Assembly: GCA_025210375.1 (NCBI GenBank)
Contig: JAOASB010000029.1
Location: forward strand, 124,001 to 188,000
Length of the DNA stretch: 64,000 nt
Direction of reading: 5' to 3'
Origin: Maledivibacter sp.
GTDB lineage: Bacteria > Bacillota > Clostridia > Peptostreptococcales > Caminicellaceae
The notes under the pieces are model-generated. The model made no database searches and had not been told where the DNA came from. It worked only from the letters and a program-made list of their open reading frames with translations. Numbering within the stretch: position 1 is the first letter of the stretch; every line of letters begins with the position of its first letter. Shown here piece by piece: positions 1 through 64,000 of this stretch. Made by a program: the position numbers and the translations under genes.

Positions 1-731
1 GTTAAACCTATTAGGAAACCAATTACAATCCCAATAAGTGAACTTACTAGGGTCATAATAATCATCATGCCTAGATTAATATTGAGCATATTTAGTATCC
101 ATAATATAAGAAAAACATCGATTACCGGTACTACTATACCAATTATACTTTTTCCCAATATAAATTCAAATCTATTCATGGGGGATACATTAAGGGCCCT
201 GATTGTTCCCGATTCCTTTTCCTCTATAATATTAAGTCCTATCAATATACCTCCTATGGTAATTGCCATTATTATTATAGATATCCCACCTATCCAAGCT
301 ACAGGAGCCATTAGTACACCTATATCACTGACAAAATAGTTTACTTCAATCACATTGTCCCCAACTATGCTTCTAATTATCTTTTTAGGAATTTCCTTAG
401 TATCATGGGATTCATTACCCTCTAAAATCACTATAAATTTGCCTTCATCATTCTTAGTAATTCCAGCTATATCGTCGATTTTATTAACCCTATTTTCTAT
501 TTCTTTCAATGAAGAATACATCTCTACTTTTCCATATTTTTCAAATTCTTCTATTACTTTATTCCCTACCCTATCGTCTACAGCAAATTGCAGTGAAGCG
601 GAAGTGGCACTTGGTATAAATAACCGTAACCCTATGGCCAATAATATAGGGGCAATAATCATATATACAATCAAAAAATCCCTTATACTACTGGAAGCAT
701 CTCTTTTAAAAATAGAAACTATTCTCTTCAA
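1..731 (-). CDS. ABC-2 type transporter permease (partial, C-terminus beyond window)
   Basis: The frame is open from the left window edge, so the 3' end is missing. I place the start at a TTG codon (complement of 729-731) because AGGGAGGTG lies six bases before it and no ATG is suitably placed. The protein starts with a short basic segment (KRIVSIFKRDA), one membrane helix, an extracytoplasmic region of about 130 residues, then several hydrophobic helices. A cytoplasmic EEKESGTIRALNVSP segment matches the loop typical of ABC-2 permeases. It follows the next permease by 13 bases, so this operon encodes an ATPase and two unlike permeases, as in many drug, lipid or Na+ exporters. The substrate cannot be told from sequence. 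Confidence 0.85.
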   Translation of the reverse strand, partial: MKRIVSIFKRDASSSIRDFLIVYMIIAPILLAIGLRLFIPSATSASLQFAVDDRVGNKVIEEFEKYGKVEMYSSLKEIENRVNKIDDIAGITKNDEGKFIVILEGNESHDTKEIPKKIIRSIVGDNVIEVNYFVSDIGVLMAPVAWIGGISIIIMAITIGGILIGLNIIEEKESGTIRALNVSPMNRFEFILGKSIIGIVVPVIDVFLILWILNMLNINLGMMIIMTLVSSLIGIVIGFLIGL

Positions 732-744
732 TATCTACACCTCC

Positions 745-1800
745 CTAATTTCGTGTCAAATTACGTGTATAGGCAAATATCGCGATGACATAACTTATTA
801 TAGAAAGCATAATAAAAGTAATTGCTGTAGAATATATTAGATCCATATTACCAGTTGGAAATACAGCCTCACGTAATGCAAATTGCAATGAATAGGTAGG
901 TAATATTTTAATATATAATGGGGCAAAGCTTGGAATAAAATAAGAAATAAATGGTAGTGAGAAAATTATGCTAATAAATATAATCCATATTATTGACTGT
1001 GAAATATTTTCAAAGAAGCTAGCAATTATTAATCCCAGTGCCGAAGCAAAAATACTTGCCGCAGTTACAATAATGAACAGACTTAAATAATCTGCACTTA
1101 GTCCAACAACTAAAAAAGTACTGAGAATCGTAGATATCCACCCCAAAATGATCATCAAGGTCATTTTCGAAGCAAGATATTCGGGTATTTTCCCCGGTGA
1201 AACTCTATAGGCCCTAATAGTACCTTCATCTTTTTCCATGAATATGAAGGCCGCAATCAGTACAAGTCCAAGGAGGGATGGTTCCATTGTTAAAAATATA
1301 GGGAGTACATTTTTGTTTAGGGGTATCTTCCCATGCTCCACTTGATTTTTAAGAAATACGGTATCTATATCCATATCTTCCCTGACTCTTTTATCTATAT
1401 CATCCTTCATAGATAAAATCAAAGTATTAATAACCTCTTTATTCTCGTATCCCTGTATAACAAATTCTACACTTGGCCTATTATTAATTTCTTTTATAAT
1501 CATTCCTAAGCTGTTAAAATTCCTTTTCATACCTTGAATCATTTCTTCTTTTGTATTTGCTCTATGGATATTACTATGCTTTGCCTCGGATTCTTTAATT
1601 ACCTCATCTAAAATGGCTTCATACTCTCCATCATACTCAAAATAATAGTAAACCATAGGCTTTATTTCTGCATTCTCTGGAATAACGAAATTGATTATAC
1701 CTACAAAAATTAAAGCAACGGCAATAACTGCTAAGAAAAAATGATTTCTAAAACCCGTTATTATATCCTTTTTTAATAGGCCAAAATATCTTCTTAACAT
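745..1800 (-). CDS. ABC-2 type transporter permease
   Basis: 351 residues, ABC-2 membrane family. There is an N-terminal helix after a basic stretch (LLKKDIITGFRNHFF), an extracytoplasmic domain of about 130 residues, then five to six helices between about residues 165 and 345. The conserved cytoplasmic segment EKDEGTIRAYRVSP resembles that of its partner at 1-731. The ATG follows the TAG stop of the upstream ATPase directly, so the two are translationally coupled. The two permeases are similar in design but clearly different, suggesting a heterodimeric membrane part. Confidence 0.88.
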   Translation of the reverse strand: MLRRYFGLLKKDIITGFRNHFFLAVIAVALIFVGIINFVIPENAEIKPMVYYYFEYDGEYEAILDEVIKESEAKHSNIHRANTKEEMIQGMKRNFNSLGMIIKEINNRPSVEFVIQGYENKEVINTLILSMKDDIDKRVREDMDIDTVFLKNQVEHGKIPLNKNVLPIFLTMEPSLLGLVLIAAFIFMEKDEGTIRAYRVSPGKIPEYLASKMTLMIILGWISTILSTFLVVGLSADYLSLFIIVTAASIFASALGLIIASFFENISQSIIWIIFISIIFSLPFISYFIPSFAPLYIKILPTYSLQFALREAVFPTGNMDLIYSTAITFIMLSIISYVIAIFAYTRNLTRN

Positions 1801-2655
1801 CTACTCAAGCCCCCTGCCTGTGACCTTAATAAATATTTCTTCGAGGGTTGCTTCTTGGGAATGCATAGTTTCAATCTTTCCACTATTTATTATATTATTT
1901 AACTTCAATTTATCATTAGGATCTATCATAGAAAGACTTTCCTTTTTAAGCCTTCCATCTTCCCTATACTCTATCTTTACTAACTTTTCTCCATACCTTA
2001 ATTTTAAATTTCTTGGAGAATCTATAAGCTCTATCTTGCCTTCATTGATTAGGGCAATTCTGTCACATAGCTCCTCGGCGATATACATATTGTGGGTGGT
2101 TAAGAATATAGTAGTGCCTTCATGTTTTTTCTTTGTTATGATTTTTTTTATATGACTGGCTGTATTGGGGTCTAGTCCAGATGTGGGTTCATCCAAGAAC
2201 CATATCTTAGGATTATTTAACATTGATCTGGCAAAAACAAGTCTCTGAAGCATACCCTTTGAATAGCCGGAGGCTTTCTTATAAGCAGCATCTTCAAGCC
2301 CTACCATTCTTAATAGCTCAATTGGCTCTTCGGTTTTTACACTAAACATTTTTCTATAAAACTCTAGATTTTCAAGACCGCTTAATTTTTTATATACATT
2401 TGGATGTTCAAAGGATACACCTAGTAAGTTAAATAATTCCTCCTTTGGCTTCCTTATATTATATCCATGAATACTTGCTTCCCCATTTTGAAGTGGTAAG
2501 AGTCCTATAAGTATTTGTTGAGTTGTTGACTTCCCCGCTCCACTAGGGCCTAAAAAGCCAAATATCTCACCTTTTTCTATTTGGAAGCTAATATCCTCAA
2601 CGGCATAATCCCCATCATTACTATAGGAATGGTAAAGATTTCTTACTTCTATCAC
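1801..2655 (-). CDS. ABC transporter ATP-binding protein
   Basis: 284 residues, first gene of the exporter operon. It has Walker A GPSGAGKST near residue 38, signature YSKGMLQRL, Walker B IWFLDEPTSGLD and H-loop TTHNM. A C-terminal extension of about 70 residues after the ATPase core is usual for ABC-2 exporter ATPases of the CcmA type. The start is GTG, behind GGAGGGAG with a short spacer. It energises the two permeases downstream. The operon carries no regulator or self-resistance gene that would name the substrate. Confidence 0.92.
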   Translation of the reverse strand: MIEVRNLYHSYSNDGDYAVEDISFQIEKGEIFGFLGPSGAGKSTTQQILIGLLPLQNGEASIHGYNIRKPKEELFNLLGVSFEHPNVYKKLSGLENLEFYRKMFSVKTEEPIELLRMVGLEDAAYKKASGYSKGMLQRLVFARSMLNNPKIWFLDEPTSGLDPNTASHIKKIITKKKHEGTTIFLTTHNMYIAEELCDRIALINEGKIELIDSPRNLKLRYGEKLVKIEYREDGRLKKESLSMIDPNDKLKLNNIINSGKIETMHSQEATLEEIFIKVTGRGLE

Positions 2656-2883
2656 TCTACTCCCTCCTTCTATTAATCTAATATCCTATTCAGTATTTGA
2701 ATGCTATTAGTACTATTATGCACTCTAAATCTTTAATTATATATCAGTGGAGTTGTTTAAATAATTGGTTGATTCCATGCATTCTTATTTCACACTTTAT
2801 TCTTTATGTCATATTTTAGAGTATCCAGCTTTCATGGAACTCCATGGATTTTAATGATCCTAAAGTTCTTCTTCAATGTACTT
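2656..2883. other. intergenic region upstream of the exporter operon
   Basis: About 230 AT-rich bases between the exporter operon start and the helicase terminator. It should hold the exporter promoter, but no convincing -35/-10 pair or operator stood out. I see no reading frame of protein-like composition. Confidence 0.4.
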
Positions 2884-2920
2884 AAAAGGCACAGGTTTAG
2901 TAAACTAACCCTGTGCCTTA
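2884..2920 (-). terminator. intrinsic terminator of the DEAD-box helicase gene
   Basis: The arms AAGGCACAGG (2886-2895) and CCTGTGCCTT (2910-2919) pair perfectly and extend inward through GTTTAGTAAACTAAC. In the direction of helicase transcription the hairpin ends in CCTTTTAA. A second small hairpin (AGGCTTT/AAAGCCT) precedes it. Confidence 0.75.
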
Positions 2921-2950
2921 GGCTTTGTAAAAGCCTGTCATTTTTTAGAC

Positions 2951-4660
2951 TTATTTTCTTTTAACTTTTGCTTTTCTATTTTTTTCCCTAGAAGGTTTTT
3001 TATCCATGCTTTTTTTCTTTTTATTCCCCTTTGATTTAGTCCCCTTCGCAGGTTCAATATTTATCTGATTACCCTTAATAGTATTTTTACTCATTATGGA
3101 AAGAACTTCATCCGCATATTCCTCAGGAATTTCTACAAAGGTATAATTTTCAAAGATATCTATACCCCCTATATTTTTACCAGAAATACTAGTTTCTCCA
3201 GCTATTGCCCCAACTACATCCTGTGGTCTTATTTTTTTATCCTTACCAATGTTTATAAACATTCTAACCATGCCTTCTTCGGCACCAGTTCTTTTATTGC
3301 CACGGTTGCTTCTGTCGGAACCCTTTCTATTGTATTTCTTTTCCGGTCTAGTATCTATTTCCTTTGCATCCTTCATTTCCAGTTCCATTTTAAGAAGAGC
3401 TGCTGCAATTTCAATAGAAGAAAAATCATTTTCTATTAAGTCTTCTAATACTTTTATGTATTTTTCAAGCTTACCTTCATTAATTTTCTTCTTAATTTTT
3501 TCTAAGAAAATACTTGTTTTTATGGTTTCTATATCACTAATAGTAGGTATAGGATGCTTCTTGATTTTCTTTTTTGTATATTTCATAACGTTTCTTAACA
3601 AATAAAAGTCTCTTCCAGTTACAAAAGTAAATGCACTTCCAGTTCTTCCTGCACGTCCTGTTCTTCCTATTCGGTGAACATAGTATTCCTCGTGGGTAGG
3701 CATGTCGAAATTGAATACGGATTCCACATCGTCAATATCCAATCCTCTAGCGGCAACATCAGTAGCAACTAAAACTTCAATATCGCCTCGTTTAAATTTA
3801 TTCATAACATTTATTCTTAGGGACTGCTTCATATCCCCATGAATTTTATCACTAGCATAACCCCTAGACTGTAGAAGGTCTGTAACCTCGTCAACTTTTC
3901 TTTTTGTATTACAGAATACTAAAGACAGCTTAGGGCTATACATATCTATAAGTCTAGTCAATGCTTCAAGCTTATCCTTTTCCTTAACCTCAAGGTATAG
4001 CTGATCAATATTTGGAGTAGTAAGTTCCTTATGAACTACCTTTACCACCTCAGGATTTTGTTGATATTTATGTATTATTTCCATTATTACCTTAGGCATT
4101 GTTGCCGAGAATAAAAGTGTTTGTCTATCCTCACCTATACTTTCCAGTATAGTTTCAATATCCTCTCTAAATCCCATATTAAGCATTTCATCGGCTTCAT
4201 CTAGTATCATCATTTTAAGATTTTCTAATTTCAAAGTTCCCCTTCTCATATGGTCCATAACTCTACCTGGAGTACCAATCACAATCTGCGCTCCATTTCT
4301 AAGTCCCTTAATCTGTCTATCAATAGGCTGTCCACCAAACACCGGCAGAGTCCTAATACCCCTTTTGTACCTTGCTATTTTTGCTAACTCCTCTGCCACC
4401 TGAACAGCCAACTCCCTAGTAGGACAAAGTATTAGTGCTTGGGTTGCCTTTTTTTTAGCATCCACCATGTCTATAGCCGGTATTCCAAAGGCCGCTGTTT
4501 TTCCCGTTCCCGTTTGTGCTTGTCCAACCACATCTTTTCCTTCTAAAACCAATGGTATTGCCAATGTTTGTATGGGAGTAGCTTCTTCAAACCCCATATC
4601 CTTTACCGCTCTTTTAATTTCCTGCGAACAATTAAGTTCCTCAAATCTAATCTTATCCAT
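2951..4660 (-). CDS. deaD: DEAD-box ATP-dependent RNA helicase (CshA/DeaD type)
   Basis: 569 residues from the preferred start. It carries all DEAD-box motifs in order: Q motif ATPIQ, motif I AQTGTGKT (about residues 48-55), PTREL, GTPGR, DEAD, SAT, and HRIGRTGR at about 330. Residues about 460-540 form a DbpA/CsdA-type RNA-binding domain, followed by a highly basic Lys/Arg tail. This build is typical of Firmicute CshA/DeaD proteins that unwind structured RNA in ribosome assembly, mRNA decay and cold adaptation. An ATG three codons upstream (4669) abuts AAAGGA with no spacer, while the ATG at 4660 has nine bases of spacing, so I chose 4660. The leader holds competing inverted repeats. Confidence 0.93.
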   Translation of the reverse strand: MDKIRFEELNCSQEIKRAVKDMGFEEATPIQTLAIPLVLEGKDVVGQAQTGTGKTAAFGIPAIDMVDAKKKATQALILCPTRELAVQVAEELAKIARYKRGIRTLPVFGGQPIDRQIKGLRNGAQIVIGTPGRVMDHMRRGTLKLENLKMMILDEADEMLNMGFREDIETILESIGEDRQTLLFSATMPKVIMEIIHKYQQNPEVVKVVHKELTTPNIDQLYLEVKEKDKLEALTRLIDMYSPKLSLVFCNTKRKVDEVTDLLQSRGYASDKIHGDMKQSLRINVMNKFKRGDIEVLVATDVAARGLDIDDVESVFNFDMPTHEEYYVHRIGRTGRAGRTGSAFTFVTGRDFYLLRNVMKYTKKKIKKHPIPTISDIETIKTSIFLEKIKKKINEGKLEKYIKVLEDLIENDFSSIEIAAALLKMELEMKDAKEIDTRPEKKYNRKGSDRSNRGNKRTGAEEGMVRMFINIGKDKKIRPQDVVGAIAGETSISGKNIGGIDIFENYTFVEIPEEYADEVLSIMSKNTIKGNQINIEPAKGTKSKGNKKKKSMDKKPSREKNRKAKVKRK

Positions 4661-4700
4661 ATTAATCATTCCTTTTCTTAGTATTTTGCTTTTCTACTCA

Positions 4701-4756
4701 TATGTGATTATTAATCTTCACATAGTTATAGTAATGCTACTTTAAAGATTAATAAT
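4701..4756 (-). promoter_or_regulatory. helicase leader with two mutually exclusive inverted repeats
   Basis: A perfect 12-bp inverted repeat, ATTATTAATCTT (4707-4718) and AAGATTAATAAT (4745-4756), lies 40-100 bases before the helicase start. The proximal arm also sits inside another hairpin, TATGTGA (4701-4707) with TCACATA (4718-4724). The two structures overlap and cannot form fully together. That fits a structural switch in the 5' untranslated region, as seen in cold-shock helicase mRNAs, but function is inferred. Confidence 0.45.
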
Positions 4757-5337
4757 TTTCACTAAAAAATGTAGAAGCATTCATTATTTCAGTAAAATTT
4801 ATCTTAAGTTTTAGTGTAGCATGACTATACTAGAAATAAATGAAAAAGATAAGGAAATGCTTTTGAACAATTTCGTATAGAAAACTTGCTAAATACAATA
4901 AAAAAATCTTCCCTAAATCATGGGTGATTTATGGCAATAAAATTTTACGATTTTAAATTTTTTATTGAGTAAGGCTTAGTTCTCTCAAAATACATAGGAA
5001 ATTATTCATCATAGGACCTTTATCTATAATTTCCACAATGTATTGGGCCAAAATCTAAATCCAAGTCTATCAATCAAAGATTTTGTTCAAATTTTTATAT
5101 GTATAAATCGCATCTATCAATAAAAATACAAAAGATTTATTACGATTCTATACACATAATGCAAGAATTTATTGCATTTAATCTCATTTACGCTCTTTTT
5201 CATTTATTAAGCTCTTAATTTATATTGCTGCTTAAATAAAACAACTTTTTCTATTATACTATTTATTTTATACTTTTACTATTTTTTTTTATTAATCTTG
5301 ATCATATTTATTTTTTCCCTTTGTAAAAATTTAATAC
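4757..5337. other. AT-rich intergenic stretch without recognised feature
   Basis: About 580 bases between the divergent helicase and queT genes. No reading frame with a ribosome site, no tRNA-like element and no copy of the window's repeats was found. The helicase promoter should lie at its left end. Confidence 0.4.
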
Positions 5338-5365
5338 TTTACAAACTATAATCATATGCTATAAT
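5338..5365 (+). promoter_or_regulatory. promoter of queT
   Basis: TTTACA (5338-5343), a 16-base spacer and TATAAT (5360-5365) form a near-consensus housekeeping promoter. The predicted transcript starts near 5372 and carries a structured leader of about 110 nt. Confidence 0.7.
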
Positions 5366-5379
5366 GAATAATTGATAAG

Positions 5380-5480
5380 TGTTTTCTTGGTACCCACTTC
5401 AAAAAAAACAAGAGCAAAATGTTTTATTTTTGTCTCTTAAGTGGCTCCGGGAAACATAGAAATATGTTGAAGGGAGTTTT
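5380..5480 (+). ncRNA. structured queT leader, probable preQ1-type riboswitch
   Basis: The leader has a stem CCACTT (5394-5399)/AAGTGG (5439-5444). This encloses a second hairpin, AAGAGCAAAA (5410-5419) with TTTTG-T-CTCTT (5428-5438). An A-rich strand (5401-5409) lies between the two stems. CTCCGGG and then the ribosome site AAGGGAG (5470-5476) follow. QueT genes are very often controlled by preQ1 riboswitches. The pattern does not fit the short class I consensus, and I could not confirm class II or III by eye, so the class stays open. Confidence 0.5.
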
Positions 5481-5484
5481 TTTA

Positions 5485-6003
5485 ATGAAAAACATTTCAA
5501 TTAACACTTTAGTAAAAACCGCAATTGTCGCTGCTATCTATGCGGCAATCACCATAGCTTTAGCTCCTATTAGCTATGGCGAGCTTCAGTTTCGTCTTTC
5601 AGAAGTACTGGTATTATTAGCTTTTATAGATCCACTTTATATACCTGGACTTGTACTTGGATGTATTTTGGCCAATCTGGGTAGCCCATTAGGTCCTATC
5701 GATGTTTTTGCTGGTTCCTTTGCTACTCTATTATCAGTTATAGCAATTTATCAAACTCGAAAAGCTTGTGGTAATAGTTTTAAAGCATTAATCCTAGCTG
5801 GCCTATGGCCTGTAATATTTAATGGACTAATAGTTGGCTGGATGCTAAATTATGTACTTAAACTGCCTTTCTGGGCATCTGCAGCATATGTAGCCCTAGG
5901 TGAATTTGTTGTAGTCAGCATTGTAGGTGTAGTAGTATTTAGAAATATTCTTACCAGAGAAAATTTCGTTAATATTCTTCGATTAAGTAAAGACATTAAA
6001 TAG
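5485..6003 (+). CDS. queT: QueT-family queuosine precursor transporter
   Basis: 172 residues, integral membrane. It matches the QueT (COG4708, formerly DUF988) family of ECF S-components for queuosine precursors: an N-terminal TAIVAAIYAAITIALAPISY helix, then the conserved GELQFRLSE loop and further helices. The start is the ATG at 5485, nine bases after AAGGGAG; a longer frame from 5419 runs through the leader and is rejected. It should work with a shared EcfAAT module, perhaps the one at 23.8-25.9 kb, though that module sits with its own S-component. The gene is monocistronic and ends at a bidirectional terminator. Confidence 0.9.
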   Translation: MKNISINTLVKTAIVAAIYAAITIALAPISYGELQFRLSEVLVLLAFIDPLYIPGLVLGCILANLGSPLGPIDVFAGSFATLLSVIAIYQTRKACGNSFKALILAGLWPVIFNGLIVGWMLNYVLKLPFWASAAYVALGEFVVVSIVGVVVFRNILTRENFVNILRLSKDIK

Positions 6004-6009
6004 TAAATA

Positions 6010-6049
6010 AAAGCCTTAACACAAAAGCAATGATGTTAAGGCTTTTATT
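6010..6049. terminator. bidirectional terminator between queT and the DUF2161 gene
   Basis: AAAGCCTTAACA (6010-6021) pairs perfectly with TGTTAAGGCTTT (6034-6045). A T-run follows on the plus strand and an A-rich flank lies on the other side, so it can serve both convergent genes. Confidence 0.85.
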
Positions 6050-6052
6050 ATA

Positions 6053-6790
6053 TTATTCACTTAGGGCTTCTTTGTTCTCACCTAACAATTTTTTATAATA
6101 ATTAGCCGTTTCACTATAATTATCCAATGCCTTCTTCCCCTGTGGATGAAGCCCATATATTCCCCTATCAACTTTTTCAAACCATCCATAGAAATTTTTA
6201 GAAAGAATACTTTGAGTTTTAGCACTTGTACCAAGTTCTCTTAGTTTTTTAGGTGAAAGCTCTCCATGCTTTTCCAAGCAGCAGGCTATATGTATTGCAT
6301 TTTCTCTATAGGCAGTCATGACCTTTTCTCTAACTGTTCCTCCTACATTATAGCTACCGGAACGTCCATTAATTTCTCTAATAATACTTTCCTTCATCCT
6401 ATTACTCTTTTTATATTTATAAGCGGATGGATGAAAGACTATCTCAACCTCTGTAGTAGTTTCTAGAAATGAAACCATGATAAGTCCAAGTTCTAGTCTC
6501 TTTAATAGATTGCATGTATCCCTCCAATGTTTATTTCTTTTAAAGCCCTTTGGTCTAGGTATGGCTACATACACTCCATTAGTTATCCTTTGCCGTTTTG
6601 TCGCTTGTATGAGAAGTTTTAAATTAATGCTCCTCTTAAGCTCAATTATTATTATTTCTTCTGCCTTAACCCCGACAATATCGCAGTCCTTAACTTCGCT
6701 TTGAACCTCATAACCTTGATTACTTAGATAGTTATTGATGGGATCATACAAATCCTTCTCTAGTATATTATTTAAAATTTTATTAGTCAT
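6053..6790 (-). CDS. DUF2161 protein, PD-(D/E)XK nuclease-like with C-terminal winged helix
   Basis: 245 residues. The N-terminal half resembles the DUF2161 family of predicted PD-(D/E)XK phosphodiesterases. DCDIVGVK (about residues 34-41) supplies the acidic residue, IIIELK (about 47-52) gives the E-x-K, and QATKRQ follows as in related folds. The C-terminal 100 residues look like a winged helix (ELSPKKLRELGTSAKTQSIL). Family members are uncharacterised; a DNA-handling or regulatory role is only an inference. GGAGG precedes the ATG. It is transcribed alone, convergent with queT. Confidence 0.75.
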   Translation of the reverse strand: MTNKILNNILEKDLYDPINNYLSNQGYEVQSEVKDCDIVGVKAEEIIIIELKRSINLKLLIQATKRQRITNGVYVAIPRPKGFKRNKHWRDTCNLLKRLELGLIMVSFLETTTEVEIVFHPSAYKYKKSNRMKESIIREINGRSGSYNVGGTVREKVMTAYRENAIHIACCLEKHGELSPKKLRELGTSAKTQSILSKNFYGWFEKVDRGIYGLHPQGKKALDNYSETANYYKKLLGENKEALSE

Positions 6791-6882
6791 TAGTCCTCCA
6801 AAACATACCTAATCCCAGATCATATTCTTTACTATGATTTTATTATAAACCAAATAATTTCTCAAGTTCTGTAAACTTCTTA

Positions 6883-7062
6883 TCATGAACCCCTACGACC
6901 CTTAGGCTTTCCTAAAATTTCTGAATAGATAATTCCTGCAAGTACTTTGTCCGGTGTAAAAGAAAGAATCCCTTTCTTTTTAGAACTTACTTTATTTCTT
7001 TTTATTGATGTCATGCCTATTTTACCTTGAAGAATTTTATTTTCTTTCTTTTTTTCATTCAT
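6883..7062 (-). CDS. small basic protein encoded directly downstream of floA
   Basis: 59 residues. The ATG at 7062 is preceded by AGGAG that overlaps the floA stop codon, giving tight coupling. The N-terminal half is very basic (Lys-rich) and probably disordered. The C-terminal half reads like a folded motif: LSFTPDKVLAGIIYSEILGKPKGRR. No family is recognised with certainty. The position suggests co-expression with NfeD and FloA. The composition and ribosome site argue for a real gene. Confidence 0.65.
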   Translation of the reverse strand: MNEKKKENKILQGKIGMTSIKRNKVSSKKKGILSFTPDKVLAGIIYSEILGKPKGRRGS

Positions 7063-7075
7063 AGGATATCAGCTC

Positions 7076-8068
7076 CTATTCATCCTGCATATCTATATTA
7101 TCTTCATTATTCATATTTGAAATGGCTTCCCTCATACTTGTATCTGCTACTACATTTTTCATATTATAATAGTCCATAACTCCTAATTTCCCTTCTCTTA
7201 GGGCTGTAGCCATAGCCTTTGGTACTTCCGCTTCGGCTTCTACAACCTTAGCCTTCATTTCTTGAACAGCTGCTACCATTTCCTGTTCCTTAGCTATAGC
7301 CATTGCCCTTCTAACCTCCGCCTTAGCTTGGGCTATTCGCTTATCAGCCTCAGCTTGATCGGTTTGAAGCTTGGCTCCAACATTTCTTCCCACATCTACA
7401 TCTGCAATATCAATTGATAATATTTCAAAGGCAGTTCCTGAGTCTAACCCTTTCTCTAAGACATTTTTGGAAATAAGATCTGGATTTTCTAAGACTGCCT
7501 TGTGGGTCTCAACAGATCCAACTGTAGTTACAATACCTTCACCTACACGGGCAATTATGGTTTCTTCACCGGCACCACCCACAAGTCTATCGATATCTGC
7601 CCTTACAGTTACCCTAGCCTTAGCCTTCAACTCTATTCCATTTTTTGCAATTGCTACTACAATTGGGGTCTCAATAACCTTTGGCTTAACACTCATCTGA
7701 ACAGCTTCAAAAACATTACGTCCTGCTAAATCTATAGCAGTAGCTTTTTCAAATTCCAAACTAATATTTGCCCTTTCCGCTGCAATTAAAGCATTAATAA
7801 CACTATCTACGTTACCACCAGCCAAATAATGTGCCTCTAATTGATCACTTGATATATTTAATCCTGCCTTTCTTCCTTTTATAAGAGGTTTTATAATTCT
7901 ATCTGGTTTTACTCTTCTGAGCTTCATTCCTATCAAAGTAAAAATACTAACCTTTACATTTGATGCTAATGCTGATATCCATAGCCCCAATGGCACAAAA
8001 CTAAAGAACATAGCCAATAGTACTACAATAACTGCTATAATTATAATTGTTGGAAAAATAGCGGTCAT
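7076..8068 (-). CDS. floA: flotillin-like protein FloA
   Basis: 330 residues, almost full-length match to the FloA (YqfA, UPF0365) family. It has an N-terminal hydrophobic hairpin (about residues 5-45), then [21 protein letters not shown]. The SPFH-like core contains [23 protein letters not shown] and a long Ala/Glu coiled coil ([20 protein letters not shown]). FloA organises membrane microdomains and influences secretion and signalling complexes. The stop/start junction with the NfeD gene leaves two bases, so the two form an operon, as in Bacillus yqeZ-yqfA. Confidence 0.96.
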
Positions 8069-8070
8069 AA

Positions 8071-8601
8071 TTATTCCTCCCCAGGATTTATATTTTGTTT
8101 TTCCTTGACTTTGCGTACAACTATACGTCTACCCTCTACCTTTATAACTTCAACCTTTGTCCCCTTAGAAATGAATTCCCCTTCCGATACAACATCAAGC
8201 TTAACTCCATCAAAATCCACTGTACCAGCTGGTCTTAATATAGTCAATGAAATACCCTGTTTCTTCAAAAAATACTGCATGTCATTGGTGCTTATATATC
8301 CGTCTTCTTTTTTCATGGATGTCTCTAAAACCATGCTCTTTGGAAGCTTGCCTTTGCTAATAGAATGTAGAATAACTGTAAATATTATACCTAAAATAGC
8401 TAGAAGGATCATCATCAAAAGCAATGCTTCTAGTAATGTATCCGCCGTTACTATGATCCCTATTATAAAACATGTTATGCCTGCTATTCCCCATATACCA
8501 AACCCCGGGGCATACACCTCTATTAAGGTAAGAACTAATCCTAGCCCAAAGAAAATTGCCGACAAAAGACCTAAACCATCAACCAGCTCAGCAAATACCA
8601 T
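8071..8601 (-). CDS. NfeD-family membrane protein (short form)
   Basis: 176 residues. Four hydrophobic helices (about residues 8-85, with a [21 protein letters not shown] segment typical of NfeD) are followed by a C-terminal OB-fold domain (about 110-170: [27 protein letters not shown]). It lacks the ClpP-like protease domain of long NfeD proteins, so it is the truncated NfeD1b type that accompanies FloA. NfeD partners modulate flotillin assemblies in the membrane. Confidence 0.93.
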
Positions 8602-8671
8602 ATACTATTCCCCTCCTTTCACCATTAAATCCATTAATAACTATATAGTCTAAAGCCATAGTTTATTACAA

Positions 8672-9025
8672 TTATTTGGGCATTACAATCGTATATCCTA
8701 TAATATTTACTATAACCAATAATAGATATATAAGATTTATGGGATCTCGTATTCTGCCATGATTTCTTGTTGTTTTCCTGTCTTTAGCATATATTTTTTC
8801 TAGAAAAGATCCCGTAAAATGGGGTAAAGAATTTTTAGTACCTAAAGACATCATTGACAAATCACATTTAACATTAAAAATATTATAAAGAAGAAATGCC
8901 ATGGCAATTAATCCCCAAATCATAAAAAACATTTCTAAGTCCTTTGGTTTATACTTAAAATAGAAGTAAGCTTCTATTCCAGCAAAAATAATCATTCCCA
9001 AAGACCTTTTGATTATTCTACCCAT
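8672..9025 (-). CDS. small membrane protein of unknown function
   Basis: 117 residues with three predicted membrane helices, at about residues 8-24, 32-48 and 96-114. A basic soluble loop in the middle contains KDRKTTRNHGRIRDP. No family recognised. GGAGGAGG lies seven bases before the ATG. It precedes the NfeD-floA genes by 70 bases on the same strand and may belong to their transcript. Confidence 0.7.
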   Translation of the reverse strand: MGRIIKRSLGMIIFAGIEAYFYFKYKPKDLEMFFMIWGLIAMAFLLYNIFNVKCDLSMMSLGTKNSLPHFTGSFLEKIYAKDRKTTRNHGRIRDPINLIYLLLVIVNIIGYTIVMPK

Positions 9026-9117
9026 ATAACCTCCTCCTAGTACATAATGAAAATTAATATTTAAATTTATTTTTTCTTCATAATCTCATTAACCCCATTT
9101 ATGTCACATTATCCAGT

Positions 9118-9251
9118 GGGCAAATTGCATAATTACCTTCTATAAAAGTCATCTACTATATAGAGTTTTAAAATCCCCAAAGCTATACCACCAAATATGC
9201 TATATCTTAAATATTCAAATTAAGGATGATATCCCCATATGCAATTTCCTC
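9118..9251 (+). mobile_element. MITE family 1, copy A (internally shortened)
   Basis: Left end GGGCAAATTGCATAATTACC, right end GCAATTTCCTC; 134 bp. Its interior (ATATGCTATATCTTAA, AAGGATGATAT) matches the copies at 31045, 32422, 43161 and 50242. Flanks CAGT/TAGT look like a decayed 4-bp target duplication. It lacks about 25 bp near the right end compared with full copies. Confidence 0.8.
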
Positions 9252-9372
9252 TAGTATTTATATTTTCTACATATCATTAATAAATACCTTTGTTCCTATT
9301 AAATTTTTCATTTTATATACTAGGAATGCTATACTATTATATATAATTGAACTATAGGTTAGGAGGAGTAAA

Positions 9373-10161
9373 ATGCTTGATTTGAGTTTAGCTTTGGAAA
9401 GAGTGAAAAAATGGGCTAGAGAGGTTGGAGATATTCAAAAAGAATATTTTAAAAGCAGTAATTTATTAATAAATACTAAATCAACGGGTATAGATTTAGT
9501 AACAGAAGTGGATGAGCTTTCGGAAAAACATATATTGAATTGTATAAAGGAAAACTATCCTCTCCATGGAGTCCTATCTGAAGAATCTGGTCAAGACCAT
9601 GTAGATTCCGATTATTTGTGGATTGTCGATCCCCTTGACGGTACAACAAATTTCGCCCAAGGATTACCTATATTTGCCATATCAATAGCACTGAAATATA
9701 AAGAAGAAACTATGCTAGGGGTTGTATATGCTCCCCTGGTTGATCAGCTGTTTGAAGCTGTTAAGGGTAAAGGTGCATATCTAAATGGAGAGGATATCTT
9801 TGTGGGTAATAAAAAGGATTTAAGCAAATGTGTTTTAGGAACTGGCTTTCCCTATGATAGAGCTATACACAAAGATAATAATGCCAATTATTTTGCCCAT
9901 TTTGTTCCTAAAGTAAGGGGGCTTCGAAGGATGGGAGCGGCAGCCTATGATTTAGCTAATGTAGCCGCAGGAAGCCTTGATGGTTTTTGGGAAATCAACC
10001 TAAGCCCCTGGGATATAGCAGCCGGTGAACTCATCATAAAAGAAGCGGGTGGAAAGATAGTCTATCTTAAGGATAAAAGAGGCATTTCCTTATTAGCTGG
10101 CAATGAAAATATTTGTCAAAAACTCATTAATGAAATAGAATATATTGATAATCTATTATAA
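9373..10161 (+). CDS. inositol monophosphatase family protein (SuhB-like)
   Basis: 262 residues with the Li+-sensitive phosphatase signatures. EES (about 75-77) and WIVDPLDGTTNFAQGLP (about 85-101) bind metals. SPWDIAAGELIIKEAGG (about 215-231) supplies the conserved D and the C-terminal motif. It should dephosphorylate myo-inositol-1-phosphate or a related sugar/nucleotide phosphate in the cytoplasm. Bacterial members are substrate-promiscuous. AGGAGGAG precedes the ATG. A paralogue of the CysQ branch is at 31.6 kb. The gene is monocistronic and ends at a strong bidirectional terminator. Confidence 0.93.
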   Translation: MLDLSLALERVKKWAREVGDIQKEYFKSSNLLINTKSTGIDLVTEVDELSEKHILNCIKENYPLHGVLSEESGQDHVDSDYLWIVDPLDGTTNFAQGLPIFAISIALKYKEETMLGVVYAPLVDQLFEAVKGKGAYLNGEDIFVGNKKDLSKCVLGTGFPYDRAIHKDNNANYFAHFVPKVRGLRRMGAAAYDLANVAAGSLDGFWEINLSPWDIAAGELIIKEAGGKIVYLKDKRGISLLAGNENICQKLINEIEYIDNLL

Positions 10162-10190
10162 ATCAATTTTATGAATACTTCTATATGGTA

Positions 10191-10229
10191 AAAAGCCCCT
10201 TGATAAAAAAGATTATCAAGGGGCTTTAT
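10191..10229. terminator. bidirectional terminator between the phosphatase gene and nrdG
   Basis: AAAGCCCCTTGATAA (10192-10206) pairs perfectly with TTATCAAGGGGCTTT (10213-10227), with T- and A-rich flanks on the two sides. Confidence 0.9.
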
Positions 10230-10781
10230 TTATTTAGCCAAAGCTATTTCTTCAGTTTTTGAACCATAGTACTCTTCTAGAAGCACAGGCACTCTATATC
10301 TCAAGGATTTTTTCATATCAAGTATTCTCTGATTTTCTGAACCCCTGAACTTAAGTAACAAATTCTTTTTTTCAAGTACAAAACGACCATCTATAAGAAC
10401 ATCTATTTGCTTCAAAAATTCAATCCATCCGTCCCTATACATTTTACCTCGTTTATTTAATAGTTCCTCAAAGGTATAACCTGTATAGCACCATATATCT
10501 AATCCCATCTTTTTGGCAGCACATGCTATTTCAAAACATTCTTCGGGCTGCTCAAAGGGATCTCCTCCAGAAAATGTAACTCCCCTATGGAGCTTCAATT
10601 CCTTAAGTTCTTTAATGATATCTTCAGTATCCATTAAAAATCCACCATTAAAATCATGGGTACCAGGATTATGACACCCCCTACAATTATGCCTACAGCC
10701 CTGAGTCCAGATTACAGCCCTAAGCCCTGGGCCGTCTACAATGCTATCCCTTGTGATCCCATGTGATAGCCTAATAAGCAT
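10230..10781 (-). CDS. nrdG: anaerobic ribonucleoside-triphosphate reductase activating protein
   Basis: 183 residues. The radical-SAM cluster motif is CRHNCRGC (C-x3-C-x2-C, about residues 30-37), within GCRHNCRGCHNPGTHDFNGG, as in NrdG. VTFSGGDPFEQP is the SAM-binding glycine motif. It installs the glycyl radical on NrdD using S-adenosylmethionine and a 4Fe-4S cluster, under strict anaerobiosis. It lies 17 bases after nrdD in the same operon. Confidence 0.96.
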   Translation of the reverse strand: MLIRLSHGITRDSIVDGPGLRAVIWTQGCRHNCRGCHNPGTHDFNGGFLMDTEDIIKELKELKLHRGVTFSGGDPFEQPEECFEIACAAKKMGLDIWCYTGYTFEELLNKRGKMYRDGWIEFLKQIDVLIDGRFVLEKKNLLLKFRGSENQRILDMKKSLRYRVPVLLEEYYGSKTEEIALAK

Positions 10782-10798
10782 AAAAACACATCTCCTTA

Positions 10799-13165
10799 CT
10801 ATCTCATTCCATGTTTTCTTCTATCCTTAACCTCCGCAAGCTTAGCATCATTAAATCTATCTATAGTACCAACTAGATATCCAGTAATTCTTCTAATTCT
10901 CTCAAATTTTATTCCATCGGCTTCAGTTCTTCCACAACCCGGGCAAACATTATGTATAACTCCATTGTATCCACAAACTGGATCTCTATCCACTGGATGA
11001 TTTATACTACCATAGCCTATACCCGCTTCATGCATTGCCCTTACAACCGTTTCAAAGGCCTCAAGATTATCGGAAGGATTTCCATCAAGTTCAATATATG
11101 TAATATGTCCTGCATTAGTCAGCTCATGATAAGGAGCTTCTAATCTTATCTTATCGAATGCACTAATTTCATGATAAACAGGAACGTGAAAGGAATTAGT
11201 ATAATAGTCTCTGCTATTAATCCCTTCTATTTCTCCAAACTGCTCCTTATCGAGTCTTGTAAATCTCCCTGACAATCCTTCAGCAGGAGTTGCAATTAAT
11301 GAGAAATTAAGCTTATATTTTTGTGAAGTAGCATCTAGCTTATCCTTCATAAACTTAACTATCCTAAGTCCCATTTCCTGTGCTTCTTTACTTTCTCCGT
11401 GGTGCTTACCTATTAGAGCCTTTAAACATTCTGCCAGTCCTATAAATCCTACAGTTAAAGTTCCATGTTTTATTATCTCGCTTAAGCTATCTTCCCAAGA
11501 TAATTTGTCTGAATCAATCCAGACACCTTGCCCCATAAGGAATGGAAAGTTTTTAACCTTTTTAGTTTGCTGTACCTGTAATCTTTCAATAAGCTGATCT
11601 ATCAATAAGTCTACCTTAGAATCCAGATCATTGAAAAATCCTTCAATATCCGGGGTATCATTAGTAGAACAACCATATTTTATTCCAAGTCTTGGTAAGT
11701 TTATTGATGAGAAAGAAATATTACCCCTTCCAGTAACTATCTCTCTCGATTCATCGTATACATTTCCAACAACTCTAGTTCTACAGCCCATGTAGGTTGC
11801 TTCGGTTTCTGGTCGTCCGGGAACATAGTATTGAGCATTAAATGGAGCATCTATAAAACTAAAGTTAGGGAATAATCTTTTTGCTGAAACTCTACAACCC
11901 AGTTTAAATAAATCGTAGTTAATATCTCCTTCGTTATAATTTACCCCTTCTTTAACCTTAAATATTAGTATTGGGAATATAGGAGTTTCTCCATTACCAA
12001 GGCCAGCTTCTGTAGCAAGAAGTAGATTCTTTATAACCATTCTACCCTCTTCAGATGTATCTGTACCAAAGTTAACACTGCTGAATGGCACTTGGGCCCC
12101 TGCCCTTGAATGCATAGTGTTTAAATTATGTATAAAGGCCTCCATGGCTTGATAAGTTCTTCTATCGGTCTCTTTATATGTATGTTTTTTAGTGAACTTT
12201 TGTATTTTTAAGGCCTCTTCATCATTTATTTTTAATCTATCCCTTAAGATAGCTATTTCTTCAGTATTATATTTTTCATTTTCCTTAAGTCTTAATTCCT
12301 CACCCGAGGATTTTTCACATTTTTCAATTATTTCATCAGCTATATCCTTTGCTTCTTTATCATCCAAATCAAGATTAAATGATAAAGCCTTCATCATGTT
12401 CCGAGCATAAAGCTTCTTATAGGTCTTCTTCACTCCAGGTGCCAAACCAAAATCAAAGGTTGGTATACTTTGTCCACCATGCTGATCATTTTGATTTGAC
12501 TGTATAGCTATAGCTGCTAGTGCAGCATAGCTCATAATATCTTGGGGTTCTCTTAAGAAACCATGTCCAGTTGAAAATCCATTTTTAAAAAGCTTTAATA
12601 TATCTATTTGAGTACATGTCAATGTCCCCATATTTAAAAAATCTAAGTCGTGAATATGTATATCTCCATTATCATGGGCAAAGGCATGATCCGGCTTTAA
12701 CATATGTGATTTACAAAACTCTTTAGAAACAGTGCTTCCATATTGAAGCATGGTTCCCATAGCAGTATTCCCATCAATATTGGCATTTTCTCTCTTTGTA
12801 TCACTCTCCGTAGCATCCTTTAATGTAATTGTTTCAATGGTTTTCATAAGTCTGGTTTTTGTTTCTCTAATTCTTGTTCTTTCCGCTCTATAAATTATGT
12901 ATTCTTGACTTGTTTTTGCATGCCCATTTTCTATTAGAACCTTAACAACTGAATCCTGTACCTGCTCCACTGTTGGAATTTCATTTCCATATTCTTTATT
13001 TAGAAGAGCTACTGCTTTTTCAGTTAATCTTTCTGCTTTATCATAGGACGCATCTATTCCCTCATTTTCAGCAATAACCTTTGCGGCTTTATAAATGGCA
13101 GCAGTAATTTTTTCTGGAATGAAGTTAATTATTCTTCCATCCCTCTTCTTAATCTTTTCGCTCAT
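10799..13165 (-). CDS. nrdD: anaerobic ribonucleoside-triphosphate reductase (class III)
   Basis: 788 residues. An N-terminal ATP-cone (about residues 5-95, KIKKRDGRIINFIPEKI) is followed by the catalytic barrel. The C-terminal zinc site has Cys pairs (CGYNG and CPGCG, about 735-755), and the glycyl-radical loop (ITGYLVGTIDRFND, about 763-776) comes just before the end. It reduces ribonucleoside triphosphates to deoxy forms without oxygen. The two NrdR boxes upstream indicate repression by NrdR-(d)ATP. No class I or II reductase is in the window. Confidence 0.97.
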   Translation of the reverse strand: MSEKIKKRDGRIINFIPEKITAAIYKAAKVIAENEGIDASYDKAERLTEKAVALLNKEYGNEIPTVEQVQDSVVKVLIENGHAKTSQEYIIYRAERTRIRETKTRLMKTIETITLKDATESDTKRENANIDGNTAMGTMLQYGSTVSKEFCKSHMLKPDHAFAHDNGDIHIHDLDFLNMGTLTCTQIDILKLFKNGFSTGHGFLREPQDIMSYAALAAIAIQSNQNDQHGGQSIPTFDFGLAPGVKKTYKKLYARNMMKALSFNLDLDDKEAKDIADEIIEKCEKSSGEELRLKENEKYNTEEIAILRDRLKINDEEALKIQKFTKKHTYKETDRRTYQAMEAFIHNLNTMHSRAGAQVPFSSVNFGTDTSEEGRMVIKNLLLATEAGLGNGETPIFPILIFKVKEGVNYNEGDINYDLFKLGCRVSAKRLFPNFSFIDAPFNAQYYVPGRPETEATYMGCRTRVVGNVYDESREIVTGRGNISFSSINLPRLGIKYGCSTNDTPDIEGFFNDLDSKVDLLIDQLIERLQVQQTKKVKNFPFLMGQGVWIDSDKLSWEDSLSEIIKHGTLTVGFIGLAECLKALIGKHHGESKEAQEMGLRIVKFMKDKLDATSQKYKLNFSLIATPAEGLSGRFTRLDKEQFGEIEGINSRDYYTNSFHVPVYHEISAFDKIRLEAPYHELTNAGHITYIELDGNPSDNLEAFETVVRAMHEAGIGYGSINHPVDRDPVCGYNGVIHNVCPGCGRTEADGIKFERIRRITGYLVGTIDRFNDAKLAEVKDRRKHGMR

Positions 13166-13179
13166 ATAATTCTTCCTTT

Positions 13180-13226
13180 CTTCTATATATTGTGTACATC
13201 ATATCTATATATACTATATATAGGAC
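13180..13226 (-). promoter_or_regulatory. tandem NrdR boxes in the nrdDG promoter
   Basis: CTATATATTG (13183-13192) and CTATATATAG (13214-13223) both match the core CwATATwG of the NrdR box; the first is extended by TGTGT. Their centres are 31 bp apart, three helical turns, as is usual for NrdR tandem sites (16-bp boxes with a 15-bp linker). The distal box overlaps a plausible -10 region for nrdDG. The nrdR gene itself is not in the window. Confidence 0.75.
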
Positions 13227-13436
13227 GGCAAGCAACAAAAAATACCCTCTACGCTAAAAAAAGGGCCAATAAATTTATGTCATTTGCTATTTGTTACTTA
13301 AATTTTATCAAAACAAAATCCAAATCTCAATAAGAAAAAAGACCCATAATCCACAGTAATTTCACTCTATTTTTCATATATCTCTTTTTTCCTCCATAAT
13401 CCTCTCATTTTTATATTAGTTGCAACCATAAAAAGC
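13227..13436. other. intergenic region without recognised feature
   Basis: About 210 AT-rich bases between the nrdDG promoter and a terminator. A possible -35 for nrdD (TTGTTG or TTGCTT on the minus strand) lies at its left edge. Nothing else is seen. Confidence 0.35.
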
Positions 13437-13461
13437 AAAAAAGCGTGTCTACACGCTTTTT
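13437..13461. terminator. terminator downstream of the oligopeptide-binding gene
   Basis: AAAAAGCGTGT and ACACGCTTTTT form a perfect stem with a two-base loop. It is symmetrical and can act in both directions. It lies about 275 bases after the substrate-binding gene, separated from it by a MITE. Confidence 0.75.
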
Positions 13462-13511
13462 CACCACATTTCTTATTGTTTATTTATAACTAATATATAT
13501 TTTTATAATTA

Positions 13512-13611
13512 TAGATATTCCAGTTAAACAGTTAATTTATACACATCAAAAATCCCTAGAAACATTGGATATTTTGAGATGTATAAATTAAGTTTAGCTT
13601 TAGGAAATCTA
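13512..13611 (-). mobile_element. MITE family 2 (100 bp), copy 1
   Basis: Exactly 100 bp, from TAGATATTCCAGT to AGGAAATCTA. The centre, CATCAAAAATCCC...ATTGGATATTTTG, matches the inverted copies at 43532 and 50124. TA dinucleotides flank the ends (the right one is TA at 13612-13613), as expected for Tc1/mariner (IS630)-type insertion. It separates the substrate-binding gene from a terminator. Confidence 0.75.
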
Positions 13612-13735
13612 TATAGATAAACAACATTAACATTTAAAATAAATTTCAAAGAAAATAATGAACACTTCTACATTTTTTCTTTGAAATCTATTCAACCTTG
13701 AAGCTGTTTATCTCTAATACCCATTGATATTTTAA

Positions 13736-15418
13736 TTATTTAGAATTGTCTATATATGTATATCCAAAGAACCAGTTTCCTAAAGACTCTTTTTGCCAGT
13801 CTACAACTCGCTTATTAACTAAAAACTTATCTGTATAATAGAAAATTGGCATAATGACCTGTTGATCAAATAGTATTTTTTCAGCAGCATATAGTGCTTC
13901 GTCTCTTTTCTCAGGATCATTTTCATTCCTTGCATTAAGAAGAAGATTGTTGTATTCTTCGTCCATCCATTGAGCTGAATTATTTGTATCCTGTCCTTCT
14001 AAAATTTCTAGCATTGACATGGCATCGGCATAGTCCACAAACCATCCGAATCTAGCCGCTCCTGTATATTCTCCATACCTCCTAGAACTAGCAAAAACAG
14101 GCCATTCCTGATTAGTTATGGTTACTTCTATATTCAAGTTTTTCTTCCACATTTCTTGAATAGCCTCTGCTATAATTTTATGGGTTTCCGATGTATTATA
14201 TAAAATTTCTATTTGAGGAAAACCTTCCCCATTTGGGAATCCGGCTTTAGCTAAATATTCCTTTGCTTTTTCAACATCTGCCTCTACTTTAACACCATAA
14301 TCCCCCATTGAAGAGAATTCATTTCCTCTTGTATCCTTTAATCCAGGTGGCACATATGTAGTAGCAGGTACTTCAGCACCCTTTGTCACATTCTCACATA
14401 TTTGTTTTCTATCGATTGCTAGGTTAAGAGCTTTTCTAACATTCACATCATTGGTTGGAGCTTTGCTGTTATTGAATACATAGAAATATGTTCCTATTTT
14501 AGGCTTAATATAAAACTCATCACTTTCACTACTTAATATAGGAATTTCTTGAGTTGGAATATTACTCATTATATCAATATCACCGGATTGATATGCCATT
14601 AATGCCGTAGATTCATTTACTAGAATATTTGCATTAATTCTATCTAGTTTTACTTTATCCATATTCCAGTAATTTTCATTTTTCTCTAAAACAAAGGTAT
14701 CTCCACTGGCATATTTAGTAAGCTTAAAAGGTCCATTGGTTACAAGTATATCCGTATTGGTAGCCCAACCTTCAGGATCCTTTTCAACTATATCCTGTCT
14801 TACTGGTAGATAAGTATAGAAGGAAGTAAGGTTTAAAAAGTATGGTGTAGGTGATTGCAATTCAACTTCTAAGGTTAAATTATCAATGGCATTAATTGCT
14901 ACATCTTCCCTTTTACCTTCTCCACTAAAGAATTCATGTCCACCCTTGATGTAAAACAATAGCATAGCATAATCTGAAGCGGTTTCGGGATCCAGAGCCC
15001 TTAACCAAGTATATTTAAAATCATTGGCAGTAAGTGGCTTTCCATCAGACCATTTTGTGTCCTTTAAGTGAAACGTATACTTTAAACCATCATCGCTTAC
15101 TTCATAGTTTTCTGCTATGGCAGGAACTAGTTTTCCATCTACTTCTCGCATTAAACCTTCATAAATATTGTTTATAATATTCCCTGCTACTGCCTGGGAA
15201 TTCAAAGTAGGATCAAGGGTTCTTGGCTCATCTGGTAAACAAAAATTCAATACCATCTCTTCTTTGCTTTCTTGGGAATCTGTTTTTTCTTCTGGTTCTT
15301 TAGTAGTTTCCTTACTAGTATCGTCTAGGCTTGCCTCTTTTCCCTTAGATGAACATCCAGTAAACAAGCTTAGAATCAATACAAAAACTAGAGATATAGC
15401 TATTAATTGTTTCTTCAA
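13736..15418 (-). CDS. peptide ABC transporter substrate-binding lipoprotein (OppA-like, SBP family 5)
   Basis: 560 residues. The lipoprotein signal peptide ends in LFTGC at residues 18-22, followed by a Ser/Lys/Glu-rich linker and then a full family-5 solute-binding domain (EPRTLDPTLNSQAVAGNIINNIYEGL). The C-terminal part contains WFVDYADAMSMLE. It should bind oligopeptides outside the membrane. No permease or ATPase genes are adjacent, so it must use a transporter encoded elsewhere. A gamma-glutamyl hydrolase gene lies just upstream on the same strand, but the 83-base gap leaves the linkage open. Confidence 0.92.
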   Translation of the reverse strand: MKKQLIAISLVFVLILSLFTGCSSKGKEASLDDTSKETTKEPEEKTDSQESKEEMVLNFCLPDEPRTLDPTLNSQAVAGNIINNIYEGLMREVDGKLVPAIAENYEVSDDGLKYTFHLKDTKWSDGKPLTANDFKYTWLRALDPETASDYAMLLFYIKGGHEFFSGEGKREDVAINAIDNLTLEVELQSPTPYFLNLTSFYTYLPVRQDIVEKDPEGWATNTDILVTNGPFKLTKYASGDTFVLEKNENYWNMDKVKLDRINANILVNESTALMAYQSGDIDIMSNIPTQEIPILSSESDEFYIKPKIGTYFYVFNNSKAPTNDVNVRKALNLAIDRKQICENVTKGAEVPATTYVPPGLKDTRGNEFSSMGDYGVKVEADVEKAKEYLAKAGFPNGEGFPQIEILYNTSETHKIIAEAIQEMWKKNLNIEVTITNQEWPVFASSRRYGEYTGAARFGWFVDYADAMSMLEILEGQDTNNSAQWMDEEYNNLLLNARNENDPEKRDEALYAAEKILFDQQVIMPIFYYTDKFLVNKRVVDWQKESLGNWFFGYTYIDNSK

Positions 15419-15501
15419 TGTATTTCCCCCTATTAATTTATTTATATAATCAACAGCTGTGAAACTGCTGAAAATAATTTAGCCCTATTTTTATAAAAAG
15501 T

Positions 15502-16260
15502 TTATTTCTGCCTATTCAATAGTATTTTATTAATGAATAGCTGAAATATATTTTTATGTTCACTATATACATCAACCATCATTTCAGGATGCCATTGCAC
15601 TCCTATTAAACATGTATAGTCACCATGCTCAATACCTTCTATTATGCCATCATCAGACCAAGCAGTCTCTATAAGACCTTCTCCCAACAGCTCAATAGCT
15701 TGATGATGTAAGCTGTTAACATCTATAGTTTTTTCTCCAAAGGCTTCATATAGACTACTTTCTTCCTTTATTGTTACCCTATGGCACTTGCCATACTTAG
15801 GAAGCATTAATCCCATATGCTCTTGCTTAGTTATATTTGATTGATATATATCTTGATATATTGTCCCACCAAAAAATACATTAATCAATTGAAGTCCTCT
15901 ACATATCCCTAAAACTGGCTTATCCATATCTAATGCTTTTTTCAATAGTTTGATTTCAAATTCATCTCTCTCTGATACTATTTTTCCAAGCCCCTTCTTT
16001 ATTGATTGCCCATATAAATAGGGATAAATATCGGAGCCTCCTGTAAACAGGATACCCTCTAGGCTTTCAACTAACTGCGAGATATATTTTTCATCATTTA
16101 TGACTGGTATTGCTAATGGTACCCCTCCTGCATCCTTAATGCATCTAGAATAGTCCATTGTTGACATTAACATATCTTGACCATTTCTACCTCTACATCT
16201 TTTGTCATCCAATTCCCTATCCATTACAAAATAAGTTGTAACCCCAATTAAAGGCTGCAT
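15502..16260 (-). CDS. gamma-glutamyl-gamma-aminobutyrate hydrolase family protein (class I glutamine amidotransferase-like, C26)
   Basis: 252 residues. The nucleophile is in LGICRGLQLINV (Cys at about residue 112), and the catalytic His-x-Glu is in GVQWHPE (about 224-230). ILFTGGSDIYPYLYG is the family's substrate-pocket motif. The fold is that of PuuD and related peptidase C26 enzymes, which cleave gamma-glutamyl amide bonds. The true substrate is unknown; its neighbour is a peptide-binding lipoprotein, which suggests use of gamma-glutamyl compounds or peptides. Confidence 0.88.
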   Translation of the reverse strand: MQPLIGVTTYFVMDRELDDKRCRGRNGQDMLMSTMDYSRCIKDAGGVPLAIPVINDEKYISQLVESLEGILFTGGSDIYPYLYGQSIKKGLGKIVSERDEFEIKLLKKALDMDKPVLGICRGLQLINVFFGGTIYQDIYQSNITKQEHMGLMLPKYGKCHRVTIKEESSLYEAFGEKTIDVNSLHHQAIELLGEGLIETAWSDDGIIEGIEHGDYTCLIGVQWHPEMMVDVYSEHKNIFQLFINKILLNRQK

Positions 16261-16333
16261 TTAATATCCCCCCTATTGCCCTATGAGAATTATGTCATGA
16301 TCCTTGCCATCGTTTTTTCTAATGCTACTAGTA

Positions 16334-17218
16334 TTAACTTAATACCTTAGCTCCCCCAAGATCAATATTTAAAGATTTTACTTCCCATTTATTATTTAAA
16401 GTACTTAAGAATTTTTCAATGTCAGCATAAAACTCTGAATTGCTGTCATCAGTCAAAGCCATTAAAGTAGGTCCTGCCCCACTTAAAAACATTGCCAATG
16501 AACCTAGGTCTTCACATTTGTCCTTTATTCTATCAAACCCATTTATAAGCTTTCCTCTATATATTTGATGTAACTTATCATCACAAGAGACTTTTAAGAG
16601 ATGAAACTCTCCATTGGTTAAGGCCGTTATAAGTAAGGAAACTCTACCTACATTAAACACCCCATCCTTGTAGGGAATTTGTTTAGGCAAAACGCTTCTT
16701 GATTCCTTAGTAGAAAGTTTAAAATCTGGAATCATTGCATAAAATTTCAAGCCTCTTGCTACATTTACTTTGCTATAGTGTATATTATTACCATCTTGTA
16801 TGGCTACAGTCATACCTCCAAGAAGAGCAGGAGCCACGTTATCGGGATGTCCTTCAATCTCAGTTGCAAGATTTAGAATCTCTTTTTGGGATAAAACACC
16901 GCCCGCAATCTCATTGGCCCCAATTACGCCTCCTACTATACATGCCGCACTACTACCTAGTCCCCTCGATACAGGAATATCATCTTCGATTACTATTCTA
17001 ATTCCCCTAGGCTTGTATCCCAATTTTTCAAAGCACTTCATCATAGAGACATATATCAAATTATCTTCATTGGAGAATTCTTGACAGCATCCTTCTATGA
17101 CCAATCCCCTTTCAATTTCTTCAAAGTAAAATGTATTATACAGGTTCAAGGCCACCCCAAGACAATCAAAGCCCGGCCCTATGTTGGCACTTGTTGCTGG
17201 TACTCTTACTTTTATCAT
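16334..17218 (-). CDS. thrB: homoserine kinase
   Basis: 294 residues, GHMP kinase family. The N-terminal [16 protein letters not shown] is diagnostic of ThrB. The ATP-binding motif is [16 protein letters not shown] (about residues 83-98), and the C-terminal motif is [11 protein letters not shown]. It phosphorylates homoserine for threonine synthesis. It lies nine bases after thrC, so the two form an operon in the order thrC-thrB. No hom or asd gene is nearby. Confidence 0.96.
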
Positions 17219-17227
17219 TTAGATCAC

Positions 17228-18718
17228 CTATTTCCTTAGTATGTCACATATAACTGTTTTGATTTCTTCTTTCCTGCATCTTTTATCATGAATGACTTCT
17301 TTGTTTTCTAAACCCTTTATTCCCTTTGGTATAGCCAGACCAGTGATCTTTGAAATTTCTTTAACAAGCTCAAAGTCACTTTGATTGTCTAATGGCTTGC
17401 CTATTGATTCCATTACACTTCTAGTAAACTTATATGGGCTCGCCGTAGAAGCTATTATAGTCTTTGTTTCATCACCCGTCTCCTTCTTATATCCCTTATA
17501 TACAGCGTAGGCCACAGCCGTATGGGTATCCATAAGATAATCAGCTTTATCATAAACCTCTTTTATGGCCCCATAGGTCTTTTCATCATCTATGTAGCCG
17601 CCATAAAAGTCCTTAAGTCCTTCCTTCATTCCATGGGATATTTCATATATTCCATTTTCCTTAAGCTTCATCATTAAATCACTAATTAATTCATCATCGT
17701 GTCCACTTAGTTCATAAATAAACCTCTCTAAATTACTTGAAATAAGTATATCCATAGACGGTGAAGCAGTTTTCTTAAATTTTCTTCTTATGTCGTATAT
17801 TCCTGTGTTTATGAAATCATATAGGACATTATTTTCATTAGATGCACAGATGAATTTATTCACTGGCAATCCCATTTTTTGAGCATAATAAGCAGCTAAA
17901 ATATTCCCAAAATTTCCAGTGGGTACAACCACATTTATGCTTTCATTTTTTGATATCTTTTTTTCTCTAAGTAGGTTCAAATAGCCATAAAAATAATAAA
18001 CTATCTGTGGTACCAATCTTCCTATATTTATAGAGTTTGCCGAAGAAAACATATATCCAGCTTTATTTATTTCTTCATTAAAGTCCTTGTCACCAAAAAC
18101 TTCCTTAACACCTCTTTGGGCATCATCGAAATTCCCTTCTATACCCACTACAAAGGTGTTTTCTCCCCCCTGGGTTACCATTTGTCTCTTTTGTATCTCA
18201 CTTACTCCATCCTGAGGATAGAACACTATGATCCTTGTTCCTTCCACATCGGCAAATCCTTCAAGGGCTGCTTTTCCTGTATCCCCTGAAGTAGCTGTTA
18301 GTATTACTATTTCCTTCGTAATATTTAATTTTTTACTAGCCGTCTTCAACAGATGGGGAAGTATAGAAAGAGCCATATCCTTAAATGCTAGAGTAGCACC
18401 ATGAAACAGTTCTAGAAAATGTACTCCTTGCTTTTCCACTAATGGAACAATATCCTTTTCTTGAAATTTTTCATCATAAGCTTTATCTATACATTCCAGT
18501 AACTCATCATCATCAAAATCTGTAAAATACTTTTTCATTATATAGAATGCTAATTCCCTATAATCCATTTCCATTAACTCTTCAAATGACTTTTCAACCC
18601 TAGGAAATTCTATAGGAACATATAACCCTCCATCATGGGCTAAACCCTTGATTATAGCTTGTGAAGACATAATCTTCATACCTTTATCTCTAGTACTTTT
18701 ATAGAAACAAGCCGTCAT
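17228..18718 (-). CDS. thrC: threonine synthase
   Basis: 496 residues, the long (E. coli/yeast-like) form of threonine synthase. YKSTRDKG at the N-terminus and LFHGATLAFKDMALSILP (PLP-binding Lys near residue 113) are characteristic, as is TATSGDTGKAALEGF. It converts O-phosphohomoserine to threonine with pyridoxal phosphate. GAGGTGATG precedes the ATG. I looked for a T-box or threonine attenuator upstream and saw none. Confidence 0.96.
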   Translation of the reverse strand: MTACFYKSTRDKGMKIMSSQAIIKGLAHDGGLYVPIEFPRVEKSFEELMEMDYRELAFYIMKKYFTDFDDDELLECIDKAYDEKFQEKDIVPLVEKQGVHFLELFHGATLAFKDMALSILPHLLKTASKKLNITKEIVILTATSGDTGKAALEGFADVEGTRIIVFYPQDGVSEIQKRQMVTQGGENTFVVGIEGNFDDAQRGVKEVFGDKDFNEEINKAGYMFSSANSINIGRLVPQIVYYFYGYLNLLREKKISKNESINVVVPTGNFGNILAAYYAQKMGLPVNKFICASNENNVLYDFINTGIYDIRRKFKKTASPSMDILISSNLERFIYELSGHDDELISDLMMKLKENGIYEISHGMKEGLKDFYGGYIDDEKTYGAIKEVYDKADYLMDTHTAVAYAVYKGYKKETGDETKTIIASTASPYKFTRSVMESIGKPLDNQSDFELVKEISKITGLAIPKGIKGLENKEVIHDKRCRKEEIKTVICDILRK

Positions 18719-18893
18719 TTCATCACCTCAAGTTATTAAATAAATGTAACTTGTTATATTTTACAACATATTTGTAAATGATACAACAACAAATGTCATT
18801 TATATTCAAACAATTTTATTCACAGTTCCTCTTAAAGTTACAAGTTCCATGTCATAAGCTACAAATTTTAAAATCATTATTTTGAATATTAAT
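18719..18893. other. region upstream of thrC
   Basis: AT-rich DNA holding the presumed thrC promoter. A short hairpin TTTACAA/TTGTAAA (about 18755-18775) lies in the leader. No specifier stem, T-box core or other known riboswitch was recognised. Confidence 0.35.
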
Positions 18894-18924
18894 AAAACCG
18901 AAAGGATATTTATTCCTTACGGTT
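18894..18924 (-). terminator. terminator of cobO
   Basis: AACCG-A-AAGGA (18895-18905) pairs with TCCTT-A-CGGTT (18913-18923). In the direction of cobO transcription it ends CGGTTTTATT. Confidence 0.75.
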
Positions 18925-19019
18925 CTATTTAAGGTCATTTATCAAAGAAAAATCTGCTCAAGAACAAAGGAAGTGCATATCCCTAGGTTTTTATATACAG
19001 TTTTTTATGAAAAACGACT

Positions 19020-19535
19020 TTAATTTTCAATACCCTTCCTTGCCATTACTCCTTTGGTATAATAATGTTTTATTTCCTTCATCTCCGTGACTAAATCCGC
19101 AATTTCCACTAGCTGCTGGGGAGCATAGCGGCCTGTGAGAATGATTTCTATATTAGGGGCTCTTTTTTCTAACATTTCTAAAACATCTTCAATGGAGAAT
19201 AATTTAAAATATAGTGCTATATTTATTTCGTCTAGAATAACTACATCATATTCTCCCTTAGAAATAATCCCACTGCACTTTTCAAGCCCACTCTTAGCTG
19301 CGTCTATATCCTCCTGCTCCGGTACTCTATCTATAAAGCAGCTTCTTCCCAGCTGCTCAATCTTGAAATTAGGAAGATACTCTTCGGCTTTTACCTCACT
19401 ATACTTCATACCCTTGACAAACTGTCCCATATAAACCTTTTTTCCTGCACATGCTGCCCTCAATGCCAATCCCAATGCAGCAGTTGTTTTTCCTTTACCA
19501 TTACCTGTATATATATGTATATATCCTTTTTCCAT
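19020..19535 (-). CDS. cobO: cob(I)alamin adenosyltransferase (CobO/BtuR family)
   Basis: 171 residues. The P-loop GNGKGKTTAALGLALRA (about residues 11-27) is that of the CobA/CobO/BtuR ATP:corrinoid adenosyltransferases, and DVVILDEINIALYF is the Walker-B-like motif. It makes adenosylcobalamin from reduced corrinoids. It is monocistronic and not beside other cobalamin genes, suggesting corrinoid salvage or maintenance for B12-dependent enzymes encoded elsewhere. No cobalamin riboswitch was seen in the 160 bases upstream. Confidence 0.94.
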   Translation of the reverse strand: MEKGYIHIYTGNGKGKTTAALGLALRAACAGKKVYMGQFVKGMKYSEVKAEEYLPNFKIEQLGRSCFIDRVPEQEDIDAAKSGLEKCSGIISKGEYDVVILDEINIALYFKLFSIEDVLEMLEKRAPNIEIILTGRYAPQQLVEIADLVTEMKEIKHYYTKGVMARKGIEN

Positions 19536-19694
19536 ATTAACCCTCCCAACTATATATATATCATTATTATTATTTTTCTATATTATTATTATAATTCCTT
19601 CTATATATGTTTATCTTTTATAACATGTTATTTTACAAAAAAAAACCGTCTATTTCCCGGGAAATCCGCAGAAAATGACGATTTTTATTATATC

Positions 19695-20615
19695 CTAATC
19701 TAATTTTGACAATTCTAAGGCTAGTTTCGCCCCAACCCGTGCATTATTATACACAAGCTGTATATTTGATTCAAGACTTTTTCCAGATGTGATATTTTTT
19801 ATTTTAGAGAGTAGAAATGGAGTAGTTTCCTTACCCTTTATCCCAAGTTTTTCTGCTTCTTCAAGGGCATTTTCAATAGCTTTATTAATAGTATCATAAT
19901 CCATTTCATATTCCTCTGGGATCGGATTACCTATAACAAATCCTCCCTTTAGGTTCAAGTCCCATTTTGCTTTAAGGGCAGCTGCCAATTCCATTGGAGA
20001 GTCCACCCTATAGTCTACACTAAACCCACTTCTTTTAGTGTAAAAGGCTGGAAATTCTTCAGTACCAAACCCAACTACAGGAACTCCGTGGGTTTCAAGA
20101 TATTCCAACGTCAATCCTATGTCTAGTATAGACTTTGCTCCTGCACATACAACTGCTACATCGGTGTTGGCAAGTTCTTCAAGGTCGGCAGAAACATCAA
20201 AGGTCTTTTCAGCACCCCTATGAACTCCTCCAATACCCCCTGTCACAAAAACCTTTATTCCCGCTAAACCAGCTGCTATCATGGTTCCAGCTACGGTTGT
20301 AGCTCCATCAAGTTTTTTGGAGATAACAAAGGGAATGTCCCTTCTACTAACCTTGGCTACATTCTTACTTTTTGCCATGTGTTCTATTTCTTCTCTGCTT
20401 AATCCAACCTTTATTTTCCCATCCATGATTCCTATTGTAGCTGGAACCCCTCCATTTTCCCTAATTATTTCTTCTACTTTTAAAGCCGTTTCTACATTTT
20501 GTGGATATGGCATGCCATGGGAAATAATAGTTGATTCTAGGGCCACAACGGGTTTATTTTCTTTTAAAGCTTTATCCACCTCTGGATGTATCTCTAAATA
20601 TTTTTTAAGCATCAT
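19695..20615 (-). CDS. psuG: pseudouridine-5'-phosphate glycosidase
   Basis: 306 residues, full-length PsuG (YeiN/IndA). [17 protein letters not shown] near the N-terminus, [19 protein letters not shown], and the [14 protein letters not shown] segment carry the family's active-site residues, including the catalytic Lys in the first third. It splits pseudouridine 5'-phosphate to uracil and ribose 5-phosphate, completing pseudouridine salvage with the kinase encoded upstream. A long perfect hairpin lies between the two genes. Confidence 0.96.
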
Positions 20616-20633
20616 TTCATCTCCTCACTTATC

Positions 20634-20678
20634 CCAGATTATTCATAGGGATTTTCAAACTCCCTATGAATAATCTGG
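20634..20678 (-). repeat. 18-bp perfect inverted repeat between psuK and psuG
   Basis: CCAGATTATTCATAGGGA (20634-20651) and TCCCTATGAATAATCTGG (20661-20678) are perfect complements around a nine-base loop. One arm includes the last codons and stop of the kinase gene; the other ends about 12 bases before the psuG ribosome site GAGGAG. There is no T-run, so an RNA-processing or stabilising hairpin is more likely than a terminator. Confidence 0.85.
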
Positions 20679-21764
20679 AATCATCATCTCTTTTATTTTT
20701 TTTATGGATATGTTTGGATTTATGGTATTTTCATGACTCAGTGCAATTATTGACGCAGCCATGGCAAAGCTAGCACTATCATATATCTTAAAATCATTAA
20801 GATAGCTGTATACAAGTCCTGCAATAAATGCATCCCCTGCTCCCGTTGCATTAATCATTTTAATTTTTTGTGGTGGAAGATATCCTGTATTCTCCCTGTC
20901 ACCATAGTATACTCCATCCTTCCCCAAACTAATAAATACTCTTTTAACTCCTGAATCCAAAAAATATTTTATGGCCTTTTCTACATCTCCATTGTTATTA
21001 ATCTTTATGCCAGTTAATTCTTCAGCTTCAATTCTATTTGGCTTTATGGTATGAAATGCTCCAATAAAATCCTTTACTTTTCTTCCCTTTACAGTGGATA
21101 CTGTATCTAAGAAAAAATCTACTTCCTTAAAGTTTGTAACTAAATATTCTATAACTTCCTTCTTAATATTTGTATCAACGACTACGCATCTAGAATTTTT
21201 AACAACATATGATTTTTTTCTAATAAAATCGATATTTATTTCGTCAATAATATCCATATGGGATATGGCAACCTTCATATCTCCATTTTCATCTAATACC
21301 GACAAATATGTTGAAGAAGGCATGTTTTTCATTGTCAGGGAATTCTCCATATCAACTCCCGACAGCTTGCACTCATCTAATATCTTTCTACCGTACAAAT
21401 CATCGCCTATAGCGGTTATAAGCTTTGTAGATATATCCATCTTTGCAAGGTTTTCAGATATATTTCTACCTACCCCACCAAGGGAAATCTTGACTTTACC
21501 AGGATTTGAATCTCCCATATTAAGTACACCAGTAGGAAACCCTACTAAGTCAATATTTGCTCCTCCAATGACTGTAACATAATCCTTTTCCTTTAATATA
21601 TATCCTTTTCCCTTAATATAACCTTTTTTCATAAGATTTGTTATATGGACAGCTACAGAGGAACGAGCAATCCCTAAGGTATCAGCAATCTCTTGTTGAG
21701 AAACCATCGGATTATTACCTATTAAATTTAATATCTCCTTTTCTCTACTGGTCAAATTACTCAC
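20664..21764 (-). CDS. psuK: PfkB-family carbohydrate kinase with N-terminal winged helix, probable pseudouridine kinase
   Basis: 366 residues. Residues about 3-60 form a winged helix-turn-helix (LTSREKEILNLI...SQQEIADTLGIARSSVAVHI), and about 62-360 form a PfkB kinase. The kinase has the N-terminal motif GGVGRNISENL and the C-terminal ATP/catalytic motif NATGAGDAFIAGLVYSYL (Asp is the base). Pairing with psuG makes pseudouridine the likely substrate. The fused DNA-binding domain suggests the kinase may regulate its own operon. Such HTH-PfkB fusions are common in Firmicutes. Confidence 0.88.
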   Translation of the reverse strand: MSNLTSREKEILNLIGNNPMVSQQEIADTLGIARSSVAVHITNLMKKGYIKGKGYILKEKDYVTVIGGANIDLVGFPTGVLNMGDSNPGKVKISLGGVGRNISENLAKMDISTKLITAIGDDLYGRKILDECKLSGVDMENSLTMKNMPSSTYLSVLDENGDMKVAISHMDIIDEINIDFIRKKSYVVKNSRCVVVDTNIKKEVIEYLVTNFKEVDFFLDTVSTVKGRKVKDFIGAFHTIKPNRIEAEELTGIKINNNGDVEKAIKYFLDSGVKRVFISLGKDGVYYGDRENTGYLPPQKIKMINATGAGDAFIAGLVYSYLNDFKIYDSASFAMAASIIALSHENTINPNISIKKIKEMMIPDYS

Positions 21765-21807
21765 CTATCTCCAATTAAACTTTTGTTTATATTCTAAACC
21801 TATGTTT

Positions 21808-21836
21808 ATAATACTATTATTTTATCATTCCGTCAA
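21808..21836 (-). promoter_or_regulatory. promoter of psuK-psuG
   Basis: On the minus strand TTGACG (21836-21831), a 17-base spacer and TATTAT (21813-21808) form a good housekeeping promoter about 45 bases before the kinase ATG. Between it and the gene, GTTTAGAATATAAAC is an imperfect palindrome that could be the operator of the HTH-fused kinase (inference). Confidence 0.6.
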
Positions 21837-21866
21837 GCCCCAAAATATTTCTACTCATATCCCCAT

Positions 21867-22139
21867 TCATTTAGTTCTTTCTTCTATTTCCTTAAGCCTT
21901 TTCTTTAATTCATTGATCTCTTTTTCAAGCCAAAGATTCTCAAACTCCACTTGAAATACAGCTAGAAAGAGAAAAGTCATGATCAATTGACTAAAGGTCA
22001 CAGCAGGCTTACCATCTACAAAGCTATACAGAAGAAATAATCCTCCTAATATAATAAAGGGCAATCCCAACTTTTTAATCACAACAAGCAGTTCTATTAT
22101 TCCCTCTTTAGTTAATCTATTAAACCTTTTATAATTCAT
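21867..22139 (-). CDS. small membrane protein with C-terminal coiled coil, unknown function
   Basis: 90 residues. Two hydrophobic segments (about residues 24-42 and 49-64) are followed by a charged helix (WLEKEINELKKRLKEIEERTK) that looks like a coiled coil. GGGGAGGGAATATA precedes the ATG. It follows the riboswitch-controlled operon by 141 bases, after a probable terminator, so it is likely separate from it. No family recognised. Confidence 0.65.
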   Translation of the reverse strand: MNYKRFNRLTKEGIIELLVVIKKLGLPFIILGGLFLLYSFVDGKPAVTFSQLIMTFLFLAVFQVEFENLWLEKEINELKKRLKEIEERTK

Positions 22140-22221
22140 TATATTCCCTCCCCAAGTACATTATTGATTCTATAAAATTCTGAAAATTCCTCTTTCAACA
22201 ATAGGAATACTATAAAGTTGC

Positions 22222-22272
22222 AAAAAATAAAATATCGTCGACCTTATATGGATATTCCTAACATAGGTCAAC
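22222..22272 (-). terminator. probable terminator of the Moco-riboswitch operon
   Basis: On the minus strand GTTGACCTAT (22272-22263) can pair with ATAAGGTCGAC (22247-22237), and GATATTTTATTTTTT follows. The stem has minor mismatches. Confidence 0.6.
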
Positions 22273-22280
22273 AACATTTA

Positions 22281-23009
22281 TTAAAACAATCTTTTAATAA
22301 TCCCATCGGGTATTTTGATTTTCCTTCTCTTTTGTATTTCAATAAATTCCTTATTTATTTCTTTTTTTAGTAATTCACTATTATATCCAAACTCTTTAGT
22401 CAATATTTCTATGGCCTGCTTTGCGGCTTTAACCTTCCACCTAGTAAGGGAAGGAAAATATGTTAATAGAAAAGCACAAAACCTGCCTCCATCCCTTTCC
22501 TTATATGCTCCATAGTGACAATCCTCTAAATCTATTCCATAGATTTTATCACTGACAATGAAATTCCTAAAATTTATATCTTCAAAAATATATCCTTTTC
22601 CTATAGTTTCCTTTGTGAGACTATAGAATTTTTGAAGCCATGTAAATAATTCAAAAAAGGCTTCATAGTTTTTTTCATTACCTATATTTTCACCTTGATT
22701 ATTTTCCAAATCAACAAGTGTATCTAAGAAAGTATCCCCGTCTATATATTCCAATAGTATATAATCAGCACCTTCAAAATAAATTTTCGGAACACTTAAG
22801 CCATTTTCAAGAGATACCCTCAAAAGAAAGGTTTCCTTTGATTTATTTTCATTAGAATTAATATATTTCTTTAACACACTAGGTATCACCAGTCCATTTG
22901 ATTTCCTTAGTTCTACTAGATACACTTCATTTTTTCTACTTTGAAATTTCCTTTTTATTATATATGAATCTATATCCTTAGGCATAATAATCTCATCTTT
23001 ACTTAGCAT
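22281..23009 (-). CDS. kinase-fold protein with altered catalytic loop, last gene of the Moco-riboswitch operon
   Basis: 242 residues with the layout of a small protein-kinase/RIO/Kdo-kinase-like fold. A lysine follows a strand near residue 47 (PSVLKKYI), the hinge-like motif is YILLEYIDGDTF (about 82-93), a loop FEDINFRNFIV (about 142-152) is in place of HxDxxxxN, and GIDLEDC stands for the DFG region. The usual HGD is replaced by FED, so activity is uncertain. It overlaps mobB by 11 bases, linking it to molybdenum/tungsten cofactor metabolism. No characterised homologue comes to mind. Confidence 0.7.
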   Translation of the reverse strand: MLSKDEIIMPKDIDSYIIKRKFQSRKNEVYLVELRKSNGLVIPSVLKKYINSNENKSKETFLLRVSLENGLSVPKIYFEGADYILLEYIDGDTFLDTLVDLENNQGENIGNEKNYEAFFELFTWLQKFYSLTKETIGKGYIFEDINFRNFIVSDKIYGIDLEDCHYGAYKERDGGRFCAFLLTYFPSLTRWKVKAAKQAIEILTKEFGYNSELLKKEINKEFIEIQKRRKIKIPDGIIKRLF

Positions 23010-23757
23010 CTTCCTTACCTATTTCAATCCTAATTTTTGAGCCTCTCTCATAGCCATCAAGCTCACTAACTATTCCCTGTATAGTATTTGATAGTATGCT
23101 TTGCACAAAGGGTACAATATCAATTTTTTTATCATTAATAAATAGGCTCACATTGCTTTCTGACAGTATACAATCGCTTCGCTTTGCTTCCCCTTTAAGA
23201 ATCTTAATACCTAGGGTTCTACAATCATAACCACAAGCACTACAACATTTAGACTCAAAATCGGGAAGCTTGACAAATACTTTTTCCTCAATCGTATCAA
23301 CCAATTCATCCAGATTGTCCAAACTATTTATTACGGGTATACCCTTGTAGGAATCAATATCATTGGAAATTCTACCTGATATAGCAAAAACACTTTCATC
23401 TAATTTTTCCTCTATTTCATCTATGCTTTTTGCAGTAAGAATTTTGGGTAAATTATAGTCAGTAACTCCTTCTAATACCACATATTCCTGATCATAAAAG
23501 CTCAGCATCTTTTCTACAGAAATTTTCTTTGGGAAAAGAACATCGGTTTCAAAATATCCTCTAGCTGTTACAAGCTCTGCTCCAGCCATCCTATGCCTAT
23601 ATGTGTTACTGCCTACCATATCTATGGCAAAGTCTTCGTAGTGTATTTCCTTTACCGACCCAACTGAATATTTTCTCATTTTTAATTCCCTAATTATATT
23701 TTCTATAGTAGTTGTTTTCCCAGAACCTGTAAATCCAAACACTGAAAATACTTTCAT
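22999..23757 (-). CDS. mobB: MobB-like GTP-binding protein with C-terminal iron-sulfur extension
   Basis: 252 residues. The P-loop GFTGSGKTTTIENII (about residues 8-22) and the KEIHYEDFAIDMVGSNTYRHRMAGAELV segment are typical of MobB, which helps MobA attach GMP to molybdopterin. The core (about 1-165) is followed by CCSACGYDCRTLG (about 170-182). Further on comes a Cys in the SDCIL segment, enough cysteines for a 4Fe-4S cluster, and a tail with FINDKKIDIVPFVQSILSNT. No mobA or moa gene is next to it. It lies between EcfT and the kinase-like gene in the riboswitch operon. Confidence 0.88.
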   Translation of the reverse strand: MKVFSVFGFTGSGKTTTIENIIRELKMRKYSVGSVKEIHYEDFAIDMVGSNTYRHRMAGAELVTARGYFETDVLFPKKISVEKMLSFYDQEYVVLEGVTDYNLPKILTAKSIDEIEEKLDESVFAISGRISNDIDSYKGIPVINSLDNLDELVDTIEEKVFVKLPDFESKCCSACGYDCRTLGIKILKGEAKRSDCILSESNVSLFINDKKIDIVPFVQSILSNTIQGIVSELDGYERGSKIRIEIGKEDAK

Positions 23758-23785
23758 CTTTTCATCCCCTTTTTTACTTTTGCCT

Positions 23786-24529
23786 TTATAGGGTCACATA
23801 TAAATAAGCTATAAAGGCCGATGTCATTATACTGGCTATGGATATTAAGTAATCCCTTTTATTCATCTTTAGTCTTATATAGCTGGTTCTTTTATTAAAA
23901 GCTCGAAAACCCCTACATTCCATAGCTATAGAAAGCTTCTTAGATTTTACAATTGCTCCTGCAACTACAGGTATAAATATATGGGAATAGAGTTTTATTT
24001 TTTCATTTATTGATAGCTTATCCATATCTATTCCTCTAAGTTGAATTGCTATAAGGGTATCTTCAAGTTCTTCCCTTAGTAAGGGTAAAAACCGTATGGC
24101 TATGGATACCATAAAGGCAATTTCATAGGGTATCTTCCACTCAACAAGACCTTGAAGTATCTCCCGGGATGTAGAAGTCATGAGTATAGCTGCAGATATC
24201 AATATAATGGATATTCGAAGAAGAAATTCTAAGGCCCTAAAGATTCCCATATCCGTCAATAAAGTAAATCTTCCTAGGGCTAGTATTGGAGTCCCACCCT
24301 TTATAAATAAACTTTGAATAATGATCATAGCAATGAATACACCTAAAATTTTTCTTAATTTCTTAAATACTATAAAAACCTCACTCTTTAAAATCTGGCT
24401 GACCACAAGGGATATTCCAAATATCAATATTAGATACTTCAAGTCCCCTATAAGCACGGATAACGATGATATGGATATGACAATGATTAACTTAGTTCTG
24501 GGATCCAGTAGTTTATCTTCCATCATCAA
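23786..24529 (-). CDS. ecfT: ECF transporter transmembrane component EcfT
   Basis: 247 residues. LDPRTKLIIVI at the N-terminus is the EcfT hallmark. Several helices follow, and the cytoplasmic coupling region carries the two Ala-Arg-Gly-type motifs (IAIQLRGIDMD and AMECRGFRAF) that contact the two ATPases. Its start overlaps the end of the ATPase gene upstream by 17 bases. It couples ATP hydrolysis to the S-component, most simply the one at 27889-28443 in the same operon. Confidence 0.93.
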   Translation of the reverse strand: MMMEDKLLDPRTKLIIVISISSLSVLIGDLKYLILIFGISLVVSQILKSEVFIVFKKLRKILGVFIAMIIIQSLFIKGGTPILALGRFTLLTDMGIFRALEFLLRISIILISAAILMTSTSREILQGLVEWKIPYEIAFMVSIAIRFLPLLREELEDTLIAIQLRGIDMDKLSINEKIKLYSHIFIPVVAGAIVKSKKLSIAMECRGFRAFNKRTSYIRLKMNKRDYLISIASIMTSAFIAYLYVTL

Positions 24530-25175
24530 TTATTTCACCTCTTGCCATTTCAATTCTTCGTGTGGCATGTGATTTTACAAAATCAAAATCATGGCTAATG
24601 ATTATCATACCTACTCCATCACCTATAAGCTCCATAAGATATTTAGAAAGCTTTTCCTTTCTAATTTTATCTAGTCCAGTTGTAGGCTCATCAAGTATCA
24701 AAAATTTAGGTTTATTCATAAGTATTGCTGCCAAAGCTAATCTTTGCTTTTCACCATAACTCAAATTAAAGGTAACATCATGTCTTTTCGGGCTTAGATC
24801 AAAGAAATCCAAAAGTTTTTCCATTTTATCATAGGACTGATGGATGTCTCTTCCCTTAAGCTTATCCACAAATAGCAGCTCTTCAGTGACTGTTGAGGTA
24901 AAAAGCTGACGGCTAGGATTTTGAAACAAATATCCTATTTTATTGCCAATTTGTCCTAGATTTAATTTTCTTGTGTTATTGCCACAAATAAAAACATCTC
25001 CATCCATGGGTTTTAATATTCCTGCCAACAACTTCCCTAGAGTCGTCTTTCCTCCTCCATTGTGTCCAGTTATAGCTGTAATATCCTCTTTAAATATATT
25101 TAAGGAAATGTCGTTAATAACTTTTTTTCTTCTTGGATATCCGAAGACAATATTCTTTGCATCAATATAAGTCAT
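24513..25175 (-). CDS. ecfA: ECF transporter ATP-binding protein (second EcfA)
   Basis: 220 residues. Walker A GHNGGGKTTLGKLLAG, a Q-loop in YLFQNPSRQLFT, signature LSYGEKQRLALAAIL, Walker B FLILDEPTTGLD and H-loop SHDFDF are all intact. FQNPSRQLF is characteristic of ECF ATPases. It pairs with the other EcfA encoded directly upstream (three-base gap). It is a little shorter than usual EcfA proteins. Confidence 0.93.
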   Translation of the reverse strand: MTYIDAKNIVFGYPRRKKVINDISLNIFKEDITAITGHNGGGKTTLGKLLAGILKPMDGDVFICGNNTRKLNLGQIGNKIGYLFQNPSRQLFTSTVTEELLFVDKLKGRDIHQSYDKMEKLLDFFDLSPKRHDVTFNLSYGEKQRLALAAILMNKPKFLILDEPTTGLDKIRKEKLSKYLMELIGDGVGMIIISHDFDFVKSHATRRIEMARGEIIDDGR

Positions 25176-25178
25176 CTA

Positions 25179-25865
25179 CTACAATTCTCCTTTAAATTCA
25201 TTTAATTTTCCGTTTTTTAATAAAATCACTCTATCTGCCACATCTAGGTTATTAAAATCATGTTCTATCATTACTATGGTTTTTCCATCATCCTTCAATC
25301 TTCTTATAACCCTTTTTATTATTCCTTTTCCCCTATCATCTATTTGTGCCATGGCTTCATCGAAAACTAAAATATTGGGTTCTAGGCTCAATACTCCTGC
25401 AAGGGCGATGAGTTGCTTCTCTCCTCCTGAAAGATTATTAGGATTATGGTACCTATATTTCTCCATTCCCGTAAGCTTTAGAACCTCATCAATCCTTACT
25501 GCAATCTCTTCCCTTGGAATACAGAGATTCTCTGGCCCAAAGGCAATCTCATCCTCAACAGTGGGAGAAAACAATTGGGTATCAGGGTCTTGAAAAACTA
25601 CACCAATTATGGTTGCAAGCTTTGCCATATTCATATCCCTAACATTTTCTCCAAAAATTTTAACATTCCCCTGTAGATTCCCTTTGAATGTATTTGGAAT
25701 GATACCGTTTAATGTGTAGCATAATGTGCTTTTACCATTGCCACTTAATCCCACTATAGCTAGAACTTCTCCCCTTTGTATATTAAGATTAATGCCATTA
25801 AGTATGTAGTCACTTTGTCCCTTATATTTAAAGTAAAGATTATCTATTTCAATAGCGGGTATCAC
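25179..25865 (-). CDS. ecfA: ECF transporter ATP-binding protein (first EcfA)
   Basis: 228 residues. Walker A GLSGNGKSTLCYTLNG, Q-loop region VFQDPDTQLFSPTVEDEIAFGPEN (the ECF-type signature), LSGGEKQLIALAGVL, and Walker B NILVFDEAMAQID, where DEAMAQID differs from the usual DEPTSGLD but keeps the catalytic Asp-Glu. The start is GTG in TAAGTG, overlapping the stop of the upstream gene. Confidence 0.93.
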   Translation of the reverse strand: MIPAIEIDNLYFKYKGQSDYILNGINLNIQRGEVLAIVGLSGNGKSTLCYTLNGIIPNTFKGNLQGNVKIFGENVRDMNMAKLATIIGVVFQDPDTQLFSPTVEDEIAFGPENLCIPREEIAVRIDEVLKLTGMEKYRYHNPNNLSGGEKQLIALAGVLSLEPNILVFDEAMAQIDDRGKGIIKRVIRRLKDDGKTIVMIEHDFNNLDVADRVILLKNGKLNEFKGEL

Positions 25866-26377
25866 TTAACATCTGCCTCCACTGCAAACTTGCACCAATG
25901 TTGACTAATTTTATCCTTGCTTATAATCATTTGATAGGGTCCCTTTCCACCATCTTCCCTATTCCCTATGGATTTACCTTCTCTCATATAAGCTAAATAC
26001 ACATTATCGTCCTCAAGTATTTTATCAATTTCAACTGCAACCGTATAACCATCAATAGCTGTTACAACCAAAGTAGATTTTTCCTTAATGTCTACACCAT
26101 ACTTTTCAAATAAGTTCTTAAGTGGAACCCCAGTATAAGTATAACGGATAGGCTCTTTTCCATTTGTCTTAAGATTTGCACTGAATTCCGTTTCTCCAAG
26201 TGTTCTTATTTCCTTCATATTTAGTTTTGCTATCTCCTTACCATTTTCCTTAATAACAAACTCAGCGTTTTCCTGCAATTCCTTTTTAACTTCTACGGTT
26301 TTTAGATTCATATATGCTGTACTGCCAACTATTACAGCTAAAATTATAATTACCAAGGTTATTTTTCTATTCATCAT
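25862..26377 (-). CDS. membrane-anchored sulfite-oxidase-fold domain protein
   Basis: 171 residues: an N-terminal signal anchor (about residues 5-25), then one domain resembling the oxidoreductase molybdopterin-binding (SUOX/YedY) fold. Marks are YTYTGVPLKNLFEKYGV (about 80-96), VVTAIDGYTVAVEI and, near the end, GKGPYQMIISKDKISQHWCKFAVEADV. True SUOX enzymes have a Cys ligand to molybdenum before the G-V-P-L motif; here that stretch (FSANLKTNGKEPIRY) has none. I infer a cofactor- or pterin-binding role rather than catalysis. It overlaps its neighbours on both sides. Confidence 0.72.
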   Translation of the reverse strand: MMNRKITLVIIILAVIVGSTAYMNLKTVEVKKELQENAEFVIKENGKEIAKLNMKEIRTLGETEFSANLKTNGKEPIRYTYTGVPLKNLFEKYGVDIKEKSTLVVTAIDGYTVAVEIDKILEDDNVYLAYMREGKSIGNREDGGKGPYQMIISKDKISQHWCKFAVEADVK

Positions 26378-27876
26378 TCCCCGCCTCCCTCAAGATCAAA
26401 ATAAGGTACAGTCATATCTTCATATCTGAACATTCCATGGGTTCCTCCCTTGGGTGTGGAGTGCATTCCATGGTCAGAGGTTATTATTATCCTCCCATTC
26501 CACCTAGTAGATAATTCTCTCACATATTCATCAACTATTTTTAGGGTATCCATTGTTTCCTTTGCAAAGTCCCCCTTTTCATGGCCCATATCGTCTATAC
26601 TGTGAAAATGAACTAATGCTAAATCAAGCTCTTCCTTCAATTCCTTTAATGAAGTCTCAAATACTTCGTCGTCCTTTGTTCCGTTTTTATTTCTATCGAT
26701 ATTTAAAATTGGTTCTATTTCCGTATTTAAAATCTTTATATCCGCTTCAATAAGTACTGCTTTCTTATCCTTCTTCTGTGCAAACCCGAATATGGATTCT
26801 GTTTTCAGCTCCTTATACTTTCTATCATATACTCCATTTATATTTGGAGGTTGTCCAGTGATCATTGCGGCAAACCCTGCATTTGTAACTGGCTTAAATA
26901 CCGTTGTTGCCATCTTAGGCTTCTCTAGGCTTCCCATAAAGGGGATGTAGCCCTTTGATAAAGCATATTCATATTGATGGTACCCAAAACCGTCTAAGAA
27001 AAGTATTAAAACCTTTTCCCCATTTTCAATATAATGTAGGGCATCATAATAGGTATTCATTATACTATCCGCTGGTATCTCAGTCATGATACCCTTTATG
27101 CCATGAATTTGTTTTCTATTATCTGGATCAATATAATGAATCCTATTACCAATTAATTCAAGGTATCCTTCACTATCAATCCTTTCATAAGCACCGTTTT
27201 CTCCCATCATTAAAAATGGCCCCTCATTTGAATTGACAATTTCTTTTATTGGAAGCAGTTTTTTCTGCTTATATAGTCTTACATCATATTCTCTTCCGCC
27301 TTCGGCTTTAGTTGACTTGCCATCAAAGTATGGATATAAAGTAAGCTCTTTAAGATATAACTGTCCCGGAGTAATATTTATAAGATTTTCTCTTGTGGTA
27401 ATGACATTGAACCCATAATCCCAAGAATTATCCTTTGAAACAACTACTATTTCTTTCATTCCCTTTATTCTACTGTTAATTGGATGATTTTCTGTTATAG
27501 ATTCCCAACCATTTTTATCAGAAAACTTCAGGTAACAATCATCCATATTTTTACTTGCTATTTGGGCAAATAAACCATCCTCACCCACCAAAAGTATATC
27601 GTAGCTTTTAGCAGCAGGCTTTGCCATATATATAAGCTCCTTAAGGGGAATAAGCCTTTGATTTAAAGCCTCTTCCTTTGCCCCTGTGGATTTGAAATCC
27701 GCTACTGAAACCACCTCGTTTACATCCCCTATTACGGCAAGCCCAGGAATATATGTAGATACTTCTTCTAAGCTAGGTGTTGTCATTCTTCCAATTAAAG
27801 CCCCTAATATCAAGGAAGCCGCACCTATGATTAGCAGCATCGTAAAAGGAATAGATGGTTTTAAATTTTTATTCAT
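26374..27876 (-). CDS. membrane-anchored nucleotide pyrophosphatase/phosphodiesterase fused to SUOX-like domains
   Basis: 500 residues. One N-terminal helix (about 12-30). Residues about 45-270 appear to hold two degenerate SUOX-like repeats (LIPLKELIYMAKPAAKSYDILLVGEDG and a second around LLPIKEIVNSNEGPFLMMGENG, ending GIKGIMTEIP). Residues about 285-500 are an alkaline-phosphatase-superfamily type I phosphodiesterase: LFLDGFG (metal Asp), PVTNAGFAAMITG (Thr nucleophile), HFHSIDDMGHEKG and ITSDHGMH...GGTHGM (metal ligands). It faces outward. Such enzymes cleave nucleotide pyrophosphate bonds, so a dinucleotide cofactor is a candidate substrate (inference). Confidence 0.82.
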   Translation of the reverse strand: MNKNLKPSIPFTMLLIIGAASLILGALIGRMTTPSLEEVSTYIPGLAVIGDVNEVVSVADFKSTGAKEEALNQRLIPLKELIYMAKPAAKSYDILLVGEDGLFAQIASKNMDDCYLKFSDKNGWESITENHPINSRIKGMKEIVVVSKDNSWDYGFNVITTRENLINITPGQLYLKELTLYPYFDGKSTKAEGGREYDVRLYKQKKLLPIKEIVNSNEGPFLMMGENGAYERIDSEGYLELIGNRIHYIDPDNRKQIHGIKGIMTEIPADSIMNTYYDALHYIENGEKVLILFLDGFGYHQYEYALSKGYIPFMGSLEKPKMATTVFKPVTNAGFAAMITGQPPNINGVYDRKYKELKTESIFGFAQKKDKKAVLIEADIKILNTEIEPILNIDRNKNGTKDDEVFETSLKELKEELDLALVHFHSIDDMGHEKGDFAKETMDTLKIVDEYVRELSTRWNGRIIITSDHGMHSTPKGGTHGMFRYEDMTVPYFDLEGGGE

Positions 27877-27888
27877 GGGTCTACCTCC

Positions 27889-28443
27889 CTATCCTTCTAT
27901 TTCCAACAAATTAAATTTTCCAAGTCCCTTAATAATGTTGTAGGCAATTATACCTCCAATTCCCCCCGATAGTGCTGCACTGCTTAATGACAATATTAAA
28001 GGAATAAGTGGAAGTCTAAAAAAAACTATGTTTGACAAAAAGGTTCCACTAATGTTGGCAGCTATTCCAGCTAGAAAGCAGTCTAATATTCTATTTCCTT
28101 TACCTCTTATAATAAATAGTAAGATATCTACCATAAAGCCCGGTAATGTATAGGTTGCTATACTCAATATTCCATGGGTACCATAAAGCCCAGTTACTAT
28201 TATCATTATGGCTTGAACAAATGCTATCAAAGTGGCACTGCCTCTTTTCCCTACAAGCCCAGCCCCAAGTACTATCCACATCATGTAAAATCCTCCGGCA
28301 ATGGCTCCTCCAGGTATATATAATGGTCCCGTTATAATATGAGCCAGTGGTACAACCACTGGCTTTGTTGCTATTCCTAATGCCGCCATCATAGCTATTA
28401 TGATGAGTTCAAATACAGAGAAACCACTAAGAAATTTACCCAT
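27889..28443 (-). CDS. ECF transporter S-component of unassigned specificity
   Basis: 184 residues, about six membrane helices. ALGIATKPVVVPLAHIITGPLYIPGGAIAGGFYMMWIVLGAGLVG resembles S-components of the YkoE/HMP-type group, but the assignment is not firm. It lies between two SUOX-domain genes and a few hundred bases before EcfA-EcfA-EcfT in one operon, so it should define the substrate of this ECF complex. The Moco-type riboswitch upstream points to a molybdenum/tungsten pterin or a precursor. Confidence 0.85.
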   Translation of the reverse strand: MGKFLSGFSVFELIIIAMMAALGIATKPVVVPLAHIITGPLYIPGGAIAGGFYMMWIVLGAGLVGKRGSATLIAFVQAIMIIVTGLYGTHGILSIATYTLPGFMVDILLFIIRGKGNRILDCFLAGIAANISGTFLSNIVFFRLPLIPLILSLSSAALSGGIGGIIAYNIIKGLGKFNLLEIEG

Positions 28444-28460
28444 AGTTTTTATCTCCTCTA

Positions 28461-28946
28461 TTATTTAATAACTTTTATTTTAGCGACTCCCTTTATCCAC
28501 CAATTTGAACCTTTACCGTTAATAACTAATTGAACCCTATTATCCTCTTTTAGCGCTTCCCCATCTACCATTACCCCTAGAATAGTACCTTCACTAATTA
28601 CTAAATCCTTTGTTAATTCCTTACCATATCCATCTACAGCTTCAACTGTAACTGAATTATATTCTCCAGCCCCTAATTGCTCTAGTACTTCCTTAAGTCC
28701 ATATCCCTTCCATGTTTGTTCCTTTTCACTTCCATCTTTTTTCTTCATCGTAGCTTTAATCTCTTTGACTCCAATTTCCTCTGCATCTAGATCGGTAAAG
28801 CTTATTGCTTCATCCTTAATGCCTGCTACACTTATAGTCCACACCGCTTCCTGAGTCGTAGCATTCTCCTCCACCTTACATCCTACAAAAACAGTTAACA
28901 TTAAAGCTAGAATTAAAACAAAACCCATTATTTTTTTCATTTTCAT
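28461..28946 (-). CDS. lipoprotein with a single sulfite-oxidase-fold domain
   Basis: 161 residues. The signal peptide ends in a lipobox VFVGC (about residues 19-23). One SUOX-like domain follows: WKGYGLKEVLEQLGAGEY (about 79-96), VTVEAVDGYGKEL, GVMVDGEALKED and a C-terminal NWWIKGVAKIKV that mirrors the WVK-x-I ending of the family. No Cys is present outside the lipobox, so it cannot ligate molybdenum in the enzyme manner. It is 30 bases downstream of a two-domain relative. Confidence 0.78.
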   Translation of the reverse strand: MKMKKIMGFVLILALMLTVFVGCKVEENATTQEAVWTISVAGIKDEAISFTDLDAEEIGVKEIKATMKKKDGSEKEQTWKGYGLKEVLEQLGAGEYNSVTVEAVDGYGKELTKDLVISEGTILGVMVDGEALKEDNRVQLVINGKGSNWWIKGVAKIKVIK

Positions 28947-28975
28947 CTTAAGTCCCCCTAATTATAGAATATGAT

Positions 28976-30088
28976 CTATTTCTTAGCTTCTATTTTAATA
29001 ATTCCTTTTATTTTAGTATTTTTAGGCATTCCCTCAAACATTAAAGTAAATCCACCCTTATTTCTTGGATATACTAACCCCTTTTCTATATGGTCAGCGG
29101 ATATTTCAGTCTCATATCCATCCTCAGCTATACATAAATACTTGTCTCCACTATTAAGTCCTGCTTCTTTAAATAGGCTTTTTAGTGATACTCCTTTTTT
29201 ATCTTCAACTGCTTTGTTTTCAAATGCATTTAATGCTTGAGTCAGTGAAACATATATAGTATCTCCATATGTTAAAAGGAGAATATTTTTTACATGCATT
29301 CCCTTGGGAAGCTCCGGTGATAGAAATAAGGGAATATCTTTACCAGTTACTTTAATATATCCAGACTTTAATACCTCTATGTCTTCATGCTTTTCTAATC
29401 CATCTACAGCCTTTAAGGATGCTCCTTTTTTATCAGTAACCCCACTGAATGCATTAAATAAGTCAACCACTTTTATAGCTTTGTCCGTACTTTCATAATA
29501 GGTATAATCCTCTTGCTGTAAACTAGAAGCTGCTGTCTCTATAAATACTATCTTATTTATAGTACTTTGTTCTTCCTCAAGAAGCTCGATTCCAACAAGA
29601 TTTTTTACCCAATACATGGATCTTTCATCGGGTATAGCCGACATTAATGGTAAGGCTTTTTCATCTAAGGGTTTATCCTCCACTTCATAGGCTAAAACCA
29701 CATCTCTTTTTTGGAGTATTTCCTTAGGAACTACTATGGAATAACTATCACCAGCTATAAACCGAATGCCCCCATAATTTTTTTGAGAGGCTCCATAAAG
29801 CTCCAGCAACCCCTCAAGAGAAATCCCCGTTACCTTTTTCTTTTTGATTTCTCCACTCGATGTGATAGACTCCATTTCCTCTATTACTGGGGCTAGCTCC
29901 TTGAGTTTTTCAACGCTTATCTTCTTATCTCCATCCTTAAATCCTTTAATAGATATTTCTACTACTTCCTTCATTTCATTATTTTGATTACCTTCACTGG
30001 TTTTTATGGCCTTATTAGTGCATGATACGGAAAATATTAGTAAAAGAATGAGCGTAAGTAGTCCCACTTTTTTTATCAAATTATTCAT
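28976..30088 (-). CDS. lipoprotein with tandem sulfite-oxidase-fold domains
   Basis: 370 residues. The signal peptide ends in FSVSC (about residues 19-23). Two SUOX-like repeats follow. The first, about 45-175, has VTGISLEGLLELYGA, GDSYSIVV and MYWVKNLVGIEL. The second, about 190-370, has KGVSLKSLFKEAGL, IAEDGYETEI and KGIIKIEAKK. Neither carries the molybdenum-ligand cysteine. It is anchored outside the membrane and encoded just before the single-domain lipoprotein and the S-component. It is probably part of the extracellular capture side of the transport system. Confidence 0.78.
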   Translation of the reverse strand: MNNLIKKVGLLTLILLLIFSVSCTNKAIKTSEGNQNNEMKEVVEISIKGFKDGDKKISVEKLKELAPVIEEMESITSSGEIKKKKVTGISLEGLLELYGASQKNYGGIRFIAGDSYSIVVPKEILQKRDVVLAYEVEDKPLDEKALPLMSAIPDERSMYWVKNLVGIELLEEEQSTINKIVFIETAASSLQQEDYTYYESTDKAIKVVDLFNAFSGVTDKKGASLKAVDGLEKHEDIEVLKSGYIKVTGKDIPLFLSPELPKGMHVKNILLLTYGDTIYVSLTQALNAFENKAVEDKKGVSLKSLFKEAGLNSGDKYLCIAEDGYETEISADHIEKGLVYPRNKGGFTLMFEGMPKNTKIKGIIKIEAKK

Positions 30089-30564
30089 TTATTACTCCCC
30101 CTGATCCTTTGATAATTATCCATACAAAGATTAACCCCTTTAATAACGGTCTCACTGGTAATTGTTGCCCCAGTTATAGCCACAATTTCTTTTTCTTCTT
30201 TACTAGACATTTTTACCATCCTTAGTGGAGTAGCCACAGACTTTTCTTTAAATCTCTCTAAAAACCATTCTTCAGTTAACAAGCCTCCATAATCCTTAGA
30301 TTCCCTATGTTCTAAGACTTGTATATGTCTAATTTTTTCTGTTTTACAATTAATTGTAACCATAATCTTTATTTCATCCACATATCCTTTTACTTTAACC
30401 AATTGAATTAATTCTTCGGTTTTGTCATCTATTACTTTATAAACCCCATAAACATTCTTATTCTCATATTCGTCCAAATTTTTTACTGTCTGATTTTCTT
30501 TAGTTACTGCTTGTACATCTTTATCTATCTTTGCACCACAAGATGATAGTAAAATAGTAATCAT
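30085..30564 (-). CDS. FMN-binding domain lipoprotein, first gene of the Moco-riboswitch operon
   Basis: 159 residues as drawn. The C-terminal part is an FMN-binding domain with ITGATITSETVIKGV (about 130-144), where the second Thr is the likely site of covalent flavin attachment; HRESKDYGGLL is the upstream motif. The first ATG gives only MITILLSSCG, too short for a signal peptide. Reading upstream in frame gives IRIKLIICF before it, which would complete a lipoprotein signal, with ATA at 30591 seven bases after AGGAGG. A rare start or sequence error is possible. The role is probably electron transfer, or flavin attachment by ApbE. Confidence 0.82.
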   Translation of the reverse strand: MITILLSSCGAKIDKDVQAVTKENQTVKNLDEYENKNVYGVYKVIDDKTEELIQLVKVKGYVDEIKIMVTINCKTEKIRHIQVLEHRESKDYGGLLTEEWFLERFKEKSVATPLRMVKMSSKEEKEIVAITGATITSETVIKGVNLCMDNYQRIRGSNK

Positions 30565-30611
30565 GAAACAAATAATTAGTTTAATTCTTATGACATCTCC
30601 TCCTCTTTAAT

Positions 30612-30640
30612 CTACCAATGGTAGTTACAGCTATTGGTAG
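30612..30640 (-). repeat. hairpin directly before the ribosome site of the FMN-binding gene
   Basis: CTACCAAT (30612-30619) and ATTGGTAG (30633-30640) are perfect complements. The element sits about ten bases upstream of GAGGAGGAG. It may affect translation of the first gene or stabilise the processed mRNA, or be a protein-binding palindrome. Confidence 0.55.
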
Positions 30641-30701
30641 TTCTAAGTTTTCAAGTGATTCTCCGATGAAAAAGAATTTCTTAAAGCCATTAATAGATAG
30701 A

Positions 30702-30760
30702 CAAAAAATAAATACAACTACTATCCCTTGATGGAAGAAGTTGTATTATGATCTCTTCTT
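30702..30760 (-). terminator. attenuator of the Moco-type riboswitch
   Basis: On the minus strand ATACAACT (30746-30739) pairs with AGTTGTAT (30719-30712), and TTATTTTTT follows: an intrinsic terminator 180 nt into the leader, well before the first gene. AAGAAG (30760-30755) can instead pair with CTTCTT (30740-30735), which enters the terminator stem, a candidate antiterminator. Confidence 0.6.
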
Positions 30761-30785
30761 TGAAACATTAAACCCAAATATTCAC

Positions 30786-30889
30786 ATTCTCCTTTCCACC
30801 CTGGGAGGCATAGCCGTTTCCAGTTACACCCTATTGGCTTATCAGCCCTAAGTATGAAACCCTATAGGCCAAACAGCTCGGAGAAATAT
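30786..30889 (-). ncRNA. molybdenum/tungsten cofactor (Moco/Tuco) riboswitch aptamer
   Basis: Read on the minus strand, the element opens with ATTTCTCCGAGC and closes with GCCTCCCAGGGTGGAAAGGAGAAT, so TTCTCC/GGAGAA make the basal stem. AGCTGTTT pairs with AAACGGCT to form the next helix, and internal CCTATAGGG and GGCTGATAAGCC hairpins fill the junction. The GCCTCCC...GGAAAGG segment matches what I know of Moco RNAs, such as that before E. coli moaA. The transcript from the promoter just upstream begins with this aptamer. A covariance-model search was not possible here. Confidence 0.82.
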
Positions 30890-30903
30890 TCCATTTGAGT
30901 ATA

Positions 30904-30932
30904 ATATTACATTATTGTTAGTATAATGTCAA
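30904..30932 (-). promoter_or_regulatory. promoter of the Moco-riboswitch operon
   Basis: On the minus strand TTGACA (30932-30927), a 17-base spacer and TAATAT (30909-30904) give a consensus-like promoter. The start site falls about ten bases before the aptamer. Confidence 0.78.
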
Positions 30933-31044
30933 TGTAAATGTTAACTTTATGTTAATGATTTGAATTTTTTTTCATTTAATCAATTTATAACAAAATTTTC
31001 ATGCAATCATAATATATATTATATTAAATATAATTATAACAATA

Positions 31045-31203
31045 GAGCAAATTGCATAATTACCTTCTGCAAAAACTATCTACTATATATAGTTAAAAAA
31101 CCTTAAGAACTATAACATCAAATATGCTTATATCTTAAGCAATTAAATATAGGATGATATTCGCATATCAGGCTTAGCCAAGTAAGAGTTATGCAATTTC
31201 CTC
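31045..31203 (+). mobile_element. MITE family 1, copy B (full length)
   Basis: 159 bp from GAGCAAATTGCATAATTACC to GTTATGCAATTTCCTC. The ends are imperfect terminal inverted repeats. The insertion is flanked on both sides by AATA (31041-31044 and 31204-31207), a 4-bp target duplication. Confidence 0.9.
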
Positions 31204-31311
31204 AATATATTAATTTCCAATAAAAATTTATAACTGTTTTCATTACTGAAAAATAGAATAATAGTAGGAAGGTATTAAAAAAAACATCAAAAAGAAAGAA
31301 GGTATGCTTGA

Positions 31312-31602
31312 ATGGATAATGTCATAATCAAACCTTCCAGTGGTGGTTTTTTAGTTATTAATCTTACTAAAGTTAATAAGTATGGATTTGAAAAGGCACA
31401 TACCCATATAAAAAGTAAAATGGTGGCTAGAACTATAAAAACCAACGTAATGTATAACCGATTTCCTAAGACTCGAAATCAATATTTGCTTACAAGCCAC
31501 ATAAGAGTAAGTAACAATGAAAATTATATAAAAAAAATTGAACAATTACTATATACAAGAAAAAATAAGGGTAATCAAAAATATATAAATTGTCAAAAAT
31601 AA
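31312..31602 (+). CDS. small basic protein of unknown function
   Basis: 96 residues. The N-terminal part KPSSGGFLVINLTKVNKYGFEKAHTHIKS contains an HTH (His-Thr-His) motif that looks conserved in small Clostridial proteins of this kind. The C-terminal half (PKTRNQYLLTSHIRVSNNENYIKKIEQLL) is helical and charged. GAAGG is nine bases before the ATG. The family is not named with certainty and function is unknown. It stands alone between a MITE and the convergent cysQ. Confidence 0.65.
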   Translation: MDNVIIKPSSGGFLVINLTKVNKYGFEKAHTHIKSKMVARTIKTNVMYNRFPKTRNQYLLTSHIRVSNNENYIKKIEQLLYTRKNKGNQKYINCQK

Positions 31603-31613
31603 TAGATATAAAA

Positions 31614-32390
31614 TCATTTAAGTGTATTTTCAATTTTATTTAGTATGTAAAAGCCTTTATCATTTAAAGTGTTTTGTCTATTGTATAGCATGTCAGTTCC
31701 ATCAATTTGTCTAAATATACCACCGGCTTCTTCAACTATACATTGCATTGCAGCAGTATCCCATTCCTTTGTTAAACCATAGCGATAATAGACTTCGGCT
31801 TCTCCCCTTGCTATTAAGCACCCCTTTAGGGAGCTGCCTGCACTTTTAACTTCTGATATTTTAGAATGATTACGTTCAATAATATATTTCAATTTATCAC
31901 TGGCATGGGATCTGCTCTTCATCACTCTTATATTTTCAATTTTATCTGAAACTGATATTTTCTTAATACTTGATTCTATTTGATAAAATGCACCTAAACC
32001 CTTTGCAGCATAATAAAGCTCCTTTGTAACTGGTATGTATATAACCCCAAGCACAACTCTATTTTTATATGCCAGTGCAATGTTAACAGTAAATTCTCCA
32101 TTTTTCTTTACAAATTCCTTAGTACCATCTAAGGGATCAACTATAAAGCACCAATCATTATTTAATCTTAATAAATCATCCCTGCACTCCTCTGATAGAA
32201 TGGCATGGTTTGAAAATTTACTACTGAGTCCATTAATTATTATTTCATTGGATGCCTTATCGGCTATTGTTATTGGAGATTCATCTTCTTTATACTCTAC
32301 ATCAAAGGGATTATTATAGATTTTCATTATAGCTTCTCCAGCACTAACAGCTAATTCTTTAGATATGTCTAGTTCTTTAACGAAATTCAT
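31614..32390 (-). CDS. cysQ: 3'(2'),5'-bisphosphate nucleotidase (CysQ family)
   Basis: 258 residues. Inositol-phosphatase-fold motifs are SEE (about residues 66-68), VDPLDGTKEFVKKNGEFTVNIAL (about 83-105; GTKEF is typical of CysQ) and EWDTAAMQCIVEEAGG (about 207-222). It should hydrolyse 3'-phosphoadenosine 5'-phosphate to AMP, protecting sulfur metabolism and RNA turnover. AAAGGATG precedes the ATG. No sulfate-assimilation genes are nearby. Confidence 0.92.
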   Translation of the reverse strand: MNFVKELDISKELAVSAGEAIMKIYNNPFDVEYKEDESPITIADKASNEIIINGLSSKFSNHAILSEECRDDLLRLNNDWCFIVDPLDGTKEFVKKNGEFTVNIALAYKNRVVLGVIYIPVTKELYYAAKGLGAFYQIESSIKKISVSDKIENIRVMKSRSHASDKLKYIIERNHSKISEVKSAGSSLKGCLIARGEAEVYYRYGLTKEWDTAAMQCIVEEAGGIFRQIDGTDMLYNRQNTLNDKGFYILNKIENTLK

Positions 32391-32421
32391 ATTATCATCC
32401 TTTCACAATGAAATTATACCT

Positions 32422-32581
32422 GAGGAAATTGCATAACACTTACTTGGGTAAGCCTAATATGCAAATATCATCCTTAATTTAATTACTTAAGATATAAGCA
32501 TATTTTATGGTATAGCTTTAAGGATTTTAAAACTACATGTAGTAGATGTTTTTTTATATAAGGTAATTATGCAATTTGCTC
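32422..32581 (-). mobile_element. MITE family 1, copy C (full length)
   Basis: 160 bp in reverse orientation, from GAGGAAATTGCATAACAC to GTAATTATGCAATTTGCTC. A 4-bp target duplication, ACCT, flanks it exactly (32418-32421 and 32582-32585). Confidence 0.9.
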
Positions 32582-32742
32582 ACCTAACTATAATTTCAAA
32601 TTACTATAGGGTTTAGATAGTATAGAGAGTTAAAGTTAAAGTTTAACCATAACTTGAACTTCTCAATCTAGATTATTCAACTAATGTGTCATGTGTTAAA
32701 GCTTTACATTAATTTTACCATAATATTATGGAGGTCATAATC

Positions 32743-33294
32743 ATGATGAGTGAAAAACTTTATTATCTAAATAACATGACTTTTTCAAACTCAACTATTT
32801 CACATATGACATTTGATGAAGTTTTCATCAATATATTAAACTTTATTGAAGCTGAACCCACGGCTAAATATAAATTAGCTATTGGGACAGATTCACAGGT
32901 CAAATCCTCAACCCACTTCATATCAGCCATCCATCTTCATAGAGTTGGCTTAGATGGTATAGGTAAGGGGGCATGGGGATGTATAAAGGAATATATAATT
33001 CCAAGGAGAGTAAATAGCCTTAGGGAAAAAATTTCAATAGAAACCTCTTTAACCCAAGAGCTACTATTTTTATTTGATTATAATCGGGTATCACAAATAC
33101 TAGATATCCTAATCCCATATGTGGACAAAGGCGCAAATTTTTCACTGGAAGCCCATATTGATATAGGCAGAAAGGGTGCTACCAGGGAATTAATCAATGA
33201 AATGGTTGGCAGATTCTCAGGTATGGACGTAGAAACAAAGATTAAACCCGACTCCTATGCCGCATCCTCATATGCAGACAGATATACAAAATAA
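32743..33294 (+). CDS. YkuK-like (DUF458) RNase H-fold protein
   Basis: 183 residues. KLAIGTDSQVKSSTHFISAIHLHR (about residues 41-64) is the first strand pair of the DUF458/YkuK RNase-H-like fold, with Asp in GTDSQ. LEAHIDIGRKGATRELINEMVGRF and KPDSYAASSYADRYTK give the further conserved acidic and C-terminal motifs. Members are linked to sporulation and stress in Firmicutes, but the biochemical role is unknown. The ATG at 32743 is seven bases after GGAGGT; an in-frame ATG at 32728 overlaps that site and is rejected. Confidence 0.85.
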   Translation: MMSEKLYYLNNMTFSNSTISHMTFDEVFINILNFIEAEPTAKYKLAIGTDSQVKSSTHFISAIHLHRVGLDGIGKGAWGCIKEYIIPRRVNSLREKISIETSLTQELLFLFDYNRVSQILDILIPYVDKGANFSLEAHIDIGRKGATRELINEMVGRFSGMDVETKIKPDSYAASSYADRYTK

Positions 33295-33397
33295 ATATAT
33301 ATTTAGATTACATAACTCACACATGTATATGTTTTGTTAAATTTAGAATTTTATGATTAGGTTTATTATTAATTATAGATAAATCTCTATAAATTAA

Positions 33398-33519
33398 AAG
33401 GCTACCTAAAAACCTGAATTTCTTCGTCGTTGCCTAGGCCAAGAGATCGCAGCATATCTATATACGCTGCGATCTCTTGCCTTCAGCACGCCTCGAACTT
33501 TAGATTTTTAAGTAGCCTT
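33398..33519 (+). repeat. palindrome-centred 122-bp repeat, copy 1
   Basis: The ends AAGGCTACCTAAAAA and TTTTTAAGTAGCCTT are inverted repeats. The middle is a perfect 14-bp stem, CAAGAGATCGCAGC/GCTGCGATCTCTTG, around ATATCTATATAC. The DNA is GC-richer than its surroundings. A diverged copy is at 52347. It may act as the terminator between the two convergent genes, or be a small mobile repeat. Confidence 0.8.
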
Positions 33520-33535
33520 ATTCTATAAAAAAATA

Positions 33536-34561
33536 TTAGCTTCCAATAATTCTAAATCCTTCTGGTAGTGGATCTTCCGGGTCTAATACTAATTGAGTGA
33601 AACCCATAATATGTGCAGTACCCGATACTTCAGTAAGAACTGCATCATAGTGTCCAACTTTTATTTCTTCGATTATTTTCCCTTCCATAACAGTATCAAT
33701 AATACTATTATTTACTAGAATATCATCCTTTTTCATTTCTCCTGTATGATAGTGAAGTGCTACTCTACCGCCGGTTCCAGTACCCGTTGGAGATCTGTCG
33801 ACTTGTCCATCGGCAAAAATACAAACATTCTTTGTTAAAACTTTATCCCCATCCCTTTCTGGCTTTTCAAAGAAAATTGTTCCATAAAGCCAGTTTACTC
33901 CCGATGTAGGATGATTAAATTCCATCATTTCCATTACCCTGTGCTTAATTTCCATACCAACCTTAACCAATTGCTCCGTATATTCAGGAATTACTTTTAA
34001 TCCAACTTTAGCTGCATCAAGATATACGTAAAATGCTCCACAATAAACAACATCTGCTATTATATCACCTATGCCCTCTACATTGACTTTAATATTTTCA
34101 GCATAAACAAAGCAAGGGACATTTTGAAATCTTACTCTTTCAACCTCTCCATTTTTCACATCGGCATATGCAGTAATTCTTCCCGCAGGAGCATCGATTT
34201 TTACAATGTTTTGTCCTTCCTTGGCTACGATCATTCCAGTCTGGATAGCGACCTTTGTAACGGCAATTATTCCATGGCCACACATGGAACTAAGTCCCTC
34301 ATTATGGGTAAACAATACACCAAAATCTCCATCTTCAGTAACGGCATCAACTAGGATACAACCATACATGCCACTGTGTCCCCTTGGTTCAAGCATCATT
34401 AGCTTTCTTAAGTTATCATAATTTTTTAGCATATAATCTCTTTTTTCAAGGATTGTATTTCCTATAATAGGAGGTAGTCCAGAAGTAACTATTCTTAGTG
34501 GTTCTCCTCCAGTATGAGCATCGATACAATCAATTCTATTTTTAAAATGCATCATCTTCAA
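33536..34561 (-). CDS. trans-3-hydroxy-L-proline dehydratase (proline racemase superfamily)
   Basis: 341 residues. DAHTGGEPLRIVTSGLP near the N-terminus is the superfamily signature. The first catalytic Cys is in MCGHG (Cys94). The second site reads DRSPTGTGTGG (about residues 255-265) with Thr in place of the second Cys. A Cys/Thr pair is the mark of trans-3-hydroxy-L-proline dehydratases rather than proline racemases or 4-hydroxyproline epimerases. The product, pyrroline-2-carboxylate, is the substrate of the reductase encoded upstream. The start is TTG as drawn; ATG codons two and three residues later are alternatives. Confidence 0.88.
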   Translation of the reverse strand: MKMMHFKNRIDCIDAHTGGEPLRIVTSGLPPIIGNTILEKRDYMLKNYDNLRKLMMLEPRGHSGMYGCILVDAVTEDGDFGVLFTHNEGLSSMCGHGIIAVTKVAIQTGMIVAKEGQNIVKIDAPAGRITAYADVKNGEVERVRFQNVPCFVYAENIKVNVEGIGDIIADVVYCGAFYVYLDAAKVGLKVIPEYTEQLVKVGMEIKHRVMEMMEFNHPTSGVNWLYGTIFFEKPERDGDKVLTKNVCIFADGQVDRSPTGTGTGGRVALHYHTGEMKKDDILVNNSIIDTVMEGKIIEEIKVGHYDAVLTEVSGTAHIMGFTQLVLDPEDPLPEGFRIIGS

Positions 34562-34601
34562 AACACCCCTTAATTTAAGCCCCTATTATTCATAGAAAAT
34601 T

Positions 34602-34712
34602 TAAAACTCTGCTACGTCCTTTTGTTTCTAAGACATTTATCAAATCCTCCACATAGCGTCTAGGTATGCCTTCGAGCTTGATGGACGTCTTAGGAATCAA
34701 AACTACTTTCAT
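34602..34712 (-). CDS. short ORF between the hydroxyproline genes (uncertain)
   Basis: 36 residues (40 if read from 34724): MKVVLIPKTSIKLEGIPRR followed by YVEDLINVLETKDVAEF. The composition is protein-like and the frame fills the gap between reductase and dehydratase. However, the ribosome site is poor, with GAGAGG abutting the ATG. It could be a small gene, a remnant of a longer one, or chance. No family recognised. Confidence 0.3.
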
Positions 34713-34741
34713 CCTCTCAAACATTCCATGAATAATTTCGG

Positions 34742-35707
34742 TTAAAGTATTATTTTTTGCCCTGCATTATTTTCTTGTGCTTTATTATAAATTAATTTAG
34801 CAACTACAACATCAAATAAAGCCATACCTACGGATTTATAAAATATGGTTTTATTTGTGATTTCCTTTTTATTTATTAAAAAACTACCCACAGTCTGAAT
34901 TTGGTCGTCCCTGAGCAAGTTATTACCTAGGGGAAACTTCAAATCTCCAGATTCTTCCTTTGCAAATTCAGTGTCTATGTATACCTCATCTACTAAAGAG
35001 AATAATGCGTCGGGATACTCTCTCATATTAGGCTTATAGGAACCTATCCCAATAAAGGTCTTTCCCTTTAGAAGCTCTGGAGCATCAGGTAATACAGGCT
35101 TGTCGGATGTTGTGGTCGTGATAACAACCTCTGATTCCTTTAGTAAAGACTCAATTGAATCAGAGATTTCTATACTTACATCTGGAAGCAATCCCTGTAG
35201 TTCATCTACAAAGAATCTAAGCTTTTCTGGGAAGATATCAAAAATATTTATCTTTTCAATTTTTCTTGACTTGCATACAAATAGTAGTTGATAAAATCCT
35301 TGTACTCCAGCACCTACCAAACCCACCGTTTTTGCAGTTTTAGGAGCAAAATGTCTTACTCCAACTCCTCCTACAGCTCCAGTTCTAAGTGCAGTTAGTA
35401 TCTTTCCATCCATCAATCCCAACGGCTGACCAGTCTCATGATCATTTAAAAGCATCAAACCATCTATCACAGGCTTATTTTTGCTTCTATTTTGCGGAAA
35501 AAGTGTAAGTATTTTTGTTCCAAACATATCATCTAGAAAACAGGGCATATATAGAAGTGTATTGTCCCCATGATTAACATGTATACGATTAGGCATGTCA
35601 AAGTTTTTACTTTCATAAATACGAAAGGATTCTTCGATCCCATCCATTATCTCATCATATGAAACTAAACCTAAGATGTCTTCCTTATTTAAATATATCA
35701 CTTGCAT
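34742..35707 (-). CDS. ornithine cyclodeaminase/mu-crystallin family protein, probable pyrroline-2-carboxylate reductase
   Basis: 321 residues. The N-terminal dimerisation part (DEIMDGIEESFRIYESK) and the NAD(P)-binding motif VGLVGAGVQGFYQLLFVCKSRKIEKINIFDI (about residues 127-157) place it in the OCD/mu-crystallin family. KILTALRTGAVGGVGVRHFAPK is the conserved substrate region. Next to a trans-3-hydroxyproline dehydratase the most likely reaction is reduction of pyrroline-2-carboxylate to L-proline. Ornithine cyclodeaminase or N-methyl/alanine dehydrogenase activity cannot be excluded from sequence alone. Confidence 0.83.
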   Translation of the reverse strand: MQVIYLNKEDILGLVSYDEIMDGIEESFRIYESKNFDMPNRIHVNHGDNTLLYMPCFLDDMFGTKILTLFPQNRSKNKPVIDGLMLLNDHETGQPLGLMDGKILTALRTGAVGGVGVRHFAPKTAKTVGLVGAGVQGFYQLLFVCKSRKIEKINIFDIFPEKLRFFVDELQGLLPDVSIEISDSIESLLKESEVVITTTTSDKPVLPDAPELLKGKTFIGIGSYKPNMREYPDALFSLVDEVYIDTEFAKEESGDLKFPLGNNLLRDDQIQTVGSFLINKKEITNKTIFYKSVGMALFDVVVAKLIYNKAQENNAGQKIIL

Positions 35708-35957
35708 CCCCCCTTTTAATAAAACTATTTACCGACTCGGTTTTAAAATCCATGGACCTCAATTCATTATGGTAGATTCAGCGTCCCATCCTTCGTTTAC
35801 TAAAAGTTCCTTTGTATTTAAATGTTATTTATAATGTCCATAGCCTAATTATATTCTTTATTTTCAAAAAAGTCTATAAAATCCAAAGCTCGTGGCTATA
35901 TCATGAGGTATCTAAAATCGAAAATAAATTCATTCATTCTCATCTTTCTAACAATAT
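35708..35957. other. intergenic region upstream of the hydroxyproline genes
   Basis: About 250 bases between the AddA terminator and the reductase start. It should hold the promoter of the hydroxyproline operon. I see no sigma-54 -24/-12 motif, no repeat copy and no convincing coding frame. Confidence 0.35.
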
Positions 35958-36001
35958 AAAAAGTCGATCTAGGCTAATACCACCACAGGTCGACTTTTTT
36001 T
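35958..36001. terminator. terminator downstream of addA
   Basis: AAAAAGTCGA-T-CT (35958-35970) pairs with AG-GTCGACTTTTT (35987-36000), with T/A tracts on both sides. Confidence 0.8.
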
Positions 36002-36012
36002 GTATTTTAGGC

Positions 36013-39000
36013 TTATTCAATACCTACTGCTTTATCTATATCAAATAAATATATATAGCTTTCCTTAACTATTTTCCCAGATATTCTTTCAAGTGCTTCC
36101 TTATATAGCTCCATCTGGGCTCTGTATCTTTCTACAATACCTTCAACATTACCATCAAATACATTTCCAGTTTTATAGTCAACTAGCACTAGCTCCCTAT
36201 CTTCTTCAAAATAGCAGTCAATAATCCCCTGTATAAGAAGCTCTTCCGTGCAATCATCTAAATCTTCAATAACCTCAGAAGCCAATTTTTTTAAAATAAA
36301 AGGTGCTTCCCTATAAACATTATTAGACTGTAATATTCTATTCCCTATGCCGCTTTCAAAAAATTTAAGTATTTTTTTGGGGTCAACCACTTCAGCTTCC
36401 TCAGGGGTAAGTAATTCCTTTACAACCATTGAGTCTAACTGCTGTTCAATTTGAGAAATACTCCTTGTATCTTTTAAATCTAAATGCTGCATCACAAAAT
36501 GTATAATAGTACCCTTTTCAGCCTTTGTAAACACCTTCTTCCCCTCTATAAATCTTGGACTTTTAACTAAAGAAGGTATTTTATATACTATATCTTCAAT
36601 ATTCTTTGCAGATGCCTTCTTGATATCACTAACAGCTAGCTTTGACGGTATTCCTACATCACATTTATGGGGATATTCCCATTTGAACCTCCCTTCTATA
36701 AGTTTTTCATATTTCCCATCATTTACAGGAGCAAACTTTTCAAGACTTTGTCTGTACTCCTTATTCATTTCAATTTTTTCAATTTCTTTATAATATATAT
36801 CCCTTTTATTAACTAAGTTGATGGTCCATCTTGATTCTTCAAGCTCTTCAATCAAAGACCCGTCAAAAATACCATTTTGAGTTCCCCTTAAAAGCTCACC
36901 ATCCCTATGTTTTACAAGGGTAGAACATATCCAATCTAAATAGGTTTGTCCTTTAACTAGGTTATAAAGGGCCGTACCCCTTAGCCATCTTTTTCTTTCC
37001 CTTTCAAATTCCTTTACAGACCCAATAAGTATTAATTTATCTATAGCTCTAGTTAAAGCAACATACAAAACTCTCATTTCCTCAGATAAATTCTCGACCT
37101 TCATCTTCCTTTTTATGGCCAATTGTGGAAGGGTCTGGCTATATACCCTTTTATCTATATCAATAAACTTTGGACCTAATCCCAAATCTTTATGCAGCAA
37201 TATATCCTGCTGGATATCCTTTAGATTAAATCTTTTTCCCATACCACTGCATATAACTACGGGGAATTCAAGACCTTTGCTTTTATGTATACTCATTATT
37301 CTAACAACATTTTCATTTTCTCCTAGGATTTTAGCACTACCCATATCTCCTTTACTCTTAGTGAGCTTATCTATAAATCTTAGGAAAAGAAATAGACCAT
37401 TAATGGCACTCTTTTCAAATTGACTTGCCCTATCTACCAATATCCTTAAATTGGCTTGTCTTTGCATACCTCCTGGCATAGCCCCAACATAATGATAATA
37501 TCCAGTTTCTATAAGAAGCTTCCATATAAATTCATCTAACTTTAAATATCTTGCCTCAATAGACCATCTCTCCAAATTTTCCAGAAAAGCTTGTAGCTTT
37601 ACCTTTAGTTCATTATCACTATTTGATACATAATTTTCGATGGCTTTATAATAGCTTCCCTCCATATAATTTAGCCTTAATCCAATTAATTCCTCTATTT
37701 CAAAGCCTCCTATTGGAGATCTCATAACGCTAAGCAGGGGTATATCCTGTCTTTTATTGTCTATGAGTCTAAGCAGATCTAGAAACATATTTATTTCAAT
37801 GGTATCAAAATAGCCCGAATTATCGTCGGTATATACGGGAATACCTTCTTTAGTAAATACCTCCATAAATACTGGAGCCCACATTTTAGGAGACCTTAAC
37901 AATATAACTATGTCCTTATACTCAATATTCTTGTATTCTTTTTTCTTTGCATTATAGGTCTTTTTACCAATTAGCTCCTTTATTCTACTTGCGACATACC
38001 GTGCTTCTCCTTCTATACTAGACATTTCCTCTAGTTCTTCAGGAACTTCCTCTGTGGATTCGATTAGATTTTCTATAATATTTAATTCTATGTTCGTATC
38101 CTCGATATCTTCAAAGTCTAGCCCTTTATATAAATAAACATCCTCTGAATAATCAATTTCTCCTAGATTCTTGGACATAATATTTTTAAACAAATAATTT
38201 ATTCCATCCAGAATCTGGGGTCTAGTCCTGAAGTTTTGAGATAAATCTATTCTTTGGTTAAGCCCCTTGCCTTCCTTCCCATAGCTTTCATATTTCCCAA
38301 TAAAAAGGGAAGGGTCTGCCAATCTAAATCTATATATACTTTGTTTAACATCACCGACCATAAATAGATTGTTCTCACCCTTTATACACTCTAAAATCGT
38401 TTCCTGCACAATATTACTATCTTGATATTCATCAACAAATATATGTTCAAATTTTTTCCCATATTCCCCTTGAACTTCATCATCTTGTAAAATATCCAAA
38501 GCATAGTGTTCTAAGTCATTAAAATCCAAGATTCCCTTATCAAGCTTTTTTTCACTATATTTCTCACCAAATTTAATCACTAAGTTCCCTAAGTATTTCA
38601 TAGTGGGATAAATCTTATTAATTTCATATAAGTATTCATCAAAGCTCTTAATTAATAGCTTCTCATTTATAGATTTAAGACTTTCCTTATACTTATCTCT
38701 CAATTGTTTAACTTCTTTTTGTATATTTTCGTCTACCTCTTGCTTTCTATCACCTCTTATTGTTTTAAGCTTTGAATGCTTTATATCCTTAACCCTTATA
38801 TAAAATCCTTCAACGCCGGTATTTAAGCTTGTAATAACTCTAGATAAATTTTCCCTGTCATCCAGGAGCGCTTCTGTATACTCCTTTGGTCCACTGGGTC
38901 TATTACAAAGCTTAATAGCCTCTGTTATAGCATCCATACCTCCTTGAAGCTCAATTCCAAGACTATCCTTTATAGTTTGAATCCACGAACTCTTTTCAAA

Positions 39001-39609
39001 CTCTTCCATAGATATATTAAACTTTTCTATATTTGATTCAAGCCATTCTTGAGGATAGGGCTTACTTTGAATAAATCCATAAATCTTGAGTATTAATTCT
39101 TGAAGCTTAATATCTTCTCTATTACTTCCAAAGCCTTCTACTAATTGTATAAAGTATTCCTTTGCCTCTTTATATTCTTCTTCAAGAAGCTCCTCTAGTG
39201 CTTCCTGAATTAAAATACTGGTCTCAGTCATATCCCCTATTCTAAAGGAGGGGTCTATATCTACTAAATGAAAATTTTTTCTTACAACATCAATACAAAA
39301 AGAGTGTAGAGTCGTGATATAGGACCTTCCTAGTAATGTGATTTGTCTTCTCAAGTGTTCTTCATATTCAGAACCCTTTTCTATCTCTTTAACGATGGCA
39401 TCAAGTATCCTCTCCCTCATTTCTCCTGCAGCAGCATTGGTAAAGGTTACTATTAACAATCTATTTATATCAATCATATCCTCTGTAATAAGCTTTACAA
39501 TTCTTTCAACCAAAACAGCTGTTTTCCCGGAACCTGCAGCGGCTGATACCAGAAGATTTTTCCCTCTGACTTTTATGGCTTTTTCTTGGTCCTTTGTCCA
39601 TTTAGGCAT
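36013..39609 (-). CDS. addA: ATP-dependent helicase/nuclease subunit A
   Basis: 1198 residues from the ATG at 39609, six bases after AGAGGTG; a GTG three codons earlier sits inside that site. UvrD-type helicase motifs include Walker A AAAGSGKTAVLVERI (about residues 29-43), FVDEYQDSN and VALTRA. The C-terminal RecB-type nuclease has the catalytic LVDYKTGN (about 1155-1162). With AddB it processes double-strand ends and stops at a Chi-like site to load RecA. It overlaps addB by eight bases. Confidence 0.97.
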   Translation of the reverse strand: MPKWTKDQEKAIKVRGKNLLVSAAAGSGKTAVLVERIVKLITEDMIDINRLLIVTFTNAAAGEMRERILDAIVKEIEKGSEYEEHLRRQITLLGRSYITTLHSFCIDVVRKNFHLVDIDPSFRIGDMTETSILIQEALEELLEEEYKEAKEYFIQLVEGFGSNREDIKLQELILKIYGFIQSKPYPQEWLESNIEKFNISMEEFEKSSWIQTIKDSLGIELQGGMDAITEAIKLCNRPSGPKEYTEALLDDRENLSRVITSLNTGVEGFYIRVKDIKHSKLKTIRGDRKQEVDENIQKEVKQLRDKYKESLKSINEKLLIKSFDEYLYEINKIYPTMKYLGNLVIKFGEKYSEKKLDKGILDFNDLEHYALDILQDDEVQGEYGKKFEHIFVDEYQDSNIVQETILECIKGENNLFMVGDVKQSIYRFRLADPSLFIGKYESYGKEGKGLNQRIDLSQNFRTRPQILDGINYLFKNIMSKNLGEIDYSEDVYLYKGLDFEDIEDTNIELNIIENLIESTEEVPEELEEMSSIEGEARYVASRIKELIGKKTYNAKKKEYKNIEYKDIVILLRSPKMWAPVFMEVFTKEGIPVYTDDNSGYFDTIEINMFLDLLRLIDNKRQDIPLLSVMRSPIGGFEIEELIGLRLNYMEGSYYKAIENYVSNSDNELKVKLQAFLENLERWSIEARYLKLDEFIWKLLIETGYYHYVGAMPGGMQRQANLRILVDRASQFEKSAINGLFLFLRFIDKLTKSKGDMGSAKILGENENVVRIMSIHKSKGLEFPVVICSGMGKRFNLKDIQQDILLHKDLGLGPKFIDIDKRVYSQTLPQLAIKRKMKVENLSEEMRVLYVALTRAIDKLILIGSVKEFERERKRWLRGTALYNLVKGQTYLDWICSTLVKHRDGELLRGTQNGIFDGSLIEELEESRWTINLVNKRDIYYKEIEKIEMNKEYRQSLEKFAPVNDGKYEKLIEGRFKWEYPHKCDVGIPSKLAVSDIKKASAKNIEDIVYKIPSLVKSPRFIEGKKVFTKAEKGTIIHFVMQHLDLKDTRSISQIEQQLDSMVVKELLTPEEAEVVDPKKILKFFESGIGNRILQSNNVYREAPFILKKLASEVIEDLDDCTEELLIQGIIDCYFEEDRELVLVDYKTGNVFDGNVEGIVERYRAQMELYKEALERISGKIVKESYIYLFDIDKAVGIE

Positions 39610-42600
39610 CCCTATCACCTCTATCCTCGCCCTCTATTTTTCTCAAAACCTCTTCATCCCTTAGCTTTCTTATGACCCTAAAATCATTATTTTGAAGATT
39701 CCTGTCAAACTGACATATGGAGCCATATTGACAGTAACTACAGGAAATATTATTGTCAATCTTGCAGGGCTCTATATTAACATTTCCCCTAAGTATCTCT
39801 CCTGCTATTTCGACAACAAGGTTTCTAACATGTTTTATGAGGCTGTAAAGCTTTTCTTCCTCTAGCACCGATGAGCTTTTACTAAAGTCTCCATCCTTCT
39901 TTAAATTAGCGGGAATAACCAAGGATTGCTTGGCATTTTCTATATCTTTATCCATAGCCTTTGCTATCTTAATATCCTTAGCAAGAATACCATCTAGCCT
40001 AAGTTTTTTCATTATTTCCTTTTCAATTACTTCTACATCATTTTCATTGGATTCTATCATGGGATCATCTAATTTAAAGTAAAACACTCCACCGGGATGG
40101 GCAGCATCCATTTTCAACTTATCCTTATTTTCAAGTACCGCATCAAGATAAACGATAAGCTGTATTTGCAGCCCATAATATACATCGGACAAGCTGAACC
40201 TCTTATTTCCAGATTTATAATCTATTATTTTTACATAGCTTCCATCTTCGTTTTTAAGCAGGTCTATCCTATCGATTCTACCCTCTAGCTTAATCTCTTC
40301 ACCGTCTGGAAGCTCAATAATAATAGGGGGTATCATGCTGAAAGCCCCTTCTCCAAATTCAAGCTCATATAGGGAAGGAATGAAGTCTCCCCTCTTAACA
40401 TGTTCAGTTAATGTCCACGCAGCTCTTTTACTCACTCTTTTCAATTTATTTACAAGATATTTATATCTATAGGTGCTTTCAAGTATATTGTAACTAAAGT
40501 TTGGGGCTATATCATCTATAATGCTTTCCACAATTTCATCACATTTCCTTTTATCTATCTCTTTCCAGTTCAAATTTTCAAAGGACAGCTTCTTTGAGAA
40601 ATTTTCCATGGATTCATGGAAGAGTTTTCCTATATCCGGTATATTTATCTTGTATTCCTTTCTTTCTCGGGGCTTAAGACCATAATTTATAAAGTGGGCA
40701 AAGGGACAATTCACGAACTTCTCCAGTCTTGAAATACTAGATTTCAAAGGAGCATTATAAAGATTTCTTGCCCTTTCCTCTCCAATATAACCCTCTTGAT
40801 TATTATGAAACAGTCCTTCTATCATCATGGTACGCCTCTTATCCCATTCTTCATTTCTATAATACCACTGGTAGACCTCATCCCATAGCTCAGATACAGG
40901 ATTCTCATCTATCTTAAGTCTTAGATTCTCTATCATATACTTAAATGTGGGAATAGGTACAGAAACCAGACTAAGCTGTCTTTCCTCGTCTAGCCCTACA
41001 TCCCCCTTTACTATATCACTTTTTGTTTTTAGTCTAGGATAAATCTTCTTGATTTTATCCATTAAAATAGAAGGCCTTAAGGCTTTTCCCTCACTATCCG
41101 ATAAAGGATAGCTCATCCATAAATATTCAGTGGGCTTTGCTAGGGATGTATAGATAGCAAATTCTTCCTCCTTAAGTCTGGTTTCACTATCGGATAGAAG
41201 TCGTATGCCCTTCTCTTTAATCAATAGCTTTTCCTCATCCATTAGTAGACCATCATCCCCCTGTGCAGATGGCAAAATCCCATCATTTACACCTACAACA
41301 AAAAGGGCCTTTATATTGTGACTCCTAGATCTATCAAGATTTCCAACTAGAACCTGATCTATTGTTGGTGGTATAATACCTACTTTATACTGGGAAAAAC
41401 CAGCCTCTAGAGTTCTCTTGTATTCCTTTAGATTTACCTCCATATCACCTAATATCTCGACCAACTGATTTAGTACTTCCATGATTATATTCCATATCTG
41501 GGCATATTCGTTTACGTATTCTAACCTATTCTTTTCCCTCAGCACTTCTATCCATAAATCGAGTTTCTCTTCAATACCTAAAAGGACTAAAAACTCAAAT
41601 AAATATTCACTAAATTCAGATACTGATCTTTTTCCCTTTAATTTATCTTTTATGGTCATGAAGGGAGTTATGAACTTTTTACGTATTTCATCGATTTCAT
41701 TTAACTCCTCTGGATCTACATCCTTGTATTCAAAATCATTAAACCATCTGTTACCCTCAATACCATACCTGAGTACAAAGTTTTCAAGTTTCTCTGCTTC
41801 CTCCTTATTCAATGCACAAAAACCGGTCTTCACAAATCTGAAAATATCATCATATCTATAATTCCTGCTGAGTATATCTATGGCCGATAATATGAGCTTA
41901 ACTATTGGATTATTCATTATACTTCTTTTTTCATCTATAAAAAATGGAATTCCATACTCGGCAAAAACCCTTTTTATCGTTAGTCCATAGGTTTCCATGG
42001 AACCATTTACCAAAGCAATATCCTTCCATCTATAACCCTTATCCCTTACTAATGAAATTATTTTACAAGCGGTATATTCGATTTCTGTATATTGATTTGT
42101 ACCGGAAAAAATCTCAATACACTCCACTGCTTTATCGTATTTGTTATAGGGGAAGCCATAGACTTCTCTCTCAAGGTGTTTAAGCTCTGGGGGCTTAATT
42201 GCTTCTTGTTTTAATATGGTTTGAGTCTCTTTTATTCCATGGCTGTGGGCCATTTCTCTAATCTTGCCAAAGGTTTCATCGGTTGGAGTGAACAAGCCTT
42301 TATCCTTGGCTTTTATATCATCGTTCCTGGTCAAGGCTATATTTACCTTTTCTGTTTTAAGAAATAGCTTTTCCAATACCCTATATTCCTGAACTGTAAA
42401 ACCACTAAATCCATCTATCCAAACCTCAGCTCCATCTAAGAATTTGGCTTCATCAATCTTATCAATAAGCATACTGAGTTTATCTTCTTCATCGGTATAC
42501 CTTCCATCCATATATTCATTGAATTTCTCATACATCAAACTAATATCCTTAAGCTTTCTTGTAAGCATACTTTCCTCTTCAAAGGATTCAAGGACTTCCT

Positions 42601-43018
42601 TAAGCACCTCGGGATATATGTCATTTCTTTTGAATTCAGTAATCAGACCACAAAAATTTGACAAAAATCCTTCCTGCTTGCTCGCCTTGCGATAAACCTC
42701 AAGTTCCCTAGAAAATTTGTCAAATAGTCTTTTCAATACCATTATCTTCCCAAGCTCATTTATATCTATCTTCTTTAATCCTCCTACTTCATCAAAAACC
42801 TTATGGGCAAGTCTATCAAAGCTTATAACCTCTACCCTCATTATCCCCGATAGCTCATTTGTAGTTATAAGATCATATTCTGTTTGCAAAGTAAATTGCT
42901 CTGGTACTAATAAAAAAAGCTTGTTTGCCTTCGCTTTTTGTAATTTATATTTTATTTCTTCAAATATCCTTTTAGTCTTTCCGCTCCCGGCTCTTCCTAA
43001 TATATATCTTATTTTCAT
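39602..43018 (-). CDS. addB: ATP-dependent helicase/nuclease subunit B
   Basis: 1138 residues. Walker A GRAGSGKTKRIFEEI at residues 8-22; the helicase-like region is degenerate as expected for AddB. The C-terminal nuclease motif is IIDYKSGN. The iron-sulfur staple uses a Cys in FVNCPFAHF (about residue 770) with the late cluster CSYCQYGSICQF (about 1093-1104). AddB recognises the regulatory Chi sequence. The gene order addB-addA is the usual Firmicute one. Confidence 0.97.
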   Translation of the reverse strand: MKIRYILGRAGSGKTKRIFEEIKYKLQKAKANKLFLLVPEQFTLQTEYDLITTNELSGIMRVEVISFDRLAHKVFDEVGGLKKIDINELGKIMVLKRLFDKFSRELEVYRKASKQEGFLSNFCGLITEFKRNDIYPEVLKEVLESFEEESMLTRKLKDISLMYEKFNEYMDGRYTDEEDKLSMLIDKIDEAKFLDGAEVWIDGFSGFTVQEYRVLEKLFLKTEKVNIALTRNDDIKAKDKGLFTPTDETFGKIREMAHSHGIKETQTILKQEAIKPPELKHLEREVYGFPYNKYDKAVECIEIFSGTNQYTEIEYTACKIISLVRDKGYRWKDIALVNGSMETYGLTIKRVFAEYGIPFFIDEKRSIMNNPIVKLILSAIDILSRNYRYDDIFRFVKTGFCALNKEEAEKLENFVLRYGIEGNRWFNDFEYKDVDPEELNEIDEIRKKFITPFMTIKDKLKGKRSVSEFSEYLFEFLVLLGIEEKLDLWIEVLREKNRLEYVNEYAQIWNIIMEVLNQLVEILGDMEVNLKEYKRTLEAGFSQYKVGIIPPTIDQVLVGNLDRSRSHNIKALFVVGVNDGILPSAQGDDGLLMDEEKLLIKEKGIRLLSDSETRLKEEEFAIYTSLAKPTEYLWMSYPLSDSEGKALRPSILMDKIKKIYPRLKTKSDIVKGDVGLDEERQLSLVSVPIPTFKYMIENLRLKIDENPVSELWDEVYQWYYRNEEWDKRRTMMIEGLFHNNQEGYIGEERARNLYNAPLKSSISRLEKFVNCPFAHFINYGLKPRERKEYKINIPDIGKLFHESMENFSKKLSFENLNWKEIDKRKCDEIVESIIDDIAPNFSYNILESTYRYKYLVNKLKRVSKRAAWTLTEHVKRGDFIPSLYELEFGEGAFSMIPPIIIELPDGEEIKLEGRIDRIDLLKNEDGSYVKIIDYKSGNKRFSLSDVYYGLQIQLIVYLDAVLENKDKLKMDAAHPGGVFYFKLDDPMIESNENDVEVIEKEIMKKLRLDGILAKDIKIAKAMDKDIENAKQSLVIPANLKKDGDFSKSSSVLEEEKLYSLIKHVRNLVVEIAGEILRGNVNIEPCKIDNNISCSYCQYGSICQFDRNLQNNDFRVIRKLRDEEVLRKIEGEDRGDRDA

Positions 43019-43160
43019 AAAATCACCCCATGAACAAAGACGACCAAAGTCGCTTTGTAGTTCTAAGTTCTATGTTCCAAGTGTGTCCGTCATTCTTTCG
43101 GGTATTTTTCTATTGTAAAATTCTAACCTACTAGCCTTCAACCTTCAACATCTATTTATA
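43019..43160. other. region upstream of addB
   Basis: 142 bases up to a MITE. CGACCAAAGTCG (about 43040-43051) is a short imperfect palindrome. No clear promoter was assigned. Confidence 0.3.
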
Positions 43161-43319
43161 GAGCAAATTGCATAATTACTTTCCATAAGAACCCTCTACT
43201 ACATTTAGTTTTAAAATCCCTAAAGCTATACCATCAAATATGCTTATATCTTAAGCAATTAAATCAAGGATGATATTCGTATATTAGGTTTAGCCAAGTA
43301 AGAGTTATGCAATTTCCTT
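43161..43319 (+). mobile_element. MITE family 1, copy D (full length)
   Basis: 159 bp from GAGCAAATTGCATAATTAC to GTTATGCAATTTCCTT. It is flanked by TATA on both sides (43157-43160 and 43320-43323). Confidence 0.9.
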
Positions 43320-43531
43320 TATATTTACGATTATATACAATTTCTATATTAATTCTACTAATCCTCTATGGTATTAATGGAATTTTTTTGTGAAGGAAAA
43401 AAACTTTTTATTTCTTTTTATCAGTTTTTGTCTGAAAATTACTTTAAATTCTGATTTTTCTTTGATAGAATAGTTAAATAATATAGTATTTCTATTAAAG
43501 ATTATTTGTCAATCTGATTGGAAAACATATA

Positions 43532-43631
43532 TAGAGAGTTTAGGGTAAATCTTGATTTATGCATATTAAAATATCCCATATTTCTGGGGATTTTGGATAT
43601 TTATAAATTAAAGTTTTGACTGGAAGCTCTA
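43532..43631 (+). mobile_element. MITE family 2 (100 bp), copy 2
   Basis: Exactly 100 bp from TAGAGAGTTTAGGGT to GACTGGAAGCTCTA, flanked by TA on each side. It lies only 21 bases before the glyA start and therefore forms most of that gene's leader. Confidence 0.85.
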
Positions 43632-43652
43632 TATGATAAGGGGAGTGTTGAA

Positions 43653-44882
43653 ATGAATCTAGACTTTATCAAAAAACAAGATCCTGAGGTTTATGAAAGC
43701 ATAAAACTCGAAATGGAACGTCAATCTAATAAAATTGAAATGATAGCTTCAGAAAATTTTACTAGTAAAGCTGTTATGGAAGCCATGGGCTCTCAGCTTA
43801 CTAATAAATATGCAGAAGGCTATCCTAGTAAAAGATACTATGGTGGATGTGAATATGTAGATATTACTGAAAATCTAGCTAGAGAAAGAATGAAGGAAAT
43901 ATTTGGTGCTGACCATGCAAACGTACAACCCCATTCTGGATCTCAGGCAAATATGGCAGTTTATTTCTCTGTTTTACAGCCCGGAGATAAGGTTTTAGGA
44001 ATGGATTTGTCCCATGGTGGACATTTAACCCACGGTAGCCCAGTAAATTTTTCGGGCAAGCTATACGAAATTATTTCCTATGGTGTCAACGATGAAGGAT
44101 ACATAGATTATGATGAAGTAAGGGAGATAGCATTAAAGGAAAAACCACGGATGATAGTTGCAGGTGCAAGTGCATATTCTAGAACAATTGATTTTTCTAA
44201 ATTCAGAGAAATTTGCGATGAGATAGATGCATATCTAATGGTTGATATGGCTCATATAGCTGGCTTAATAGCTGCTGATCTACATCCTAATCCAGTGCCC
44301 TATGCGGACTTTGTTACTACAACTACCCATAAAACCCTTAGGGGTCCTAGGGGTGGTGCAATCCTTTGTAAGGAAAAATATGCTAAGGCTATAGATAAAA
44401 GTATTTTCCCTGGAATACAGGGGGGCCCACTTATGCATATTATAGCTGCAAAGGCTGTATGCTTTAAGGAAGCAATGTCTCAAGAATTTAAGGATTATCA
44501 GAAACAAGTTATTAAAAATTCCAAGGCCCTAGCTAAAGCCCTTCAAGAAAGGAATTTCAATCTAGTTTCCGGGGGAACAGATAATCATTTACTTTTAATA
44601 GATCTTAGAAACAAAGGCATAACTGGTAAAGTTGCAGAACACCTGTTAGATGAAATAGGTATTACTGTAAATAAAAACACAGTACCAAATGAAACTGAAA
44701 GTCCCTTCGTTACTAGTGGTATAAGAATAGGTACTCCTGCCACCACCACTAGGGGCTTCGGAGAAGCTGAAATGATAGAAATAGCTGAAATTATCAACTG
44801 TGCCATAAAAAATAAAGATGGTGATTTGACTGAAGCTAAGGATAGAGTTAAATCACTTTGTGATAAATTCCCATTGTATTAA
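43653..44882 (+). CDS. glyA: serine hydroxymethyltransferase
   Basis: 409 residues, full-length Gly[21 protein letters not shown] near the N-terminus, [15 protein letters not shown], the Asp in VDMAHIAGL, and the PLP lysine in [14 protein letters not shown] (about residue 227) are all present. It interconverts serine and glycine with tetrahydrofolate. AAGGGGAG precedes the ATG. The gene sits directly behind a MITE, and I see no glycine or THF riboswitch. It is monocistronic, ending at a very strong bidirectional terminator. Confidence 0.97.
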
Positions 44883-44921
44883 AATATATGGGCATGTCTT
44901 AAGGGCTAGTCCCCTTAATTT

Positions 44922-44976
44922 AGCCTAGGGTGTCTTAGAATGAAGTTCGTCATTCTAAGATACCCTAGGCTTTTTC
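44922..44976. terminator. long bidirectional terminator between glyA and the DUF1461 gene
   Basis: A near-perfect stem of about 21 bp, AGCCTAGGGTGTCTTAGAATG (44922-44942) with its complement (44951-44971; one mismatch), is followed by TTTTTC. The stop codon of the convergent DUF1461 gene lies inside one arm. Confidence 0.9.
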
Positions 44977-45656
44977 TTTAAATTGATATAAGCTATAATT
45001 GTCATCAAAATTGATATCCCCACAAAACATCCAATAATCCTTGTGGATATATCTATAAAAAATTCAAGGGGAAGCATTTGAATTAATACATCGGTCTGAG
45101 GATTTAAAAGCCATAAATCATTTGTAAAAAATAGCTTATGGAAATAAGTAAAATATTTATGAAAATCTATTTTCACTAGAATAAATAATATTATCATTAA
45201 TATTATTGGTACTATTCCCGCCCATAAAACAGCCCCATATATATCCCTTTTCCTATTTCTAGAATATAAAACTATAGTTATTAAAGCTGCAAATGTAAGT
45301 ACTAAGCTAATATTTTTAACCCTATGTCCTTTAATAAATAGTTCCTTTACATCTACCATATGCTGCTTCTCTCGCTGTCCAAAGACCTCTGCCAGTTCTC
45401 CATTGATTACAGCCTTAATATCTAAATTATCTTCATCGTCTTTCATATATGATATTAATTTATTGGCTGTTCTATTAAGATCTTCAAGGCTCATTTTAGT
45501 TGCACTTGCAATATCATATTTTTTAAATTCCTCCATATACATATCTTCGTTATAGGAATAATATTGCAAAATAGTAAGTAATATAGCCAACGGTAAAAAT
45601 ATGGCAAATAACATCTTAGATAATTTAATAATCACTTTTCCTATATTCATGTACAA
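44955..45656 (-). CDS. DUF1461 / TIGR01906-family integral membrane protein
   Basis: 233 residues. Four hydrophobic segments (about residues 12-28, 108-128, 140-160 and 200-226). The family motifs FGQREKQHMVDVKELF (about 90-105) and FHKLFFTNDLWLLNPQTDVLIQMLP (about 170-194) are almost exact, so the family call is firm though its function is not known. It starts immediately after the stop of the GGDEF gene and is likely co-transcribed with it. Confidence 0.9.
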   Translation of the reverse strand: MYMNIGKVIIKLSKMLFAIFLPLAILLTILQYYSYNEDMYMEEFKKYDIASATKMSLEDLNRTANKLISYMKDDEDNLDIKAVINGELAEVFGQREKQHMVDVKELFIKGHRVKNISLVLTFAALITIVLYSRNRKRDIYGAVLWAGIVPIILMIILFILVKIDFHKYFTYFHKLFFTNDLWLLNPQTDVLIQMLPLEFFIDISTRIIGCFVGISILMTIIAYINLKKKPRVS

Positions 45657-47372
45657 TTACCCCTGCTCTTTTTTTCTTTTAGCTATCTTATTCTCATACA
45701 TCATCTTATCAGCATTATTAATTGCTTCTAATATATGCTTGCTACCATTATACTCATCATATCCAATACTGAGTGTAAGCCTATGATTGAGTATGTCATT
45801 ATTATCGTTCCACTCATTGAGATTCTTCTCTACTCTTTTTATATATTTTTCAGCATTTATTTTCCTACTGTCACATAAAGCCACTAAGAATTCATCTCCA
45901 CCATATCTTACAGCCAAGTCGCTTTCTATAGTTGAGTTCTTTAAAAACTTAGCGACAACCTTCAATACCATATCCCCAATATTGTGTCCATAATTATCAT
46001 TAACATATTTAAACTTATCTATATCAATAATTAAAATCATCATGTTTTTATGATTGTTTTTAACATCGTCGGCAATGCTTTGAATGTATTGATTAAAATA
46101 GTGCCTGTTATATAATCCCGTTAAAGAATCCTTTGTAGCCATTTCTTCCATTTCCCTATGGGCAAGCTGAAGTTCCTTAGTTCTTTCACCAACTATCTCT
46201 TCCATATTTTTATACATGTATTTTAATTCATATGACATTTTCTTTATTTCATATCCTAAAAGCTCCAGCTCGTCGTTTGTATTTATATCTAAATTTACAT
46301 CAAAATCGCCTTTTCCAATGCCCTCAACAGCTTTTACTATTTTAATCATTGGTTTAGTAATATAAGATGAAATCATTATAACACTAATTATTAACACTAA
46401 GATAGTAATAATTCCCTCTATTATAAAAAGATTTCTGAAACCTATCAAGGGTCTTAGATGGTTGCTTTTTTTAATCTCCATAAATATAAATATTTTTTTG
46501 TTCCCAACGCATTTCAATCTTACTGGATACCATACTAATATGTTTTCTTTAGTAGTCCTTATACTTAATTTTTTCGATGAAATGATGTCCTTGGACATTT
46601 TAGTATAGTCTTTGCTAAGACTCTCTCCAGTATTTAAATCCCTTTTGCTCCCCCATTCTTTTTTCTCGTCGGGATGAAATAGATAGTACCCATTGGAATC
46701 TAAAATTATTGTATTATTATATCCATTGTCCAACTTAATTCTTTCAATATCATTAAATAAATACTCAATATTTAAATTTAAAATCAAAAAGCCTCTTAAA
46801 TTATCATTTGTATATACCGGTGTAACATATCTGATTGTAGGCTTTACTGGAATTTCTATTTCTCCTTTTTCCCTGTTAAGATCAATATCGGAAATATATA
46901 TTTCCCCTTTTTTTAACTTTAATGCTTCTTGATAGTAATATCGATCTCCCTTGTATTGAAGTTCTTCGTCGGGCACTATATTTACCTTCCCTTTATTGTT
47001 GTTAATTCTTATTATTTCATATCCACCTTTATTAACAAACCTAATTTGATCATATTGAATATTGTTTTTTGAAAAATGATAGTAAATATTTTCAAGTTCA
47101 TTTTTATATTCACCACTTATATCCTCAGTAGAATATGCCGATTTCTCTTCAGTCATTTCTTCCAAAAATAAAATATCCCTTTTAGTAATGCAAAAAAACT
47201 TTACAACCATTTGTTTTATATTATTTAAAAAAAAATTGATTTTTTCTTCTTCGTTTTCAATAATATACTTTTTTGTACTAGAATATCCCGAATATCCAAC
47301 AAAGACTACTGGTATCATTGATATTAGCAGTATAAATATTAAAATCCTTGTTCTCAAACTATATTTAAACAT
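45657..47372 (-). CDS. membrane diguanylate cyclase (Cache-HAMP-GGDEF)
   Basis: 571 residues from the ATG at 47372, behind TAGGAGGGAG; a frame running 21 codons further is unsupported. A helix at about 8-28 is followed by an extracellular Cache-type sensor of about 260 residues (IRFVNKGGYEIIRINN, FLILNLNIEYLF). Then come a second helix, a HAMP domain and a GGDEF domain with DSLTGLYNRHYF and the intact active site YGGDEF (about residue 490). It should make cyclic di-GMP in response to an external ligand. No EAL domain is attached. Confidence 0.93.
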   Translation of the reverse strand: MFKYSLRTRILIFILLISMIPVVFVGYSGYSSTKKYIIENEEEKINFFLNNIKQMVVKFFCITKRDILFLEEMTEEKSAYSTEDISGEYKNELENIYYHFSKNNIQYDQIRFVNKGGYEIIRINNNKGKVNIVPDEELQYKGDRYYYQEALKLKKGEIYISDIDLNREKGEIEIPVKPTIRYVTPVYTNDNLRGFLILNLNIEYLFNDIERIKLDNGYNNTIILDSNGYYLFHPDEKKEWGSKRDLNTGESLSKDYTKMSKDIISSKKLSIRTTKENILVWYPVRLKCVGNKKIFIFMEIKKSNHLRPLIGFRNLFIIEGIITILVLIISVIMISSYITKPMIKIVKAVEGIGKGDFDVNLDINTNDELELLGYEIKKMSYELKYMYKNMEEIVGERTKELQLAHREMEEMATKDSLTGLYNRHYFNQYIQSIADDVKNNHKNMMILIIDIDKFKYVNDNYGHNIGDMVLKVVAKFLKNSTIESDLAVRYGGDEFLVALCDSRKINAEKYIKRVEKNLNEWNDNNDILNHRLTLSIGYDEYNGSKHILEAINNADKMMYENKIAKRKKEQG

Positions 47373-47496
47373 AATACTCCCTCCTATCAAAAGAATTCTT
47401 GGAAATTCTAGCTTCAAATTGATAACATCAATCATTATATACTATAATAATACACATTTCTATTTATTTTTACAAACTTCTTTATTGCAGAAACTT

Positions 47497-47533
47497 AAAG
47501 GACCTACCTTCGTTCAAAGATAAGTCCTTTTTA
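47497..47533 (-). terminator. hairpin between the histidine kinase and GGDEF genes
   Basis: AAAGGACCTA (47498-47507) pairs with TAAGTCCTTT (47521-47530) allowing one mismatch. It probably ends the two-component operon transcript. Confidence 0.55.
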
Positions 47534-47550
47534 GTAAATATAAAGGGTTA

Positions 47551-47593
47551 AGCCACATAAAAAAACGAACTAGTCAAATTGGTAATTAAAGGG
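47551..47593 (-). repeat. dispersed GACTAGTT motif, copy 1
   Basis: On the minus strand it reads TTAATTACC...TTGACTAGTTCGTTTTTTTATGTGGCTTA. It resembles elements at 51613, 54820 and 63461. It lies between the histidine kinase stop and the terminator hairpin. Confidence 0.5.
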
Positions 47594-47628
47594 TTATATA
47601 GTATGATGTGTTTATTTTTCAAATATAC

Positions 47629-49407
47629 CTAAAGGGGAATTCTCACTATGAACTCCGATCCTTTACCTTCCTCACTTTTAACTTTTATTTCCCCACTAAA
47701 GGAGATAACTATATGCTTTACTATGGCAAGTCCAAGACCGGTTCCACCCACTTTTCTCGACCTAGCTTTATCCACTCTATAAAATCTTTCAAATAATCTT
47801 GGTATATCTTTTTTTGGAATACCCATTCCCGTATCTTTTACTTTTAAAAAGATATTATTTTTTCTTTTATAAACTAATACTTTTACTTCTCCATCCTCAG
47901 TAGTATATTTTATTGCATTGTCTACTAGATTAAGTACCAATTGCTTAAACCAATCCTTACTTCCATAAAGAAAAGGTAGGTTTTCTTCAATTTCGTAGGA
48001 GTATCTTATATTTTTTTGTTTTGCAAGTTCTTGTGCCATATGACTTACTTCATATATCACATCGTTAATTGATATATCCACCTTTTTTGCAAAACCTATT
48101 CCATTACTTTCAATATCTGAAAGTGTAAGCAAATCGTCGATAAGTCTCGTTAATCTTTCCGTCTCTATTTCAATTATATTTAAAAATCTATCCCTTACCT
48201 TTTCATTATTGATAGCTCCACTTTTCAAAGTTTCAATAAATCCCATTATTGATGTTAATGGTGTTTTCAATTCATGGGAAACATTTGCTACAAAATCTGT
48301 TCTCATTTTTTCGAGTTTTCTAACCTCGGTAACATCCAATATCAATATTAAGGTTCCAATAATCCTATTAGGGTCATCATTAAGCTTTATAAATTCTGTA
48401 TAAATCTTTAATGTCTTTCTTGTCGGCTTTTCTAATCTAAATTCAACCTTACTAGATGTGTTTTTATCTAAAATCTCTTCTAATCCATCTTTTAATTTCT
48501 TATTTTCTATCTCAACTAGAATATGTTTACCTAATACATCTTCTACACCAATATTAAAAAATTTCTTTGCCGGGGAGTTTATCAAGATAATATTCTTATG
48601 ATTATCTACTGCAATTAACCCTTCCTTCATACTTCCTATTATAGATTGTAGTTTAGTATTTTTATCTTGAAGCTCGGATATATTTGTGTTGATAGTTTGG
48701 CTCATGAAATTAAAAGTATCAGCCAAAATTTTGATTTCATCTGTACTTTCAACATTTACTTTACTGTCAAAATCTCCATTAGCCATTTTCCTAGCCGTAT
48801 TTGTAATTTCTTTTATTGGTTCAGTTATATGGTTTAAATATCTGTAGCCTAAGGGTATTGCAATGACTAATCCAATAATGACTGAAATTATTATATTTCT
48901 TATCAATCCAAAATTAATCTTGTTAATTTCGTTAAGGGGGTATGCAAGCCTTGTGACTCCATATACTATACCTCCCTTTTTCATAGGAACAGCTACATAT
49001 AAATAATCCAATTTTACAGTTGTACTAAATCTTTCACTTTTTCCTATTCTGCCATTTAAAGCTTCTTGAACCTCTACTCTATCACTATGATTTTCTATTA
49101 TGTGTAAATTATCCTTTTCGACCTCAGAATCTCCAATAACATCGCCATATCTATTAATAAAAGTAACACGGGCATTGATTTCATCGGATATCTTATAGGA
49201 CAAATTTAAAAAATCAATTTCCGAAAAAACTTTTTCATCTAATTTATCTTCCACTAAACTATTTATAAGATTCCCATTTGTTATTAGCATTTTTTCAACA
49301 TTCTCTAGATAACTAATTCTTATAAAGCTCAGAGAAAGAAGCCCAGTAAGTATGGTTCCTATTAATATCAATATCGCATAGGTTATAAATATTTTCTTTT
49401 TCATCAA
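47629..49407 (-). CDS. PhoR-like sensor histidine kinase
   Basis: 592 residues. Helix at about 5-30, an extracellular Cache-like domain (to about 165), a second helix and HAMP (about 170-240), then a PAS domain (about 250-350). HisKA follows with VSHELKTPLTSIMGF (about residue 372), and an HATPase domain with N-box LVLNLVDNAIKYT, DTGMGI and GGTGLGLAIVKH. The layout is that of PhoR/WalK-type kinases. It is encoded five bases after its response regulator. No phosphate-uptake genes are nearby, so the signal is not certain. Confidence 0.93.
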   Translation of the reverse strand: MMKKKIFITYAILILIGTILTGLLSLSFIRISYLENVEKMLITNGNLINSLVEDKLDEKVFSEIDFLNLSYKISDEINARVTFINRYGDVIGDSEVEKDNLHIIENHSDRVEVQEALNGRIGKSERFSTTVKLDYLYVAVPMKKGGIVYGVTRLAYPLNEINKINFGLIRNIIISVIIGLVIAIPLGYRYLNHITEPIKEITNTARKMANGDFDSKVNVESTDEIKILADTFNFMSQTINTNISELQDKNTKLQSIIGSMKEGLIAVDNHKNIILINSPAKKFFNIGVEDVLGKHILVEIENKKLKDGLEEILDKNTSSKVEFRLEKPTRKTLKIYTEFIKLNDDPNRIIGTLILILDVTEVRKLEKMRTDFVANVSHELKTPLTSIMGFIETLKSGAINNEKVRDRFLNIIEIETERLTRLIDDLLTLSDIESNGIGFAKKVDISINDVIYEVSHMAQELAKQKNIRYSYEIEENLPFLYGSKDWFKQLVLNLVDNAIKYTTEDGEVKVLVYKRKNNIFLKVKDTGMGIPKKDIPRLFERFYRVDKARSRKVGGTGLGLAIVKHIVISFSGEIKVKSEEGKGSEFIVRIPL

Positions 49408-49412
49408 ATCAC

Positions 49413-50096
49413 CTATTTCATCTTATATCCTACACCTCTTACGGTTTCTATAAACATTCCATCATTATCATCAATCTTTTTTCTTAGATGCCTAATATGA
49501 ACATCAACGGTTCTAGTATCTCCAAAATACTCATATCCCCATATTTTATCTAAAATAACATCTCTGGATAAAACCTTACCTTTGTTTTTAGCAAGCATTT
49601 TTAACAACTCAAATTCTTTTAAGGTTAATTCTAAAATAGTATTATCCTTCTTGATTTCATGTTTTTCAATATCAATTGTAATATTTTTTACTTTTATCAA
49701 ATTTCCATCATCAACATTTTTATCTTGTATTCTTCTGAGTACAGCCTTTATTCTAGCTAATAGCTCTCTTATGCTAAAGGGTTTTGTCATATAATCATCT
49801 GCCCCAATATCTAATCCCTTGATTTTATCATTTTCTTCACCCTTAGCCGTAAGCATAATTATAGGTATATTTCTATAATCTGAATTTCTTATTCTTCTAC
49901 AAACTTCAATACCGTCTATTCCCGGTAACATTAAATCAAGTATTATAAGATCAATATCACCATTTTGGGCAAATTTTACAGCATCTTCGCCATTATCACA
50001 AGTTGCTACATCAAAATTATTACTTTCAAGATTAAATTGTATTAATTCTAAAATATGATGTTCATCATCAACAACTAATATTTTTCTTTTACCCAT
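49413..50096 (-). CDS. PhoB/OmpR-family response regulator
   Basis: 227 residues from the ATG at 50096 (AAGGAG seven bases before; a GTG two codons earlier overlaps that site). The receiver domain has VVDDE, the phospho-acceptor in LIILDLMLPGIDG and Thr/Lys in TAKG and TKPF. The C-terminal winged helix contains LTLKEFELLKMLAKN and VDVHIRHLRKKID. It pairs with the kinase downstream. A 100-bp MITE sits just upstream and must lie in or next to its promoter. Confidence 0.95.
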   Translation of the reverse strand: MGKRKILVVDDEHHILELIQFNLESNNFDVATCDNGEDAVKFAQNGDIDLIILDLMLPGIDGIEVCRRIRNSDYRNIPIIMLTAKGEENDKIKGLDIGADDYMTKPFSIRELLARIKAVLRRIQDKNVDDGNLIKVKNITIDIEKHEIKKDNTILELTLKEFELLKMLAKNKGKVLSRDVILDKIWGYEYFGDTRTVDVHIRHLRKKIDDNDGMFIETVRGVGYKMK

Positions 50097-50123
50097 AGCC
50101 ACTCTCCTTTTTTATATATACTA

Positions 50124-50223
50124 TAGAGAGTTCCAAGTAAATCTTCATTTATACATAGCAAAATATCCAATGTTACTTGGGATTTTTGATGTTTATAAAT
50201 TAAAGTTTTGACTGGAATCTCTA
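50124..50223 (+). mobile_element. MITE family 2 (100 bp), copy 3
   Basis: Exactly 100 bp from TAGAGAGTTCCAAGT to GACTGGAATCTCTA, with near-perfect terminal inverted repeats, and TA on the left flank. It lies 28 bases before the response-regulator start and is followed at once by a family 1 MITE. Confidence 0.8.
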
Positions 50224-50241
50224 ATGTGTTATTTATAAACT

Positions 50242-50400
50242 GAGGAAATTGAATAACTCTTAATTGGCACAATTGCATATGCGAATACTATCCTTGATTT
50301 AATGGCTTAAGATATAAGCATATTTGATGGTATAGCTTTAAGAATTTTAAAACTACATGTAGTAGATGGTTTTTATAAAAAGTAATTATGCCATTTGCTC
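50242..50400 (-). mobile_element. MITE family 1, copy E (full length)
   Basis: 159 bp in reverse orientation, from GAGGAAATTGAATAAC to GTAATTATGCCATTTGCTC. Terminal repeats carry a few changes and no target duplication is visible, so it is an older copy. Confidence 0.85.
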
Positions 50401-50409
50401 CATTAACAT

Positions 50410-50450
50410 AAAAACGCCCTTAATCATCATAAATGATTTTACAGGCGCCT
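50410..50450 (-). terminator. terminator of the receiver-GGDEF gene
   Basis: On the minus strand GGCGCCTGTAAAATCAT is followed by ATGATTAAGGGCGTTTTTA. The stem pairs GGCGCC/GGGCG-type ends and AATCAT/ATGATT, with a T-run after it. Confidence 0.65.
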
Positions 50451-50486
50451 TAGGCTCGGCTCATAAAGACAACTGGGATCTCTATA

Positions 50487-51389
50487 TCAATTACGGTGTC
50501 TTTTCTTTTTTTCTTGGTACATAAGTTTGTCTGCTTCATCTAAAATATCCTCTATTTCACTTATATTACCTGACTCGTAGAGTACAGAACCTATACTCAT
50601 TGATAGTCTATAGGGTCTTTGTTTTATATTATTGTAATACTTAATCTTTCTTTGTAGTCTTTCAATAATAGCTTCCCTATCTTCCTTTCTAACATCTATA
50701 GCTAGGACCACAAATTCATCACCACCAAATCTTGCTAGTATATCAGTTTCTCTAAAAACCTCTTTTAGTATTGAAGCTACATCCTTTAGCACCTTATCTC
50801 CAACGAGATGTCCAAAGTTGTCATTGATAGATTTAAAATCATCCAGATCACAAAATAAAAACATTAAGTTTCTTTTCTTTCTTTTGGCAAGCTGTATGTG
50901 ATGGTTTGCAAGGTTTAAAAACCCTCTTCTATTATATAAAGAAGTAAGTTGGTCTATGAGTGCCATACTTCTAAGAGCAGCAAGCATCTTATGTCTTTCT
51001 ATTGAGTAATATATTGACCGTAATAACAAATTACCATCAAATTGACCCTTAACTAAATAGTCTTGCGCTCCTTCTTTAACTGCTTTTATAGCCAAAAATT
51101 GATCATTTAGACTTGTCAATACTATAATAGGTGTTTCAGCTGTTTCAGCATATATCTTTTTTAAAGTGTCTAGTCCGTGGCTGTCGGGAAGCGTTAAATC
51201 TAGTAGTATTATATCAAAATAGTTCTCCTCAAGCTCATGCTTAGAATCACTAAAATTTTTCGCTCTAATAATTTCAAAAGTAGTTTTTTTGAAATTTCTA
51301 TTTATTTCTTGATTAAGCATATCTTTAATTATAAGGACATCAAAATTACTATCTTCTACTAAAAGAACTCTTATAGTTCCTAATTCCAT
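50487..51389 (-). CDS. response regulator with GGDEF output (diguanylate cyclase)
   Basis: 300 residues. Receiver domain at about 6-125, with phospho-acceptor in IILLDLTLPDSHG (about 58-70) and VLTSLND and LVKG at the Thr/Lys positions. GGDEF domain at about 140-298, with DQLTSLYNRRGFL and active site RFGGDEFVVLA. It turns a phosphorylation signal into cyclic di-GMP. No cognate kinase is adjacent; the PhoPR-like pair is close but has its own regulator. It resembles PleD/Rrp1-type regulators. Confidence 0.94.
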   Translation of the reverse strand: MELGTIRVLLVEDSNFDVLIIKDMLNQEINRNFKKTTFEIIRAKNFSDSKHELEENYFDIILLDLTLPDSHGLDTLKKIYAETAETPIIVLTSLNDQFLAIKAVKEGAQDYLVKGQFDGNLLLRSIYYSIERHKMLAALRSMALIDQLTSLYNRRGFLNLANHHIQLAKRKKRNLMFLFCDLDDFKSINDNFGHLVGDKVLKDVASILKEVFRETDILARFGGDEFVVLAIDVRKEDREAIIERLQRKIKYYNNIKQRPYRLSMSIGSVLYESGNISEIEDILDEADKLMYQEKKKRHRN

Positions 51390-51612
51390 AAATACACCTC
51401 ATAAAAATCAAAATAATTCCAATATATTCAAATTGGATTATAGCATAATAATGTATCTCAATAAATATTTTACACATCTTTATAAATATTTTATACCTAT
51501 AATAATTTAATAACAAGTAGATAAGTTAGATTGCTAAGTAATTTTGATTATTTTCTAGGCATTTTGTTGTAAGCATACTTACTGTATGTAGGCTATGAAG
51601 TAACTAGGAAGA
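51390..51612. other. intergenic region without recognised feature
   Basis: AT-rich DNA upstream of the receiver-GGDEF gene. Its promoter should lie at the left end. No other structure is seen before the GACTAGTT motif at 51613. Confidence 0.3.
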
Positions 51613-51663
51613 GAATTAAAGGGACAAGTAAGATGACTAGTTTATTTTTGGAATGTGACTTAA
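51613..51663 (+). repeat. dispersed GACTAGTT motif, copy 2
   Basis: AATTAAAGGGACAAGTAAG followed by ATGACTAGTTTATTTTTGG and AATGTGACTTAA. The closest relative is the element on the minus strand at 54820-54872. Confidence 0.55.
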
Positions 51664-51843
51664 AGCATCCTAGATATTTTCAAACGTCCTATAAATTATA
51701 TAGGTTAATTTCTTTTGAATCTAAAATTTTGTTATTTGTTGCAACTTTTACATGTTATATAATAACTTTAATTTTCAAATAATATGATTGTAAGCTAACA
51801 GCTTGCACAATTAGGACTTGAGGATTTTGTATAATTTTATTTT

Positions 51844-51937
51844 GACTAAGTTGCATAATATATATACTATATCTACTAAGATTTCCAAACCATATATAAT
51901 AAATAGTTTTTATAAATGGCGATTATGCAATTTGCTC
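51844..51937 (-). mobile_element. MITE family 1, copy F (decayed, internally deleted)
   Basis: 94 bp. The right end GATTATGCAATTTGCTC is intact and the left end GACTAAGTTGCATAA is altered. The interior keeps only traces (ATCTACTA, GTTTTTATAAA). Confidence 0.65.
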
Positions 51938-52103
51938 AATTGACTAAATTTTAATATGTTTAGAGAAAAAAATGAATATACATTTGTTTTCTTAAACTTA
52001 TATATATTAAATTTTAATCAATATGTTAGCAGGTCAAGTAAAGTTAACTTCATCTTCAGTTTTGCCCCTATATTTATAATAAAAATTTATTGGAGGTTTT
52101 CTA

Positions 52104-52313
52104 ATGACTAACTATAACCAAATGAATCAATATGAAATTCAAGAGGCTAAAAAAAGAATGGGAACTATGTCCGGTTCTAACGGATCTGGAGCTGGTATGA
52201 CAAATACAACTGCAGGAGCTGGCATGACAAATACAGCAGCTGCAAATGCTCAATTAAAGAGTTCAGAAAAGATACAAGCTCAAGAAGATATGAATAAAAA
52301 TTCAATGTATTAA
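52104..52313 (+). CDS. small Ala/Asn/Gly/Met-rich protein with internal repeat
   Basis: 69 residues. The middle contains the near-repeat GAGMTNTTA / GAGMTNTAA. The rest is hydrophilic and rich in Asn, Gln, Met and Ser, without cysteine or a membrane segment. GGAGG is eight bases before the ATG. Composition and size recall gamma-type small acid-soluble spore proteins or other spore/coat proteins, but sequence identity to them is not evident. Function unknown. Confidence 0.7.
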   Translation: MTNYNQMNQYEIQEAKKRMGTMSGSNGSGAGMTNTTAGAGMTNTAAANAQLKSSEKIQAQEDMNKNSMY

Positions 52314-52324
52314 TAACTAAAATT

Positions 52325-52344
52325 GGCTAGGTTTTCACCTAGCC
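52325..52344 (+). terminator. terminator of the small protein gene; first copy of a duplicated hairpin
   Basis: GGCTAGG and CCTAGCC form a stem around TTTTCA. The identical 20 bases recur at 52498-52517, so the hairpin flanks the 122-bp repeat on both sides. Confidence 0.65.
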
Positions 52345-52346
52345 TT

Positions 52347-52469
52347 AGGCTATCTAAAAACCCGAATTTCTTCGTTGTTGCTGAAACCAAGAACCCTTAC
52401 GTATGTCTATATACGCTGCGGCCTCTCGGTTTCAGCACGCCTCGAACTTCAAATTTTTAGGTAGCCTTA
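52347..52469 (+). repeat. palindrome-centred repeat, copy 2
   Basis: About 123 bp, with ends AGGCTATCTAAAAA and TTTTTAGGTAGCCTTA. CAGCACGCCTCGAACTT and TCTATATACGCTGCG are shared with the copy at 33398. The central stem is partly decayed, keeping only parts of the arms. Confidence 0.75.
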
Positions 52470-52497
52470 CATCTTATAGACTTTGTCTACAATCTGT

Positions 52498-52517
52498 GGC
52501 TAGGTTTTCACCTAGCC
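52498..52517 (-). terminator. second copy of the GGCTAGG hairpin, at the end of the MotB-like gene
   Basis: Identical to 52325-52344. Placed 17 bases after the stop of the OmpA/MotB-like gene on the minus strand, it can serve as that gene's terminator. Confidence 0.55.
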
Positions 52518-52533
52518 CTTTAATTAGTTTTTG

Positions 52534-53478
52534 TTAATTTTGGTTGAAGACATCTAATGATTCTTGTAGATAATCATCTATTACTTTTTGAACATTTGAA
52601 TCCTTGAGGGTAATAGAAATTTCTATCCTTCTATTTTTTGCCCTTGCTGATTCTGAATCTCCACTTGCAATTGGTCTAAATTCAGAATATGCGCTTGCGG
52701 CAAAATATTTTCCATATTTATTTTCTAAATCCTTGTTAGAACTCATCAAATAACTTACTACTGCCGTTGCCCTTTTAGCTGATAAGTCCCTGTTATTTTC
52801 TGAGGAACCAATGTGGTCCGTATGCCCTTGAATATTTATAGCATCAATATTCGACCTGATACTATTATCATCTAAAACCCTCTCAAAGGCATCAGCAAGC
52901 TGATCTAGCAATTCTTGACCTTGTGTCTTTAATTTGTAAGAACCAAAGTCAAAAACTAAAGCCTCATTAATTATAATATTACCATTGTCACTTATTAAAA
53001 CAAGCTCCTCACCAGCATCATTGGTTTTTCCTAATTCCTTTTCAACTGAACCCTTTACCTTTTTTAGTACATCCAGTCTCAGTACAGCAATACCTTGAAG
53101 CTTTGTTCTAAGCTCTCCTAATTCCCTATTACTTTCAGCAATAATCTCTCTTTGCTCGTCAATTTGTTCTTCTGATAGCTTAAGAGCTATTTCTCCACGT
53201 TCAACTTCAGCCCTAGCTTCGTCTATTTTATCCTTTAGTAGTCTTAATTTTTTTTCCGCTCTACTTATTTCAGCATTAGATTCTTCTAATCTTTTTTCCG
53301 TATCTATAATTTGTTTCTTTGCAAATTCTAAATTTTTTCCTGTAATCATATTTTGAACATATGCCAATAGCATTAAGAAAAATAATATCAATGCTATAGT
53401 AGAAATCATGTCAGTAAACGATGGCCAAAAATTTTCTTCTTCTTGGTTTTTTTTATAATTTCTTCTACGAAGCTTCAT
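52534..53478 (-). CDS. OmpA/MotB-family protein, partner of a MotA/TolQ-like channel
   Basis: 314 residues. A short cytoplasmic N-terminus and the single helix NFWPSFTDMISTIALILFFLMLLAYV (about residues 17-42) carry the Asp typical of MotB/ZorB-like stator plugs. A long coiled coil (about 50-140) follows, then an OmpA-like peptidoglycan-binding domain with INIQGHTDHIGSSENNRDLSAKRATAVVSYL (about 215-245). Together with the upstream gene it should form an ion-driven stator-like complex. No flagellar genes are present here, so it is not an ordinary motility operon. Confidence 0.88.
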   Translation of the reverse strand: MKLRRRNYKKNQEEENFWPSFTDMISTIALILFFLMLLAYVQNMITGKNLEFAKKQIIDTEKRLEESNAEISRAEKKLRLLKDKIDEARAEVERGEIALKLSEEQIDEQREIIAESNRELGELRTKLQGIAVLRLDVLKKVKGSVEKELGKTNDAGEELVLISDNGNIIINEALVFDFGSYKLKTQGQELLDQLADAFERVLDDNSIRSNIDAINIQGHTDHIGSSENNRDLSAKRATAVVSYLMSSNKDLENKYGKYFAASAYSEFRPIASGDSESARAKNRRIEISITLKDSNVQKVIDDYLQESLDVFNQN

Positions 53479-53555
53479 AATCTTCCTCCCTTCACCTTGA
53501 CTTTATCCATATAGTATAATCTAAATTTGCCTTTTGATTTCAAAATGAAAAGAGG

Positions 53556-54578
53556 CTATTCATCTATTTTTTTAGCTAATTTATCCACTGATTTTGATAG
53601 ATTTTCTATTTGAAGTCCTATGGCTATTTCCTTTGTATTGTGTTTTAACTCTTCGGAAAAATCATTAAAGCTTACATTCATTCTTTGTATATTTGTTTTT
53701 AAGTGGTGATTGAATTCTGAAAAATCCCTTGTATTCTCAGCGAATACATTAAGGGAATTGTCAAACTTTTCAACACTCTTAAGTAAAGACTCGGAAAACT
53801 GTTCAATTCCACTAGTTGCTGAAGCAAGTCTAACGCTCAACACCTCACTAATTTCCTTCATACTCTTTTCTAATTTTACATTGAATTCTCCAAGACTTTC
53901 AACCAATTCATTTTTCACCAATGCCTCTGGGGTTTCTACTATTGTACCAACCCTTTGTGCTAGTGTATTATCAAGGAATTCTTCCATTTCAATCATTACT
54001 GACTCTCTTACCTCTTCTACTCCAACGAAAATACTTATTATTGTCAATAAGATGGACGAAGCAATACCAAACAGTGAAGTTACAAAGGCAACAGACATCC
54101 CCTTTACGGAGCTTATAAGCCCTTCTATAACTGAATCCATACTATCTAGTACATCTATACCGCCACTGGCAGCTAAGGTCTTTACTAGCTCACTAATAGA
54201 CAATGTTAGACCATAAAATGTACCAAGAAGTCCTAGTACAATCATTAATGAAACTGCTCTTTTGATAAATTTTTCTCCTAAATACTGGGAACTCAATTCT
54301 TTATTAAAGTTTTTTTCAATAATAGCCTGGGTATTTATCTCATTAACTCTAGCCTTTGCAGCTAATTTATAATCATCAACTATGTCATTAAATACCTTAC
54401 TTTCAAATATTGCAGCCTCTCTATTTTTATCCTCCTGTAAATCCCAAAGCATTGAAAAATATCTTTTCCTAAGAGATAAAGATATTACAAAGGCCGAAAT
54501 GAATATCGCAAGTATTGCAGCTATTATTACAATAGCCAATGGATTCAATTTACTAAATATGTTACTTAGACCTAACAA
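53556..54578 (-). CDS. MotA/TolQ/ExbB-like proton channel protein
   Basis: 340 residues. One helix at about 13-32, then a MotA/TolQ core with helices around LMIVLGLLGTFYGLTLSISELVKTL (about 110-134) and VKGMSVAFVTSLFGIASSILLTIISIFVG (about 157-185). The C-terminal tail of about 150 residues is predicted coiled coil (VRLASATSGIEQFSESLLKSVEKF). The tail is longer than in TolQ or ExbB and recalls ZorA-like proteins, though shorter. It is 77 bases upstream of the MotB-like gene. Function unassigned. Confidence 0.85.
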   Translation of the reverse strand: MLGLSNIFSKLNPLAIVIIAAILAIFISAFVISLSLRKRYFSMLWDLQEDKNREAAIFESKVFNDIVDDYKLAAKARVNEINTQAIIEKNFNKELSSQYLGEKFIKRAVSLMIVLGLLGTFYGLTLSISELVKTLAASGGIDVLDSMDSVIEGLISSVKGMSVAFVTSLFGIASSILLTIISIFVGVEEVRESVMIEMEEFLDNTLAQRVGTIVETPEALVKNELVESLGEFNVKLEKSMKEISEVLSVRLASATSGIEQFSESLLKSVEKFDNSLNVFAENTRDFSEFNHHLKTNIQRMNVSFNDFSEELKHNTKEIAIGLQIENLSKSVDKLAKKIDE

Positions 54579-54781
54579 ATTTAATTCCCCCTTTTTTGTT
54601 TTTTATGTAATTCATTTACTGCTTGCTGGATTTCCAACTCAATTGTATCATTTTATGAATCCTGTAGCAATTTGTACAATTATCTAAAAATTTGTCGTAT
54701 CCTTTGATTTTTCCTAGCTTTTTACTATATATGCATAAATATTAAATTTCTATTAACATTTTCTTACAAGTTAGTGTCAGT

Positions 54782-54819
54782 AAAAAAAGCCCTAAGCTAC
54801 TAATTTAGTAACCTAAGAC
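54782..54819 (-). terminator. terminator downstream of the AOR operon
   Basis: On the minus strand AGTCTTAGGTTACTAAAT and the opposing TTAGTAGCTTAGGGCT form a stem with two mismatches, followed by TTTTTT. Confidence 0.7.
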
Positions 54820-54872
54820 TTAAGTGGATTCAAAAAAACAAACTAGTTATCTTACTTATTCTTTTAATTTCT
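54820..54872 (-). repeat. dispersed GACTAGTT motif, copy 3
   Basis: On the minus strand AAATTAAAAGAATAAGTAAG is followed by ATAACTAGTTTGTTTTTTT and GAATCCACTTAA. It lies between the moaD-like gene and the terminator. Confidence 0.5.
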
Positions 54873-54938
54873 TGCATTATTACTCAATCACTCCGTAAAC
54901 TGAATTGTTTATTTTTTTCATATTACTTTAATGGGATT

Positions 54939-55136
54939 TTAACCCCCTGCAAATACGTGGATGGCCTTTACATCATCACAATCATTTATGATAGTAGTAG
55001 ACCAATCTTCCTTTTTTATTATTACTCCATTAATTTTTACAATTATTTTTGGAAAAACATAATTCTTTTTTTTTAGTAGTAATTCAACAGTTAGACCTTC
55101 TTCCCATTCAAAATCCCTATTGTTGACCTGTATCAT
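54939..55136 (-). CDS. MoaD/ThiS-family sulfur-carrier protein
   Basis: 65 residues from the ATG at 55136, which is eight bases after GGAGG; a longer frame overlapping the AOR gene lacks a ribosome site. The beta-grasp fold is indicated by MIQVNNRDFEWEEGLTVELLL and KIIVKINGVIIKKEDW, and it ends in the Gly-Gly tail (HVFAGG) that is thiocarboxylated. MoaD supplies sulfur for the dithiolene of molybdopterin. MoaD-like genes often accompany tungsten AOR genes, which supports a cofactor role here rather than thiamine synthesis. Confidence 0.88.
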   Translation of the reverse strand: MIQVNNRDFEWEEGLTVELLLKKKNYVFPKIIVKINGVIIKKEDWSTTIINDCDDVKAIHVFAGG

Positions 55137-55161
55137 TTCGATTCCCTCCGATTGTAGAACA

Positions 55162-57339
55162 TTATGCCATTGCTTGTTCTTTGTCAAGGAACGGCTTTAC
55201 GACTTCTACTACTTCATCAAAATCAATACCAAGCTTTTTAAGATGCTCAAGGGTAGGAACTCCATTGTTACTCCACCCTCTACGCTTGTATACTGCATCC
55301 GTAAGCTTGTCATACTGACCTTCTCTATATTCTCTTAGGACAGCCATTCTTTCCTCAATGGTTTTACCGACTGGATCATAGTCAACTAATTCCCTTAGTT
55401 GACCATCATACCTTTCTTCTCTAGAAAGATATTCTTCCTTAGTGACTGGTCCCATAGATCTATATGGAGTAGCATCATTCTTTCTTAAACCTTTTCCCAT
55501 TCTTATATTAAATACTCTTTGGAAGTTATACACCCTCTCGGATTCAGTTATCATACTATCCTTATCAATACCTCTTCCTGTAACCCCATTTGCAACATCA
55601 ATATAATTATGAACATGCTCTGGAATTTTGGCTGGCTCATCTTCATACTGATTATTTTCTGGTACTATATCATTCCAACACAATTTACAGAAACCATATA
55701 ATCCAAACCAAGTCCTAAACATGGGATAATAGTGTAATGCCTCTGCCTTATTTTCAAAGGTTGGTATTTGGTTATTGACCATATCTATAAATATTAGCCA
55801 TGCTTCATCATGCTGTGGCCCTTTATTAGTGAGTCCATAACCGCCCTGTTGAGCTAAGGATTCCTTGGACATATACTCTGAATACTCAAGACCTTTTTGT
55901 TCCATTCCTATATCAAACAAGAAATTGGGATCTCCACCGTATTCCTCGGCAAATATTTTTTTCATTCTCAATATACCTTGACCAGCTATTTTCCCAAAGC
56001 CTTCTCCTTTAGCCATTTGATGTATTAGCTCCAGGGCCGCATCAGCATTTCCGAAATTAAGCTCAAGACCACCGGTTATCTCCTTGTTTAATATACCATT
56101 TTCATAGCATTCCATAACAAATGCAGTTAAAGTTCCAAAGGAAATAGTATCTATCCCATAGGTATCACAATAGAAATTGAGTTCAAGTATTACATGGGGA
56201 TCAAAAATACCACAGTTTGGTCCAAGTCCCGCTGCATTTTCATACTCTGGTCCATCAACCACTACCTTATCTCCCTTGTATCGTCCAGTTTTAAGTTCAA
56301 AATTATCAGCTGCCTTGGCACATGCCATTGAACATCCATACCAACATCCGTCTGGCATATTCTGGGTTATATATTTTTCTATAAATACTGTAGAAGCTAC
56401 TTTATAAGTATCCGGATGGGCTCCAAACTTGTAATTGTGGGTAGGTAATAGGTCATATTTATCCATAACCTCGATGATATTGGCAGTACCGATTTTTCTC
56501 ATATTATTTTGATTTTTATCATTTTTACACATATTCTTATGAAATCTAACTCCCGCTTCTCTAATAAGATCAGGATCTACTGGATTGTTTAAATCCGATC
56601 TAACACCATCAAATTTAATAACAATAGCTTTAATCTTTTTATCTCTAAAAACTGTTCCTATGCCGCCTCTACCAGCCTGCTTAAGTCTAACTGCCTTTCT
56701 TCTTAAATCATAAAAAGTAAAATTAAGTATGCCTAGCCTAGTATGCTCTGCGGCGGTACCCGCAGTTATAACTGAAATATTTTTTTTATCATACTCATTA
56801 TCCCCATACATATCGGTCAATACCTCACCAAGTATATGTCCATCTATTGGCTCTAAGGGAGCTTTCTCTATAGTGACCTTGTTATTTAAACCATCAATAT
56901 ATATAATTATATCTTCCTCAGCCTTACCCTGTACCTCGAGAGTATCAAAGCCAGAGAATTTTAGATAGGGCCCAAAGTAACCACCAACATTAGAATCTAT
57001 TGGGATATCCGTCATAGGAGATATGGAACATACCAAGGATTTACCCGTACCAGAATAAGTTGTTATGCCACAGGCAGGTCCTCCCGATATAACTATTTCA
57101 TTCTCTGGATCATTCCATTTTGTATTCTCAGTAACTGCATTCCAAAGATACCATAAACCATAACCCTTCCCTCCAACAAACTTCTCCTTAACCATTGGAG
57201 GTATGTCCTTAATCGATATCTTATTTTCTCCAATATTTATATACAGGGTCTTGTCTGTATAACCTTTATCTATAGGTGCTTTTATATATTCAAGACTAGT
57301 AATAAGCTCCCGGGCATCTCTCATTGCTTTTATATCCAT
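55162..57339 (-). CDS. tungsten/molybdenum aldehyde:ferredoxin oxidoreductase family protein
   Basis: 725 residues, about 100 longer than classical AOR. Marks of the family: FVGGKGYGLWYLWN (about 53-66), SGGPACGITTYSGTGKS, and RRKAVRLKQAGRGGIGTVFRDKKIKAIV (pterin contacts, about 212-239). The cluster region is DGCWYGCSMAC (about 333-343), with a distant Cys in FCKLCW (about 550). The first three cysteines are spaced C-x3-C-x3-C, not C-x2-C-x3-C. It should oxidise an aldehyde or related substrate with the bis-pterin W/Mo site, passing electrons to the ferredoxin-like protein upstream. The substrate is unknown. Confidence 0.93.
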   Translation of the reverse strand: MDIKAMRDARELITSLEYIKAPIDKGYTDKTLYINIGENKISIKDIPPMVKEKFVGGKGYGLWYLWNAVTENTKWNDPENEIVISGGPACGITTYSGTGKSLVCSISPMTDIPIDSNVGGYFGPYLKFSGFDTLEVQGKAEEDIIIYIDGLNNKVTIEKAPLEPIDGHILGEVLTDMYGDNEYDKKNISVITAGTAAEHTRLGILNFTFYDLRRKAVRLKQAGRGGIGTVFRDKKIKAIVIKFDGVRSDLNNPVDPDLIREAGVRFHKNMCKNDKNQNNMRKIGTANIIEVMDKYDLLPTHNYKFGAHPDTYKVASTVFIEKYITQNMPDGCWYGCSMACAKAADNFELKTGRYKGDKVVVDGPEYENAAGLGPNCGIFDPHVILELNFYCDTYGIDTISFGTLTAFVMECYENGILNKEITGGLELNFGNADAALELIHQMAKGEGFGKIAGQGILRMKKIFAEEYGGDPNFLFDIGMEQKGLEYSEYMSKESLAQQGGYGLTNKGPQHDEAWLIFIDMVNNQIPTFENKAEALHYYPMFRTWFGLYGFCKLCWNDIVPENNQYEDEPAKIPEHVHNYIDVANGVTGRGIDKDSMITESERVYNFQRVFNIRMGKGLRKNDATPYRSMGPVTKEEYLSREERYDGQLRELVDYDPVGKTIEERMAVLREYREGQYDKLTDAVYKRRGWSNNGVPTLEHLKKLGIDFDEVVEVVKPFLDKEQAMA

Positions 57340-57359
57340 AAATAATTCCCCCTTGTCCT

Positions 57360-57782
57360 CTAAAATATAGTAGCTGGAGTAACTTTTTCTAGCATTTCTA
57401 CCTCAACATCCTCAATTTTCAATGCATTTGTAGGACAAACCCTTGTACAAATACCACATGCTATACATTTAAAAGGTTCATGTGAACTACTATGATACAT
57501 CATGGCCCCTTCAGTACAATATCCAACACACATCAAACATCCTACACATCTGTTTTTATCAACTCTTATTATTCCCCTAGCATCCCTCTTTAAAGCAAGC
57601 ACTGGACATTGATCCATACACTCACCACATTGAGTACAAGCTGTTATTTTCTTTTCTAAACTAACATCCACTTTTATACATGACTTATCCCTGTTTGCTT
57701 CCTTAAAAAAGGCTTTAGAACATGCCTCTTCACATGCTCCGCATCCAATACATAATTCATCATTTTTAGTTAGTATCTTCAT
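57360..57782 (-). CDS. polyferredoxin-like 4Fe-4S protein, electron partner of the AOR
   Basis: 140 residues with four cysteine clusters: CIGCGACEEAC (about 12-22), CTQCGECMDQC (about 49-59), CVGCLMCVGYC (about 79-89) and CIACGICTRVC (about 105-115). Each has the C-x2-C-x2-C-x3-C(P) spacing of 4Fe-4S centres. It is the first gene of the AOR operon, behind a sigma-54 promoter, and is 20 bases from the AOR gene. It probably carries electrons from the AOR to ferredoxin or another acceptor. Confidence 0.92.
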   Translation of the reverse strand: MKILTKNDELCIGCGACEEACSKAFFKEANRDKSCIKVDVSLEKKITACTQCGECMDQCPVLALKRDARGIIRVDKNRCVGCLMCVGYCTEGAMMYHSSSHEPFKCIACGICTRVCPTNALKIEDVEVEMLEKVTPATIF

Positions 57783-57874
57783 AAAAGCTCACCTCCTGAT
57801 TTATAATAAATTACGTTTTGTATAGCTTGAAACGTTTTAGATTACTTCTTTTATAGGTATGATATAAATATGTT

Positions 57875-57891
57875 TGCAATTTACATGCCAA
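57875..57891 (-). promoter_or_regulatory. sigma-54 promoter of the AOR operon
   Basis: On the minus strand TTGGCATGTAAATTGCA has GG and GC exactly ten bases apart and differs from the consensus TTGGCACG-N4-TTGCA at one position. It lies about 93 bases before the ferredoxin start. Confidence 0.88.
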
Positions 57892-57954
57892 TTATACAAA
57901 TGGTACAAGGACTTAAAACAACTTAAAAATTCCTTTTTTTGCCTCTTTTCGAGA

Positions 57955-57971
57955 CGCCTGTTTTTAGGACA
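57955..57971 (-). promoter_or_regulatory. possible activator-binding site upstream of the AOR promoter
   Basis: TGTCCTAAAAACAGGCG on the minus strand resembles TGTCAGAAAACAGACA at 61848-61863, upstream of the other sigma-54 promoter, allowing one inserted base. It is 65-80 bases upstream of the -24 element, a usual distance for an enhancer site. Confidence 0.35.
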
Positions 57972-58113
57972 TCGTATCTAAAAATTGACACATCCATGAT
58001 TTCCATTGAATTTAACTGTGTTTAACTAATGAATAGTCAATGGCTATCAACAATTTAATTATACTAAATTTTTATATTTTTTAAAACATTTACCAGAGTC
58101 TCCCCTAAATAAA

Positions 58114-58135
58114 AATTAGGGACATGAAGTCCCTG
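58114..58135 (-). terminator. terminator of the dehydrogenase operon
   Basis: AGGGAC and GTCCCT pair around ATGAA. On the minus strand the hairpin is followed by AATTTTTATTT. Confidence 0.65.
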
Positions 58136-58180
58136 GGAAATATAATTTCTACACCTTAGTATCATATATAAAGATTTATA

Positions 58181-59332
58181 TTAAACAACCGATGGTTCAA
58201 ATATTAATTCACCTCTTTCAAATCTATTTAGATGAAGCATATCAATTGGTAAAGTAGTTTCCTCACCTAAAATACTTTCTGCTATCAATACGCCAGTTGC
58301 CGGCCCAAACATGAACCCGTGTCCACTAAAGCCAACTGCTAAGTAATAACCTTCAACCCCATCTACTGGTCCCAAAATTGGTTGCCTGTCTGGAGTTATA
58401 TTATAAATCCCCGCCCATTGTCTTATCATTCTGGCATTTTTAAGGGGTGGCAGTATCCCTGTGATGGTTTTAGCCATTTCCTCTAAGAAATGCCATCCCG
58501 ATGTTATACGTAAATCCCTTGGCTCTCCTTCATCGCCTCTACCCATGAGTAATCCTCCATGGGGAACCTGCTGGCAATATAGATTTAATGAAAATGACAT
58601 AACCATAGGCCCAAGTACTTGTTCTATTGCCTCTGTAACCAGTATTTGATGCCTTTCTGAATATACTGGAAGTTCGATACCAGCCATCTTACCTATTGCT
58701 TGTGAATATCCTCCAGCCCCATTAACAACGATATTTGTAGAGATATCTCCCTTAGTAGTTTTTACACCTTTAACTTTACCATTTTCTATCACTATATCAG
58801 TAACCTCTGTAAATTTATATATTTTAACACCAAGTCTTTCCGCCGCCCTTGCAAAAGCTTCTGTAGTATGGAATGGATTAAGATGCCCATCCTTTTGACA
58901 GAAGGTTGCACTTATAAGTCCATCCGTATTTAGGAAGGGAACTATCTCCTTAGCTTCTTCAAGGTTTAACAGTCTCGATGGAATCCCTAAACTATTTTGA
59001 AGCTCAACATTTTTCTTGAATTGCTCATGCTCCTTTTCTGTACTAGATATCATTAGATACCCACCTTGCTTAAACTCTATATCACCATCATACTCCAGTT
59101 CTTCATTAGCATTTTCAAAGAGTTCACAGGCAAACTTCGCTATTTTACAATTCATTTCCGTTCCCCATTGCTGCCTAATGCCAGCTCCACATCTTCCAGT
59201 TGATCCACTAGCTAAATATCCCTTCTCAATGACAGCAACATTTCTTACTCCCTTTTTAGCTAAATTATAGGCTATAGACACTCCCGATATGCCTCCACCA
59301 ATAATAACAACATCAGCAGTTTTAATCATCCT
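58181..59332 (-). CDS. FAD-dependent amino-acid oxidase-type subunit (DAO/sarcosine oxidase beta-like)
   Basis: 383 residues from the ATG at 59332, eight bases after GGAGG; the frame is open ten codons further upstream. The dinucleotide-binding motif is DVVIIGGGISGVSIAYNLAKKG (about 5-26), then GSTGRCGAGIRQQWG, and the C-terminal TPDRQPILGPVDGVEGYYLAVGFSGHGFMFGPATG, which is typical of the DAO family. It is probably the catalytic subunit of a multi-subunit dye-linked dehydrogenase related to L-proline dehydrogenase, sarcosine oxidase and HcnC. The exact substrate cannot be named. Confidence 0.9.
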   Translation of the reverse strand, partial: RMIKTADVVIIGGGISGVSIAYNLAKKGVRNVAVIEKGYLASGSTGRCGAGIRQQWGTEMNCKIAKFACELFENANEELEYDGDIEFKQGGYLMISSTEKEHEQFKKNVELQNSLGIPSRLLNLEEAKEIVPFLNTDGLISATFCQKDGHLNPFHTTEAFARAAERLGVKIYKFTEVTDIVIENGKVKGVKTTKGDISTNIVVNGAGGYSQAIGKMAGIELPVYSERHQILVTEAIEQVLGPMVMSFSLNLYCQQVPHGGLLMGRGDEGEPRDLRITSGWHFLEEMAKTITGILPPLKNARMIRQWAGIYNITPDRQPILGPVDGVEGYYLAVGFSGHGFMFGPATGVLIAESILGEETTLPIDMLHLNRFERGELIFEPSVV

Positions 59333-59612
59333 CTCTGCCTCCTTCACTTCCAGCCTCCGCAATTTGTCCCAGGGTTATGGCTTTTACAGGAGGTCTATAT
59401 GTCCCAGGCATAATTTGTGATATGGGTTTACCTGTTATTATTGATATTTCCCTCAAAATTAATGGCATACATGTCCTTCCTTGACATGGCCCCATTCCCG
59501 CTCTGCTCACCCTTTTGATCTCATCAAAGGTGGTATAACCTTCCTTCACTAATTTTTTTATATCTTCCTTGGTCAAATCTGAACAACGGCATATTATGTT
59601 ATCGTCTGACAT
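59322..59612 (-). CDS. BFD-like [2Fe-2S] protein subunit
   Basis: 96 residues. Cys residues are CRC (about 8-10) and CQGRTC (about 43-48), the C-x-C...C-x4-C pattern of bacterioferritin-associated-ferredoxin-like domains. The same domain is found fused or separate in multi-subunit proline dehydrogenases and HcnB-type proteins. It lies between a 4Fe-4S subunit and the FAD oxidase subunit, overlapping the latter by 11 bases. Confidence 0.88.
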   Translation of the reverse strand: MSDDNIICRCSDLTKEDIKKLVKEGYTTFDEIKRVSRAGMGPCQGRTCMPLILREISIITGKPISQIMPGTYRPPVKAITLGQIAEAGSEGGREDD

Positions 59613-59624
59613 AGTTAATCCCCC

Positions 59625-60107
59625 TTACATCCTAAAATTTCTTACTACTTTCATATATTGTCTTGGAACAGCAATAGAAACTATAGGAGTCCTATCTAAT
59701 GCCTTTGAATCTAGTATCCTTACTACCCTAACATCACATACATATTGCCCTTCTCTATTTAACCCCTTAACCACTTCTCCCTGTTCTGGCAATGGAATAA
59801 ATTCGTAAGGAATTTTTATTAGAACCTCATTCTCGGAATAAGTTGCATCGACTATCATAATCGCCAGCCCTGGACAGTGGGCTATACATAATCCACATCC
59901 ATTACAATTATCATGATTTATCTGTGGCAAATCATTAATATCTTCAAATTTTTTAATAGCATTTCTCTTACATGCAGTATAGCAAGGATTACAAGGTATA
60001 TTCTGATAACATTCAATCACTGCAACGGCTCCCTTTTCTAATCTTTCCTCGGAAGGAAAAACACTGTCTATCTGCTTTGCAGAAGGCACTCCAGTACTTT
60101 CTAACAT
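59625..60107 (-). CDS. 4Fe-4S ferredoxin-domain subunit
   Basis: 160 residues. Two cysteine groups, CYQNIPCNPCYTAC (about 33-46) and CNGCGLCIAHC (about 68-78), suit one or two 4Fe-4S clusters. The C-terminal half (about 85-160) is a beta-rich domain without cysteine clusters. It is equivalent to the small Fe-S subunit of archaeal-type dye-linked L-proline dehydrogenases. Third gene of the sigma-54-dependent operon. Confidence 0.87.
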   Translation of the reverse strand: MLESTGVPSAKQIDSVFPSEERLEKGAVAVIECYQNIPCNPCYTACKRNAIKKFEDINDLPQINHDNCNGCGLCIAHCPGLAIMIVDATYSENEVLIKIPYEFIPLPEQGEVVKGLNREGQYVCDVRVVRILDSKALDRTPIVSIAVPRQYMKVVRNFRM

Positions 60108-60134
60108 TCCGACACCTCCACTATTACAATTCTG

Positions 60135-61232
60135 TTATCCTACTACTGTTTCACTCCTAATCGTTACTTGGTCAAGCCCCTCACGTATTTTATCTCCCAC
60201 ATGGCCTGAACGAAGTGACTCAAGTTGGTCAAGATAGTCTTGCTTTCTTTCATCAAAATCAACTATTTTATAACCAAGGGACTCTGCCGCCGCTAATCCC
60301 GATAAATAACCCTCTACCATAGCACTGGTCGCTTCTTCAACTCCACAAACATCCCCTGCTACAAAAATGCCTTCCCTTGTGGTTTCCAAATTTTCGGTTC
60401 TAGCTGGTACAAACCCTCCTAATTGACCTACATACTTCATTTCACAGCCTGCTTGCCATAACAACTCTCCTAATGGACATAGTCCAACGGAAATACATAA
60501 AACATCTATTTCAAAATCCTTTTCAGTTCCTTCTACTGGCTGCCATTTCTCATCTAACTTGACTATAGTAGCCTTTTCCAAGTAGTTTTTTCCATAGGCT
60601 TCCTTTACGGTATATCCAGTATAAATAGGAACTCCCATACGCCTTACCTTAGAAGCATGTACTAGATATCCTCCTATTTTCGGTGCTGCATCAAGTATCG
60701 CCTTAACCTTCACCCCTGCTTGCATCAACTGATAGCTTACTATCAATCCTATATTCCCTGCTCCTAGCATTAATACATTGTCTCCTGGCTTTACTCCATG
60801 TACATTCATTAGTGTCTGCACTGCTCCAGCACCATAGATTCCTGGCAAATCATTATTTGGGAATGCCAATGTCTTTTCACTTGCCCCCGTTGAAACTATT
60901 ATCCTTTGAGATTCTATTTTTGTGTATTTGCCGTTTATCTCCGCTGTAACAACACCATCATCGTATATAGCTAATACTGTAGCATTTTTCAAAATCTCAA
61001 TATTATCCAACTCATCAATTTTATTAAAAAGCAATGTAGCGATATCAACGCCCCTTACTGAAGCATGCTGCTTTTCTGAACCAAAGAACATATGGGTCTG
61101 TTTTATTAATTGTCCCCCAAGCTTCTCATTTCTTTCAAGTACAAGCACCCTTGCACCTGCCTCAGCGGCATTTATAGCTGCACAAAGTCCAGCCGGGCCT
61201 CCACCAACAACAAGGATTTCTACTTGCTTCAT
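60135..61232 (-). CDS. FAD/NAD(P)-binding oxidoreductase subunit (HcnB / dye-linked dehydrogenase alpha-like)
   Basis: 365 residues. FAD motif VEILVVGGGPAGLCAAINAAEAG (about 4-26), second dinucleotide motif NVLMLGAGNIGLIVSYQL (about 152-169), and the C-terminal FAD motif GIFVAGDVCGVEEATSAMVEGYLSGLAAAESLG (about 295-327). It lacks the C-terminal BFD-like domain found in longer homologues; here that domain is the separate gene at 59322. It overlaps the 2Fe-2S gene by four bases and probably relays electrons from the oxidase subunit. Confidence 0.9.
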   Translation of the reverse strand: MKQVEILVVGGGPAGLCAAINAAEAGARVLVLERNEKLGGQLIKQTHMFFGSEKQHASVRGVDIATLLFNKIDELDNIEILKNATVLAIYDDGVVTAEINGKYTKIESQRIIVSTGASEKTLAFPNNDLPGIYGAGAVQTLMNVHGVKPGDNVLMLGAGNIGLIVSYQLMQAGVKVKAILDAAPKIGGYLVHASKVRRMGVPIYTGYTVKEAYGKNYLEKATIVKLDEKWQPVEGTEKDFEIDVLCISVGLCPLGELLWQAGCEMKYVGQLGGFVPARTENLETTREGIFVAGDVCGVEEATSAMVEGYLSGLAAAESLGYKIVDFDERKQDYLDQLESLRSGHVGDKIREGLDQVTIRSETVVG

Positions 61233-61534
61233 AGTATGCCTCCTTTGTCTTTCTGAGTTTTTATAACCATATCCTCTTTAAGGGGTTCTATACAAGTTCT
61301 AACATTCGATACTCCATTCACTTCCATAACACATTGTCCACAGTTCCCTATGGCACAATAAAAGCCCCTCGGTCTTTTCTTTTCATGACTATGGGTTAAC
61401 ACCTTTACTCCTGCTGCATGAAGTGCCGCGGCGATGGTTTCCCCCTCATATCCTTCATACTCCCTTCCATCAAAGGTAAACTTTATCTTTTTACCCTTTT
61501 CAAACTTCAAAACAGGGTGTTTTTTGATTCTCAT
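61229..61534 (-). CDS. [2Fe-2S] ferredoxin-domain subunit (HcnA-like)
   Basis: 101 residues. A plant-type/HcnA-like 2Fe-2S fold with VKVLTHSHEKKRPRGFYCAIGNCGQCVMEVNGVSNVRTC: Cys at about 59, 64, 67 and 80. FTFDGREYEGYEGETIAAAL is the beta-grasp start. First gene of the five-gene dehydrogenase operon, about 100 bases after the sigma-54 promoter. GGGAGGGG precedes the ATG. Confidence 0.9.
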   Translation of the reverse strand: MRIKKHPVLKFEKGKKIKFTFDGREYEGYEGETIAAALHAAGVKVLTHSHEKKRPRGFYCAIGNCGQCVMEVNGVSNVRTCIEPLKEDMVIKTQKDKGGIL

Positions 61535-61641
61535 AGACTACCCCTCCCGTCATAATCGTGGGCTGAACTCAAGAACACCTTTGAGACAACCCAAATTCTA
61601 TTTATTTGTTCTTAATAATTAAAAGCTTTATTACAAGTAAA

Positions 61642-61660
61642 TAAGCAAATCCTATGCCAT
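61642..61660 (-). promoter_or_regulatory. sigma-54 promoter of the dehydrogenase operon
   Basis: On the minus strand ATGGCATAGGATTTGCTT has GG (61658-61657) and GC (61646-61645) separated by ten bases, as required for -24/-12 elements. It is about 110 bases before the first gene and directly abuts a MITE. Confidence 0.8.
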
Positions 61661-61671
61661 AAAATCTAATA

Positions 61672-61771
61672 TAGGAATTTTAGTATAAACTTTAACTTAT
61701 ACACGCCCAAAATGCCCCGAACCATCGCATATTTGTCCATGTATAAGTTAAGTTATATTATGAAAACCCTA
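61672..61771 (-). mobile_element. MITE family 2 (100 bp), copy 4 (diverged)
   Basis: Exactly 100 bp from TAGGAATTTTAGT to AAAACCCTA, flanked by TA on both sides. The inner arms AACTTATACA and TGTATAAGTT match each other and the layout of the other copies, but the loop has diverged. It sits just upstream of the sigma-54 promoter, between it and the possible enhancer site. Confidence 0.7.
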
Positions 61772-61844
61772 TATAGATATGGGATTTTGAAAATTATAAA
61801 ACGTCAAATATCCGACACATAATTTAAGATTTGTTGGCAAAAGA

Positions 61845-61886
61845 AAGTGTCAGAAAACAGACACTAAAGTCAATTTTCTGACACTT
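61845..61886 (-). terminator. terminator of the sigma-54 activator gene, overlapping a possible enhancer site
   Basis: AAGTGTCAGAAAA (61845-61857) and TTTTCTGACACTT (61874-61886) are perfect complements. In the activator's direction the stem is followed by TCTTTT. The segment 61848-61863, TGTCAGAAAACAGACA, is itself a near-palindrome and could bind the activator. Confidence 0.7.
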
Positions 61887-61951
61887 ATATAAAATCCTAG
61901 CTTTTAAAAAAATCTGCTCATTTTTAATCTAATTATTCCATGTATTGAAGG

Positions 61952-63334
61952 CTATCTTGTTAAAATATTATTAAAATTATACTTATTTAATTTAAAATAC
62001 AACGTACTTCTAGGTATATTTAAGAGTTTAGCTGCTCTTGCTTTATTTCCTCCAGATGTTCTCATCGCATTTAGGATTGCATCTTTCTCAGCCTTTTCTA
62101 TAATATTATTAAGATCAAAGGCTTCTTTTTTATATTCTATTTTTTCTTTATTACTTTCTATTATGCTCCTAGGTAAAAAATCTATGTCCACTTCCTTTGC
62201 TTTGTTGTTATTTACTAATATAACTATTCTCTCTATGATATTTCTAAGCTCTCTTATGTTTCCTTCCCAGTCATAATTCATCATCATATTCATAACCATT
62301 GTTGGAATTTCAGGTATATTACAGCGATAGGTAATACAAAATTGTTCAATAAACCTATCTACTAGCTCAGGTATGTCATCCTTTCTTTCCCTTAACGGCG
62401 GCAGTGCAATTAATATAGAATTTAATCTATAATATAAATCCTTTCTAAACATTCCTTTCTCCATCATTAACTTTACGTCTTTATTAGTTGCAGCAACTAC
62501 TCTTACATCAACCCTTATGGATTTTGAACCCCCGACCCTAGTTATCATCCCATCCTCTAGTACTCTTAGAATCTTAGGCTGCATTGATAATGGCATATCC
62601 CCTATCTCATCCAGAAACAATGTCCCATCATGTGCCAGTTCAAATTTCCCTACTTTTCCTTTTCTAAGAGCCCCAGTAAACGCTCCTCCTTCATATCCAA
62701 ACAACTCACTTTCCATCAAATCTTCTGGGATAGCACTACAATTTATCGGTATAAAATGACCTTTTCTTCTACTTTCAATATGAATTGCCCTTGCAAATAC
62801 CTCTTTTCCCGTTCCACTTTCACCAGTTATTATCATATTTATTTTTGATTTTGAAACATTCTTACATAGATTTATTATTTCTTTAAACTTTATATTTTCT
62901 CCTACAATTTGGTCAAAGGAAAACCTGTTTTCGTTAAGTGCTGTAACTTCCTCTTCGAGGACCTTTAAATCAAATTTGGTTTTATCAAGAATTGTAGTCA
63001 ATCTAATCAATTCGGTTATATCTCTATCACAGCTTATGGCTCCTATCAATTCACTTCCACTATAAAGGGGCCTGGCAGTAATTATATTATGGGAGTCCTC
63101 CCTAGGACTATTATATACATTAACATAGGGTCTCTTTTCTTTTATAACCTTAGGAAGTAATGCAGTGGGAAAAAGATTATTTATATGTTTCCCAACCACA
63201 TGTTGTCTGTTGACTTCATATATTTCTTCAGCCTTTTCATTCCAAAATCTTACTATACAGTCTCTATCAACAATACAAACCGCATCATTTACATTATCTA
63301 ATATTATATCTATTGTTGAATTGAGAAATAACAT
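61952..63334 (-). CDS. sigma-54-dependent transcriptional activator (PAS, AAA+, Fis)
   Basis: 460 residues. A PAS domain (about 8-110, DAVCIVDRDCIVRFWNEKAEEIY) is joined by a coiled linker to the AAA+ domain (about 140-370). The latter has Walker A GESGTGKE, the sigma-54 contact loop GAFTGA (about residue 217), Walker B TLFLDEIGDM and the arginine-finger region. A Fis-type HTH ends the protein (GGNKARAAKLLNIPRSTLYFKL). It has no receiver domain, so it probably senses a small molecule through PAS. It is encoded upstream of two operons with sigma-54 promoters and is their likely activator. Confidence 0.95.
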   Translation of the reverse strand: MLFLNSTIDIILDNVNDAVCIVDRDCIVRFWNEKAEEIYEVNRQHVVGKHINNLFPTALLPKVIKEKRPYVNVYNSPREDSHNIITARPLYSGSELIGAISCDRDITELIRLTTILDKTKFDLKVLEEEVTALNENRFSFDQIVGENIKFKEIINLCKNVSKSKINMIITGESGTGKEVFARAIHIESRRKGHFIPINCSAIPEDLMESELFGYEGGAFTGALRKGKVGKFELAHDGTLFLDEIGDMPLSMQPKILRVLEDGMITRVGGSKSIRVDVRVVAATNKDVKLMMEKGMFRKDLYYRLNSILIALPPLRERKDDIPELVDRFIEQFCITYRCNIPEIPTMVMNMMMNYDWEGNIRELRNIIERIVILVNNNKAKEVDIDFLPRSIIESNKEKIEYKKEAFDLNNIIEKAEKDAILNAMRTSGGNKARAAKLLNIPRSTLYFKLNKYNFNNILTR

Positions 63335-63460
63335 ATTTATTCCCCTCTTTCATTTCCTTAATAAGGAGTTTACAAATTGATTTTTAATGAATATTTATTA
63401 TATTTCGACAATTGCTTTAGATCACCTTTTTTTTTGCATATAAGTTTTAAGACATATGAA

Positions 63461-63512
63461 GAAAATAATCAAGGATAGGAGTAGTATGACTAGTTTATTT
63501 TTTTAATGTGCC
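63461..63512 (+). repeat. dispersed GACTAGTT motif, copy 4
   Basis: GAAAATAATCAAGGATAGG followed by AGTAGTATGACTAGTTTA and TTTTTTTAATGTGCCT. Similar to the copies at 47551, 51613 and 54820. Confidence 0.5.
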
Positions 63513-63900
63513 TAGGTTAGAAATGCTGTAACCTAAAATTGTCAGTATGTTTATAAATTGCTTTAGTTTTTAGAAAGTATAAAAATGGTGATAGCTAATA
63601 TACTATATTCATATATGGATGTTTAATTTCCGAAGTTTAATTAATCAATAGGTCTTAAAATCTGCTTAGACATGGGATCATGGGTTATATAGTTATACTA
63701 AGCACAAAATGGACACTGTGCTAAATGCAGGATAATAAAAATTTTTATTTTGTGATTTAAATCATATTTTAAATCCAGAGCTACTCCTATAATATAATTA
63801 ATCCAAAAAGTATTTAAATATAGATTTGGGATTTTGAAAATTAATAAAAAGAACGTTCAATCCGACAAGAATTTAGAGAAAACTTTATCTTCAAGCTTTG

Positions 63901-63981
63901 AGAAAAATTCTAACGCTCCCGTGAGTCGTCCATGCCCCATGGCCTAAGAACTGACGTCCTGTCAGTTCTACGAATTTTTCA
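63901..63981 (+). repeat. nested hairpin element
   Basis: Outer arms GAAAAATTC (63902-63910) and GAATTTTTC (63972-63980) enclose a perfect stem AGAACTGAC/GTCAGTTCT (63947-63955, 63961-63969) and CCATGGCC-like GC-rich DNA. It could be a small palindromic repeat or the terminator of a gene beyond the window. Confidence 0.5.
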
Positions 63982-64000
63982 CAAATCTTTCAGATAGTTT

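Follow-up and report, generated by a model that had tools for sequence, protein, structure and literature searches.

Several described systems resemble, in part, the locus reported here. YkoEDC of B. subtilis (PDB 5EDL, PMC5037267) is a group-I ECF transporter with dedicated EcfA and EcfT, under the control of a THI riboswitch. Queuosine salvage by QrtT/QueK/QueL in C. difficile (PMC11477304) combines a riboswitch-controlled ECF S-component with enzymes that trim and rebuild the scavenged compound; its substrate is a deazaguanine compound, its ECF core is shared, and it has no extracellular capture lipoproteins. For the molybdenum and tungsten cofactors, the Moco RNA regulon was described as a set of genes for synthesis, for metal transport and for enzymes, with no importer among them, and two P3-less RNAs of S. 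wolfei that precede "putative sulphite oxidase" genes were left as an unexplained exception (Regulski et al. 2008, PMC2408646). Mature Moco from another organism is used by C. elegans through dietary uptake (PMC9793310), in an animal, by a transport mechanism that is unknown and with no homologous genes implied. In addition, about 300 bacteria with "orphan molybdoproteins" have molybdoenzymes, incomplete Moco synthesis and mostly no Mo transporters (Peng et al. 2018, PMC6147048), a phylogenomic observation that was left without a mechanism. It has been stated that Moco-requiring cells must make Moco themselves (PMC9793310) and that no Moco user can do without the synthesis pathway (PMC6147048). 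Our literature searches, which covered open-licence papers, found no bacterial Moco importer.

We analyzed a 64,000-nucleotide stretch (hereafter the window) of contig JAOASB010000029.1 from Maledivibacter sp. The interval 22281-30932 contains eleven packed minus-strand ORFs, with gaps mostly of 0-30 bp or overlapping, encoding an FMN-binding lipoprotein, two SUOX-fold lipoproteins, an ECF S-component, an NPP phosphodiesterase, an anchored SUOX protein, EcfA, EcfA, EcfT, MobB and a kinase. The ORF layout and Pfam families (the fold, for the kinase) confirmed the same-strand arrangement given in a preliminary description. The features are as follows.

30904..30932, minus strand: promoter-like TTGACA-17/18-TAATAT, 10/12 consensus positions, just upstream of the aptamer
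30773..30895, minus strand: P3-less Moco/Tuco riboswitch aptamer RF01055 (covariance model and Rfam alignment)
~30711..30747, minus strand: AU-rich hairpin, then the U-run UUUAUUUUUU, probable terminator of the expression platform
30085..30564, minus strand: FMN-binding (FMN_bind) lipoprotein, PF04205, 50.7 bits, TGAT-type flavinylation motif
28976..30088, minus strand: SUOX-fold lipoprotein, 370 aa, PF00174 (Oxidored_molyb), 36.7 bits, without the Mo-ligating Cys
28461..28946, minus strand: SUOX-fold lipoprotein, 161 aa, PF00174, 31.1 bits, without the Mo-ligating Cys
27889..28443, minus strand: ECF S-component, divergent YkoE superfamily, PF09819, 40.3 bits (cut-off 25.2)
26374..27876, minus strand: membrane-anchored NPP-type phosphodiesterase with a SUOX-like N-terminal region, PF01663, 57 bits
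25862..26377, minus strand: TM-anchored SUOX-fold protein beside the ECF genes, PF00174, 31.2 bits
25179..25865, minus strand: EcfA (ATPase 1), TIGR04520, 228.5 bits
24513..25175, minus strand: EcfA' (ATPase 2), TIGR04521, 159.9 bits
23786..24529, minus strand: EcfT, CbiQ-type, PF02361, 106.8 bits
22999..23757, minus strand: MobB-family GTPase, 63 bits, C-terminal CxxC...C Fe-S motif (alignment A7)
22281..23009, minus strand: small-molecule-type kinase, RIO/Bud32/APH-like fold, catalytic residues intact
55162..57339, minus strand: tungsten-type aldehyde:ferredoxin oxidoreductase (AOR), a cofactor user outside the operon

The A, A', T and S genes are dedicated and share one operon with a conserved gene order, which places the transporter in group I of the ECF systems; it would import a micronutrient at the expense of ATP. 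We consider it quite likely that its substrate is the finished, metal-loaded Mo/W pterin cofactor (Moco/Tuco).

The Moco-type aptamer proposed in the preliminary description, which had named failure of the Rfam model as grounds for refutation, scored 66.5 bits against a gathering threshold of 36 (E=8e-14) and was the only match in an Rfam scan of the window. The P3 stem positions are deleted or empty in the Rfam alignment, and the aptamers of relatives are equally short; as judged by the correlation of Regulski et al. 2008 (PMC2408646), such a P3-less RNA is Tuco-type. The promoter-like site is well placed for a start near 30897, but the number of promoter matches in the region is at chance level. 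A strict terminator scan that required G-C pairs found none in the region, while the AU-rich hairpin with its U-run, probably the terminator, folds better than all but 1 of 200 shuffles (z = -2.76).

The S-component shares its superfamily and riboswitch control with YkoEDC, and sequence identity between YkoEDC and the window clade is 15-21%. Searches against the PDB gave no direct match for the window S-component and did not reach YkoE itself; YkoE (5EDL) was reached only through a distant relative, L057 (5e-15). This relationship and the PF09819 match would suit an importer of thiamine, HMP or another vitamin of the YkoE group that stands under a Moco riboswitch by chance. However, Y46, W49, E77, Q95 and D131, the five residues with which YkoE coordinates thiamine (PMC5037267), are all replaced in 22 of 22 clade members. 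Neither the window nor 15 Rfam-scanned loci showed a THI (TPP) riboswitch, only RF01055 lying upstream of the clusters, and the SUOX fusions and MobB indicate molybdopterin. L051 has an S-SUOX fusion in which both Pfam domains exceed the cut-off; in the S-SUOX fusion of L057, the SUOX part scores 22.3 bits, below the cut-off of 24. We therefore regard a vitamin importer as extremely unlikely and rejected YkoE-type thiamine import on the replaced residues and the RF01055 identity of the riboswitch. The S-component is a distant YkoE homologue that keeps none of the thiamine-binding residues, so that a grouping with a characterised vitamin family, named earlier as grounds for refutation, was not borne out. 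YkoEDC further differs from the window operon in its THI riboswitch, the latter having a Moco/Tuco RNA plus SUOX lipoproteins, NPP, MobB and a kinase. No window protein had a Pfam match to a CbiM/NikM-type S-component, and an N gene is absent from the operon. A distant S-component clade adjoins MocA, NTPase and xanthine dehydrogenase genes.

Three window proteins pass the PF00174 cut-off. None of their three alignments (A4-A6), including a comparison of PDB sulfite oxidases with the A4 protein, contains a conserved Mo-ligating Cys: the lipobox Cys is the only conserved Cys in the alignments of the 370-aa (A4) and 161-aa (A6) lipoproteins, and Cys is variable in that of the anchored protein (A5). 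This bears on the view that the operon exists to mature or supply a SUOX-type molybdoenzyme outside the cytoplasm, or a flavin-linked reductase, with the ECF part serving that enzyme. FMN_bind lipoproteins and ApbE-like genes in several clusters would suit this view, and comparable genes of S. wolfei were taken for sulphite oxidases (PMC2408646). Without the Mo-ligating cysteine, the enzyme reading was rejected; ECF transporters are moreover importers, and the loss of moaA, moaC and moeA in carriers would go unexplained, so that we consider this alternative very unlikely. The Cys-less SUOX domains might also bind some other ligand. Under the cofactor importer reading, the S. wolfei "sulphite oxidase" genes would belong to the same system, which offers an explanation for the 2008 exceptions in the P3-less RNA set. 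Translation of the window FMN lipoprotein may really start at 30591, on an AUA codon preceded at 5 nt by a GGAGGAG site; across loci, FMN counts are rough because the profile drifted to larger multi-domain proteins.

The SUOX-pyrophosphatase fusion of the preliminary description is solid in its NPP half by Pfam, residues and structure. The metal ligands and Thr nucleophile (D295, T331, D428, D468, H469 and H480) are invariant in 21 sequences, and NPP structures were the top Foldseek hits, the matches listed being almost only of NPP/alkaline-phosphatase type. The SUOX-like N-terminal half is thus suggested by profile comparison (hhalign probability 74-76%). The predicted substrate of the NPP half would be a pterin dinucleotide. 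The kinase-like protein matched no family in a Pfam search; its AF2 model (pLDDT 92) has a kinase fold, and K47, D144, N149 and D160 are invariant and E59 nearly so (alignment A2), giving the catalytic Lys, Glu, DxxxxN and Asp of APH/RIO-type kinases.

The same cluster, with the same riboswitch type, occurs in many Bacillota genera. Within the order, ~20 genera keep its gene order, as do most of the 80 loci that were named. In a sample of the order, RF01055 was found in 22 of 23 carrier genomes versus 65 of 175 others. Most named loci have it upstream of the cluster, 17 of the 18 moaA-less named carriers among them. As predicted earlier, the cluster co-occurs with missing moa genes: moaA is missing from 20 distinct carrier genomes, 18 of which also lack moaC and moeA, while both genes are present in the moaA-containing carriers tested. 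MoaE is useless as a pathway marker because it is absent from moaA-containing carriers too. To account for the moa-less state, well-supported branches of the S-component tree require 11 or more changes.

Despite these losses, enzymes that use the cofactor are kept. As controls, we used non-carriers of the same order, defined by the lack of a close-clade S-component (60 of ~65 moaA-less genomes). Tungsten-type AOR was found in 18 of 20 moaA-less carriers versus 4 of 60 moaA-less non-carriers (Fisher p=3e-12), with some of the carriers drawn from a wider sample than that of the controls; restricted to the order sample, the contrast was 2 of 3 versus 4 of 60 (p=0.02). Large proteins of FDH type, most of them with an in-frame TGA (selenocysteine), were present in 10 of 20 moaA-less carriers and in 0 of 60 controls. 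PF00384 is only partly usable as a Moco-enzyme marker because NuoG-like proteins (~1,120-1,200 aa) also match; these were left uncounted, and the FDH counts comprise only strong matches (>265 bits) of ~750-950 aa (one fused, 1436 aa).

The moa-less carriers are for the most part draft genomes or MAGs, where gaps could pass for loss. Gaps are disfavoured as a general cause because Clostridiaceae bacterium M8S5 (L138) has a closed 4.68-Mb chromosome with the full cluster and no moaA, moaC or moeA, and G008, likewise without the three genes, is 100% complete; the three genes are also unlinked in G045, G107 and G009, which speaks against the gap explanation. M8S5 retains formate dehydrogenase, FdhD and MobA at one locus, plus one AOR, so metal-MPT has to be taken up and GMP attached within the cell. 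G008 has six AORs, and a Mo-hydroxylase above the curated cut-off lies directly behind a Moco riboswitch. In Anaerosalibacter (L091), which lacks moaA, moaC and moeA, an FDH gene directly follows EcfT. In one carrier (G180), AOR, FDH and the riboswitch were all not found. A replacement pathway for MoaA, MoaC and MoeA all together is improbable.

These losses bear on what is imported. Inorganic W or Mo, as an oxyanion, thio-anion or metal chelate bound by the SUOX lipoproteins, would agree with Moco RNAs also governing Mo/W transport genes (PMC2408646), with the import of Co and Ni by ECF systems, and with the TupA-like tungstate binding protein or Peripla_BP_2 ABC system that adjoins the cluster in L036 and L041. 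The metal importer was rejected because the 18 carriers without moaA, moaC and moeA could not use bare metal. Moreover, several genomes have metal transporters alongside this system, the S-component is not of the CbiM/NikM type, and a phosphodiesterase, kinase and MobB would be senseless for a metal ion; we consider metal import quite unlikely.

Import of a metal-free precursor (cPMP or MPT), finished inside, shares the pterin-related gene context, and in the Maledivibacter host MoaA, MoaC and MoeA could complete any precursor. Both compounds are very unstable, however, the metal-inserting MoeA is absent from the 18 moa-less carriers that retain AOR or FDH, and a dinucleotide cofactor suits NPP enzymes, whose substrates are nucleotide pyrophosphates or phosphodiesters. 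This alternative is therefore unlikely: with moaA, moaC and moeA jointly missing, the imported species should be metal-loaded.

Gene content, conservation, the riboswitch, S-SUOX fusions, loss of moaA/moaC/moeA with Mo/W enzymes kept and the lack of thiamine-site residues were computed directly; transport as such, the precise form taken up and what the NPP, kinase and FMN proteins do are inferred. The Mo/W-pterin import first suggested for this operon is supported by the co-occurrence outcome, the RF01055 match and the absent thiamine residues. In this model, the finished cofactor, or the dinucleotide form that dead cells release, would be bound on the outer side of the membrane by the Cys-less SUOX-fold lipoproteins. 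Its nucleotide pyrophosphate would be split by the anchored NPP, probably leaving a dephosphorylated pterin, and the TM-anchored SUOX protein would pass this to the S-component for uptake powered by EcfAA'T. Inside, the kinase would restore the pterin phosphate, most simply because the pterin had been fully dephosphorylated outside, and MobB, with MobA encoded elsewhere, would help attach GMP. The FMN lipoprotein may hold the dithiolene/pterin or the metal reduced, and the P3-less Moco RNA would switch the operon off when cofactor is plentiful.

Most likely, the operon serves to capture the finished Mo/W cofactor outside and pump it into the cell, a form of scavenging undescribed for bacteria. 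Taken jointly, it is likely that this is the first bacterial pathway that scavenges mature Mo/W cofactor by SUOX capture and trimming, ECF import, and re-phosphorylation and nucleotidylation, that many anaerobes are Moco/Tuco auxotrophs for which the cofactor is a shared "vitamin" of anoxic communities, and that the distant S-component clade may be a second branch for the cytosine-dinucleotide form. If true, a bacterial importer would overturn the self-synthesis view, offer a mechanism for orphan molybdoenzyme organisms and make Moco/Tuco tradeable like B12 or queuosine. It could also serve as a tool to deliver cofactor to deficient cells, of interest because human Moco deficiency has no general cofactor supply.

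The Maledivibacter genome itself encodes moaA, moaC and two moeA. The host thus makes the cofactor, and the operon here supplements synthesis without the host depending on it. The AOR noted earlier at 55 kb as a cofactor user was borne out by an AFOR_N match (8.5e-46) at G000:C29:180614-181252, window positions 56614-57252.

The window operon and its leader comprise the following features:
30773-30895, minus strand: single match to the Rfam model RF01055 in the 64-kb window
about 30747-30711: hairpin and U-run, a plausible terminator
30564 to 22281, minus strand, downstream of the riboswitch: eleven ORFs, with overlaps or short gaps
30564-30609, minus strand: candidate start region of the FMN lipoprotein

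The Moco-type aptamer named in the preliminary description was confirmed by Rfam (66.5 bits; gathering score 36), and the alignment showed that it has no P3 stem. P3-less Moco RNAs were linked to tungsten cofactor use by Regulski et al. (PMC2408646). Its account of eleven tightly packed same-strand genes was likewise borne out by Pfam and NCBIfam, which identified FMN_bind, three Oxidored_molyb (SUOX) domains, an NPP phosphodiesterase, a PF09819 S-component, two ECF ATPases, EcfT and MobB. The exception was the supposed SUOX-pyrophosphatase fusion, in which the NPP part stands and the N-terminal SUOX-like region is moderately supported. Alignments showed no conserved Mo-ligating cysteine in the SUOX domains, which therefore look more like binders than enzymes. 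The last gene is without a Pfam match; AF2 gives its product a kinase fold (pLDDT 92) closest to Bud32/RIO/APH types, and in its alignment K47, D144, N149 and D160 are invariant and E59 almost so. Any role for the FMN lipoprotein is a guess. It looks most like a lipoprotein when read from the AUA codon at 30591, which lies 5 nt downstream of GGAGGAG and points to a rare AUA start.

Among 198 genomes of the host's order, an S-component search recovered a close clade (51-87% identity) in 23 genomes (genomes with this clade are called carriers below) and distant relatives (30-35% identity) in a few. The close-clade S-component genes sit in a recurring arrangement, FMN-SUOX-(SUOX)-S-NPP-SUOX-A-A'-T-MobB-kinase, seen in about 20 genera. 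When 84,980 species genomes were scanned, 195 S-component relatives emerged, and the best 80, which were fetched, came nearly all from Bacillota, plus two Dehalococcoidia records. Sixty-one loci were 12 kb or longer; among them, EcfT was present in 57, the anchored SUOX protein in 55, MobB in 48, the SUOX lipoprotein in 47, NPP in 41 and the kinase in 40. The gene cluster is not a chance assembly. RF01055 was found in 22 of the 23 carriers versus 65 of the 175 other genomes of the order sample. A covariance model built from 21 RNAs of relatives' clusters placed a riboswitch 5' of most clusters named in the wider scan, seven of which were verified with Rfam itself. In three related loci (L036:14578-16938, minus strand; L037; L038), the importer operon faces a convergent operon for a TupABC-like tungstate transporter; the upstream side of the transporter operon bears a Moco RNA in L037 (16682-16803) and L038 (207-330).

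Import of finished cofactor predicts that a part of the carriers lack synthesis yet retain cofactor enzymes. The synthesis gene moaA (PF06463) was not found in 3 of the 23 order carriers and 18 of the 50 named carriers, which amount to 20 distinct genomes, one being common to both sets. Searches of these 20 failed to find moeA in 18 and moaC in 19, and moaA-positive carriers in the same searches had both. The suggested check of co-occurrence, especially where moa genes are missing, bore out the prediction. AFOR_N, marking tungsten-type aldehyde:ferredoxin oxidoreductase (AOR), occurred in 18 of the 20 versus 4 of 60 control genomes from the order that have neither moaA nor a close-clade S-component (Fisher p=3e-12), the two groups being sampled differently; inside the order sample alone the contrast was weaker (2/3 versus 4/60, p=0.02). 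Strong formate dehydrogenase (FDH)-type matches, most with an in-frame TGA, were present in ten of the 20 and in none of the 60 controls. Anaerosalibacter massiliensis (G208), one of the two carriers without AFOR_N, has an FDH gene directly after EcfT in the same orientation (L091). The moa-less state is scattered over the S-component tree, with at least 11 changes forced by well-supported branches.

Two of the four AFOR_N-positive controls have related features. G111 carries a distant S-component adjoining xanthine dehydrogenase genes. G186, in which no moaA, moaC or S-component was detected, has Moco RNAs 5' of large secreted proteins and of an AOR operon that has MobB nearby and also a ThiF-like protein; the secreted proteins, one of 944 aa carrying a SUOX domain and one of 617 aa, lie near Rnf-like genes (L161:2-4925 and 10278-14323, minus strand).

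Most moa-less carriers are draft genomes, and assembly gaps are not the sole cause of the missing genes. Clostridiaceae bacterium M8S5 (G240, CP118523.1) has one chromosome of 4,683,267 bases with a complete cluster (L138), in which none of moaA, moaC and moeA was found; FDH with FdhD and MobA lies at one locus and AOR at another. Nor were these three genes found in the 100% complete G008, which encodes six AORs and, just 3' of a Moco riboswitch, a molybdopterin-dependent aldehyde oxidoreductase (1233 bits against a cut-off of 1100). Because the three are unlinked in several carriers (G045, G107, G009), one gap would not remove them all. A Moco riboswitch on contig C7 of G008 (L153:6293-6410, plus strand) is followed, some 530 bp downstream, by a MATE-like efflux gene, with a ThiF/MoeB-like gene adjoining.

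Since there is no cPMP without MoaA and MoaC, and no metal insertion without MoeA, we infer that moa-less carriers import a metal-loaded pterin. Outside the cell, NPP would strip the nucleotide from the cofactor; GMP would be added inside, because M8S5 keeps MobA, and MobB would act in this attachment. S-components usually carry a dephosphorylated vitamin that is afterwards trapped by a kinase. This practice and the conservation of the kinase suggest that the pterin may enter dephosphorylated and be trapped likewise.

Grouping of the S-component with a vitamin family had been named as contrary evidence. It does belong to the PF09819/YkoE superfamily: a match to YkoE (5EDL, 5e-15) was obtained with the distant relative L057, and the window protein itself had no match in the PDB. 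YkoE binds thiamine via Y46, W49, E77, Q95 and D131 (PMC5037267), but in every one of the 22 window-clade sequences compared, these positions hold G, Y, V/I, P and S/V/T instead. One polypeptide of L051 (3954-5045, minus strand) joins the S-component to a C-terminal SUOX domain, and both parts score above their Pfam cut-offs; in L057 (7072-8187, minus strand) the C-terminal partner is a SUOX-like domain that scores just below. The L057 protein keeps E77 and Q95 of YkoE and adjoins a double-length A1-like ATPase of 528 aa.

The distant clade (L053:7058-8228, minus strand; L055; L056:6560-9251, minus strand; L058:7700-8855) has no A/T genes of its own. It adjoins a MocA-type cytidylyltransferase in L053 (183.8 bits, cut-off 186.45), with a similar protein in L058, and P-loop NTPase and xanthine dehydrogenase genes in L056; it is perhaps an importer branch for cytosine-dinucleotide enzymes. 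The moaA-less genome G138 has a Moco riboswitch with two genes behind it, one for a distant S-component and one for an anchored SUOX protein (L054:4904-8572), and a molybdopterin oxidoreductase gene adjoins on the opposite strand.

No described bacterial Moco importer was found in the open-licence literature. According to PMC9793310, the accepted view is that a cell must synthesise Moco for itself, the exception being C. elegans. About 300 bacteria have molybdoenzymes but incomplete Moco synthesis, which was left unexplained (PMC6147048), and two P3-less RNAs of S. wolfei lie upstream of 'sulphite oxidase' genes, again with no explanation given (PMC2408646). The operon is a candidate, testable answer to both puzzles.

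The window host (G000) is not auxotrophic: moaA, moaC and two moeA genes lie behind another Moco riboswitch (C29:40995-45833), and the operon there is a supplement to synthesis. The large MPT synthase subunit, MoaE (PF02391), was not found in G000, G009, G022, G045, G048, G107 and G124, all of which have moaA, moaC and moeA; the MPT synthase of this order would appear to be unusual or unrecognised. On host contig C19, a Moco/Tuco riboswitch lies 5' of an NAD-dependent delta-1-pyrroline-5-carboxylate dehydrogenase (L156:9517-11491, minus strand; TIGR01236, 791 bits), possibly a cofactor-free isozyme turned on when tungsten cofactor is scarce. On contig C26, a further Moco riboswitch precedes genes for a FecCD-type permease, an ATPase, a periplasmic-binding lipoprotein and a protein of 255 aa that weakly resembles TiaS ('CIDDTD') (L157:3242-7734, plus strand), and a set resembling these genes is inserted within the importer clusters of L078 and L088.
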